Of a stretch of 38,926 bases of DNA, positions 1 to 38,926 are shown in pieces. Each line of letters opens with the position of its first letter. Position 1 is the stretch's first letter. This DNA is from Aestuariibaculum sediminum (lineage in GTDB: Bacteria > Bacteroidota > Bacteroidia > Flavobacteriales > Flavobacteriaceae), in NCBI RefSeq assembly GCF_014596945.1, contig NZ_JACVXB010000012.1, positions 1 through 38,926 of the forward strand, read 5' to 3'. A model generated the notes under the pieces. It worked only from the letters and a program-made list of their open reading frames with translations, was not told the origin of the DNA and searched no databases. Made by a program: the position numbers and the translations under genes.

Positions 1-944
1 GGAATGTTTGGAATGGGTACTTTCACACCTGCATTGGATAGCAATTTAAAAGCCATGGCCTTTTCACTACTGGGTAAACCAATAAGATTGGAATAATATA
101 AATGTGGACTTTTATTCATAAGTTTTCTTGAATTATAAGTTTCTACAAAGTTTCTGTTGTACTTAAATTGTTTATCAAAATGTTTCTCGGCATTTGTGTA
201 AAATTGATCCCTATCAAAACCTCTCTTTACTGTTTTACCATTGAACTCCACTTCAGAAGCCTTATACTTACTTCCTGGCGACAGGCTATAGGTATTGGAT
301 TGATCCTTTCTACTGACTATAATATGTATATGCGATTGTACGCCTTCTTTGGCCATACCTTGAGTAATCATCTTCCCATTAATCTTATGAGGGGCCTCCT
401 GCTCCAACCTTTTTATTTGCTGTTGTTTCTTATGGATATCCCCTACCTTTTTACCTGATTCAATTTTCTGAATCTCGTTTTTAAGTCTGACTATTTTCTT
501 GTGATAAGGCGCATTCTCGCGAATGGCTTTATCGGTACCATTATAGGTGCGCTCGTGTTCAATTTTAGCATAGTATTTTATATCCTGAATGTTAACTTGT
601 CTACCATCAATATCTCTATTAAATGCCTTAGCATAATCCTCCATAATCGCTTTGGTATAGGCCTTTAATTTCTCCGTATCATTCTGAATATGCTTTAATT
701 CCTGTTTGCTTGGGTTCACTGTAATTGAATAAAACTTAGGTTCCTTTTTCTTCAGTTTAGCTGTATTGCTATCAATATCTTTAATCACATGTTTTGCCTG
801 AAACTGTTCGCCTTGGTGATTAAAAAAATGATTCTGCTCTTCCGTAGTTTTACCCTGGTTTTCTTTCTCCAGGTAATCCACAAAATCAGCAACGGACTGG
901 TTATAATTCTCACCGAGTTTTTGGGGTGTTATGGTGATGTACAT
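1..944 (-). CDS. MobB-like relaxase (mobilization protein), 3' end beyond window
   Basis: This frame is open from an ATG at 944 to the left edge, giving 314 codons with no stop, so the C-terminus is missing. The translation starts MYITITPQKLGENY and carries a GVQSHIHIIVSRKD stretch near residues 195-210. That histidine pattern on a hydrophobic strand is typical of HUH relaxases, and the whole protein looks like the DUF5712/MobB relaxases of Bacteroidota mobilizable elements. Such enzymes nick oriT and lead the strand into the recipient through a host mating pore. The start overlaps the end of the upstream mobilization gene by 35 nt, as expected for translational coupling in a mob operon. The family call rests on motif memory rather than a search; the relaxase role is likely. 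Confidence 0.8.
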   Translation of the reverse strand, partial: MYITITPQKLGENYNQSVADFVDYLEKENQGKTTEEQNHFFNHQGEQFQAKHVIKDIDSNTAKLKKKEPKFYSITVNPSKQELKHIQNDTEKLKAYTKAIMEDYAKAFNRDIDGRQVNIQDIKYYAKIEHERTYNGTDKAIRENAPYHKKIVRLKNEIQKIESGKKVGDIHKKQQQIKRLEQEAPHKINGKMITQGMAKEGVQSHIHIIVSRKDQSNTYSLSPGSKYKASEVEFNGKTVKRGFDRDQFYTNAEKHFDKQFKYNRNFVETYNSRKLMNKSPHLYYSNLIGLPSSEKAMAFKLLSNAGVKVPIPNI

Positions 945-1485
945 GATTCAGTTTGGTTTTTAATTGCTCTAACTCTTCTTTAGTGACATTCAGCCTGTAA
1001 TGTCCTAATCCAAAATTGTTTCTAACGAATTTTACTTTTTTAAGCAGTGAGGTCATCTCTGTTTTTATATCCTGATAAGATTGCTGGCTTTGTTTATACT
1101 GTTTCTGATAATATTCCAGTTCTTCATTTTCAGAGATGAGCTCTTGAGGCGCAAACTCGAAGCTTTCTTCAGCCTCTTCTTTAGCTGTTACTTCAAAAAG
1201 CTTTTTCATCAGAAAAGCTGTTGGTTCCGTTTGTTGCTTTTCTATGGATTTTATAATGGCAATGACGGCATTAAACCGTCGCTTCATTTGAAACTTCAGA
1301 CTTGATAAAGTCTCTCCAAACCGCTCTGAGGGACTGATTTCATTGGTTTCAAAAAAGAGGATCATATCCAGTAAGCTAAGCGATTGGGACTTGCCGTGAT
1401 GTTTACAAAAGCGCCTAAATTTCTTAGCTACTGATGACTTTATTCTCAAGCCATCGAATCCTTCTTTTTCGTATCCTTTATCCAT
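910..1485 (-). CDS. BfmA/BtgA-family mobilization accessory protein
   Basis: This is a 191-residue protein. Residues 10-60 (DGLRIKSSVAKKFRRFCKHHGKSQS) resemble a ribbon-helix-helix or small DNA-binding region followed by a hydrophobic helix, and a long charged coiled-coil part follows (about 95-180). This matches BfmA/BtgA-type mobilization proteins of Bacteroides and flavobacteria, which bind near oriT and help the relaxase form the relaxosome. It lies directly upstream of, and overlaps, the relaxase gene. The ATG at 1485 lies inside the first copy of an 18-bp direct repeat, whose second copy sits 42 nt upstream. The non-coding region 1486-1924, upstream of this gene, is the natural place for oriT. 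Confidence 0.8.
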   Translation of the reverse strand: MDKGYEKEGFDGLRIKSSVAKKFRRFCKHHGKSQSLSLLDMILFFETNEISPSERFGETLSSLKFQMKRRFNAVIAIIKSIEKQQTEPTAFLMKKLFEVTAKEEAEESFEFAPQELISENEELEYYQKQYKQSQQSYQDIKTEMTSLLKKVKFVRNNFGLGHYRLNVTKEELEQLKTKLNHVHHHNTPKTR

Positions 1486-1541
1486 TTTTTCATAAAAAAT
1501 TCGCCGGTTTTACTGGGCTGAGCCCATTTTTTCATAAAAAA
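1482..1541. repeat. 18-bp direct repeat spanning the mob gene start
   Basis: CCATTTTTTCATAAAAAA occurs at 1482-1499 and again at 1524-1541, exact copies 42 nt apart. The first copy contains the start codon of the BfmA-like gene. On the minus strand both copies encode ATG-AAA-AAA-TGG in one frame, so a 29-codon reading frame (start 1535) overlaps the gene start. Between the copies, just before the second, is the odd palindrome GGGCTGAGCCC (1515-1525). The repeat could be a protein-binding iteron near oriT or a leader peptide; neither is shown. Confidence 0.6.
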
Positions 1542-1612
1542 CGAACTCTCTTTACAAACACTCCATTATCAAAACCCTTATAAACAAAGGGCTCACAATG
1601 GAATCAAACCCT

Positions 1613-1634
1613 GTAACATCGCGCAGCGTGTTAC
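1613..1634. other. Candidate oriT hairpin (inverted repeat)
   Basis: GTAACA (1613-1618) and TGTTAC (1629-1634) are perfect inverted arms, and CGC/GCG pairs inside them around a GCA loop. The hairpin lies in the 439-bp gene-free stretch upstream of the two mobilization genes, where relaxases of this type usually have their nick region. This is inference from position and structure only. The rest of 1635-1870 shows no gene. It does have a loose ACGTAT/ATACGT inverted pair at 1799-1834. Confidence 0.35.
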
Positions 1635-1864
1635 CCTCTTGCTCTTCCTTTTCCGTCCCGCCAGGTCGTAAAATCAAGCCCAGATCTACCAGTAAATGAT
1701 CATTGGTAAATTCAGCTTATTGATGTTATTTAAGTTAAAGAATTCCTTTAAAAACTAAAAACGCGGTTTAGTTTCAAATGGATTAAATTGTCACCAAAAC
1801 GTATGAATTTCAAAAAATCGGGATTTCAATACGTCAGTTTTTCTAAAATGACCTTCAGAAATTG

Positions 1865-1899
1865 AAAAGAAAAAGACCTAAGGAATGATCCAAAGGCCT
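1865..1899 (-). terminator. Terminator after the radC-like gene
   Basis: On the minus strand AGGCCT (1899-1894) pairs with AGGTCT (1879-1874) with one G-U, an inner GGA/TCC pair lies in the loop, and a T-rich run follows (1873-1865). It begins about 25 nt past the radC-like stop. Confidence 0.6.
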
Positions 1900-1924
1900 A
1901 TGATAAAATTAAGGGTTATATTAA

Positions 1925-2368
1925 CTATAAAATGCCATTATCGGCAAAACTGAAGTATTCACCTGAGGGTGTAATAATGAGATGATCTAAAACGGCTATA
2001 TCCAAAAATTTTGAAGCCTTAACAATTTTCTCTGTCAGTTGTTTATCCACTTCACTGGGTTTTAGTTTACCACTGGGATGATTGTGTACTAATATTATGC
2101 AGGGACTAAGCGTCTTTAATACAATTGCAAATAGGATTCTGATATCTACTAAAGTGCCGGTGATTCCTCCAGAGGATAACTGATAGATGCCTTTCACTTT
2201 ATTGGAGTTGTTTAAAAGCATGATTTTAAAAGACTCATAAAGGCCGATGGTGTCTTTGTCCCAGTGATTAAAAATGATTTCGTTAGCATCTGCGGAACAT
2301 TTAATCGATAAAGAGAATTCTAATTTCTCTTTATAACTTACCTGAATTTCATTAACTTTGCTCTTCAT
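1925..2368 (-). CDS. radC: RadC-like JAB-domain protein
   Basis: This 147-residue protein has the RadC/JAB signature: HNHPSG (near residue 95), a downstream acidic and hydrophobic stretch, and DHLII (near residue 128). These residues form the JAMM zinc site in this family. Short RadC proteins like this one, lacking the N-terminal helix-hairpin-helix part, are common on Bacteroidota plasmids and integrative elements; the biochemical role is unsettled. I chose the ATG at 2368. An upstream GTG at 2443 would extend the frame across a strong terminator hairpin (2402-2435), so that extension is unlikely to be translated. The gene sits after ssb and before the mob region, and its own terminator follows. 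Confidence 0.85.
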   Translation of the reverse strand: MKSKVNEIQVSYKEKLEFSLSIKCSADANEIIFNHWDKDTIGLYESFKIMLLNNSNKVKGIYQLSSGGITGTLVDIRILFAIVLKTLSPCIILVHNHPSGKLKPSEVDKQLTEKIVKASKFLDIAVLDHLIITPSGEYFSFADNGIL

Positions 2369-2395
2369 GGACTTCAATTTTGAAGTTAAAACGTA

Positions 2396-2435
2396 AGATA
2401 AAAAAGGGTGCTGAGTTAAAAGGGAGCACCCTTTT
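2396..2435 (-). terminator. Terminator after ssb
   Basis: AAAAGGGTGCT (2435-2425 on the minus strand) pairs perfectly with AGCACCCTTTT (2412-2402), followed by a T-rich tract. It begins about 10 nt after the ssb stop and ends about 30 nt before the chosen radC ATG. It is also the main argument for the shorter radC start. Confidence 0.75.
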
Positions 2436-2445
2436 GTTTTCACTT

Positions 2446-2778
2446 CTATTTACTCAGAAGTAAGATCTCACTAATCGTAATTTCAGTCACATAGCGTTTA
2501 ACGCCTTCTTTATCCTCGTAACTTCTAGAAGTTAGTTTCCCTTCAATAGCAATCTCTTTGCCTGTTGTTACATACTTTTCTACGATGTCGGCCTTTTTAC
2601 CCCAGGCTACCAAATTGTGCCAACTGGTATTAGTTTGCTTTTCGCCTTTGGCATTGTTATAATGCTCATTCGTAGCCAATGAAATACGGGCTAACTTTTT
2701 ACCGTCTTCTAAAATGGTCATCGTTGGCTCTTGTCCTACGTTACCGATTAACTGCACTCTGTTTTTAATTGTACTCAT
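2446..2778 (-). CDS. ssb: Single-stranded DNA-binding protein, tailless
   Basis: This 110-residue protein is a complete SSB OB-fold: MSTIKNRVQLIGNVGQEP at the start, SLATNEHY, then TSWHNLVAWGKKADIVEKYV and GKLTSRSYEDKEG. It ends at LLLSK directly after the fold. The flexible linker and acidic tip that chromosomal SSBs use to recruit repair proteins are absent. Short tailless SSBs are typical of Bacteroidota plasmids and integrative elements and fit the neighbouring mob genes, where they would coat transferred single strands. It is probably a second, element-borne SSB rather than the housekeeping one. A hairpin terminator follows immediately. Confidence 0.9.
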   Translation of the reverse strand: MSTIKNRVQLIGNVGQEPTMTILEDGKKLARISLATNEHYNNAKGEKQTNTSWHNLVAWGKKADIVEKYVTTGKEIAIEGKLTSRSYEDKEGVKRYVTEITISEILLLSK

Positions 2779-3013
2779 GATAAAAAAATTTAAAAGGTTA
2801 ATAAATCCCCCTTGTTTTGATTTTAATTAAACTCGAATTTTAAGGGGTGCTTTGTATAGTTCTCTCTAAAAGAGGACCATGTTTGAGGTGGGTTTTGTCA
2901 AGACTTTTATCAAAAGTTCAGGAGTGTCTGCGACGTAGTAAAATCCTTGGATTTTCAAGGAAGTAGAAACCTTAAGTTTTTATAAAATTTACTTGGTCTT
3001 TACAAGTTCCACT

Positions 3014-3113
3014 ATAGCCTTAGGCCTTCTTATGAAAACTATGAGGGCGTGCGTGTACGGAAAGTTAAACGTGCGGTGTTATGGGAATTCATAATAGAAG
3101 TGCCTTAGGCTAT
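3014..3113. ncRNA. Structured RNA candidate in gene-free region
   Basis: Two arms, 3014-3035 and 3089-3113, pair over about 22 bp with one mismatch and a 2-nt bulge (ATAGCCTTAGGC with GCCTTAGGCTAT; CTTCTTATGA with TCATAATAGAAG). Inside, CGTGCGT (3048-3054) pairs with ACGTGCG (3069-3075) using G-U pairs, around a GGAAA-containing loop. The inner part, through GTGCGGTGTTATGGGA, faintly recalls domain V of a group II intron, but the match is not clean and there is no intron reverse transcriptase nearby. The remaining gene-free bases from 2779 to 3455 show only a small hairpin (TCCTTG/CAAGGA near 2951) and a doubtful 55-codon frame. Confidence 0.35.
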
Positions 3114-3172
3114 GCCTGGTTTTTGCTGTACCAAAAACCAATAAAGGCCTCAAACATTACCTACCCCTTAAA

Positions 3173-3340
3173 ATGCTTGACAGAGATGGTATTTTTAGGA
3201 CGGAGCGCGCAAAGTCACGAGAAGACTTTGCCGATACGCCCGTTAAGAAAATGGCATATCTGGCTTCCTTAATAAAATCAAAATATGATTTCTACTTCTT
3301 GTATAATTTTAAAGTGGATGTGTCCAAGAGGATGTCATGA
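3173..3340 (+). CDS. Possible small protein, unknown
   Basis: A 55-codon frame begins MLDRDGIFRTERAKSRED and ends at a TGA at 3338. Composition is protein-like (charged first half, aromatic second half) and the frame is open upstream to 3098. No family is recognised, no clear ribosome binding site is seen, and its start lies just after the structured-RNA candidate. It may be a remnant or chance. Confidence 0.15.
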   Translation: MLDRDGIFRTERAKSREDFADTPVKKMAYLASLIKSKYDFYFLYNFKVDVSKRMS

Positions 3341-3455
3341 AGTGCTTTTCTTAAATGGTTTAAAAAAACATTTAAGGAATGTACAGGAATACATTTAATC
3401 TTTCTAATAGTGTGAATAATAAAAAATCATTTAAGAAAAAGAACTCTCTACTTCA

Positions 3456-3971
3456 TTAGTAAACTAGGTTTAATTTCATCAAGATATCTGTTTGCTTATC
3501 GTTCCCTAATTCAAAGACATGGGTATCAAAAGCCTCAAATCCATTTTTCTCATAAAATCGGATAGCGCGTTCATTTTTCTCCCAAACGCCTAACCATACA
3601 TATTTCAAATGTCTTGTCTTAGCCATGTCAATCGCTTTCTCATATAACAATTGCCCTACCTTTTTTCCATGAAAAAGTTTTAACACATAAATCCTTTCTA
3701 TCTCCAACGATTGATCATCCTGCAACTCTGTTTGCGACGGCCCAAAATTAACCTTTAGATATCCAATTACATGCCCTTTTAGTTCTATAAAATAAAATTC
3801 GGAATACGGGTCATTCAACTCTATCTGCAATTTTTCTTCTGAAAATCCATTTTCCAGATAGTTTTTCATGTTTTCTTCACTATTATGAGGTGCAAAAGTT
3901 TCTATAAATGTTCGTTGTCCCACTTCTTTTAAAACTTCCAAATCATCAGTGGTTCCTTTCCTAATGTTCAT
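3456..3971 (-). CDS. GNAT-family N-acetyltransferase
   Basis: This 171-residue protein follows the GNAT fold: MNIRKGTTDDLEVLKEV at the N-terminus, a central beta strand YFIELKGHVIGYLKV, the acetyl-CoA pyrophosphate-binding region IERIYVLKLFHGKKVGQLL (the usual Q/RxxGxG/A loop is degenerate here), and the C-terminal VWEKNERAIRFYEKNGF stretch that is diagnostic for the family. It resembles PaiA/YfmK-like small-molecule acetyltransferases, but the acceptor substrate cannot be read from sequence. I prefer the ATG at 3971. An in-frame ATG at 4028 would add 19 residues (MYSLIRNKSFRLNKFKTIK) with no GNAT homology. It stands alone, divergent from the TerC gene. Confidence 0.85.
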   Translation of the reverse strand: MNIRKGTTDDLEVLKEVGQRTFIETFAPHNSEENMKNYLENGFSEEKLQIELNDPYSEFYFIELKGHVIGYLKVNFGPSQTELQDDQSLEIERIYVLKLFHGKKVGQLLYEKAIDMAKTRHLKYVWLGVWEKNERAIRFYEKNGFEAFDTHVFELGNDKQTDILMKLNLVY

Positions 3972-4232
3972 TTTAATAGTCTTAAATTTATTTAGTCTAA
4001 AAGATTTATTCCTAATTAAAGAATACAATTATCAAAATACAAAATCACAACTCGATAGCACTGAAACAAATCAATTTTACAATCTATTTAACATTTCAAA
4101 ACATTCTCGCTTAACTTATCTAAAAATGAGCAAGGTGTAACTCTACTGATTTGTATTTAATAGTATATTATTCTATTTTTTCCTACCCTTTAATCGTTTA
4201 TTTTAGCAATCTCAATTCAAATTAAAAAATCT

Positions 4233-5177
4233 ATGATTGTTTGGTGTTTATTCCTTTTAGGGATATTAATTTTTCTAGCTTTAGATTTAGGAGTGTTCAA
4301 TAAAAATGCTCACATTATAAGTGTCAAAGAGGCTTCTGTCTGGACCACTATCTGGGTCTCATTATCCTTTTTATTTTCCGGTGTTATTTATTGGCTTTAT
4401 GCTACTGGCAAAGTTAATAATGTAGATTCTTTAACGCCGATGGATGCCACAATTAAATTTATAACAGGCTATTTAATTGAATTGTCTTTAAGTATAGACA
4501 ATATTTTTGTAATTGCAGTCATTTTCAGTTCATTTCATATTCCGCAAAAATACCAGCATCGGGTTTTATTCTGGGGTATTTTAGGGGCTATCCTATTTAG
4601 GGCTTTAATGATATTTTTTGGTGTTGTGTTAATAAAGAAATTTAGTTTTACAACCTATATTTTTGGTGCGTTCTTACTTTTTACCGCATACAGAATGCTG
4701 TTTTCAAAAGAAGAAAAATTTAATCCTAAAAAATCTTTCATTTACAGAAACCTAAGAAAGGTTATGCCTATCACCAGTCATATGCAAGGGCAAAAATTCT
4801 TTGTAAAAATGCGCCATATTACCGCAGCAACACCTTTATTTATAGCCTTGATTGTCATTGAATTTACAGATATTTTATTTGCTTTAGACAGCGTTCCTGC
4901 CATTTTAGGGATAACCTCTGATCCCTTTATTGTATTTAGCTCAAATATATTCGCCATTTTGGGCTTAAGATCCATGTACTTTTTCTTATCCAATATGTTA
5001 GAACGCTTTAAATACCTAAAATATAGCCTGGTCGCTATTTTAAGTTTTGTAGGTGTTAAATTAATTTTGGTACACCACTACAAACTACCTGAATGGGTTT
5101 CTTTGGGCTTTATAACTTTAGCACTTGGTTTGGGGATTTTTGTTTCTTTAAAAAGCACTGTTGAAAAGAAAAATTAA
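4233..5177 (+). CDS. TerC/Alx-family integral membrane protein
   Basis: This 314-residue protein has about eight or nine hydrophobic segments and the two family signature stretches with buried acids: ELSLSIDNIFVIAVIF (about residue 83) and EFTDILFALDSVPAILG (about residue 211). The family includes E. coli Alx and YgbE-like TerC proteins, for which metal ion (especially manganese) export has been shown for some members. Metal efflux is therefore the best guess here. It is one of the few plus-strand genes, with its own upstream region. No yybP-ykoY-like manganese riboswitch is recognisable in the 90 bases before the start. No ter-operon partners are present. Confidence 0.9.
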   Translation: MIVWCLFLLGILIFLALDLGVFNKNAHIISVKEASVWTTIWVSLSFLFSGVIYWLYATGKVNNVDSLTPMDATIKFITGYLIELSLSIDNIFVIAVIFSSFHIPQKYQHRVLFWGILGAILFRALMIFFGVVLIKKFSFTTYIFGAFLLFTAYRMLFSKEEKFNPKKSFIYRNLRKVMPITSHMQGQKFFVKMRHITAATPLFIALIVIEFTDILFALDSVPAILGITSDPFIVFSSNIFAILGLRSMYFFLSNMLERFKYLKYSLVAILSFVGVKLILVHHYKLPEWVSLGFITLALGLGIFVSLKSTVEKKN

Positions 5178-5305
5178 AATTAAACAGGTTACTTAAAAAT
5201 GCCCTTTAAATCACCACAGACTCACTACATTGAATCACTGAGATTTATGCAAAAACATCTTAGAAACAACTCCTAATACATTCCTTTATAAAATATTAAA
5301 AAACT

Positions 5306-5338
5306 AAGGTCGCCCGAATTTACTATTCAGACGACCTT
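5306..5338. terminator. Bidirectional hairpin, sister of the one at 15520
   Basis: AAGGTCG (5306-5312) pairs with CGACCTT (5332-5338), with GAAT/ATTC pairing inside and T/A runs on both sides. The same hairpin occurs at 15520-15552 next to the intact copy of the neighbouring pseudogene, so it was duplicated along with it. Confidence 0.65.
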
Positions 5339-5365
5339 TTAACTAATCTATTTCTATGCTACTAT

Positions 5366-5575
5366 TTTGTTATTTATTCATTAATACGTGTACGTCATTT
5401 TTCAAGCACCATGAGTTCTCATGAAAGCTGTACATTTTTATTAATATTAAAAAATAAAAGCTATAGGGGTTCATTAGTCTTCATTTAAAATATAAATAAA
5501 GCTGATCGATTCTTTTTCACCAGCCTTTACCATGTCATGTCCAATAGTTTTATGTTTATTAAGCACGACTTTGGT
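5366..5575 (-). pseudogene. Decayed copy of the 3' half of the gene at 15576-16055
   Basis: From the hairpin at 5306 to about 5575 the sequence aligns base for base with 15520-15770, the terminator and 3' half of the intact 159-codon gene. Shared long stretches include the regions coding for KLLFFDI and QLYLYFEMK. Damage is clear. A TAC codon near the end has become TAA (5374-5376), one base is missing in the TTTCAAAATA stretch so the frame shifts, and short insertions occur near 5520-5540. Only the 3' part is present. The intact gene lies 10 kb away on the same strand, so this is either an old duplication or a recombination scar. Confidence 0.7.
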
Positions 5576-5587
5576 ACGAATACGGGC

Positions 5588-5896
5588 TTACGGATTATAA
5601 TTTGAAGTGGTATTGTGTATAGGGTTAGTGCAATTTCCTTTATGAGCCATAAAACCCATTGCTTTGTTATTTGATGGTTGCTCTTTGTAAATAAGATATT
5701 CACAACCTTCGAAAGTAATCACGTCAAAATTATTGTTCTCAATTTTAGAAGCTTTACCTTCCGGGGTTTTATTTATGCTATCCTGAAGCATTTGTTGTTT
5801 TTCAAGTATTTTATCGTGTAATTTATCTTTACATGAAAAAGAAAGCACAATAATAAAAGTGACGGAAAGCTTTAGAATTTTATTAAAATTAATCAT
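5588..5896 (-). CDS. Small lipoprotein with CEY...HKGNC motif
   Basis: This 102-residue protein has a signal peptide ending in a lipobox (IVLSFSC, Cys near 22), then a charged helical linker, then a C-terminal domain with FEGCEYLIY and FMAHKGNCTNPIH. The two cysteines in CEY and GNC are conserved-looking and recur in small hypothetical proteins of Bacteroidota. No biochemical role is known to me. Its start overlaps the end of the TrkA-like gene by 8 nt, so it is translated as the last gene of the potassium operon. It would be lipid-anchored in the periplasm or outer membrane. Confidence 0.7.
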   Translation of the reverse strand: MINFNKILKLSVTFIIVLSFSCKDKLHDKILEKQQMLQDSINKTPEGKASKIENNNFDVITFEGCEYLIYKEQPSNNKAMGFMAHKGNCTNPIHNTTSNYNP

Positions 5897-6575
5897 CTTT
5901 TAGAAATTTCTTAATATCTGTATTTGCGCCATAAACTACAAGAATGTCATCCTTGTTAAGAATATTATTTGGGCTTGCTACACCTTTGACTTTTGTTATA
6001 TTTCTAGTTTTTCCCACAATACTTTTTATTTCTGTGTTAGCAATGGTGGTCAATACTAATAAGTTATATGTTTCCCTTATATTTATTTCCTTAATGGTTT
6101 TGCCATCAAACTTCGCAGGTACGTTTACTTCTATAATACTGTAATCATCACTTAATTCAAAGGAGTCCACAACACCTTTCAGACAGAGCTTTTTCGCCCA
6201 TCGTTCAGCTGATTCTTCTTCTGGATGCACAATTTCATCAACCCCTATAGCGTGTAGTACTTTTTCGTGTAAATCATCAATAGCTCTACTAATTAGGCGC
6301 TTTACTTGAAGGTTTTTAAATAAAGCTGTTGTCATTACATTTGCGCCTTTATCTTCGCCAATGGCAACAACAACCATATCTGTATCCTTTAATGGAAGAC
6401 CAGATACCGTAAATTCATCTGTTGCATCCATGCAAATAGTGTGGGTAATTCTTTCTTTGTAATTATCCACTTTATTCATATTGGTGTCAATACCTATAAC
6501 CTCATTCCCCTGCTCAGTTAATTTCTCGGCTAATGATGCTCCAAAGCTACCTAAACCTACAACTATATATTTCAT
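5889..6575 (-). CDS. trkA: TrkA/KtrA-type potassium channel regulatory subunit
   Basis: This 228-residue protein is a single RCK unit. A Rossmann RCK_N domain has the nucleotide-binding GLGSFG loop at residues 7-12 and an acidic strand end (GIDTNMNKV), then ICMDATDE and VVVAIGED. An RCK_C domain follows (about 140-226: VPAKFDGKTIKEINI ... KDDILVVYG). The single-unit length fits KtrA, which forms an octameric ring under the TrkH/KtrB pore and gates K+ uptake with ATP/ADP or NAD(H). It starts one base after the trkH stop at 6577 and overlaps the downstream lipoprotein gene, so all are co-transcribed. Confidence 0.9.
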   Translation of the reverse strand: MKYIVVGLGSFGASLAEKLTEQGNEVIGIDTNMNKVDNYKERITHTICMDATDEFTVSGLPLKDTDMVVVAIGEDKGANVMTTALFKNLQVKRLISRAIDDLHEKVLHAIGVDEIVHPEEESAERWAKKLCLKGVVDSFELSDDYSIIEVNVPAKFDGKTIKEINIRETYNLLVLTTIANTEIKSIVGKTRNITKVKGVASPNNILNKDDILVVYGANTDIKKFLKDD

Positions 6576-6576
6576 T

Positions 6577-8364
6577 TTAATTTATTGTTAATTCCTCGAC
6601 AGAATATTTGTAATTTTTATGCTTGATTTTCTTAAAGAATGCGATAAGCAACGTTAACATACTCACCCTACCAATAAACATGACCGCTATAATGGTTAAT
6701 TTACTCATTGAACTTAACGAAGAAGTAATTCCTAAACTTAACCCAACTGTACTATAGGCTGAAAAACACTCAAAAGCTATGTCTAGTAGGTTTTTATCAC
6801 TATCGAATACGGAAATAAAAATAATACCTGTTCCTATAACTAATAGTGATAAAGAGATTACGGCGAAAGCTCTCCTTACTGAAATATCGGCTATCTCCCT
6901 TCTGAAAACTTCAATTTTTGATTTACCTCTTGCTAAACTTAAAAAATTGAGAGTAGCAATAGCAAAGGTATTGGTTTTAATACCACCACCTGTAGATGCT
7001 GGAGAAGCTCCAATCCACATCAATAAAAATAATAACATAACTGTTGAAAAGTTCAGAGCTGTCATATCAACAGTATTAAAACCAGCCGTACGTGGTGTAG
7101 CAGCCCCAAATAATGCTGTTATAAATTTCCCTACACCTTTGTGTTCTGCCAAAGTGTTATCATATTCATTAATATAAAACAATGTTGTACCTGCAATAGT
7201 TAAGATAGATGTAGTAACTAATGTAATACGACTGTTAAGATTGAGTACCCAAGGCTTGTGAGATTGTTTTTTACCTGTGAAATAGAACACCTTTTTTGCT
7301 ATAAAATATTTGAGGTATTTAATGATATTAACAACAATAGGGAATCCTAAACCTCCCAAAACAAAAGCTAAAATGACAACACCTTGAAGCATATAGTTAT
7401 ATCTAAATTCTGTTTCGTATAAGCTATTGGATAATGTTGAAAAACCTGCATTGCAAAACGCTGAAATCGAGTGAAAAGCAGAGAAAAACAATTTTTCGAA
7501 AAATGAAGAAAACGATCTTTTATCAAGACTTGAGAATATCAATATTGCAGCCAAGAGTTCTATAGAAAACGTTATGCTTAAAATACGCTTTAAGGTTGAA
7601 AACACTTCTCCCAACTTATTTGCTCCTGTAATGTCTCCTAATGTTAATTGGTTTTCATAAGTTGAACCACCCTTGAAAAAATATGAGAAGTAACTTGCTA
7701 CAGTAAGAATACCAATCCCGCCAGTTTGAATTAAGAATAAAATAATTGATTGACCAAATGTTGTAAAATAACTACCTGTATCAACTACAATTAAGCCAGT
7801 AACACATACAGCACTTGTAGATGTAAACAAAGCATTTAAAAACGATATGCCATGATAGGTTGCGTTGGGTAACATTAACAATAAGGCTCCTAAAAAAATA
7901 ATTCCCAAAAAGCTAGCAATGAAAAGTTGTGCCGGATTTAATCGTGTACTCTTGTAATTGATGCTTTGTTCTGAAAACTCTCGAATAAAAGTCAGTATAA
8001 TAGCAAACTTTACCCAATTATCATTATATAGAAATGATATATGCCTATGTGCTTCTTCACCTAGAAAATGAGCATATAAAATTATTAAGATTATGAGGAT
8101 TGTTGATATATCAAAAATAATTACAGAGTGTTTAATCTTTTTTTGTTTTTCAAGATAACGAAGTATTGTGGCAACAAGTCCAAGTGCAATAACAATAAAA
8201 TAGTAGGTATTAAATAATTTCTGGATATTTTCTGATTTATTAAAACCAAAATCGGCGACAAATAAAAACAGTCCAATAACACTAGTTATAAAAGCAACAT
8301 AAAATAGTATGCTAGAATACTTTTTATTATAAAACAAGAATTTTTCTTTATTGAAAACAGGCAT
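6577..8364 (-). CDS. trkH: TrkH/KtrB-type potassium uptake channel, long form
   Basis: This 595-residue protein is a TrkH/KtrB pore subunit with the four selectivity-filter loops: SAVCVTGLIV, AFCNAGFSTL, TPRTAGFNT and AYSTVGLS. It has an unusual extra N-terminal membrane part of about 130 residues (several hydrophobic helices before the conserved core), absent from its neighbour at 8571. It imports K+ with Na+ or H+ drive together with the RCK subunit encoded directly downstream. It has its own promoter: a TAACTTTG box at 8398-8391, preceded by a 14-bp sequence also found before the histidine kinase gene. A terminator separates it from the other trkH gene upstream. Confidence 0.93.
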   Translation of the reverse strand: MPVFNKEKFLFYNKKYSSILFYVAFITSVIGLFLFVADFGFNKSENIQKLFNTYYFIVIALGLVATILRYLEKQKKIKHSVIIFDISTILIILIILYAHFLGEEAHRHISFLYNDNWVKFAIILTFIREFSEQSINYKSTRLNPAQLFIASFLGIIFLGALLLMLPNATYHGISFLNALFTSTSAVCVTGLIVVDTGSYFTTFGQSIILFLIQTGGIGILTVASYFSYFFKGGSTYENQLTLGDITGANKLGEVFSTLKRILSITFSIELLAAILIFSSLDKRSFSSFFEKLFFSAFHSISAFCNAGFSTLSNSLYETEFRYNYMLQGVVILAFVLGGLGFPIVVNIIKYLKYFIAKKVFYFTGKKQSHKPWVLNLNSRITLVTTSILTIAGTTLFYINEYDNTLAEHKGVGKFITALFGAATPRTAGFNTVDMTALNFSTVMLLFLLMWIGASPASTGGGIKTNTFAIATLNFLSLARGKSKIEVFRREIADISVRRAFAVISLSLLVIGTGIIFISVFDSDKNLLDIAFECFSAYSTVGLSLGITSSLSSMSKLTIIAVMFIGRVSMLTLLIAFFKKIKHKNYKYSVEELTIN

Positions 8365-8390
8365 ATAACACTTTATCTATTAAAAGCACA

Positions 8391-8430
8391 CAAAGTTAAA
8401 CGTTACCCTATAAAGATTTTATAAAGATTT
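8391..8430 (-). promoter_or_regulatory. trkH promoter with putative response-regulator site
   Basis: On the minus strand the -7 box TAACTTTG (8398-8391) fits the Bacteroidota TAnnTTTG consensus. Eleven bases upstream lies TATAAAATCTTTAT (8423-8410), in an 11-bp tandem repeat of AAATCTTTAT-like half-sites. No TTTG-like -33 box is seen where one should be; the repeat lies there instead, as at activator-dependent promoters. The same 14-mer at the same spacing precedes the kinase gene (13401-13414). Confidence 0.6.
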
Positions 8431-8522
8431 ATTTACTCCCCTGTTTTACTTTTCCATAGAATGATTATCACTGCTAATTTATAATCTTGTAAAGTTTAAT
8501 TACTATTGAAAGGACTATTAAA

Positions 8523-8580
8523 AAAATGTTTTCTTACCCGAAAGGTCAAAGTTCGTAAGTAAAAAAACATTTATAAAGCC
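8523..8580 (-). terminator. Terminator at the end of the second trkH gene
   Basis: AAATGTTTT...CTTACGAA pairs with TTCGGGTAAG-AAAACATTT on the minus strand, followed by seven T and TAATAG. The left arm overlaps the stop codon of the gene ending at 8571. It separates this gene from the promoter of the long trkH gene. Confidence 0.6.
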
Positions 8581-9911
8581 AAATCTTCTTCCTTTTTTCT
8601 TTTTGTTAGTTTGTTTCGTCTTGCCAAAATAGCCAGCCCAAAGGTAAGTAAGCCCAATCTACCTATAAACATTACTATTATGAGTACCATTTTACCCCAA
8701 GAGGTTAAATCTCCCGTTATACCAGTACTTAAACCAACTGTACCTATGGCCGAAGTTGTTTCAAATAAAATTTGATGTAGTGGGAAGTCTTCAGACATAG
8801 CTAAAAGGAAAGTAGATACAAAAATTACTGAAGCATACAACATAAAAACAGAAGTCGCTACATAAAGTCGTTCTAAAGGAATGGATTTGCCTAAAAATGT
8901 GATACGTTTGTTGTTGCGTATTCTATTCCACATTATAGCAATTAAGGCCGTAAGTGTGGTTGTTTTCATACCACCTCCTGTACCAGAAGGTGATGCACCC
9001 ACATACATTAAAAAAATAACAACCAATAAAATAGCTAATGAAAACCCTCCTAGAGGTATTGTATTAAACCCTACTGTTGTAAGTGCTGTCATTGCTTGAA
9101 AAAAAGAGGCCATTAGCTTATTTTCCCCTAATTGCGCAACCGAAGGTTCAAAGAAATAAATCATTACCGTTCCCATGGTTAATAATAAGGTCATTGCACC
9201 TAAAATGATTTTTGTTGTATAGGTTACTCGCTTTGTTTTACCCGAAAGTCTGTTCCAAAAATCTGTAACTACAATAAAGCCTAAAGACCCGCAAATAGCC
9301 AATACCGAAATAATCGTGTTGATGGCTGTATTACCTGCAAACTGTTCAAAACTATCATTATATAAACCAAAACCAGCTGTACAAAATGCAGAAACACTAT
9401 GGTAGATACTACTCCAAATTGCAAAATTATGCTCAACGCCTGCATTGGTAAACGCTATATAAAAACACAATGCTCCCAATATTTCAATAGTGACTGTGAA
9501 AATAATAACAGATTTTAAGAAATCCTTAATTTGAAAGCCTTTGGGCATTGTAAACTCTGCATTAAGAATGCGTTGGTGCCAATGTGTCAAATCGCTCTTC
9601 TTTGAAAGCAGAATAAACGATGTAAAGGTCATATAACCAATACCGCCTATTTGAAACAGCAGCATTACGATAAACTGACCAAAACCATTATAAGTGTCGA
9701 ATATACTCACCGTTACTAGACCTGTGGTTGAAATTGCCGAGGTAGCAATAAACAAACTGTCTAATGCAGAGACTGCTTGTTTTTGTACTATTGGCAAGCA
9801 TAACAAAAACCAACCTATGATTGCATAGATTGAAAAACCGTAAAGTAAGTTTTGTTGTGGTGATAAAGAAAGTTGAAACTTTCTGTATTTTTTTAGAATC
9901 TTTTTCATCAT
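8571..9911 (-). CDS. trkH: TrkH/KtrB-type potassium uptake channel, short form
   Basis: This 446-residue pore protein is of usual KtrB length. Filter loops: SAISTTGLVTV, AFCTAGFGLYN, ALTTVGFNTI and AIGTVGLSTGI. It lacks the N-terminal extension of the neighbouring long form, and its third filter loop (TTVGFNT) differs from the other's (RTAGFNT). Two different pore subunits with a single RCK gene suggest either a shared gating ring or separate affinities. It lies 8 nt after the small gene at 9920, so it is probably in the operon beginning near 10490. Confidence 0.93.
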   Translation of the reverse strand: MMKKILKKYRKFQLSLSPQQNLLYGFSIYAIIGWFLLCLPIVQKQAVSALDSLFIATSAISTTGLVTVSIFDTYNGFGQFIVMLLFQIGGIGYMTFTSFILLSKKSDLTHWHQRILNAEFTMPKGFQIKDFLKSVIIFTVTIEILGALCFYIAFTNAGVEHNFAIWSSIYHSVSAFCTAGFGLYNDSFEQFAGNTAINTIISVLAICGSLGFIVVTDFWNRLSGKTKRVTYTTKIILGAMTLLLTMGTVMIYFFEPSVAQLGENKLMASFFQAMTALTTVGFNTIPLGGFSLAILLVVIFLMYVGASPSGTGGGMKTTTLTALIAIMWNRIRNNKRITFLGKSIPLERLYVATSVFMLYASVIFVSTFLLAMSEDFPLHQILFETTSAIGTVGLSTGITGDLTSWGKMVLIIVMFIGRLGLLTFGLAILARRNKLTKRKKEEDLAL

Positions 9912-9919
9912 TAAAACAT

Positions 9920-10267
9920 CTATAATGGATTGGAAATAAGTTTTTCCAAGTCCGTTAACTGGTTTACAATCCTATTAAGGGTTTGTATTGTTTTGTCCCT
10001 GCCATTGATCTCTGTTGGAAATATTTTATATATTTTTAAAGAGTTCTTTGCAAATGCCTTTGTCTCTGTAATTTTAGCCGACATAGCTTTTGAGCTTGAT
10101 ACTTGCAATAGATTGTCCATTCTAGTCTTTATATCATTATAGGTTGAAAAAAAATGCAACCCCCCTTTATCATTGGATTGACAGCTCTTTTTTAGGTCAT
10201 TAATACTAAAACACAATTTTATAATAAGATCTGCTATCTCATTATTTATTTTTATTACATTTTCCAT
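9920..10267 (-). CDS. Hypothetical helical protein in potassium operon
   Basis: This is a 115-residue soluble protein, predicted to be almost entirely helical and amphipathic (IADLIIKLCFSINDLKKSC ... NSLKIYKIFP ... LNRIVNQLTDLEKLI). It has no signal peptide or membrane segment. The length and helix pattern would suit a four-helix bundle, but no phosphotransfer histidine or other motif can be identified, and I do not recognise the family. It lies 11 nt after the 69-codon membrane gene and 8 nt before trkH, so a role with the channel is inferred from position only. Confidence 0.6.
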   Translation of the reverse strand: MENVIKINNEIADLIIKLCFSINDLKKSCQSNDKGGLHFFSTYNDIKTRMDNLLQVSSSKAMSAKITETKAFAKNSLKIYKIFPTEINGRDKTIQTLNRIVNQLTDLEKLISNPL

Positions 10268-10278
10268 TGGTTAAAACG

Positions 10279-10488
10279 TTAAATAAGAATGAATTTGAGG
10301 TAAATAAAAAAGAGCATCCCTAAAAGAAGTACTATAAGTGAAGGGTACTTTAAATGTTTAATTTCTTTAAACCAATCTTGTAAAGATTGATACGGTTTCC
10401 CTTTATGTTCATCATAGAAAAAATCCCATTTCATCGGTAATTGTATATTTTGATTTTGTATAATGGAACACCCAAATGCGCGTTTCAT
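10279..10488 (-). CDS. Small single-span membrane protein
   Basis: This 69-residue protein has a charged, aromatic N-terminal half (MKWDFFYDEHKGKPYQSLQDWF) and one C-terminal transmembrane helix (about 48-68, YPSLIVLLLGMLFFIYLKF). This suggests a tail-anchored inner membrane protein facing the cytoplasm. No family is recognised. A second in-frame ATG at residue 18 would give a 52-residue form. It is the first gene after the gap that follows apbE, with a possible promoter just upstream, and it is followed closely by the helical protein and trkH genes. It could be an accessory channel subunit; that is a guess from context. Confidence 0.55.
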   Translation of the reverse strand: MKRAFGCSIIQNQNIQLPMKWDFFYDEHKGKPYQSLQDWFKEIKHLKYPSLIVLLLGMLFFIYLKFILI

Positions 10489-10508
10489 TTTACAATCTTT
10501 ATTTGCTA

Positions 10509-10542
10509 CAAAGGTCTGATGAAATGAATATGTAAAAAATCA
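10509..10542 (-). promoter_or_regulatory. Possible promoter for the short-trkH operon
   Basis: GACCTTTG (10516-10509, minus strand) is one base off TAnnTTTG, with a TTG about 24 bases further upstream. It leaves a leader of roughly 15 bases before the ATG at 10488. The site is weak, and the potassium operator 14-mer is absent here. Confidence 0.3.
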
Positions 10543-10586
10543 AGGGATGGATGGAAATGATAAATATTATATAAAGAAGCGAAAGG

Positions 10587-11597
10587 TTACTCGGGAAAGT
10601 TACTAGATTGCCAAGTTTTTAATTTTCCATCCTTTTGAAATATTAAAAAACCTTCTATGTCTTGAGTTTGCTCGATAAAGGTCATAGCCTTATCTATACC
10701 CATTGACATACAGGCCGTAGCCAAGGCATCTGCTTTAGTTGAAGATTGGGAAAGGATGCTCACACTCAACAAGCTGCATTTAATAGTATAACCCGTTTTA
10801 GAATCAATGATGTGCGCGTATTTATTACCAAGTTTGTCTTTATAAAATTTACGGTAATTCCCTGAAGTACTTAAAGCCTTATTCTTGAGTTTCACTATTT
10901 TCATCAAAGAATCACCACGTTGAGAAACTGGAATTAAAGGGTTTTCTATACCAACTTGCCAAGTTTTACCATTTGGATTATTCCCTTTACATTTCATTTC
11001 TCCACCAACTTCTACCATATAATTGGAAACTTTAGCTTTATCTAATATAGATGCTATAGCATCTAGAGCATATCCTTCTCCCATTGCACTTAAATCGATT
11101 TCAACACCTTTTTTTAATGCACTTACCATATTAACATCAAAAACCAGATTATTAAATGAAGTCAATTTTAGTATTGAATCTATTGCAACAGAGTCTATCT
11201 TTGATTTGTTTTCCAAATCCTTACTCCAGAACTTAATTAGGGGGTATAATGAGGGAGAGAAGTAACCATTTGAGATTTGGTTGTATTTTTTGGCTTGCGT
11301 TAGCATATTTAAAAAAGTAAGTGACGGCTTTTTTAAAATCCCTTTTTTATTGAATGCTGATATTTCGGAACGCTCTACATAAGAATTTGCAGCTTTATCT
11401 ATTTCCGTAAATATTGAATCTATTTGTTTAGAAAAATCTTTATTGGAATCTATTTGAAAGCGATAGTATGTGCCGAACACCTCGCCTTGGTTTATTCTAA
11501 AATTACTTCTTTTGGAATTACAGGATATAAGAACAAGGTAACCCAATGTAAGAATGACCTTAGACAATTTAATTCTATATATTTTATTTACAATCAT
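10587..11597 (-). CDS. apbE: FAD:protein FMN transferase (ApbE), lipoprotein
   Basis: This 336-residue protein has a lipobox LVLISC (Cys26) and the ApbE core: AMGEGYALD near residue 190, VEVGGEMKCKG, the ALSTSGNYRKFY stretch, HIIDSKTGY and DALATACMSMG. ApbE moves FMN from FAD onto Thr/Ser of flavoprotein domains on the outer face of the inner membrane (NqrB/C, RnfG, extracellular reductases). No flavin acceptor domain is encoded in this window. The gene begins one base after the response-regulator stop, so the kinase, regulator and apbE are one transcript. Why it travels with K+ uptake genes is not evident; a Na+-pumping partner elsewhere is one possibility. Confidence 0.9.
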   Translation of the reverse strand: MIVNKIYRIKLSKVILTLGYLVLISCNSKRSNFRINQGEVFGTYYRFQIDSNKDFSKQIDSIFTEIDKAANSYVERSEISAFNKKGILKKPSLTFLNMLTQAKKYNQISNGYFSPSLYPLIKFWSKDLENKSKIDSVAIDSILKLTSFNNLVFDVNMVSALKKGVEIDLSAMGEGYALDAIASILDKAKVSNYMVEVGGEMKCKGNNPNGKTWQVGIENPLIPVSQRGDSLMKIVKLKNKALSTSGNYRKFYKDKLGNKYAHIIDSKTGYTIKCSLLSVSILSQSSTKADALATACMSMGIDKAMTFIEQTQDIEGFLIFQKDGKLKTWQSSNFPE

Positions 11598-12284
11598 TTA
11601 TTGAAACCTATAACCTACACCACTTTCGGTAATTATATGCTCAGGGTGATTTGGATGGTCTTCAATTTTTTTTCTTAAAGTACCCACAAATACTCTTAAA
11701 TATTGCGTTTCGGTTTGGTAGCCATATCCCCAAATTTCCTTTAAGATATATTGATGGGTCAATACTTTCCCCTCGTTTTTGGCAAATAATGCTAATAGAT
11801 TATATTCTGTAGAGGTAAGTCTTATAATCGCGCCTTGCTTTTTTACTGTTCTTGCTACCAAATCAATTTCAAGTCCATTTGTAGAAATTACTACCTCATT
11901 GGGTTCGATATTTTGACTTCTTCTAATTGCTGAACGTAATCGCGCCAATAATTCTCCCGTACGGAAGGGTTTAGTTAAATAATCGGTTGCGCCATTATCC
12001 AATGCCTTTACAATGTCTTCTTCATTATCAATCACCGATAAAATAATTATGGGTCTATTGTACCAACTTCTAAGTTCTTTTAATAACTCGTGTCCACTTT
12101 TATCCGGTAAACCAATGTCCAATAAAATAGCATCTGGTAAATGGCTTGCAGCCAAAGCCAACCCCTCTTTGGCATTACTGGCTTGAATGACCCTATAATC
12201 GTTGCTTTCCAGATTAATGTTAAGCAATTTTCTTATTTGAGGTTCATCATCAATGATCAATATTTGTGCTTTATTGGTTTCCAT
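11598..12284 (-). CDS. KdpE-like OmpR/PhoB-family response regulator
   Basis: This 228-residue protein has a receiver domain with the acidic pair IIDDEP, phospho-acceptor Asp56 (AILLDIGLP), a switch serine (ILSV, about 83) and Lys105 (LTKPF). A C-terminal winged helix follows (about 130-228: EIDLVARTVKKQG ... LTSTEYNLLALFAKNEGKVLTHQYILKEIWG). The pattern is closest to KdpE. It overlaps the kinase gene by 14 nt. The tandem A/T-rich half-sites with 11-bp spacing at 8410-8430 and 13401-13423 are plausible targets for such a regulator. There is no kdpFABC in the window; the likely outputs are the trkH/trkA genes. Confidence 0.9.
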   Translation of the reverse strand: METNKAQILIIDDEPQIRKLLNINLESNDYRVIQASNAKEGLALAASHLPDAILLDIGLPDKSGHELLKELRSWYNRPIIILSVIDNEEDIVKALDNGATDYLTKPFRTGELLARLRSAIRRSQNIEPNEVVISTNGLEIDLVARTVKKQGAIIRLTSTEYNLLALFAKNEGKVLTHQYILKEIWGYGYQTETQYLRVFVGTLRKKIEDHPNHPEHIITESGVGYRFQ

Positions 12285-13350
12285 AGTCTTCTATTGTGGT
12301 GGTTTCTGCAGGAATTCTAACGGTAAACTTTGCCCCCCCTTTTGATTTGTTTTCTAAAAGAATGGTTCCGTTCATTGCTTCCGTAAAGCCCTTAACGATT
12401 GATAACCCTAAACCTGTTCCTCCAATACTGTTATTGAGTCGATAAAATTTATTAAAAACAGCATCTATTTTATCAGCAGGAAAACCCCTACCATTATCAG
12501 AAATGATTATACCACAAAAATTAGCAGCATTTTCAACTTTAATTTTTATTACAGATCCTTGTGGTGTGTGCAATAAAGCATTATGGACAATGTTGTGAAT
12601 GACCTGCTCCAAAAGACCAATATCCAGTTTAAATAAGGGTAATGTTTCATCTGGTACAAAAACTATAGAATGGTTTAAAAGGTCTTCCTTGTTACTTTTT
12701 ATAGCAGTAAAAATTAACTCATTTATATCGCACCAGTCTTTTTTAGGTTTTATAAATCCAGCTTCCAATCTACTCATACTTAATAAGTTTTCTACCTGCC
12801 TGTTCAAACGCGTACCTGCCGTTTCAATCTCTGAATACAACTCTTTTTTATTGGCATCTGTTAGTTTATTACCACTATCGTTTATAGTATCTATAGCTCC
12901 AATAATGGTTGCTATAGGTGTTCTTAACTCGTGGGACAAAGAATTCAACAGGGTATTGTAGAGTTTAATGGCATTTGCTCTTTCTTCTTCATCACGTTGC
13001 CTTTTATCATATTCCCTAATTTTATAAGTAAGTACCGCATTGATCGAAGCAATGACAAAGTACATTAAAAACATAAGCGCATCTTCAGGTGACCCAATAT
13101 GAAAAGTCAATATGGGTGGTATAAAAAAGAAGTTCCAAATCAACGCACTCAATAATGCAGAAACCATTACTGGATAGATATCAAACAAAATAGCATTGAG
13201 AGATACCACCAAAAGCAAAATAAGGGCAACGGCCCTAAACCCTATAACATCTACAGATAAAAAACATAAAATAGCCGTTACTATAACGAGTGATACACTT
13301 ATTATGTATTGCTTTTTTTTACTAAAATGTCTCGTCTTAAGAATTTCCAA
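12271..13350 (-). CDS. KdpD-like (DUF4118) sensor histidine kinase, short form
   Basis: This 359-residue protein contains only the KdpD C-terminal half. Four hydrophobic helices (about 15-108) form the DUF4118 domain, then a short coil, HisKA with phospho-acceptor His140 (SLSHELRTP), and HATPase_c with HNIVHNALLH, DNGRGFP and GGTGLGLSIV. The large N-terminal KdpD sensor and USP domains are missing, with no sign of truncation, since the start follows a good promoter. It probably senses K+ or turgor through the membrane domain and phosphorylates the regulator encoded downstream (14-nt overlap). Confidence 0.9.
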   Translation of the reverse strand: MEILKTRHFSKKKQYIISVSLVIVTAILCFLSVDVIGFRAVALILLLVVSLNAILFDIYPVMVSALLSALIWNFFFIPPILTFHIGSPEDALMFLMYFVIASINAVLTYKIREYDKRQRDEEERANAIKLYNTLLNSLSHELRTPIATIIGAIDTINDSGNKLTDANKKELYSEIETAGTRLNRQVENLLSMSRLEAGFIKPKKDWCDINELIFTAIKSNKEDLLNHSIVFVPDETLPLFKLDIGLLEQVIHNIVHNALLHTPQGSVIKIKVENAANFCGIIISDNGRGFPADKIDAVFNKFYRLNNSIGGTGLGLSIVKGFTEAMNGTILLENKSKGGAKFTVRIPAETTTIEDYGNQ

Positions 13351-13381
13351 ATTCTTTACTTAATAATTATAATTCTATATA

Positions 13382-13423
13382 CAAAGGTACTTTTTACAAC
13401 ATAAAGATTTTATATAAACTTAT
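13382..13423 (-). promoter_or_regulatory. Kinase-operon promoter with the shared 14-bp operator
   Basis: TACCTTTG (13389-13382, minus strand) fits TAnnTTTG. After an 11-nt gap, TATAAAATCTTTAT (13414-13401) is identical, at the same spacing, to the site before the long trkH gene. A weaker second half-site follows (to 13423). The arrangement points to autoregulation and co-regulation by the KdpE-like regulator. Confidence 0.6.
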
Positions 13424-13508
13424 GCAATGTTCTCAAATTTTAGGATTTAACTCCACACTGTAAGTACAGAGACGAAAAAGTATTAGATGCACATTAGTTT
13501 TTTTTAAT

Positions 13509-13563
13509 AATTTCCTTTCAATGTACTCCCGTGACCTTTTGAGGAAGGCATTGAAAGGAAATT
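13509..13563. repeat. 15-bp perfect inverted repeat
   Basis: AATTTCCTTTCAATG (13509-13523) and CATTGAAAGGAAATT (13549-13563) are perfect inverted arms around 25 nt. There is no T-run on the exit side in either direction, so this is not a standard terminator. It lies between the kinase promoter and the integrase fragment and may be the end of a vanished mobile element. Confidence 0.6.
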
Positions 13564-13599
13564 CATTTTAAGCTAAAAAATATTGATTTAAGGTCATTT

Positions 13600-13755
13600 C
13601 TAAATCTCAGCGCTTCGTTTTTCCAGCTTATTATGTAAACTTTCCATATCCTCACTTATTTTATTCTCCACTACCCTAGCATAAATCTGAGTCGTTGATA
13701 ATTTAGCATGTCCAAGCAGTTTCGACACCGTTTCAATCGGCACACCGATTGAAAT
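13600..13755 (-). pseudogene. 3' fragment of a tyrosine recombinase gene
   Basis: On the minus strand a reading frame ending in TAG at 13600 gives GVPIETVSKLLGHAKLSTTQIYARV and a short charged tail. This is the C-terminal catalytic end of a tyrosine recombinase: the last His in LLGH and the nucleophile Tyr in IYARV. It matches the end of the intact integrase at 34494 almost residue for residue. The homology stops at about 13755, where an IS3 fragment begins on the other strand, so about 85 percent of the gene is lost. Confidence 0.75.
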
Positions 13756-13757
13756 TA

Positions 13758-13967
13758 AAGGTAGAATGGGTTTATAGGCACAATTATAAGTTGAGATCTG
13801 AAGCGGAGTTATCCAACTTTGGATGGATAGAAACCTGGTACAACAATAGAAGAAGACATTCCTTTTTAGGGAATAAAACTATAAGAGAATTTGAATTAGA
13901 CATGTATAACCTTAAACTAGCGGCGTAGTCATTCAACTATTTGTCCAGTTTTTTGTTGCAAGTCCAG
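13758..13967 (+). mobile_element. 3' remnant of an IS3-family insertion sequence
   Basis: The plus strand from 13758 encodes VEWVYRHNYKLRSEAELSNF and then WIETWYNNRRRHSFLGNKT, ending at TAG 13926-13928. This is the standard C-terminus of the IS3-family DDE transposase (the W-YN-RR-HS-LG-KT pattern). It is followed by TGTCCAG...GTTGCAAGTCCA (13943-13967), which looks like the right inverted end of such an element. Only the last 55 codons or so of the transposase remain. The 5' end of the next gene is missing exactly where this element ends. Confidence 0.7.
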
Positions 13968-14071
13968 TTTCATTTTTTACAAGTTTATCCACTTTTAAAA
14001 CAGGAATAAACAAGTTAAATGATGCTATCACTTTTGTAAACGATAATATTTTCTTTTCAAACATACCTTTA

Positions 14072-15400
14072 ATGAAAATGCCAGGTTTACCGGAATCCAG
14101 TACAGCAATAAGTGAAACTATAACCTCCGACATCTTTAACAATATTGGTGCGACCATTGAAGATTCAAATGTATCTCTATTGGTATTTGAACTTACTGAA
14201 GATTCTAAACTTAAAATTAAATTAAAAATAAATAAACCGAGTGATGTTGAAGGATCTTACATTGATACAAAACTAAAATTATCATATTCCGACAATTATA
14301 ATCAGGCCTCAACGACATTCCCAATCCGAGTAAAGAAAACGGGTATCGAATTAGTAGGTGACCTAAATTTTAGCTCAGTAGCTTTAGGATCAAAACCTCA
14401 AAGAACCTTAACCATAACAAACACATCAAGTAAAGAGGTTAATATTAGTAGCATTTCTTTCCCTGAAGGTTTTTCAACAGATTGGGAAAAAACAGTTATT
14501 GCTCCGAATAGTTCTGAATCTATAAATATTTTCTTTTCTCCAACAAAAGTACAAGATTATCAAGGAGAAATTGTCGTAATTAACGATATAGATGAAGAAA
14601 ACAACAAAATTGAAGTTAGTGGGAAAGGCATTTTAAGTCCTATTATATTTGAAGGTGCCTTAAATTTTGGCGACGTATTAATTGATGCTACTAAGACTTT
14701 AGATTTGAAAATTAGAAACAATGGTGATGAAGATTTCTACATCACTGATAATATTAGTTTCCCAGATAATTTTGTTCCAAAACAATTTCAAACCAATTTA
14801 CCGGCAGGCTCGGAACAAATTATCCCCATTATTTTTACCCCTACTGAAGTCAAAGAATATTCAGGTGAAATTGTTATTAAAGATGCATATAATAATACTC
14901 TGTCGAGCATACAAGTTACTGGTACAGGTAAGGAAAACCCTTATTTCGGAACATGGAAAGCCATAACCTGCAACAACTTACCAATTGGAACTGTAGAAAA
15001 TGTTTATTTAGAAACTTTATGTGATCAAATTGGAGGCACATACACCATGAAAAGTTTTTCCTTTTCACTTGATGCTAACAATGTAAGCATTTCGTACGTT
15101 GATGAGGAAACAAATAACACCTATGAATATCAAACTGATACTACTGGAAATCCAATTTGTGATACCGTTAAATTAGTTGAAACTGTTCAACAAGACCCAC
15201 AATATTTTAATCAAACTTCTTCTTATGAATTCCAAACTGAATCCGAAATTTATTTTAATTTATTATTCGATGGCGGAGCTGACGTGGTACCTATGTTTAT
15301 GACTTTTGATTTACAACAAAATGGCAATCTTAAAATAGTTATAGCAGATAGAGATAGTGGTCCTGACGAATATTTATATTTTGAATTAGAAAAACAATAA
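14072..15400 (+). CDS. Hydin-like repeat protein, 5'-truncated by an IS
   Basis: From the ATG there are 442 codons, but the frame is open back to 13916, through the IS end. Nothing near the ATG looks like a protein start: no signal peptide is seen although the domains are of secreted type. The protein has two immunoglobulin-like repeats of the ASPM-SPD-2-Hydin type, about residues 97-188 (LNFSSVALGSKPQRTLTITN...FFSPTKV) and 194-285 (LNFGDVLIDATKTLDLKIRN...IFTPTEV). A lipocalin-like or carbohydrate-response-like C-terminal domain follows (FGTWKAITCNN...). A T9SS sorting domain is not seen. It was probably an exported cell-surface protein and is now likely non-functional. A strong terminator follows. 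Confidence 0.65.
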   Translation: MKMPGLPESSTAISETITSDIFNNIGATIEDSNVSLLVFELTEDSKLKIKLKINKPSDVEGSYIDTKLKLSYSDNYNQASTTFPIRVKKTGIELVGDLNFSSVALGSKPQRTLTITNTSSKEVNISSISFPEGFSTDWEKTVIAPNSSESINIFFSPTKVQDYQGEIVVINDIDEENNKIEVSGKGILSPIIFEGALNFGDVLIDATKTLDLKIRNNGDEDFYITDNISFPDNFVPKQFQTNLPAGSEQIIPIIFTPTEVKEYSGEIVIKDAYNNTLSSIQVTGTGKENPYFGTWKAITCNNLPIGTVENVYLETLCDQIGGTYTMKSFSFSLDANNVSISYVDEETNNTYEYQTDTTGNPICDTVKLVETVQQDPQYFNQTSSYEFQTESEIYFNLLFDGGADVVPMFMTFDLQQNGNLKIVIADRDSGPDEYLYFELEKQ

Positions 15401-15440
15401 GCTGATACTATAATACCAATTCAACATTTAAAACTAAACA

Positions 15441-15475
15441 AACCTCGTGACTATAAATTTCACGAGGTTTTTTTG
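15441..15475 (+). terminator. Terminator after the Hydin-like gene
   Basis: AACCTCGTG (15441-15449) pairs with CACGAGGTT (15461-15469), followed by seven T. It lies about 40 nt past the stop. Confidence 0.85.
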
Positions 15476-15519
15476 TAACTATTTATTACTAAACTAACTT
15501 TCACAAAATTATTATAAAA

Positions 15520-15552
15520 AAGGTCGCACGAATATACTATTCAGACGACCTT
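15520..15552. terminator. Hairpin downstream of the 159-codon gene
   Basis: AAGGTCG (15520-15526) pairs with CGACCTT (15546-15552), with inner GAAT/ATTC pairing and A/T runs on both flanks. It ends the minus-strand gene at 15576. The same hairpin flanks the pseudogene copy at 5306. Confidence 0.7.
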
Positions 15553-15575
15553 TTAACTAACCAATTTATATACTA

Positions 15576-16055
15576 TTATTTTGTTATGTATTCATTAATG
15601 CGTGTACGCCATTTTTCAATCACCAGGAGTTCTCCTGAAAGCTGTACATTTTCATTAATATCAAAAAATAAAAGCTTCTGGGTTTCATTAGTCTTCATTT
15701 CAAAATATAAATAAAGCTGATCGATTCTTTGTTGATGATGTTTTCCATGTCCAATGGTTTTATAATTTTTATGCACCAAACAGGATTTCACATCCCTTAG
15801 AGGAATAGCATGATACTCAGAGGTTCCATTGACAAGGTTCTGAAAAAACACCATGGTAAAATCAAAATTTATCGCGATTATAAAGTTTCCGCAATTATCA
15901 TAATTCCCAATGGCATGCCCATGTTCATAAGCAAATTGTTTCAGATTATTTAAGGTCTGTTTTTCGCGTTTTCTTCTTCCGTGAGAAGACAAAACAAATG
16001 GCATTGCACAAATCAACACCAAAGTTATACTGGTTATAGTTGTTCCTATTTCCAT
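15576..16055 (-). CDS. Membrane-anchored protein of unknown function
   Basis: This 159-residue protein has one N-terminal membrane helix (about 6-24) followed by a basic stop-transfer (HGRRKREKQ) and a cytoplasmic domain of about 125 residues. The domain has beta strands ending in acidic or aromatic residues (AIGNYDNCGNFIIAINFDFTMVFF, QLYLYFEMK, KLLFFDINENVQLSGELLVIEKWRTRINEY), like a PH/SHOCT-type small domain. I do not recognise the family. A truncated, frameshifted copy lies at 5366-5575. It has a promoter-like TAACTTTG box and an upstream inverted repeat. Confidence 0.65.
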   Translation of the reverse strand: MEIGTTITSITLVLICAMPFVLSSHGRRKREKQTLNNLKQFAYEHGHAIGNYDNCGNFIIAINFDFTMVFFQNLVNGTSEYHAIPLRDVKSCLVHKNYKTIGHGKHHQQRIDQLYLYFEMKTNETQKLLFFDINENVQLSGELLVIEKWRTRINEYITK

Positions 16056-16090
16056 TATTTTTATTGATAAAATTCCACAAATGATTTGGC

Positions 16091-16150
16091 CAAAGTTACA
16101 TATGGCCTATATAGTCTAATCGTTCTAATATGACGTATGATTCATATTAG
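16091..16150 (-). promoter_or_regulatory. Promoter and possible operator of the 159-codon gene
   Basis: TAACTTTG (16098-16091, minus strand) fits the -7 consensus. Upstream, CTAATATG (16125-16132) and CATATTAG (16143-16150) form a perfect 8-bp inverted repeat with 10 nt between, placed where an activator would bind. Confidence 0.4.
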
Positions 16151-16165
16151 ATGTAAGCATGAAAC

Positions 16166-16546
16166 TTACCAGAAATAATGAAAAGGAAAGATACCGTCTA
16201 TTTTTCGATATTTAATAAGACGCCTTAAGGACAGTTGCCCATATTGTTTAAAGATAGCCTCAAAAGATGCTTCACTGGATTTGTGAACCATCAATATAAT
16301 CGGAGAAACAGATACCTTGGATAATTCCAAAGGTGTAAAGTGTTCAGGATTCCCATTTACCGCATATTCAAAATCCAGATTTTGAATCAGAGAATACGAT
16401 GGTACCTTGGTCCACTCCTGCTTAAATTCATGGTTAGTGTCAACCTGTCCCTTATGGGACATTGACAGATTCAGTACAGTTATAAAAATACAACTGTAGA
16501 TGGCCGTTAATAGTATACCCAATATGAATTTAAATCCTGTTTTCAC
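16166..16546 (-). CDS. Small exported or membrane protein, unknown
   Basis: This 126-residue protein starts MKTGFKFILGILLTAIYSC and continues hydrophobic to about residue 28, so it has a signal anchor or signal peptide. It is followed by a polar part containing SLIQNLDFEYAVNGNPEHF and a basic region near SLRRLIKYRK. No family is recognised. It lies between the ParB-like remnant and the 159-codon gene on the same strand, after a strong terminator, so it is expressed separately from the former. Possibly cargo of the same former plasmid or integrative element. Confidence 0.55.
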   Translation of the reverse strand: MKTGFKFILGILLTAIYSCIFITVLNLSMSHKGQVDTNHEFKQEWTKVPSYSLIQNLDFEYAVNGNPEHFTPLELSKVSVSPIILMVHKSSEASFEAIFKQYGQLSLRRLIKYRKIDGIFPFHYFW

Positions 16547-16586
16547 TCTACAAATGTACAGTTAAAATACTGATATCCTATAGTCT

Positions 16587-16628
16587 TACAAAAAAAAGAG
16601 AAACCAGTATCTCTACTCATTTCTCTTT
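16587..16628 (-). terminator. Terminator after the ParB-like gene
   Basis: AAAGAGAAA (16628-16620 on the minus strand) pairs perfectly with TTTCTCTTT (16603-16595), followed by a run of T. Confidence 0.8.
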
Positions 16629-16640
16629 CGACAACAAAAG

Positions 16641-17528
16641 CTACTCAGCCTGTGCTTTCTGCTCCAGCTTTACGATGCGTTCCTGGATGCGTTCAGCTCT
16701 GGTCTGGGTCTCTTTTTCAAATTTCTGTTCTGTACTTTCCATTTTAGCTTTATAAAAGCCTTTCATTGCCTGATAAAAAGCGATATTAGTCAAGTTGTTG
16801 GTATGATTACTTTCTCCAAAATGCACCTGTTTAATTAGTAAGAACCTGATGAGTTTATTAAAAATTTCTTTTTTGAAATGAGTTCTGAAGTCCTTGTAGA
16901 TCTCTTCCTTACTCATCTTTGATGTATTTCCGAAAAACTCCAGATGATACTTTTGCTGTTGGATATAGCCCACATTGTTTTCAAATAGTGATATGGTTAT
17001 GGCAATCATCTCATCTTTTGATAATGCCTTATCCAAATCAAGATATCCTGATTCTCTGATTTCTGAAGTAGCCTGTTCAAACAGCTTATTATTTTCAATA
17101 TGTTGTTTACGCTGTTCACGTTCTTTAATCTTTATGATTTGTTCTTCTGGTGTACAGTCGGCCATCTTACGTTCTGAAACAGGTATGGTATGACTACTGG
17201 AATCACTGGTCTCAATATCTTTTATCTTGACATAGCAATCTTTAAACCTGTATGATTCCGGATGAAACACTATCCCTTTCACAAAACCATTATCAATTGC
17301 CGAATTATAGGATTGATGTTTCTCATGATAATCCTTAAGAACCTCATCTAAATCCTCCTGTAATTCCTCATCTGTGTAATCGTAATGACGGTACTTTTCT
17401 TTAAGTAATTCCAAAGTCGGTTCCTCTGGTTTCTCTATAACATCCAGATCATCTAATAAATAGACTTTAATACTGGATAGAACGGTAACCGAGAACCATC
17501 TACAGCGGATATAATGGTCCAGTCTCAT
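16641..17528 (-). pseudogene. ParB-like partition protein, C-terminal part, 5'-truncated
   Basis: The frame has 295 codons. The first 20 or so (MRLDHYIRCRWFSVTVLSS) are encoded by a repeat element (17470-17625), not by a native gene start. Genuine coding begins around KVYLLDDLDVIEKPEEPTLE. The body is charged and helical, with VSERKMADCTPEEQIIKIKE near residue 135 and a coiled tail. This region resembles the part downstream of the ParB nuclease/HTH domains in large ParB-like proteins of Bacteroidota plasmids and integrative elements. That assignment is tentative. The N-terminal DNA-binding half is missing, cut by the repeat, so it probably no longer works. Confidence 0.5.
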
Positions 17529-17625
17529 TCTTGATATGAAGCATTATTAAATAAGGGCTTACTTGAAATTTAGCTATGCTCAATTTTATCCGCTGTAGAT
17601 GGTTCTGTATTTCCGTTTTTTACAC
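17470..17625. repeat. Structured repeat, copy 1 (perfect 20-bp inverted arms)
   Basis: This 156-bp segment aligns almost without gaps, at roughly three-quarters identity, with 34217-34374 in the same orientation. Within it AGAACCATCTACAGCGGATA (17492-17511) is perfectly inverted at 17587-17606, with weaker extension outward (ACGG.AA). Both copies begin ATACTGGATAGAA and end TTTCCGTTTTTT plus CAC. The repeat interrupts the ParB-like gene. The rest of 17626-17862 is A/T-rich upstream region of the beta-helix gene with no other feature seen. Confidence 0.75.
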
Positions 17626-17862
17626 TTATACTCAAAGCATACACAAAGTAAGCTATTCTTCTAATACAAAAACACTCGATTCCTTAAATAGATTATCTTC
17701 AATTGTAAACTAAAGTTTAACAAACAAGCATACTTATTATCAAACAGTTAATTAAAACATTTCGAATAGTACGCTTTTATTTTAACAAGAACTTAAATAA
17801 AAAGAATCATTCAGGCATTCTATTTTAACTAAGCAAAAAACACATATTAATAACCTTTTAAA

Positions 17863-19563
17863 ATGAAACGAAAATTACTTTTATCAACTTTAACTTTGTC
17901 ATTATTTTTAGTTTTTACCCCTAATGTTAATGCACAACAAAACATTTATGTAAAAACATCGGCTGCTGGTACATCTGACGGTTCTAGTTGGGAAAATGCA
18001 ACTACTCTTACTGATGCACTAGGCATGACGCTTAACGATGGAGACATGATTCATATTGCAGAAGGCACTTATGTACCTACAAATAATGTCTCTGTAACTC
18101 CTGCAGAAGACGATGGGTTATACAAAACATTTGAAATTTCTAAAAACATTCATTTAATTGCTGGATACCCAGCTGCAATTACCGATGAAACTATAGATGC
18201 CTCCCCAGAAAGTTACACTACAACTTTAAGTGGTGATATTAATGGAGATGGCTCTGTTCGTATGAGACGCGTAGTAACTATTGGGGCTCCTATTGTAAGC
18301 GGACAAAGCGTTATATTTAAAGGGTTAACTATTCAAGATGGCTATGCAAACTATGTAGGAAGTTTAGAAATTAACGGTGTTAATATTTTCGACTCTTTTG
18401 GAGGAGGACTAGCCATTCATGCTTCTAATGTTGAGATGAACCAATGTACCATTCGTCATAACGGGGGAAGATCAAGAGGATCTATTTCGGCCCATGAATC
18501 TGTTTTAGTTATGAATAACTGTAATATTATTGATAACAACGAAGACACTACCAATACTGGCTTTGGTCGAGGTTTATATGTCGTGAATTCAATTGCTACT
18601 TTAAACGAATGTAACTTGTCTGGTAACGTAAATTATGCAGGACAATCAGGAGCTTTGTATTCTGAAGGATCAACCGTAAATCTTTACAACTCTACAGTAG
18701 CTAATAATCAAAGTGGTACGTATAGTGCTGGTGTGTATTTGCACTTAGGCTCTACTGGAAATTTTGTAAACTGTACATTTTATGGTAATAAAGTTACTAC
18801 TGCTAACGATTACTACCCAGCCTCTATCTTGGCTCGTTCTAATAATGGTGTTTCTACAGCTTATATTATAAGTTCAACCTTTACAGGTGGAGAAGCAAAT
18901 TATGAAGTGGCTTGGTACACCAACACAACGGTATTAAATCTTTACAATTCTATTATAAGTGGAACAAATACTACAGGAACTGTGAGACCGGGAGCTATTG
19001 AAACCAATAACAAAATGATATTAGGAGCAGATGTATTAGACGCCAGTGGCAGCACTATTTCTTCAGATTTTGATGCTTCAACTATGTTAGGCACATTCGA
19101 TGGTAACATTTGTGCTCTAACAGGAACAAATAATCCTGCAATTACCAATGGAATGTCCTTGGCAGAATTAACTACAGTATGTGATGCACTTAATATTCCT
19201 TCTGAAATATATTCAATGGATCAAGCTAATGTCTCTCGCTCAGGGAAAATAAGTATAGGAGCAGTTGTTCTTGACGGAACTTTAAGTATTGATAAAAATG
19301 GTTTCGCAGCAGGTTTAAAGTTATACCCTAACCCTACTACAGACAGAAAAATAACTTTAGATCTAGGACATAATTTCACTTATGAAAACCTGACTATTAC
19401 CGTTTTTGACATTACTGGTAGAACCCTTAAATCTTTAAACCAAATCAAAAAACAAAGCAACAAATACGATTTAGACTTAAATTTTGTTAGTAAAAATCAG
19501 TTTGTAATGATACATATTAATAACGGCCAAAATAGCGCAACCTTCAAAGTGCTTGTTAAGTAG
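17863..19563 (+). CDS. Secreted parallel beta-helix protein with T9SS sorting domain
   Basis: This 566-residue protein has a clear signal peptide (MKRKLLLSTLTLSLFLVF...NAQ). A right-handed parallel beta-helix follows, opening with IYVKTSAAGTSDGSSWENAT and continuing with repeats such as VEMNQCTIRHNGG, VLVMNNCNIIDNN and VNLYNSTVANNQSG (pectate-lyase/polymorphic-outer-membrane type). Residues from about 488 on (LKLYPNPTTDRKITLDLG...) are the type A sorting domain of the type IX secretion system, so the product is exported and cell-surface attached or released. No catalytic residues can be named. It could be an adhesin, glycan-binding protein or polysaccharide lyase. It is the only plus-strand gene beside the Sus locus and converges on it. 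Confidence 0.85.
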   Translation: MKRKLLLSTLTLSLFLVFTPNVNAQQNIYVKTSAAGTSDGSSWENATTLTDALGMTLNDGDMIHIAEGTYVPTNNVSVTPAEDDGLYKTFEISKNIHLIAGYPAAITDETIDASPESYTTTLSGDINGDGSVRMRRVVTIGAPIVSGQSVIFKGLTIQDGYANYVGSLEINGVNIFDSFGGGLAIHASNVEMNQCTIRHNGGRSRGSISAHESVLVMNNCNIIDNNEDTTNTGFGRGLYVVNSIATLNECNLSGNVNYAGQSGALYSEGSTVNLYNSTVANNQSGTYSAGVYLHLGSTGNFVNCTFYGNKVTTANDYYPASILARSNNGVSTAYIISSTFTGGEANYEVAWYTNTTVLNLYNSIISGTNTTGTVRPGAIETNNKMILGADVLDASGSTISSDFDASTMLGTFDGNICALTGTNNPAITNGMSLAELTTVCDALNIPSEIYSMDQANVSRSGKISIGAVVLDGTLSIDKNGFAAGLKLYPNPTTDRKITLDLGHNFTYENLTITVFDITGRTLKSLNQIKKQSNKYDLDLNFVSKNQFVMIHINNGQNSATFKVLVK

Positions 19564-19580
19564 TTGGTCTTTCAAAACCA

Positions 19581-19609
19581 AAAAAAACCGGCAGAACGCC
19601 GGTTTTTTT
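19581..19609. terminator. Bidirectional terminator
   Basis: AAAAAAACCGGC (19581-19592) and GCCGGTTTTTTT (19598-19609) form a 12-bp hairpin with a 5-nt loop between convergent genes. It serves the beta-helix gene on plus and the NAGPA-type gene on minus. Confidence 0.9.
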
Positions 19610-19626
19610 ATTTCATTAATTTTTAA

Positions 19627-20466
19627 CTACCGTATCGTTACATAAAAAATTCCTTTTACAGAGCGCTCTTTTCCATCTGAAGGTGTATTAACGATTTCAT
19701 CGTCATCATAACCTTTTACAAATAAGGTACTGGAACCTCCCCCATCAAGATTTATTATATCGGTACATCCTATAAACTTTCCAAACATTAAAACTTCATT
19801 TAAAGTCATTCCTGCAGCTGTTTCTGAACGTCCATCTACAACCACCATAAGTAAATGGTTATTTGCAAAAGCCATAAACGATCTTGGATGCCGCTTCGTA
19901 TTAAAAGAAGCGTAGCTTAAATGCAATAGCCTTCCATCATCCATTAAAAGTGGACCAGAAACTAAAACATCATCAGCTTTATCATTATAACCTAATTCCT
20001 TGTCACTATTCCAGTTTGAAATATCTATGTAATTTTCTTTAACGGTAATAACACCAGTAGCTCTTGTTAAATATTCTGTTTTAACCGTATGTGCTTTAAC
20101 TTCTCCATCAATCATTATAAAATGCATACTTTCTCCAAGCGGCTCACTATGATTTCTGAAAAAAGAACCGTTAATAGCTGCAATTGCATTTTTTGCTTTG
20201 GCTTGGACTGATGTCCTTTCCATAACTTTAGCCATTCCAACATCGTATTTCACTTTTGCTAAAGTCGTATCTATATCAACAATACTAATTTCCTGAGGCG
20301 AATCGAAAAGATTTGCTGAGGCTTTTCTCACCTCAACTCCTTCAATGATCTTAGTTGTTCTCCAATTAATATCTTCAATATTCAAAGAGAACTCTTCAAC
20401 TTTTTGTTGAGACATACCTTTTATACTTATTGCTAGTAACCCCAGTATTAAAATTTGTTTCTTCAT
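19627..20466 (-). CDS. Phosphodiester glycosidase family protein (NAGPA/DUF2233)
   Basis: This 279-residue protein has a signal peptide (MKKQILILGLLAISIKGMSQ) and the NAGPA/DUF2233 core: AINGSFF (residues 101-107), DVLVSGPLLMDDGRLL, KRHPRSFMAF, VVVDGRSETAAGMTLNE and NLDGGGSSTLFV. In animals the NAGPA domain removes GlcNAc from mannose-6-phosphodiesters, and bacterial members cleave sugar-1-phosphodiester bonds such as those in teichoic acids or cyclic phosphodiester polymers. Here it is probably a periplasmic or secreted glycosidase at the end of the Sus operon, although a hairpin at 20502-20532 separates it from the gene upstream. Confidence 0.9.
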   Translation of the reverse strand: MKKQILILGLLAISIKGMSQQKVEEFSLNIEDINWRTTKIIEGVEVRKASANLFDSPQEISIVDIDTTLAKVKYDVGMAKVMERTSVQAKAKNAIAAINGSFFRNHSEPLGESMHFIMIDGEVKAHTVKTEYLTRATGVITVKENYIDISNWNSDKELGYNDKADDVLVSGPLLMDDGRLLHLSYASFNTKRHPRSFMAFANNHLLMVVVDGRSETAAGMTLNEVLMFGKFIGCTDIINLDGGGSSTLFVKGYDDDEIVNTPSDGKERSVKGIFYVTIR

Positions 20467-20501
20467 TCTTTTTTATTTTTTAATCTAAAAATTAATATTA
20501 A

Positions 20502-20532
20502 AAAAACACTACCCAAATTGAATAGTGTTTTT
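20502..20532 (-). terminator. Hairpin terminator within the Sus locus
   Basis: AAAAACACTA (20532-20523 on minus) pairs perfectly with TAGTGTTTTT (20511-20502), followed by a T-rich tail. Only 35 nt separate it from the NAGPA-type ATG, too little for a separate promoter. It therefore probably acts as a partial terminator or mRNA 3' stabiliser. Confidence 0.7.
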
Positions 20533-20553
20533 ATAATGTTTACTTTCTTTAAC

Positions 20554-21819
20554 TTAAAAACTATATGTGCTTAACGGAAGTCCAAATACAGCTCTTTGTC
20601 CCGGGTGCTCCATAAGCCCCCATAAATCGTGATAATACGGTGAATAATACAGTCCTTCTGTACCATGAGGAAAACGATAACGTTTCGTGTTTTGAGTTCC
20701 GTATTCCCATAAAAGTAATCTGGACGTAGAATCGTAATATTCAGACTTACCCGATACGGCAAAGTAAAATATTCCATCTTTAGCGAATAAGCCTTGCATG
20801 TGGTTTACATAGCCTCCATCGGTATCTATTGGATCTATTTTTCTAACGTTGGCCGATGTGTTAATTGTACCATCTGAATTTAAAGCAAATGAATGGACAT
20901 AAGCATGCCCTGATGTAGAACTTAAATTATAGTAATTTCCGATATTGATTCTCGGATCTCCATTGGTGTTATAACTTAAAGACATTGCCGACAATGGTTT
21001 ATGAGAGCTATCTACGGTGTAGCTCGCTATACGCGGTAATATATATTGATACCCAAAGGCATACATCTTACCATCGGCGCTACTATAACCTATTTTTCCA
21101 CCGCCGCCGCTTGCAGTAACTTCAATAATTTTATCTAAATCAAATTCATCTATAGTGCTACTACCTGTAACATATAATTTCCTATTATAATAAGCCAGTC
21201 CTCCAGCATGTACAAAATTAGGTGCATAACCATTGTACTGCGTATAAGATGTGTTATTAAAATTCTCGGAAGTCCCTGCAAAATTGCCACCAGACTTTCT
21301 AACTAATAAAATATTACGATAAACCACATTGTTCATATCTGTTATATCGCAAAGCGATAACCGTGATCCGTGTGCAGATTTAGAGTACCAAGATACAGCG
21401 ATAAATCGCCTGTTCCCCCATCTAAAACCTGTTATTCCTTGAGGGTACCAGGTTTCTGTATTTTGGTCGATAGCATCCCATGAAAACCCAGAATAATCAT
21501 AAATCACATTAAAACCATTAATGCCTACTAAATTATTTTCTAAAGTTGCTGATTTATTGAAGGTGATTCCTGTAGGTTGTAAATAAGTGGCACGGCGTGA
21601 TCCGATAAAAAAGTCATCTACTTTATCTTGATAGCTCACGCGAACATCTAATGCTGCTCCTGCGATTGAATACACTGAATTATTTTCTTGTAATGCTTCT
21701 GAATCATCTACAGAATCAGTAATTATTTCTTCCTTAGGTTCTGTTTCAATGGTTTCCTTAGAACAGCCAATAAACATAACTGAACAGATGATTAAAATAA
21801 AAATGGCTATTTTTTTCAT
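20554..21819 (-). CDS. Surface lipoprotein, beta-propeller-like, unknown
   Basis: This 421-residue protein has a lipobox (ICSVMFIGC, Cys19) and an acidic linker, then a large beta-rich domain rich in Tyr, Gly and Trp (GITGFRWGNRRFIAVSW, VHAGGLAYYNRKLYVTGS, GLYYSPYYHDLWGLMEHPGQRAVFG). Repeating strand-turn patterns suggest a propeller, with a final HGTEGLYYSPYYHDLWGL stretch like secreted phytase or lectin-like propellers. No catalytic motif is identified. An acidic stretch right after the cysteine is typical of surface-exported lipoproteins in this phylum. It sits mid-operon between the PHP-type enzyme and the NAGPA enzyme and may bind the substrate. Confidence 0.75.
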   Translation of the reverse strand: MKKIAIFILIICSVMFIGCSKETIETEPKEEIITDSVDDSEALQENNSVYSIAGAALDVRVSYQDKVDDFFIGSRRATYLQPTGITFNKSATLENNLVGINGFNVIYDYSGFSWDAIDQNTETWYPQGITGFRWGNRRFIAVSWYSKSAHGSRLSLCDITDMNNVVYRNILLVRKSGGNFAGTSENFNNTSYTQYNGYAPNFVHAGGLAYYNRKLYVTGSSTIDEFDLDKIIEVTASGGGGKIGYSSADGKMYAFGYQYILPRIASYTVDSSHKPLSAMSLSYNTNGDPRINIGNYYNLSSTSGHAYVHSFALNSDGTINTSANVRKIDPIDTDGGYVNHMQGLFAKDGIFYFAVSGKSEYYDSTSRLLLWEYGTQNTKRYRFPHGTEGLYYSPYYHDLWGLMEHPGQRAVFGLPLSTYSF

Positions 21820-21842
21820 ATTTAAAGATTTACTGGTGATTA

Positions 21843-23033
21843 CTACTCCTCTTCTTCACTTCCTCCTGCCATTGTTTTAGGGGTTAAGGCTTTTCTTAAT
21901 TTTACTTCTTGTTTCTCTTTATTAAAAACCATTTCTACCTCAATTGGTTCGCCTGTCAACTTTTTAAAATTCATCACCCTGTAAGTCACCTTAAATTCTC
22001 GCTTATCGATTCCCTTACTGTCCTTCACCTTAAACTCTAAGAGATTGGTTGTGTTTGGTAATAGTGTATTTTTTTTTGGCAAATCAACTACCTTATCTTC
22101 TCTCACTTTTTCTAATACAAAACGAATGTCAGTATGATTTTTTAATTGCGCATAACGTTTTTTACGGTACACCACATTCGCTGGGTCTAATAATTCTACA
22201 GACTGCGAAAACAAGGGTTTCAAAAACTTCTCCTCCCCTATAATAGTATCTGCAAAGTAAACAGCTGTGCGACGCTCGAACATGGCCTCTTTTATGCCCT
22301 TCTCAGTGTTTTCTTTAGCAAAAATTAAGGTTACAGGTCTATGTACTTCAAAATGACTTAAGTTAACCAGATAGTGTATATCGGAAGTAGAAGTAATAGT
22401 TAATTTATTTTCGATTGCCCAAGGAATAGCCTCTTCATGCAATTTTTTATTATTAAATATTTCAAGTCCATCTAAAAGCTTTTCGTCATAAGCCTGTTTA
22501 TGAAATTCCTGCCAATGTGGGTTCTTTCCTTGTCCTTCTAACGGATGATTTAACTGAATAAAGGCTCCTTGTTTTTTTGCTTCTCTGAAAGCTTCCAATA
22601 AATCTCCTTGAACTGGTTTTAGCAAATTAATATCTTCTAAAAAAAGAATATTAAAATGCCCAACCGGATCTTTGTAACGATTGATTTCTAATCCTTTTAT
22701 TAGAGTTATTCCAAGACGCTCTGCTATAACTTCAGCATCTCTATGTGGTAAGTTTTCATCTTCAAACTTAACCGCTTTTTGTAATACAGGTCCTTTATAA
22801 TTAATATGATCGGTTAAAGCAATAACATCTAAACCATCATGCCAGGCTTCCTGTACCCTTATGTCTGGCCACACACGTCCATCGGAATACACGGTATGAA
22901 TATGAAAATCCCCCTTCAAGGTTTTATACCCGGGAATATCTGGAATATTTATCTCATTTCGTATTTGTGCTGATACTGTTATACATAAAAGTAAAACAAA
23001 TTTCAGGCTATTCTTAAATATCTTTTTTTTCAC
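21843..23033 (-). CDS. PHP-domain phosphodiesterase (Sb-PDE type)
   Basis: This 396-residue protein has a signal peptide ending ITVSAQ and then a PHP domain: GDFHIHTVYSDGRVWP (metal-binding HxH), ALTDHINYKG, GLEINRY, HFNILFLE, QLNHPLEGQGKN, and STSDIHYLVN. The exported form and the C-terminal beta-domain (about 290-385) match the Sb-PDE family, in which the founding Sphingobium enzyme hydrolyses phosphodiesters using divalent metals. Here a periplasmic enzyme that splits phosphodiesters released by the neighbouring proteins is likely. It starts 15 nt after the GDPD gene. Confidence 0.85.
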   Translation of the reverse strand: MKKKIFKNSLKFVLLLCITVSAQIRNEINIPDIPGYKTLKGDFHIHTVYSDGRVWPDIRVQEAWHDGLDVIALTDHINYKGPVLQKAVKFEDENLPHRDAEVIAERLGITLIKGLEINRYKDPVGHFNILFLEDINLLKPVQGDLLEAFREAKKQGAFIQLNHPLEGQGKNPHWQEFHKQAYDEKLLDGLEIFNNKKLHEEAIPWAIENKLTITSTSDIHYLVNLSHFEVHRPVTLIFAKENTEKGIKEAMFERRTAVYFADTIIGEEKFLKPLFSQSVELLDPANVVYRKKRYAQLKNHTDIRFVLEKVREDKVVDLPKKNTLLPNTTNLLEFKVKDSKGIDKREFKVTYRVMNFKKLTGEPIEVEMVFNKEKQEVKLRKALTPKTMAGGSEEEE

Positions 23034-23048
23034 TATCTCTTTTATTAA

Positions 23049-23993
23049 TTAATTATGTTTACCTTTCTCTCTCAAGTAATTAAGTAATACCTGAGGTCTA
23101 TCGGTTTGTATTATATTTACATTGTTTTCAATATACCAATCGTAAACTGAGTTATCTAGCATGGCCTTTTCGTCGTCATGACCGCCATTTAAACTTGGCC
23201 ATAAAGCATTCATCCAAACAGAAGATCCTTGTGCTCTTATTTTTGAAAACCTTTCTTTTAATTCGAATGTGTCCAAAGGAGTGTTAATTTCAAAAGCAAT
23301 AGGTTTATTAAATTTTAAATACTTGTTAATCGTATCCTGAGCTCCCGAACGTTTAAGGTTAATAATAGGCATAAAATAAATATCGTTTAAGTGTTTTCCT
23401 AAATCACCTTCCACTTCTTCAAAGGTTTTTACTCCTTTAAAAATAACCTGATTTAAGGTTCCTGTTTCTTTTACAACTTCTAAACATTTGTAGAATATGT
23501 CATAACTCTTATCTAAGTTCACCAGAATTTTCCCTTTACATAATAACAAGGCGTCCTTAAGCGTTGGAACCGTTTGAGATGTTTTCCCTCCAATACCATT
23601 GGTAAGCACCAATTGCTGAATGCTATCTAAGGTAAAATCTTTAACCAATCCTTTGGCTTTAGTGGTGCGATTTACTGTTTTATCATGCATTAAAATAAGT
23701 TCGCCATCTTTAGTTTCCATAACATCAATTTCTACAATATCTACTCCCATATCAATACAATATTGTATAGCCTGTAATGAGTTTTCCGGGGAATTACGCC
23801 AATCGCCACGATGTGCCGCTACTAAAATATCATTGCCTTTGGCCTTTTCTAATTTTTCAATAAGTTGATTGATATCTTGACTATTCGAAGCTTTAAAAGC
23901 AACCTGCTGTATCGTGCTTTCTTCTTGCGCTTCTTGTTTACAACCAAAATAGCTAAGAACAATTAGCCCAAATAATAATTTAAAATATCTCAT
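23049..23993 (-). CDS. Glycerophosphodiester phosphodiesterase family lipoprotein
   Basis: This 314-residue protein has a lipobox (LIVLSYFGC, Cys18) and a GDPD barrel: LVAAHRGDWRNSPENSLQAI with catalytic His-Arg, VEIDVMETKDGELILMHD with metal-binding Glu and Asp and the second His, then NLDKS, FEINTPLD and WMNALWPSLNGG, ending with IIQTDRPQVLL. It hydrolyses glycerophosphodiesters (deacylated phospholipids, glycerol-phosphate polymers) to an alcohol and glycerol phosphate. It is lipid-anchored, so it acts in the periplasm or at the surface. Six bases separate it from the SGNH gene upstream; this is a tight operon. Confidence 0.92.
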   Translation of the reverse strand: MRYFKLLFGLIVLSYFGCKQEAQEESTIQQVAFKASNSQDINQLIEKLEKAKGNDILVAAHRGDWRNSPENSLQAIQYCIDMGVDIVEIDVMETKDGELILMHDKTVNRTTKAKGLVKDFTLDSIQQLVLTNGIGGKTSQTVPTLKDALLLCKGKILVNLDKSYDIFYKCLEVVKETGTLNQVIFKGVKTFEEVEGDLGKHLNDIYFMPIINLKRSGAQDTINKYLKFNKPIAFEINTPLDTFELKERFSKIRAQGSSVWMNALWPSLNGGHDDEKAMLDNSVYDWYIENNVNIIQTDRPQVLLNYLREKGKHN

Positions 23994-23999
23994 TTCTAA

Positions 24000-25091
24000 T
24001 TATTGGTTTATAATTGGAAGAATTTGAGGCGTAATGGCTTTTATCATTCTATCAAAACCTAAATCGTTAGGATGCGTTCCATCTACCGTACCTTCGTGAT
24101 CGTCTCCAAGAAAGTCATTCCCAAATATGAAATAAATATTTTTCATACCAGACTGATGCAATTTCATAAATTCATCATAGGCATTTTTATTTTGCATTTT
24201 CACCTTTTCTCCGGTTTTCTCATCAACAAACCCTATTTCTCTTACTACGCTTTGCATCAAGATAATTGGCGCATTTGGGTTTTTGGATCGGATAGTTTTT
24301 ATTAAGTTTCCTGTACGTTGGGTTATTTCTTTTGGGCTACTATTTGGAATGCAATCTAATAAATAGACATCGGCCTCAATATCGGCCACCATATTAGCGA
24401 CTTCTTTTTCCATTCTTGCAACACCTGACATGCCTAAATTTAAAAAATTAAACCCTGTATTTCTGGACATACGAGAAGTATATGCCATTCCTGGACGACT
24501 AGCTCCTGCTCCTTGAACAATACTAGAGCCATATACTAAAATACGTTTATTAAAAGGCTGATCGCCTGCTGTAATTTTCGCCGTGTTTTCCACACCAATT
24601 TCTAAACTAGTGGTTTCGCTATACACAGGTAAATACAATAAGTATTCACGTTGTTCTCCATTTAAATTCGCTACTAATTTACCCTCACTAGAGTTTTCGC
24701 CACTTTTAGGCCGTCCTACCCCCGCAAATTGCCACTTACCATTAATTTTAGTATACAAGTCTAATCCTCTAAAAGCAATAGGAGTCATTCCTGAACTTGG
24801 ATATTTACTTGTTGTACACCATTTTGCGTGAATTGATTTGCTATTGGTTTTAAATGAAATGGCTAAACCAGCCGAACGCGTTAAACGGGTTTTAATGTGT
24901 TCTGGAATATTAGAATACTTCGCTGTATCAATACGATGAAATGGTTTATCTGTATCCATAATTTTTCCAACCATTGTAAAATTAGATGATGGATAATATT
25001 TTATATCTGAAGATTTTTGAGCAAAACCATTTAAACCAAAAAATAAAACCCCAACAAATATGGTTAGAGTTACTTGTAATGTGTATTTCAT
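24000..25091 (-). CDS. SGNH/GDSL-type hydrolase, secreted
   Basis: This 363-residue protein has a signal peptide (MKYTLQVTLTIFVGVLFFGLNGFAQ). An N-terminal jelly-roll-like part (about 30-165) is followed by an SGNH hydrolase domain with block I RILVYGSSIVQGAGASRPG, a block with LNLGMSGVARM, and the catalytic DGTHPNDLG near the end. The catalytic serine lies in GSS and the Asp-His pair in DGTHP. It is an esterase or deacylase of ester groups on the substrate (acetyl, acyl or alanyl esters). I use the ATG at 25091; a TTG two codons upstream is not needed. A 9-bp hairpin (25128-25158) lies just before it. Confidence 0.9.
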   Translation of the reverse strand: MKYTLQVTLTIFVGVLFFGLNGFAQKSSDIKYYPSSNFTMVGKIMDTDKPFHRIDTAKYSNIPEHIKTRLTRSAGLAISFKTNSKSIHAKWCTTSKYPSSGMTPIAFRGLDLYTKINGKWQFAGVGRPKSGENSSEGKLVANLNGEQREYLLYLPVYSETTSLEIGVENTAKITAGDQPFNKRILVYGSSIVQGAGASRPGMAYTSRMSRNTGFNFLNLGMSGVARMEKEVANMVADIEADVYLLDCIPNSSPKEITQRTGNLIKTIRSKNPNAPIILMQSVVREIGFVDEKTGEKVKMQNKNAYDEFMKLHQSGMKNIYFIFGNDFLGDDHEGTVDGTHPNDLGFDRMIKAITPQILPIINQ

Positions 25092-25127
25092 AAACAATTA
25101 TATTATTATTTGAAGCATTTTTTTATC

Positions 25128-25158
25128 CAGCCCGCCACGATATATTGTTGACGAGCTG
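25128..25158. other. Intercistronic hairpin before the SGNH gene
   Basis: CAGCCCGCC (25128-25136) and GACGAGCTG (25150-25158) pair over nine positions with two G-U. There is no T-run downstream on the minus strand, so it is more likely an mRNA-stability or translation element than a terminator. It is in the only wide gap (85 nt) in the upstream half of the operon. Confidence 0.4.
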
Positions 25159-25176
25159 AAAATGAAAAAATCTACG

Positions 25177-26151
25177 TTAAGGAATTACAACAGTAATCGT
25201 TTTATATATTTTTTTATAATTTTCAATGTTAGCATTAGCTGCTAAAAAGGTCACTTCATATTCTCCTGAATCACTATATTCATGAACAAAAGACGTTAAT
25301 TTAGCATCACCAACGCCTTTTATAGGCAAAGAACTATCAGCACCTAAATCCATTTTCTTTTCAAATTTCTGGCTTATTACCCAAGCCTCGGTTTCGTCGG
25401 TTAACCAAGCAATTTCTTCTTCATTTATGGTAGTAAAACTCCCATGGTTACCTCTTAATGTAATAGTCGAACTAGAAATTACATTTCTACCAGATCTGTA
25501 GTTACCAATTTCAACCAAGCCCCAATCTAGATCAACCTCTGCCAGACCAAACAAATCTGTTTCGCTATACATACGCCACCCTTGTAATCTAATAGCGGCA
25601 TATATTCCATTTTCAAACTGATTTGGTGTTATGTATCTAAAAGCAAGATAAAATGAACCATAAGTATCCATTAAATCCTGTAGATCTACTTGTCCTGAAG
25701 AATCATAATTTGTATTATCAACAGTAAGCATACTAAAATCGAATCTATCGGTAATATCTATCCAAGTGGCTGCGTGAATATTCTCTTCATTGTAATTACC
25801 ATTAAAATCTGGTGAAGCTACTACCGAAAATTGCGACAAGGGGTCTTGCTCTCCATAACCACATCTGGAAGCAAAAGAAAAATCTACCGATTCTATACTT
25901 GCAACCTTCCCTTCTCTATATTTGAATTCAGCCCCCTCTTCACCTGAATAAAAAGAGATGATATCGGCTTCTTCATCAAAATTAAAAGTTACTTTTTTCA
26001 CGATACCATCACCGGTATCAACATCTTCAACTTTATAATTTTTTATCTTGAATTTTGGCTCATCAATTACATACTCATCTTCACAAGACAAGTTTATTGA
26101 AGCCACTAAACAAATGAACAGTATATTTAATAATTGTTTCATATTTATCAT
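25177..26151 (-). CDS. DUF5017 surface lipoprotein B
   Basis: This 324-residue protein has a lipobox (LVASINLSC, Cys near 23) followed by an acidic stretch and two beta-domains. The first has the DUF5017 signature VTFNFDEEADIISFYSGEEGAEFKYREG. The second includes WIDITDRFDFS, YLAFRYITPNQFENGIYAAIRLQGW. Such proteins lie next to SusD genes in Bacteroidota loci and probably act as additional surface glycan-binding proteins. It is a close paralogue of the next gene in the operon: same length and domain order, and both end in a strand built as KTITVVIP or AKIKVVIPEE. Another ATG three codons in is equally possible. Confidence 0.85.
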   Translation of the reverse strand: MINMKQLLNILFICLVASINLSCEDEYVIDEPKFKIKNYKVEDVDTGDGIVKKVTFNFDEEADIISFYSGEEGAEFKYREGKVASIESVDFSFASRCGYGEQDPLSQFSVVASPDFNGNYNEENIHAATWIDITDRFDFSMLTVDNTNYDSSGQVDLQDLMDTYGSFYLAFRYITPNQFENGIYAAIRLQGWRMYSETDLFGLAEVDLDWGLVEIGNYRSGRNVISSSTITLRGNHGSFTTINEEEIAWLTDETEAWVISQKFEKKMDLGADSSLPIKGVGDAKLTSFVHEYSDSGEYEVTFLAANANIENYKKIYKTITVVIP

Positions 26152-26172
26152 TTTTTCTTTATTAAGCAGATG

Positions 26173-27147
26173 TTATTCTTCAGGAATAACTACTTTAATT
26201 TTCGCTAACACAGGTTTTTCGGTATTGGTTTTATGAGCTACAAACACAGCCTCATATTCCCCTGGTTCATAGTAACGTTCAATAAATGATGTTACAGGGA
26301 TATCCCCAATAGCTTTAACAGCTACAAATTGATCTTTACCCAAATCTTCAGCACCAACTGGAAACGCCGCAGATATAAACCAAGCTTCGGTCTCCGCTGT
26401 TTTATAATCTGACCCTGCCGTTCCATGATTACCTCGGCACCAAAGGGTTACAGGATCGTTGGTATTAATGTAACTTCTTGTTCCGTTTTCTAATCCTGTT
26501 TTTACCACTTCCCAGCTTGGTTCATAATCTGTTTGACCTAATTCACTTTCGCTATTTACAGACCAGTCTCTTATTTTAATGGTTGTATAAATACCGTTTT
26601 CATCTTGATTTAAGGTCTTGTATTTAAAAGCCAAATACACCGACTGATACGATTTTATAAATTCGCTTAAATTAGCAACGCCTGAAGCGTGAAATTCTTC
26701 ATCACCATTAATAAATGGCGAAATATAAAACTGCTCGGTAATATCTGTCCACGTTGAAATTTTCACACTGTTATAATCATAACTTCCATTAAAATCAGTA
26801 GACATTAATACCGACAATTGGTTTCTTGGGTCTTGACCTCCTCCGAAACCACAATTGGTTGCAAAAGAAAAATTCAGGGCATCAAGTTCAACAATTCTGC
26901 CGTCTTTATAATTATAATCGTATCCAAACTCGCCTGAGTATAGCGCTATATAATCGGCATCTTCTTGAATATTGAATTTAACTTTCCAAAAAGGATCTCC
27001 ATTTGAATCTGTAAATTTTTCAAGAGTATAATCGGTAATTTCGATTTCGGGAAAAACACCTACTGTTTCACTATCAGATTCGCACCCAAAAAACAAAGCT
27101 GAAAATAATACCAGCGTTAATAATTTTGACATTGTTTTCTTCATCAT
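26173..27147 (-). CDS. DUF5017 surface lipoprotein A
   Basis: This 324-residue protein has a lipobox (LFSALFFGC, Cys near 22). The domain layout matches its neighbour, with VKFNIQEDADYIALYSGEFGYDYNYKDGR, WTDITEQFYISPF and YLAFKYKTLNQDENGIYTTIKIRDW. The pair clearly arose by tandem duplication, and they have diverged mostly in loops, as expected for proteins binding two parts of one ligand or two related ligands. It begins 13 nt after the SusD stop, so it belongs with SusC/SusD. No enzyme motif is present. Confidence 0.85.
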   Translation of the reverse strand: MMKKTMSKLLTLVLFSALFFGCESDSETVGVFPEIEITDYTLEKFTDSNGDPFWKVKFNIQEDADYIALYSGEFGYDYNYKDGRIVELDALNFSFATNCGFGGGQDPRNQLSVLMSTDFNGSYDYNSVKISTWTDITEQFYISPFINGDEEFHASGVANLSEFIKSYQSVYLAFKYKTLNQDENGIYTTIKIRDWSVNSESELGQTDYEPSWEVVKTGLENGTRSYINTNDPVTLWCRGNHGTAGSDYKTAETEAWFISAAFPVGAEDLGKDQFVAVKAIGDIPVTSFIERYYEPGEYEAVFVAHKTNTEKPVLAKIKVVIPEE

Positions 27148-27160
27148 TTTAATATTTTAT

Positions 27161-28759
27161 TTACCAGCCTTCGTTTTGAACTAATAAACTATTTAACATT
27201 AATTCTTTTGTTGGGATAGGCCAAAGCATGTGTTTTGGTGCTACATTTTTTAAATTCACAATTAACGTCTTTGTTGCCGCTGACACTGTTGTGCTGTATT
27301 CATACGTTGAAACCATCGCTTCAATACTTTCTACATAATCATTCCATCGGATAAGGTCGCCGCGTCTTAAACACTCAAAACATAATTCTCTGGCTCTCTC
27401 TTCTTTTAGAAATAAGAAAAATTCGGTTTGATCTACTGGTAAATTAGCACCTTCAAGTAGTGGAGCTTGTGCTCTTGCTCGCACTCTATTCACTGCATTA
27501 ATCGCTTCCTCTGTTGGCCCATTTAAATAATTTTCAGCTTCTGCAAACATTAAAAGCACATCGGAATATCTCAACATAGGAAAGTTAATTGGCGTGAATG
27601 AAGTTTTAGGTAATACCAACTCATATTCTCTTCTATATTTTCCGGCGTAACGTCCCCAAATTTGAGTTTCGTTATCGGTTCTATATTCCTTCGAGCCATC
27701 ATCATTATAATCAAATGGTGCTATTGCCCAATCTCTCCTCAAATCTCCATCTTCATACATAAAAAACAAAGTTGCTGTCGCTCTGATATTTCCGTTCGCA
27801 TTTCCAATTCCTGAAGCTGCCGAACTGCGAATACCATTATAATTCCCTACCGTGCCAGCCTGACGCGGATGATCTGTTCTGTTGCCAAAAAACTCCACTT
27901 CCCAAATGCTTTCACTAACATCGTAAGTATCTTGAGCATAATTAATAAATACCTGTTCGTAAGACGGGTTTAAAGCATGCTGTGTACCTACTAAAGAAGG
28001 ATTCATAACTGTAGCCGCCCATTTTTTAGCTTCAATATAACGGCTAACTTCATTATTTGGATAGCCTGCCCAATGTAGGTTTACGCGAGCCAAAATACCA
28101 GCAACTGCTGATTTGTTTATACGACCACCATACCCTAATTTTGAGGCTGTTTGAACCAAATCGAATGCTTTCTCCATATCTTCAATTATTTGTTGATAAA
28201 TAATAGACGATTTTGATTGCGGCACCAATTCTCTGGCTTCTTCGGCTGTTCTTGTTGCCTTTAATACAAGTGGCACATCACCAAAATGTGAAGTCAGCAT
28301 GAAATAAAAATAACTTCTTAAAAACAAGGCTTCACCTCTAAAAATATCTCTATTTACTTCGTTGTCCATCTCGGCATTATCTATACTCTCTAAAAGGTAA
28401 TTTGCATGATTTATGCCTTGATACAATCTATCCCACACATTAGAAAGCGATGGTGCTGATGGATTATAAAGAAATTGTGAAATAATATTACGTTGTGGCG
28501 TATGTCTGTAATACCCTAACTCGCCTTCAGTTCCCATTTGATGAATATAATCACCTCCGTATAACGGACTACTGTCTCGGGTATCAGAAAGTGTATTGTG
28601 CACCCCTATTAAGGCCGTAAACAGTTGTTCTTCCGTTTTATAATAATCTTCAGGTTCTAAAAAACTTTCTGGTTCGGTTTCTAAAAAATCTGAACAGGAT
28701 TGAAGTGTAAAGATTAAACCTGAATAAACTAAAAGTATTATTAAAATATGCTTTTTCAT
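27161..28759 (-). CDS. susD: SusD/RagB-family nutrient-binding outer membrane lipoprotein
   Basis: This 532-residue protein has a lipobox (LIFTLQSC, Cys near 22) followed by the usual SusD start SDFLETEPESFLEPEDYYKTEEQL. TPR-like helices (about 75-240) and the C-terminal SusD motifs follow: NFPMLRYSDVLLMFAEAEN, AINAVNRVRARA, ERARELCFECLRRGDLIRW, and the ending NSLLVQNEGW. It closes over the SusC barrel and captures the substrate at the surface. It lies 18 nt after susC, the regular arrangement. The ligand cannot be deduced from sequence; the enzymes downstream suggest a phosphodiester-linked molecule. Confidence 0.95.
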   Translation of the reverse strand: MKKHILIILLVYSGLIFTLQSCSDFLETEPESFLEPEDYYKTEEQLFTALIGVHNTLSDTRDSSPLYGGDYIHQMGTEGELGYYRHTPQRNIISQFLYNPSAPSLSNVWDRLYQGINHANYLLESIDNAEMDNEVNRDIFRGEALFLRSYFYFMLTSHFGDVPLVLKATRTAEEARELVPQSKSSIIYQQIIEDMEKAFDLVQTASKLGYGGRINKSAVAGILARVNLHWAGYPNNEVSRYIEAKKWAATVMNPSLVGTQHALNPSYEQVFINYAQDTYDVSESIWEVEFFGNRTDHPRQAGTVGNYNGIRSSAASGIGNANGNIRATATLFFMYEDGDLRRDWAIAPFDYNDDGSKEYRTDNETQIWGRYAGKYRREYELVLPKTSFTPINFPMLRYSDVLLMFAEAENYLNGPTEEAINAVNRVRARAQAPLLEGANLPVDQTEFFLFLKEERARELCFECLRRGDLIRWNDYVESIEAMVSTYEYSTTVSAATKTLIVNLKNVAPKHMLWPIPTKELMLNSLLVQNEGW

Positions 28760-28777
28760 TTCTATTTTTTTTAATAA

Positions 28778-31700
28778 TTAAAATGCCAAATCAAGTCCGA
28801 ATACAATTCTTCTGGCATGCGGGTAAGCCGAAAAATCGAACCCTGGTGTTAAAACTGAGTTGTGAACTGAAACCTCTGGATCCATTCCCGAATATTTCGT
28901 CCATGTGATTAAATTCTGGGCAGACAAACTCACATTTAAGCTGTTTACGCCTAGTTTAGACGTGAAACTTTCGGGTAAATTATAACCTAACGATAAGGTT
29001 TTAAGACGTATATACGAGCCATCTTCAATGGTGCGAGACGAAACAACTTCTGGTCCTTCACCATTCACACGATACATTTCATTGGTTTGATTTTCCGGGG
29101 TCCAACGGTTAGCATAAGAAGCAAACTGATTTAATCGACGCACTCTTGTTGGGTTTCCTTCAAAAATAATGCGGTTCGCATTCATTAAATCGCCTCCATA
29201 CGACCACTGAAACAGGACATTAAGAGACAACCCTTTATAATTAAACACATTTGAAAAACCTCCGATGTGTTTCGGAATTGGGTTACCAATTACGGCTTTA
29301 TCGAAAGCATCAATAACACCATCCTCATTTAAATCTTTATATTTAATATCTCCTGGTTGAATAACACTACGATCATCGCCATTGGTTGCTACATTACTTT
29401 TTAAAACATATGTATCACCAACTTGATCAAAATCTTCATATTGATAATTTCCATCCCAGATTAACCCGTAAAACATAGCCGCAGGTCCACCTACTTCTGC
29501 AATGTACATCGGCTCTTCAGCCATACGGTTTGAAAACGAATTGATGTATGAGAAACGACTCAACTCACCATCTGAAAGCGATAAAATCTTGTTTTTATTA
29601 AAAGAGATATTGAAATTAGTAAGCCATGAAAAACTTGGTGTTTGCACATTCACCGTATTTAAAGTTATCTCTAAACCTCTGTTTTCTATACTTCCTATGT
29701 TTGTATAAACACTAGTAAAACCACTTGATCCGGGAATTTGGGTTCTTAAAAGCATATCGTCGGTGGTTTTTAAATACACATCAGTTTCTAAACTGATCCT
29801 GTCCTTAAATAACCCAAGATCTAATCCTAAATCCAACTGCTTTACAGTTTCCCATTTTAACTTATCGTTCCCCAAAGACAACTCCACCCCTGTATATGTT
29901 TGGTTGTTGAAGGAATACGAATTAAGATCACTAAAATTCAAAGACGATCGGTAAGCAAAATCGCTTACACGGTTATTTCCTGTAGCTCCGTAACTGGCTC
30001 TAAGTTTTGCATTAGAAATAAAATTAACAGCCTCCATAAACTTTTCCTTATTCAAACGCCAGGCAAAAGCTCCAGAAGGAAAGTATCCCCATTTATTTAC
30101 TGTGGGAAATTTTGAAGAGCCATCGGCTCTCATCGTTAAGGTAAAATAATATTTAGAAGCTAATCTATAGTTTAACCTCCCCATAAATGAGGCTAACGTA
30201 TTGCCACTAGCATCAGAGGTTGATGTTTGTAAATCACCTTCAGAGAGACCGTTAACACCTAATTCTTCATTAGGTAAATTTATGGCGGTAAAACCATAAG
30301 TATTCGACTTACTTCCACTCGCAGCAAACCCTCCAACAGCATTAAAATAATGGTTTTCACCTACATATTTTTTCCAGGTGATGGTGTTTTCGTTTACCCA
30401 GTTTATCTGTTCTGAATGAGAAACCGAACCGTTTATTCCATTGGTATTATTTAAACGAATTGGTGTACCTCTATGTGTTTTACTATTGTAAAACTGATCA
30501 TTTCTACCTGATCTATTAAAGTAACTACCCGTAATTTTTAATTCCAGATTTTTATTAATATCATACCTATAATAACCATTCGCAGTAAGTGTATTGATTG
30601 TATTTTCTCTTAATACATTTTCAGCGTTAATTACCGGGTTTATGGTAAAAATCCCTGAGTCTTCATAAGCGTCTTCATCTACTAACTCGTTTTCTAAATC
30701 GAAATCATAACTCCCGTTATCAATCCCTGTAACAGGCCTGTATCCCCAAACAGAGTATAACAAATACCCATTAATAGCCGTGTTGGTTGACGAAGCGGTT
30801 CGGCCAACAATTTGTCCGTAAGCCTTTTGATTTGTAAAGTTAATGTTGGCACCTAACTCCCCTTTTTTTCCAAGTTTTTGATCCAATTTCAACCTTGCCT
30901 GAGCACGTTCAAATCCTGTATTTACAACAATCGCCTCATTATTTGTATACGATCCGGAGATAGAATATTTGGTATCCTCAGATCCACCTCTTACCGCAAC
31001 GGAATGTATGGTTGTTGAACCTGTGTTAAATAAATTATCCTGCCAGTCAATACCTGGTACACGCTTGTAGTAATCTAAATCACGGTTATCTGATAAGTAA
31101 GTGCTTCGCAATGTTGGATCCCTTTCAATCTCGTAGGCAATAAATTCATACGGACTCATCATATCCATTGTTTTATAGACATTATCAAACCCCACAGAGG
31201 CTCTATAACTTACTACCGGCTTTCCTACCAGTCCTTGTTTTGTTTCAATAACAATAACCCCGTTAGCTCCTCTTGCTCCATAAATAGCTGTTTGCGAAGC
31301 ATCCTTTAAAACTGTAATAGATTCAATTTCATCTGGATTTAAAGCTGAACTTATAGGGTCTTCCATAGGCACACCATCTATAACATAAAGCGGTTGTGTA
31401 CTTTGAGTTAGTGAGCCAGCCCCACGAATAACAATATTCATTTCTGAACCTGGTTGACCATCCTCCATTGAAGATACCTGAACCCCAGCTACACGACCTG
31501 CCAATGCCTGATCGAAAGAAATTACGGGTGCCTTTGCAAGATCTTCCATATCTACGGTACCAACAGAACCTGTTACATCGCGTTTATTAACCGTACCATA
31601 CCCAACTACAAGCACCTCATCTAATTCGGTATTCTCCGAATCTAAAGTAATATTTAAAGTGTTTTCAGATCCTACTTCTATGGTTTTAGGAGCATAACCT

Positions 31701-32218
31701 AGATAAGACAAGGCTAACTTAGTACCTTCCGGGACCTCAATAGAATAAACCCCATCAAAATCGGTTAAAGCTCCGACATTAGAATCTTTTATATAAACCG
31801 ATACGCCAACTAAAACCTCTCCTGTTTCAGCATCGGTTACTATTCCTGATACTTTTTTCTTTTGAGCAGATTTTAACGATACATTCGTACCATCAATTTT
31901 ATACTTTAATTCTGTTTTAAGTGAAATTTGATCGAGAATAAATTCTATTGATTTGTTATTGAACTGAAATGAATATAATTTTACATCATTTGCAATATCA
32001 TCAGTATACCTAAAATTGTAGGTAGAAATATTTTCTAATTTAGAGAAAATAGCTTTTAAGGAAGTCTGGTTAAAATCGACTGTATATTTTCCTTTTGGTT
32101 TTGTCTGTCCTTGTACATTAATCTCACTTAAAACATTAAGGAGCAAACACAGCATTATTAATCTTGTAACAAAAGTCTTTTTATCTTTTGTTACATTACT
32201 TAATTGATATAATTTCAT
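28778..32218 (-). CDS. susC: SusC/RagA TonB-dependent transporter with STN signalling domain
   Basis: This 1146-residue protein has an unusual-length N-terminus with signal peptide (MCLLLNVLSEINVQG), an STN domain (about 45-115, TVDFNQTSLKAIFSKLENIS) and a carboxypeptidase-regulatory-like domain (121-198, VSGIVTDAETGEVLVGVSVYI). The plug has the TonB-box region VLVVGYGTVNKRDVTGSVGT, and a beta barrel ends in RRIVFGLDLAF. The STN domain is the mark of transducers that signal substrate capture to an anti-sigma factor. The fecR and sigma genes lie directly upstream, giving a complete trans-envelope signalling unit. A hairpin at 32260-32292 lies between fecR and susC. Confidence 0.96.
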   Translation of the reverse strand: MKLYQLSNVTKDKKTFVTRLIMLCLLLNVLSEINVQGQTKPKGKYTVDFNQTSLKAIFSKLENISTYNFRYTDDIANDVKLYSFQFNNKSIEFILDQISLKTELKYKIDGTNVSLKSAQKKKVSGIVTDAETGEVLVGVSVYIKDSNVGALTDFDGVYSIEVPEGTKLALSYLGYAPKTIEVGSENTLNITLDSENTELDEVLVVGYGTVNKRDVTGSVGTVDMEDLAKAPVISFDQALAGRVAGVQVSSMEDGQPGSEMNIVIRGAGSLTQSTQPLYVIDGVPMEDPISSALNPDEIESITVLKDASQTAIYGARGANGVIVIETKQGLVGKPVVSYRASVGFDNVYKTMDMMSPYEFIAYEIERDPTLRSTYLSDNRDLDYYKRVPGIDWQDNLFNTGSTTIHSVAVRGGSEDTKYSISGSYTNNEAIVVNTGFERAQARLKLDQKLGKKGELGANINFTNQKAYGQIVGRTASSTNTAINGYLLYSVWGYRPVTGIDNGSYDFDLENELVDEDAYEDSGIFTINPVINAENVLRENTINTLTANGYYRYDINKNLELKITGSYFNRSGRNDQFYNSKTHRGTPIRLNNTNGINGSVSHSEQINWVNENTITWKKYVGENHYFNAVGGFAASGSKSNTYGFTAINLPNEELGVNGLSEGDLQTSTSDASGNTLASFMGRLNYRLASKYYFTLTMRADGSSKFPTVNKWGYFPSGAFAWRLNKEKFMEAVNFISNAKLRASYGATGNNRVSDFAYRSSLNFSDLNSYSFNNQTYTGVELSLGNDKLKWETVKQLDLGLDLGLFKDRISLETDVYLKTTDDMLLRTQIPGSSGFTSVYTNIGSIENRGLEITLNTVNVQTPSFSWLTNFNISFNKNKILSLSDGELSRFSYINSFSNRMAEEPMYIAEVGGPAAMFYGLIWDGNYQYEDFDQVGDTYVLKSNVATNGDDRSVIQPGDIKYKDLNEDGVIDAFDKAVIGNPIPKHIGGFSNVFNYKGLSLNVLFQWSYGGDLMNANRIIFEGNPTRVRRLNQFASYANRWTPENQTNEMYRVNGEGPEVVSSRTIEDGSYIRLKTLSLGYNLPESFTSKLGVNSLNVSLSAQNLITWTKYSGMDPEVSVHNSVLTPGFDFSAYPHARRIVFGLDLAF

Positions 32219-32259
32219 ACTTTTACGTAAATTCTTTTAAGAAGTTTTTTAATTTCTTT

Positions 32260-32292
32260 AAAACCGGGATTGCGCCAACAACTTCCGGTTTT
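32260..32292. terminator. Hairpin between fecR and susC
   Basis: AAAACCGG (32260-32267) pairs with CCGGTTTT (32285-32292), with A/T runs on both sides. It could end the fecR transcript, so susC would need its own promoter downstream of 32260 or read-through. Confidence 0.6.
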
Positions 32293-32342
32293 TTTTATGT
32301 TGTTATAAGCTTTTAAACTACGGTCATGATTGGTGGTATTAT

Positions 32343-33284
32343 TTATTCGGTTATTATTATATTATTTCCTTGAATTTTATAATCTATATCGAACATGAAC
32401 TTAAGATCATCCAAAACGTATTTAATAGATTTGTTTTGATATTTACCATTAAGCGTTCTGCCATTTAAATTGTTGGACTTATTATTTATAGTAACGCCGT
32501 ACCATTGCTCTAAAAGTGTTAAGACTTCAGGGAGTTCTCTGTTATTAAAACTAATTATGTTTCGACTCCAATCGCTTAATGCTTCAGAATTTACCTGAGA
32601 TACCAGAGAAGTATTCGTTGTTAAATCAAGTAAATATTGTTTGTCTTTAACTAAGATGGCGGCCTCCGTTTTATAGTTTGCCTGATCTACGCGTACACAA
32701 CCGGTAGAAACGGTTACAGAAACATTTAAAGTATCTTCTTTAATATTAAAACTTGTACCTAAAACTGTTGTATTTAGATCTTTAGTTTTAACTATAAAAG
32801 GTTTGCTTTTATCATGAGAAACATTAAAAAATCCTTCACCCTTTAATTCAACTTCACGATTATTATTGGGAAAATTTTCAGGATACTTACAGTAACTATT
32901 AGCATTTAAAACCAAAGTTGAATGATCTGGAAGTGTAATGGTTTTACGTTCGCCTTGCTGTGTATATACTTCAACAAAACTTTTAACTTGTTGCTCTGTA
33001 TTTAAAGTGGTGTTGTAAAAAAATGTATACCCAACAGTTAGACATAAAAGAATAACAGCGGCATATTTCATAAAATTTTGACCAGCTTGAAGGCGTTTTC
33101 TGAATTTAATATTAGCTAAGGTATTTTTAAGAACCTGTTCTTTATTAGGTGTAACATGCTTACTTATATTTTCAGAGTCTTTTAATTTCTTAGATACAAG
33201 CCTATCTAAAAACACCTGCTCTTCTTGTGTTGCTTTACCTTCGGCAGACCTTTTTAATAATTTTCTAATTTCCTTTTCTTCCAT
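32343..33284 (-). CDS. FecR-family anti-sigma factor
   Basis: This 313-residue protein has a cytoplasmic helical N-terminus (1-85, EEKEIRKLLKRSAEGKATQEEQ), one transmembrane helix (about 90-108, FMKYAAVILLCLTVGYTFFY), the periplasmic FecR domain (RKTITLPDHSTLVLNANSYCKYPENF ... VELKGEGFFNVSHDKSKPFIVKT) and the C-terminal DUF4974 domain (ISFNNRELPEVLTLLEQWYGV). It holds the sigma factor inactive and relays the signal from the STN domain of SusC. It lies between the sigma gene (195-nt gap) and susC on the same strand. Confidence 0.95.
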   Translation of the reverse strand: MEEKEIRKLLKRSAEGKATQEEQVFLDRLVSKKLKDSENISKHVTPNKEQVLKNTLANIKFRKRLQAGQNFMKYAAVILLCLTVGYTFFYNTTLNTEQQVKSFVEVYTQQGERKTITLPDHSTLVLNANSYCKYPENFPNNNREVELKGEGFFNVSHDKSKPFIVKTKDLNTTVLGTSFNIKEDTLNVSVTVSTGCVRVDQANYKTEAAILVKDKQYLLDLTTNTSLVSQVNSEALSDWSRNIISFNNRELPEVLTLLEQWYGVTINNKSNNLNGRTLNGKYQNKSIKYVLDDLKFMFDIDYKIQGNNIIITE

Positions 33285-33333
33285 TTACAGTTATGTTTTA
33301 TACAGTTTAATGAAAAAGTGTTTGAAGAAAATA

Positions 33334-33366
33334 AAACGTACTATAAGAAAAGTAGAACTTTACTAT
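33334..33366. repeat. Short direct repeat upstream of fecR
   Basis: TACTATAAG occurs twice about 23 nt apart in the 195-nt gap between the sigma gene and fecR (GTACTATAAGAAAAG and TTACTATAAGTTAAC). On the minus strand these read CTTATAGTA. Such paired sites in front of a FecR gene may be the sigma-factor promoter or an operator; this is a guess. Confidence 0.3.
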
Positions 33367-33479
33367 AAGTTAACATTAAAGCGCTTTTTATTAAATTGAA
33401 TAACATTTAAATAACACTTCACTTATCTTTAACAAACAAAAGTGAGGTTGCTTATAAACGCATTTATGATGTAGATGGT

Positions 33480-34073
33480 CTAAAAAAGATTTTTAACTAA
33501 AGCTAAAACATTAGAAGTAATGACAACATTTTTAACAAGCTCAACATTGTAGTTTTGAGCTTTTAAATGTTCTTTTAAAACCTTTAAAGCTATTGAAAGT
33601 TGATTTTTAACGGTTTGTTTGGAAATATTTAATTTCTGTGCAATTTCATCATGAGAAAGTTCCTCATACCGACTAAGTTCAAAAACTCTTCTGCAAGCTG
33701 GCGATAATAAGGCAACTCCTTTATCAATTACATTTTGTAAATCATCAACTTCTAAAAGATTGTAAACTTCTTCAGAACTTACAATTTCGTAAAAAGCTTC
33801 AGATATATCTGATATATCCCTTTTCTTAGACCAATAGTTATACACTTTGTATTTAACCATCTGATAAAGATAAGCTCTTAAGTTTTCTATATCTCGTTGA
33901 CCTAAAGAATTCCAGATATCAATCAAAACATTTTGCAATAAATCTTCAGTTTCCTCCTTGTTATCTGTTAAGCGAAAACAAAATTCATAAAGTTCGTCGA
34001 AATAATTATCAAAAAGCAATCGCATCCCTCTCTCATTACCTTCTCTAATTAACTTTATAATACTGGAGTCCAT
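33480..34073 (-). CDS. ECF-type sigma factor (FecI-like)
   Basis: This 197-residue protein (chosen start MDSSIIKLIREGNERG) has region 2 (LFDNYFDELYEFCFRLTDNKEETEDLLQNVLIDIW ... LRAYLYQMVKYKVYNYWSKKR) and region 4 (LLSPACRRVFELSRYEELSHDEIAQKLNISKQTVKNQLSIAL). After region 4 it carries a 22-residue tail ending in a hydrophobic helix (NVVITSNVLALVKNLF), which is unusual. An ATG five codons earlier (34088) is possible, but the promoter-like TAGTTTTG at 34110-34103 would leave only about an 8-nt leader for it. It pairs with the FecR and STN-SusC genes downstream and presumably drives them. Confidence 0.93.
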   Translation of the reverse strand: MDSSIIKLIREGNERGMRLLFDNYFDELYEFCFRLTDNKEETEDLLQNVLIDIWNSLGQRDIENLRAYLYQMVKYKVYNYWSKKRDISDISEAFYEIVSSEEVYNLLEVDDLQNVIDKGVALLSPACRRVFELSRYEELSHDEIAQKLNISKQTVKNQLSIALKVLKEHLKAQNYNVELVKNVVITSNVLALVKNLF

Positions 34074-34102
34074 CTGAAAAATTTGCATTATTCTTAGAAT
34101 AG

Positions 34103-34110
34103 CAAAACTA
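34103..34110 (-). promoter_or_regulatory. -7 box before the sigma gene
   Basis: TAGTTTTG on the minus strand fits TAnnTTTG, about 30 nt before the preferred ATG. A clear -33 TTTG is not seen at the right distance. Confidence 0.4.
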
Positions 34111-34216
34111 AAGCCTCTTCATTACCTTTATGTTAAGCGTTCTTTAAGTATATATAACCAAAATTTTAATATTGTTAATCGTAAAAGCAACTCGAAATAG
34201 TTAGAAATAATAACTT

Positions 34217-34374
34217 ATACTGGATAGAATGGAAACCGAGAACCATAAACAGCGGACTTAATGCCTCAGCCTAATTCTTGATATAAAGCATAATTAAGCA
34301 AGTCTTTACTTAAATTTCAACTATACTCAATGTTTTCCGCCGCAAGCGGCTCTTTATTTCCGTTTTTTTCACAC
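34217..34374. repeat. Structured repeat, copy 2
   Basis: This aligns almost gap-free with 17470-17625 in the same direction. Outer parts of the inverted arms are kept (GGAAA...AGA.CC and GCGGA), but the six bases in the middle of each arm differ: ATAAAC on the left and a CGCAAG/GCTTGC core on the right. The right arm carries its own small hairpin CCGC-CGCAA-GCGG. The middle of the repeat (TTGATAT.AAGCAT.ATTAA) is conserved although it does not pair. It lies 120 nt beyond the 3' end of the integrase gene. Confidence 0.75.
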
Positions 34375-34493
34375 AAATTAACTTCTTAAAAATATGCTTA
34401 ACTTCTAGCCTCATTTCAGGACTAGACATACACAACAATAACTATTAACCATAAAATTGTGTACTATAACAAACATGTTGAAATCATTATTCT

Positions 34494-35717
34494 TTACTGA
34501 GACAATATCTTTTTAAGTTTCCCCATATCTTCACTTACCTTTTGATCCAATACTCTGGCATAAATCTGAGTGGTTGCAATTTTAGTATGCCCCAATAGTT
34601 TTGAAACTGTTTCTATTGGCACCCCATTACTTAATGTAATGGTGGTAGCAAAAGTATGTCGAGCAATATGAAAAGTAAGATTCTTATTAATTTTACATAA
34701 ATCAGCAATTTCCTTTAAATAGCTATTAACTTTCTGATTGGATATCTTCGGAAATACTCCCCCTGAATTCATAACTCTTGGATGTTCTTTATAGTTTTCA
34801 ATCAATGCCTTCGCTTTTGGCAACAAAGGAACTCTAATTGATGTACTTGTCTTTTGACGTTCACTTATTACCCAAACATTACCATCAATGCCTAACATAA
34901 TTTGCCCTGTTGTCAAATCATGAATATCAATAAAAGAAATTCCGGTGTAACAGCTAAATAAGAAAAGATCTCTCACTAAATTAAGCCGATCTACTTTTGA
35001 GTTAAACGTCTCTAAGCTCCTTAACTCCGTTTCGGAAAGATACTCCCTTCTTTTATTCTCAAAGGAAGTTTTGAACCTAACAAAGGGATCTTTCTCCATC
35101 CATTCCATATGATAAGCCATAGTCACCATTTTTCTGAGTCTTTGAAGATGTTTCATAGCTGTATTATGACTCATCTTTCTTTGATGATCTTCTGGCTGAT
35201 AGGATTTAATAAAGTATTCAAAATCTACAATAAAACCATAACTTAACTCACTTAGCCTAATATCAGTTGTCGCTAGTTTTATATCTAGGTATTTCTTCAA
35301 ATACCCCTGAGTCACTTTATAATGCCTCAAAGTATGACTGGTTAATTTTTCCTTTGAAACTTCATTGTGATATTCAAATAATTCCAAAAATGTTTTAAAG
35401 TTTCTATCTTCACCTAGGAAACGTGATTTTATCAATTGAGCGGTAATTAATTTATCTTCACTTATTAAATCTTCATAAGATTGATAAATTTTAGCTCTTA
35501 CCTGATCTAAATATTTATTCAAGGCTTTAGCTTCTCGCTTACTCCCCTTAGCCTTTCCTTTGTTAGAATCCCAATTAGAGAGTGGAACCCGTCGTTGCAA
35601 GCTAATATTAGCTCGTTTACCATCAACTGTAATTCTCGCATAAAGCGACACTTCTTTGTTTTTAATTCGTGAAGTATTAACCCAAAACAAAAGGTTAAAC
35701 GTAGAGCGCGTACTCAT
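34494..35717 (-). CDS. Tyrosine recombinase (site-specific integrase)
   Basis: This 407-residue protein has an N-terminal arm-binding domain (about 8-90, LLFWVNTSRIKNKEVSLYARITVDGKR), a SAM-like core-binding domain (about 105-200) and a catalytic domain (about 215-400). Catalytic positions visible are the lysine region SERQKTSTSIRVPLL, HIARHTFATT, LLGHTKIATTQIYARV with the final Tyr. At the first catalytic Arg position the protein reads YTGISFIDI instead of the usual TGxR, a change also known from IntDOT-type recombinases of Bacteroidota conjugative transposons. A 3' fragment of a close relative lies at 13600-13755. GTTGAC-type repeats and a tRNA-like fragment lie upstream. Confidence 0.92.
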   Translation of the reverse strand: MSTRSTFNLLFWVNTSRIKNKEVSLYARITVDGKRANISLQRRVPLSNWDSNKGKAKGSKREAKALNKYLDQVRAKIYQSYEDLISEDKLITAQLIKSRFLGEDRNFKTFLELFEYHNEVSKEKLTSHTLRHYKVTQGYLKKYLDIKLATTDIRLSELSYGFIVDFEYFIKSYQPEDHQRKMSHNTAMKHLQRLRKMVTMAYHMEWMEKDPFVRFKTSFENKRREYLSETELRSLETFNSKVDRLNLVRDLFLFSCYTGISFIDIHDLTTGQIMLGIDGNVWVISERQKTSTSIRVPLLPKAKALIENYKEHPRVMNSGGVFPKISNQKVNSYLKEIADLCKINKNLTFHIARHTFATTITLSNGVPIETVSKLLGHTKIATTQIYARVLDQKVSEDMGKLKKILSQ

Positions 35718-35798
35718 AATAATCGTCTTTTAGTTAAACATTTTTTTAAGACGAAAATCAAATCAACATTCTAAAAATAAGCATTTTAAGTCGTAATT

Positions 35799-35845
35799 CG
35801 GTCAACACTTTTTGTATTTTTTAAACTGTTGACCGCGGTGTTGAC
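35799..35845. promoter_or_regulatory. GTTGAC/GTCAAC repeats upstream of the integrase gene
   Basis: GGTCAACAC (35800-35808), GTTGACC (35828-35834) and GGTGTTGAC (35837-35845) form inverted and direct copies of one hexamer, with the two direct copies 12 bp apart. They lie 85-130 nt upstream of the integrase start and might be arm-type sites for the integrase or an operator. Confidence 0.45.
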
Positions 35846-35904
35846 ATTAAATTTCTTATCATTTCAATCAAATTAGAAGGCCTTAGAAACATAAAACCCT
35901 GTAA

Positions 35905-35990
35905 ATCATACGGTTTACAGAGTTTTAAAAGTTTTTGATAAGTGTATCAGTGATCGCGACAGGATTTAAACCCATGCTCCTACCCCTTTA
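35905..35990 (-). other. tRNA 3'-end-like fragment with hairpin: possible att site
   Basis: On the minus strand 35990-35951 reads like the T-arm and acceptor end of a tRNA: a GGGTTTAAATCC T-loop region with pairable T-stem, then TGTCGCGATCA. It is followed by a hairpin CTGTAAA/TTTACAG near 35900-35925 with A/T flanks. The 5' half of a tRNA is absent, so it is no functional tRNA. Such fragments mark the attachment sites of tRNA-targeting integrases, and the integrase gene begins 190 nt away. No second copy is in the window. The remaining bases of 35718-36098 show nothing else. Confidence 0.4.
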
Positions 35991-36098
35991 TTTTCCAGCT
36001 TTTTCAAAAATTTATAAAAACTCTGTTGAGCAATTTGTTGTTAATATTAGTATTTATATACTTTCTATAATACAGAACGTCCAAAACATTTAAGCCTA

Positions 36099-37808
36099 TT
36101 AATTCGAATAATCTATATTATCAAAAACATGTTTAGCATAATTAAGTTGTAAAGCATCATAACGAGCTCTTATAGTTCTTAAACGCTCTTTAAAATCCTC
36201 CCAATTCTTACCTTCTTTCTGTGTCCACACAACTTCAGATAAAGCTGTCATTCTTGGTAAAACCATATATTCAACATAATCTGTGGATTTCATATATTCT
36301 GTCCAAACATTACCTTGTGCTCCAAGAATGTATTTCTTTTCATCAGAGCTTAGTTCCAATGGTATTGGGTCATAACTGTATACTGTTTCAACAGGTAATA
36401 TCCCTCCAATAGCTAAAGGCTCCTTATCTTGCTCGTCTTTACCCACTTGATAATGATCAAAATAGCAATGAGAACCTGGTGTCATAATCACATTATGCTT
36501 TTGCTTGGCAGCTTCTATGCCTCCTTTTTCTCCTCGCCAAGACATAACTGTTGCATTCGGAGCTAGACCGCCTTCTAGAATTTCATCCCAACCAATAATT
36601 CTTTTTCCTTTAGCATTAAGATGTTTTTCTATTCGTTGGATGAAATAGCTTTGTAATTCATGCTCATCAGACAAATTAATATCTGCTATTCGACTTTGAC
36701 AATCAGTACATCTCTTCCAATTGGATTTTGGACATTCGTCGCCACCTATATGAATATATTCTGATGGGAACAATGGGATTATTTCAGCAAATACGTTTTC
36801 TAAAAACTCAAACGTTTTTTCATTTCCAGCGCAAAACACATCATCAAAAACACCCCAAGTTTCCTGAACAATTTTCGGATTTCCTTTAGCTTGAACCTCT
36901 TTACCTGCAACAGACCCCATATCATTTGTGACCTGAGTAAGTTCATCAGGAAAACAACTCAAATAAGGATAGGATGCTATAGCTGCACTGGCATGACCTG
37001 GTAATTCTATTTCCGGAATAATAGTCACATGCCTGTCTAAAGCGTATTTCACAATGTCTTTCACTTCATCTTGAGTATAAAAGCCTCCATATTCTTTTTC
37101 GTCATTACCAGTTTCTCGATGAAGGTGCCCCTTTATAGTTCCATATCGTTTGGATCCAATATTAGTGAGATTTGGATATTTTTTTATTTCTATACGCCAC
37201 CCCTGATCCTCGGTTAAATGCCAATGCATCGTATTCATTTTATGCATAGCAATTAAGTCAATATACTTTTTAATAAAATCCACAGGAAACATATGGCGTC
37301 CCACATCAAGGTGCATACCTCTGTAAACGAATCTCGGATTATCTTTTATGCTTACTGCTGGTATAGTTAAATCATCTATGTTACTCACTTCCGTTTCAAT
37401 AGATGCTGGAAGTAATTGTCTTAAAGATTGAATCCCATAAAAAACACCTTTCGGTGTTTTGCCCGTAATAAGGATTTTATCGTGATTAACTGTCAATGTA
37501 TAACCTTCATCTTTAAGATTATTATCTAATTTTAATTCAATACTTCCTGCTCCTTTTGTTTCAAAACTAACATTTATACCCGAGACATGATTTAACAAAT
37601 CTGCTAGATACTCTCCTTCGTTTTGTAAATCAGAATGACCAATAATTTTAGTATTTGGCGATACTAAAAAACGTCCTTTAGTCTTTTCTAATGAAGTAGG
37701 CTTAGGGATAATTTGATAATCTGAATCCTTGTTTTGATAATCTTTATAGGGATTACCACAAGACAAGAATAACATTGCAATACAAACTAAAAAGTGCGCT
37801 TTAATCAT
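36099..37808 (-). CDS. Beta-N-acetylhexosaminidase, GH20 lipoprotein
   Basis: This 569-residue protein has a lipobox (AMLFLSC, Cys17), a GH20b-like N-terminal domain (about 30-155) and the GH20 barrel: FVYRGMHLDVGRHMF, MHWHLTEDQGWRIEIKKYPNL, EIELPGHASAAIASYPYL, and HIGGDECPKSNW with the catalytic Asp357-Glu358 pair. It removes terminal GlcNAc or GalNAc from glycans by substrate-assisted catalysis, in the periplasm or at the surface. It is the last gene of the GH2-GH16-GH20 operon on this strand, 21 nt after the GH16 gene. Confidence 0.95.
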   Translation of the reverse strand: MIKAHFLVCIAMLFLSCGNPYKDYQNKDSDYQIIPKPTSLEKTKGRFLVSPNTKIIGHSDLQNEGEYLADLLNHVSGINVSFETKGAGSIELKLDNNLKDEGYTLTVNHDKILITGKTPKGVFYGIQSLRQLLPASIETEVSNIDDLTIPAVSIKDNPRFVYRGMHLDVGRHMFPVDFIKKYIDLIAMHKMNTMHWHLTEDQGWRIEIKKYPNLTNIGSKRYGTIKGHLHRETGNDEKEYGGFYTQDEVKDIVKYALDRHVTIIPEIELPGHASAAIASYPYLSCFPDELTQVTNDMGSVAGKEVQAKGNPKIVQETWGVFDDVFCAGNEKTFEFLENVFAEIIPLFPSEYIHIGGDECPKSNWKRCTDCQSRIADINLSDEHELQSYFIQRIEKHLNAKGKRIIGWDEILEGGLAPNATVMSWRGEKGGIEAAKQKHNVIMTPGSHCYFDHYQVGKDEQDKEPLAIGGILPVETVYSYDPIPLELSSDEKKYILGAQGNVWTEYMKSTDYVEYMVLPRMTALSEVVWTQKEGKNWEDFKERLRTIRARYDALQLNYAKHVFDNIDYSN

Positions 37809-37829
37809 TATTATGTTGTTTATATAAGT

Positions 37830-38660
37830 TTATTTTTTTTGATTTTCATCTACTAACTTCCAAACTTTCACATAATCAATTACCATCTCATATGGAAATC
37901 CTTCTGTAGCATTCACTTTTCCGGGCCAAAAATCAATGCCGGACTGACCTTTATCTGCACAAGCGTGATTTAAAATAATATAATAATCTGTTTCAAAAGG
38001 CCATCGTTTAACAAAATCGTCTTTAGGCTCATAAACCATTGTTAATTCATGATTTATATAAAACTCAATTCTATAAGGTAACTTCACCACGCTATAAATA
38101 TTATAATCAGCAGGTAAAATCTCAGGTGTTTTCCCTATTGATATAGAATTGAGTTTATTATCACTTTGATGTACTACTTGATGAACGAAAGTATCATTAT
38201 TAAGACGTTCCATAATATCAATTTCACCCCCATCTGGCCATCCAGGAAATAGTGGGTTTTGAGGCATCAACCATATAGCTGGCCAGCCTCCCTGACCTGA
38301 TCGTGAAAATTTTGCTCTAACCTCTATTTTACCATATTTAAAACTAAATTTATCCTTAGTCTGTATAGCTCCTGTTTCTGGTAAATCTTTTTCATTATTC
38401 CATCTCGCCTTGATATGTAAGTGACCATTTTTCACCTCTGCCAAACTGCTATCATTTACCACATATCGATTCCATGGAGAAAATGTGTTTTGAGAAGGGT
38501 AAAGACTCCAATACTCGGGTTTAAAATCTTCAAACTGATCTTCAAATACTAATATATAGTTAGCTGTATTCCTTTCCTTAGAGATTGTGTCTTTGAAATA
38601 ACAAGACGTAAATAAACAAGTAATAGTAATTATTATAAAATTTCTAAATACTTCCTTCAT
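37830..38660 (-). CDS. Glycoside hydrolase family 16 lipoprotein
   Basis: This 276-residue protein has a lipobox (TITCLFTSC, Cys20) and a single GH16 jelly-roll domain. The catalytic signature is GEIDIMERL, with nucleophile Glu146, Asp148 and acid/base Glu151. Substrate-cleft residues lie in RSGQGGWPAIWLMPQ, and the domain ends YEMVIDYVKVWK. GH16 enzymes are endo-acting on beta-1,3/1,4-glucans or galactans. The specific substrate is not readable, but the company of GH2 and GH20 enzymes would fit an endo-beta-galactosidase on N-acetyllactosamine-type chains as well as a laminarinase. Confidence 0.93.
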   Translation of the reverse strand: MKEVFRNFIIITITCLFTSCYFKDTISKERNTANYILVFEDQFEDFKPEYWSLYPSQNTFSPWNRYVVNDSSLAEVKNGHLHIKARWNNEKDLPETGAIQTKDKFSFKYGKIEVRAKFSRSGQGGWPAIWLMPQNPLFPGWPDGGEIDIMERLNNDTFVHQVVHQSDNKLNSISIGKTPEILPADYNIYSVVKLPYRIEFYINHELTMVYEPKDDFVKRWPFETDYYIILNHACADKGQSGIDFWPGKVNATEGFPYEMVIDYVKVWKLVDENQKK

Positions 38661-38676
38661 GTATATATATTCTTGT

Positions 38677-38926
38677 TTATTCTGTTAAAGGAATCATCCA
38701 GTAAGAATATGTATAATCCTTATAAGGTAATAAATACTGATCCATAGGTAATCTCCCCCAACTGTTTATACTTCCTAGTCCTTGTTGATATCCATCAATA
38801 TTTACAAAAACCTCGTTTCTTGCATCAAGCTCACCTGCATGCTTTTGAGTCCTTTCTTCTCCTGAATCTAAATCTTCTTCACTATAATTTAACGCTGAAA
38901 AATTAAATGGTTGCTCACCTAAAAAT
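38677..38926 (-). CDS. GH2 beta-galactosidase, C-terminal end (partial)
   Basis: The last 82 codons of a gene that enters from the right edge and ends in TAA at 38679-38677. The translation has FNFSALNYSEEDLDSG, NEVFVNIDGYQQGLGSINSW and YKDYTYSYWMIPL. These match the final beta-sandwich of LacZ-type GH2 enzymes, where NIDGxxxGxGxxxSW is conserved. It lies 16 nt before the GH16 start and is co-transcribed with it. Catalytic residues are outside the window, so activity is inferred from the family. Confidence 0.75.
   Translation of the reverse strand, partial: FLGEQPFNFSALNYSEEDLDSGEERTQKHAGELDARNEVFVNIDGYQQGLGSINSWGRLPMDQYLLPYKDYTYSYWMIPLTE

What the first reader, a model, noticed from the sequence alone, without database searches (positions are those of the whole stretch)
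19627..34073. A Sus locus equipped with three phosphodiester-cleaving enzyme families and no glycoside hydrolase
The operon-like run ECF sigma, FecR, STN-SusC, SusD, two DUF5017 lipoproteins, SGNH esterase, GDPD, PHP (Sb-PDE) phosphodiesterase, surface lipoprotein and NAGPA-type phosphodiester glycosidase contains no recognisable GH, lyase or sulfatase. All three hydrolases other than the SGNH enzyme act on phosphodiesters or sugar-phosphodiesters in their known families. The likely substrate is a polymer or head group with phosphodiester links, such as teichoic acid-type glycerol- or ribitol-phosphate chains, phosphoglycans or glycerophospho-headgroups. The DNA shows the gene set; the substrate is inference.
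Basis: partly seen in the sequence, partly recalled or inferred. Interest (0 to 1): 0.78.

Follow-up and report, generated by a model that had tools for sequence, protein, structure and literature searches.

The report
Uptake operon with phosphodiester-cutting enzymes
A bacterial genome carries an uptake operon of the kind normally used to eat sugars, but its enzymes look made to cut phosphate-linked molecules; relatives carry related mixes, so it is probably one of a little-studied group of organophosphate-feeding systems rather than a one-off.

Summary
The gene run is real: eleven same-strand genes (19627-34088) encode ECF sigma, FecR, SusC, SusD, two DUF5017 lipoproteins, SGNH esterase, GDPD-DUF4996, PHP-DUF5001, an uncharacterised lipoprotein (LIPO) and NAGPA. 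None matches a glycoside-hydrolase, lyase or sulfatase family; catalytic motifs are intact. GH20 and GH16 genes lie just outside, beyond an integrase. Conservation is partial and modular. The nearest orthologous locus (G337, 71-77% for the shared SusC-to-LIPO proteins) keeps ECF-FecR-SusCD-DUF5017-SGNH-PHP-LIPO but lacks GDPD and NAGPA. G227 has SusCD-TIM-SGNH-PHP-NAGPA with FecR and ECF. LIPO relatives in G407 and G368 sit in SusCD loci with two calcineurin-type phosphoesterases and a GDPD. The GDPD subfamily is strongly SusCD-linked (12 of 13 family loci against 5 of 46 control PHP loci), five of 13 with a GlpT-like transporter. But the window's SusC belongs to a DUF5017 lineage found elsewhere with a PL8 lyase and sulfatases, and NAGPA also occurs beside glycoside hydrolases. 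Best reading: a substrate-sensing organophosphate-diester utilisation locus, a new enzyme combination close to published "PUS" loci (PMC8115612). Teichoic acid is possible but unsupported. New variant of a known kind.

The parts
33480..34088 (-). ECF sigma factor
   Evidence: Pfam Sigma70_r2 and r4_2; 47% to G337
32343..33284 (-). FecR-type anti-sigma regulator
   Evidence: Pfam FecR, FecR_C
28778..32218 (-). SusC transporter with N-terminal STN/FecR_C-like signalling domain
   Evidence: Pfam, TIGR04056 906 bits, tree
27161..28759 (-). SusD lipoprotein
   Evidence: Pfam SusD_RagB, SusD-like_3
26173..27147 (-). DUF5017 lipoprotein, extra copy (37% to the single G337 copy)
25177..26151 (-). DUF5017 lipoprotein, orthologue of the G337 copy (74%)
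24000..25097 (-). SGNH/GDSL esterase with GxDLY N-terminal domain, probably exported
   Evidence: Pfam, PDB 4lhs, GSS and DGTH motifs; signal peptide by eye
23049..23993 (-). GDPD-DUF4996 glycerophosphodiester phosphodiesterase, lipoprotein; absent from the G337 locus
   Evidence: Pfam, PDB 3i10, HRG/EID/MHD motifs; lipobox by eye
21843..23033 (-). PHP-DUF5001 metallohydrolase, probably exported
   Evidence: Pfam, PDB 3e38, invariant His/Asp/Glu; signal peptide by eye
20554..21819 (-). uncharacterised lipoprotein LIPO, all-beta, perhaps a propeller
   Evidence: no family; homologues in 3 other of 299 genomes; weak model
20502..20532 (-). terminator-like hairpin between LIPO and NAGPA
   Evidence: a hairpin seen by eye after LIPO in G337
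19627..20466 (-). NAGPA phosphodiester glycosidase family protein; absent from the G337 locus
   Evidence: Pfam, PDB 3ohg, invariant HPR, DGR, DGGGS
19581..19609 (.). bidirectional terminator-like hairpin ending the run
34494..35717 (-). tyrosine integrase upstream of the ECF gene (neighbour; membership uncertain)

Best explanation
The run is a substrate-sensing SusCD uptake locus for a phosphodiester-containing molecule, working like a phosphate-utilisation-system (PUS) locus. Shown by sequence: SusC/SusD pair, ECF sigma, FecR, SusC with a signalling-type N-terminal domain, lipoproteins, and four hydrolases with intact motifs. Inferred: SusD and the DUF5017/LIPO lipoproteins capture a soluble acylated glycerophospho- or sugar-phospho-compound at the surface; SusC imports it and signals to FecR, freeing the ECF factor; SGNH removes an ester group, GDPD releases sn-glycerol-3-phosphate, NAGPA splits a sugar-1-phosphodiester and PHP cuts a remaining phospho- or carboxyl-ester bond, in the periplasm or at the surface. 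Inferred history: the window differs from the G337 operon by GDPD, NAGPA and a second DUF5017; gain in the window lineage looks likelier at least for NAGPA, which lies after a terminator-like hairpin.
For: Gene content and intact motifs. GDPD-DUF4996 has SusC nearby in 12 of 13 family loci (all hits at E<=1e-55, own excluded; the miss is a 6.9-kb contig) against 5 of 46 control PHP loci, and in 3 of 4 class-sample loci; a GlpT/UhpT/PgtP-like MFS lies in 5 of the 13 and in L164 and L005 (but also near 2 of 46 control PHPs). G227 has SusC-SusD-TIM-SGNH-PHP-NAGPA with FecR and ECF divergent beside it, and its NAGPA is the best non-own hit of 299 genomes. The 3 other LIPO carriers of 299 genomes all have it in ECF-FecR-SusCD loci: G337 with PHP, G407 and G368 (one near-identical locus) with two calcineurin-type phosphoesterases and a GDPD. 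Published low-Pi-induced PusCD loci carry phosphodiesterases and ECF or FecR genes (PMC8115612).
Against: The orthologous G337 locus lacks GDPD and NAGPA, and G337 has no NAGPA hit at all. The window SusC is outside the 10-row GDPD SusC clade and inside a DUF5017 clade whose member L171 has a PL8 lyase and two sulfatases. NAGPA also sits in a SusCD locus with GH20 and GH109-type proteins (L218). No phosphomonoesterase in the run and no clear GlpT in the genome. PHP is nearest CehA/McbA hydrolases, and 46 of 49 family PHPs lie outside such runs. GH20 and GH16 stand 2-4 kb upstream.
Confidence: 0.56

Rival explanations
1. An ordinary carbohydrate PUL whose glycoside hydrolases lie elsewhere (perhaps the GH16/GH20 pair upstream). 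PHP, NAGPA and SGNH act on ester or side-chain bonds of an anionic glycan, and the GDPD is an accessory.
For: SusC falls among DUF5017 SusC proteins, one beside a PL8 lyase and sulfatases; GH20 and GH16 just upstream; NAGPA with GH20 and a GH109-type protein in L218; PHP near CehA/McbA; GDPD and NAGPA absent from the G337 locus.
Against: No GH or PL in the run; G337 has no GH in the stretch fetched by its own orthologous locus as far as labelled (not all its neighbours were scanned); GDPD-DUF4996 and LIPO keep company with phosphoesterases; an integrase separates GH16/GH20 from the ECF gene.
Confidence: 0.24
2. A dedicated system for a glycerol- or sugar-phosphate polymer: teichoic acid, capsule or phosphoglycan. 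GDPD trims glycerol-phosphate, NAGPA cuts sugar-1-phosphodiester linkages, SGNH removes acyl or D-alanyl esters.
For: Bond types match the enzyme families (established family knowledge, recalled); SusCD suits oligomers.
Against: No endo-acting depolymerase recognised; nothing in the neighbourhood points to ribitol, ManNAc or D-Ala metabolism among scanned genes; GlpT-bearing sister loci fit small glycerophosphodiesters equally well.
Confidence: 0.12
3. A chimaeric locus without one coherent substrate: GDPD and NAGPA were inserted by chance and serve separate, general scavenging.
For: Unique full combination in the genomes searched; G337 lacks both genes; NAGPA lies behind a hairpin; integrase nearby.
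Against: GDPD is 6 and 15 bp from its neighbours in the operon; SGNH-PHP-NAGPA recurs in G227 and LIPO with a GDPD in G407/G368.
Confidence: 0.08

Closest known systems
Phosphate utilisation systems (PUS, PusCD) of Flavobacterium, Lidbury et al. 2020, PMC8115612 (abstract, passages and section 19 seen)
   Same: SusCD pair without CAZymes, phosphodiesterases beside it, ECF sigma or FecR genes in several clusters (Fjoh_4171, Fjoh_3252, Fjoh_3858/3859), polyphyletic SusD forms
   Different: Enzymes in the passages seen are PhoA, PhoA with pf13653, a PI-PLC-C1 (pf16670) and a calcineurin-type (pf00149) PDE; the window has GDPD-DUF4996, PHP-DUF5001, NAGPA and SGNH and no phosphomonoesterase; low-Pi induction of the window is unknown
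ECF-FecR-SusCD-GDPD(-GlpT-like) loci found here (L206-L208, L211-L215, L217, L221, L222, L262)
   Same: Regulators, SusC (SusD recognised in 11 of 13), GDPD-DUF4996
   Different: Most of their SusC proteins form a clade (10 rows incl. L165, SH-aLRT 100) that excludes the window's; the window lacks GlpT and adds SGNH, PHP, LIPO, NAGPA
Phocaeicola vulgatus ATCC 8482 locus L047
   Same: SusC, SusD, two NAGPA and PHP side by side
   Different: PHP divergent from the SusCD-NAGPA run; no GDPD, SGNH, DUF5017 or LIPO recognised
Classical polysaccharide utilisation loci
   Same: SusCD architecture, surface lipoproteins, ECF/FecR regulation
   Different: No GH, PL or sulfatase in the run

Membership tests
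Classical PUL | adjacent susC and susD | tested here: met
Classical PUL | at least one glycoside hydrolase or polysaccharide lyase in the locus | tested here: not met
   GH16/GH20 only beyond the integrase; LIPO unclassified
PUS / PusCD locus | SusCD with phosphodiesterase or phosphomonoesterase genes and no CAZymes | tested here: met
   by family assignment only
PUS / PusCD locus | ECF sigma or FecR gene in the cluster (seen in several PUS) | tested here: met
PUS / PusCD locus | induction by phosphate depletion | not testable with these tools
   needs transcriptomics or proteomics
PUS / PusCD locus | SusD in a Pi-responsive PusD clade | not tested
   the F. johnsoniae PusD sequences were not compared
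SusCD-GDPD(-GlpT-like) locus class of this report | SusC inside the GDPD-linked SusC clade | tested here: not met
   (quick tree, SH-aLRT only, SusC of fetched loci only)
SusCD-GDPD(-GlpT-like) locus class of this report | GlpT-like transporter in the locus (5 of 13 members) or the genome | tested here: not met
   (own best 27.5 bits, partial)
NAGPA phosphodiester glycosidase | PF09992 with family-conserved residues | tested here: met
NAGPA phosphodiester glycosidase | cleavage of a sugar-1-phosphodiester | not testable with these tools
   assay needed
Sb-PDE-type PHP phosphodiesterase | closest kinship to Sb-PDE among PHP enzymes | not tested
   only Pfam PHP/DUF5001, PDB 3e38, NCBIfam CehA/McbA below cut-off
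GDPD | PF03009 with HRG, ExD and HD motifs | tested here: met

The most novel reading that the evidence does not exclude
The locus imports and dismantles a glycerol-phosphate or sugar-phosphate polymer such as teichoic acid or an acylated phosphoglycan: a SusCD system for phosphodiester-backbone polymers, put together by adding a glycerophosphodiester module (GDPD) and a sugar-phosphodiester module (NAGPA) to an SGNH-PHP-LIPO operon.
Probability: 0.12. Interest if true: 0.8.

Novelty: new variant of a known kind. Interest (0 to 1): 0.5.

Why it matters
SusCD systems are usually read as sugar importers. This locus and its relatives add to the evidence that a share of them feed on phosphodiester compounds. 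The survey points to a testable class, ECF-FecR-SusCD-GDPD loci, some with a GlpT-like transporter and many with a SusC lineage of their own; the listings of my ten literature searches showed no description of it. If confirmed, annotation of CAZyme-free SusCD loci would change and the organic-phosphorus diet of these bacteria could be predicted from gene content.

Tried and rejected
(1) That all three enzyme families travel with this SusCD pair: rejected, the G337 locus has only PHP. (2) That the window's SusC belongs with GDPD-linked SusC proteins: rejected by the tree. (3) That PHP itself marks such loci: rejected, only 3 of 49 family PHP loci are of this kind, and of 80 PHP loci from genome contigs only 4 hold NAGPA (L047, L074) or GDPD (L005, L056) (an earlier, narrower count gave three). 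(4) DUF5017 as a marker of phosphodiester loci: rejected, it also follows SusD beside a PL8 lyase and sulfatases. (5) LIPO as a known fold or enzyme: inconclusive; model mean pLDDT 58.6 from four sequences, Foldseek hits are assorted propellers and include GH43 and GH62 entries. (6) Repeats flanking the integrase: only a 38-nt direct pair at 71%, not pursued.

Limits: gene calls in fetched loci are mechanical ORFs labelled with home-made iterated HMMs. The class survey covers 198 genomes, the family survey 299, own included. The GDPD count uses hits at E<=1e-55 (13 loci in 11 genomes, all fetched); weaker hits were not counted, and the one weaker locus fetched (L263) was left out. Six of 46 control stretches are shorter than 14 kb. 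Of the 10 non-own genomes with NAGPA hits, loci of 5 were fetched (G227, G203, G291, G316, G434). SGNH was not searched genome-wide. The tree is a quick one without bootstrap and holds only SusC proteins of fetched loci. Signal peptides and lipoboxes were judged by eye.
Full report
OBSERVATION. Gaps from SusC through LIPO are 6-79 bp; FecR-SusC is 124, ECF-FecR 195 and LIPO-NAGPA 87 bp. A bidirectional terminator-like hairpin ends the run at 19581-19609, and a minus-strand one lies between LIPO and NAGPA (in that stretch 22 such sites were found against 8.6 expected, so single sites are weak evidence). None of the eleven proteins matches a GH, PL or sulfatase Pfam family. Upstream, beyond a tyrosine integrase (34494-35717), lie GH20 and GH16 genes on the same strand, so 'no glycoside hydrolase' holds for the interval but not for its neighbourhood. 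The window is a whole contig, so nothing further out can be read.

ENZYMES LOOK FUNCTIONAL. GDPD matches PDB 3i10 at E=1e-70 and keeps HRG, EID and MHD. PHP matches 3e38 at E=4.8e-68; H44, H46, H76, E116, H163, D218 and H220 are invariant in a three-way alignment; that such residues are metal ligands is recalled family knowledge. SGNH matches 4lhs at E=3e-116 and keeps GSS and DGTH. NAGPA matches 3ohg at E=3.7e-9, and HPR, DGR and DGGGS are invariant in an alignment of nine sequences, the others 22-33% identical to it. NCBIfam places PHP nearest CehA/McbA metallohydrolases, at 71.9 bits against a cut-off of 80, so phosphodiesterase chemistry of PHP is an assumption.

RARITY. In 198 genomes of the class (own included) DUF5001 occurs in 3, DUF4996 in 5, DUF5017 in 13 and NAGPA in 44. 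By the coordinates in those calls only the own genome has all four, and in no other genome do matches to two of the four lie on one contig within 200 kb. (Neighbouring genes below those models' reach exist: L167 has a PHP beside GDPD-DUF4996, L156 another GDPD beside NAGPA.) None of four congeners has a SusD above 36% identity to the window's, so the locus was probably acquired horizontally or lost in them (inference).

PARTIAL ORTHOLOGUE. In 299 genomes of the family (own included) PHP occurs in 49 (E<=1e-15), LIPO in 4 (E<=1e-5), GDPD in 32 (E<=1e-20) and NAGPA in 11 (E<=1e-5). G337, of another genus, has an orthologous run: ECF 47%, FecR 44%, SusC 72%, SusD 77%, one DUF5017 74%, SGNH 75% (cut by the stretch), PHP 71%, LIPO 74%. 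It has no GDPD between SGNH and PHP and no NAGPA after LIPO, nor any NAGPA hit in the genome; a hairpin seen by eye follows its LIPO. Its best GDPD (54%) lies in a separate ECF-FecR-SusCD-GDPD-GDPD locus about 320 kb away. This is the clearest evidence against a fixed three-enzyme set.

MODULES IN OTHER SUSCD LOCI. G227 (L205) has SusC, SusD, an AP_endonuc_2 TIM-barrel protein, SGNH (36%), PHP (35%) and NAGPA (37%), with ECF and part of FecR divergent beside them; this NAGPA is the best non-own hit of the survey. G407 and G368 have ECF-FecR-SusC-SusD-lipoprotein (BACON)-LIPO-two calcineurin-type phosphoesterases-GDPD (the Pfam scans were done on the G407 copy). P. vulgatus L047 has SusCD, two NAGPA and PHP; Maribellus L005 has SusCD, GDPD, a GlpT-like MFS and PHP. 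L167 (G175) has PHP, two alkaline-phosphatase proteins (one with GDPD_2), PI-PLC-C1, GDPD and two SusCD pairs, much like published PUS content. Against the reading, NAGPA in L218 shares a SusCD locus with a GH20 and a GH109-type protein.

GDPD-DUF4996 IS MOSTLY A SUSCD ENZYME HERE. Of 13 family loci with hits at E<=1e-55 (own excluded), 12 have SusC, 11 SusD, 12 FecR and 10 ECF within 9 kb; the locus without SusC is a 6.9-kb contig. Among 46 PHP loci of the same 299 genomes outside the three related runs, 5 have SusC, 2 SusD, 0 FecR and 1 ECF (Fisher p=6.5e-8 for SusC). In the class sample SusC is beside it in 3 of 4 loci, L166 being the miss. A GlpT/UhpT/PgtP-like MFS lies in 5 of the 13 (L207, L208, L213, L215, L220) and in L164 and L005, but also near 2 of the 46 control PHPs (L248, L250). 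The two MFS proteins scanned (L005, L164) hit those families below all curated cut-offs. This suggests import of glycerol-3-phosphate set free from glycerophosphodiesters (inference). The window genome has no clear GlpT.

TRANSPORTER LINEAGE. In a quick SusC tree of 44 rows from the fetched loci the window and G337 fall in a clade of seven SusC proteins, all with DUF5017 beside them (SH-aLRT 99). One, L171 in the same genome, sits with a PL8-type lyase and two sulfatases, and L172 near sulfatases. Ten GDPD-linked SusC proteins form a separate clade (100). Phosphodiesterases have thus joined several SusC lineages, as PMC8115612 reports for PusD (section 19). The window's transporter may come from an anionic-glycan lineage (inference).

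MOBILITY. The integrase directly upstream of the window's ECF has counterparts: integrase-like proteins beside the G407 locus (L209) and, at the very cut-off of one Pfam model, the G368 locus (L210), and a full integrase near L207. G407 and G368, of different genera, share one collinear 14.1-kb block at 88.7% nucleotide identity running from ECF to GDPD, with different flanking genes.

MECHANISM AND KNOWN KINDS. The best-supported reading is a substrate-sensing organophosphate-diester utilisation locus (0.56). PUS loci of F. johnsoniae (PMC8115612; abstract, passages, section 19) share SusCD, phosphodiesterases, absence of CAZymes and, in several, ECF/FecR genes, but differ in enzyme families. 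Low-Pi induction, their defining trait, cannot be tested here. The window lacks a phosphomonoesterase. An ordinary anionic-glycan PUL remains a serious rival (0.24). Teichoic acid fits the bond types, but nothing in the data selects it (0.12). The ten literature searches, seen as listings, showed no description of this combination; most subscription-journal papers are not held.

Noticed in passing
L209:4952-19020 and L210:1277-15350: A 14.1-kb ECF-FecR-SusCD-lipoproteins-two phosphoesterases-GDPD block is 88.7% identical in two genera with different flanking genes and integrase-like genes beside it: apparent horizontal transfer of a whole phosphoesterase SusCD operon.
   Followed up: partly
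window:34494-35717: Tyrosine integrase (Arm-DNA-bind_5, SAM_5) between the GH16/GH20 pair and the ECF gene; a 38-nt direct repeat pair at 71% lies on its two sides.
   Followed up: partly
window:36099-38660: GH20 and GH16 genes in tandem at the contig edge, possibly the end of another glycan locus.
   Followed up: no
L207, L208, L213, L215, L220, L164, L005: GDPD loci with a GlpT/UhpT/PgtP-like transporter; L207 also has a HAD hydrolase and a 581-aa NAGPA protein. They look like glycerophosphodiester uptake systems.
   Followed up: partly
L171:5102-19697 (own genome, contig 14): SusCD-DUF5017 locus with a PL8-type lyase and two sulfatases, perhaps for a glycosaminoglycan.
   Followed up: no
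window:5889-15400: Trk potassium-uptake genes, ApbE, response regulator, histidine kinase and a protein with HYDIN/ASPM-type Ig domains.
   Followed up: no
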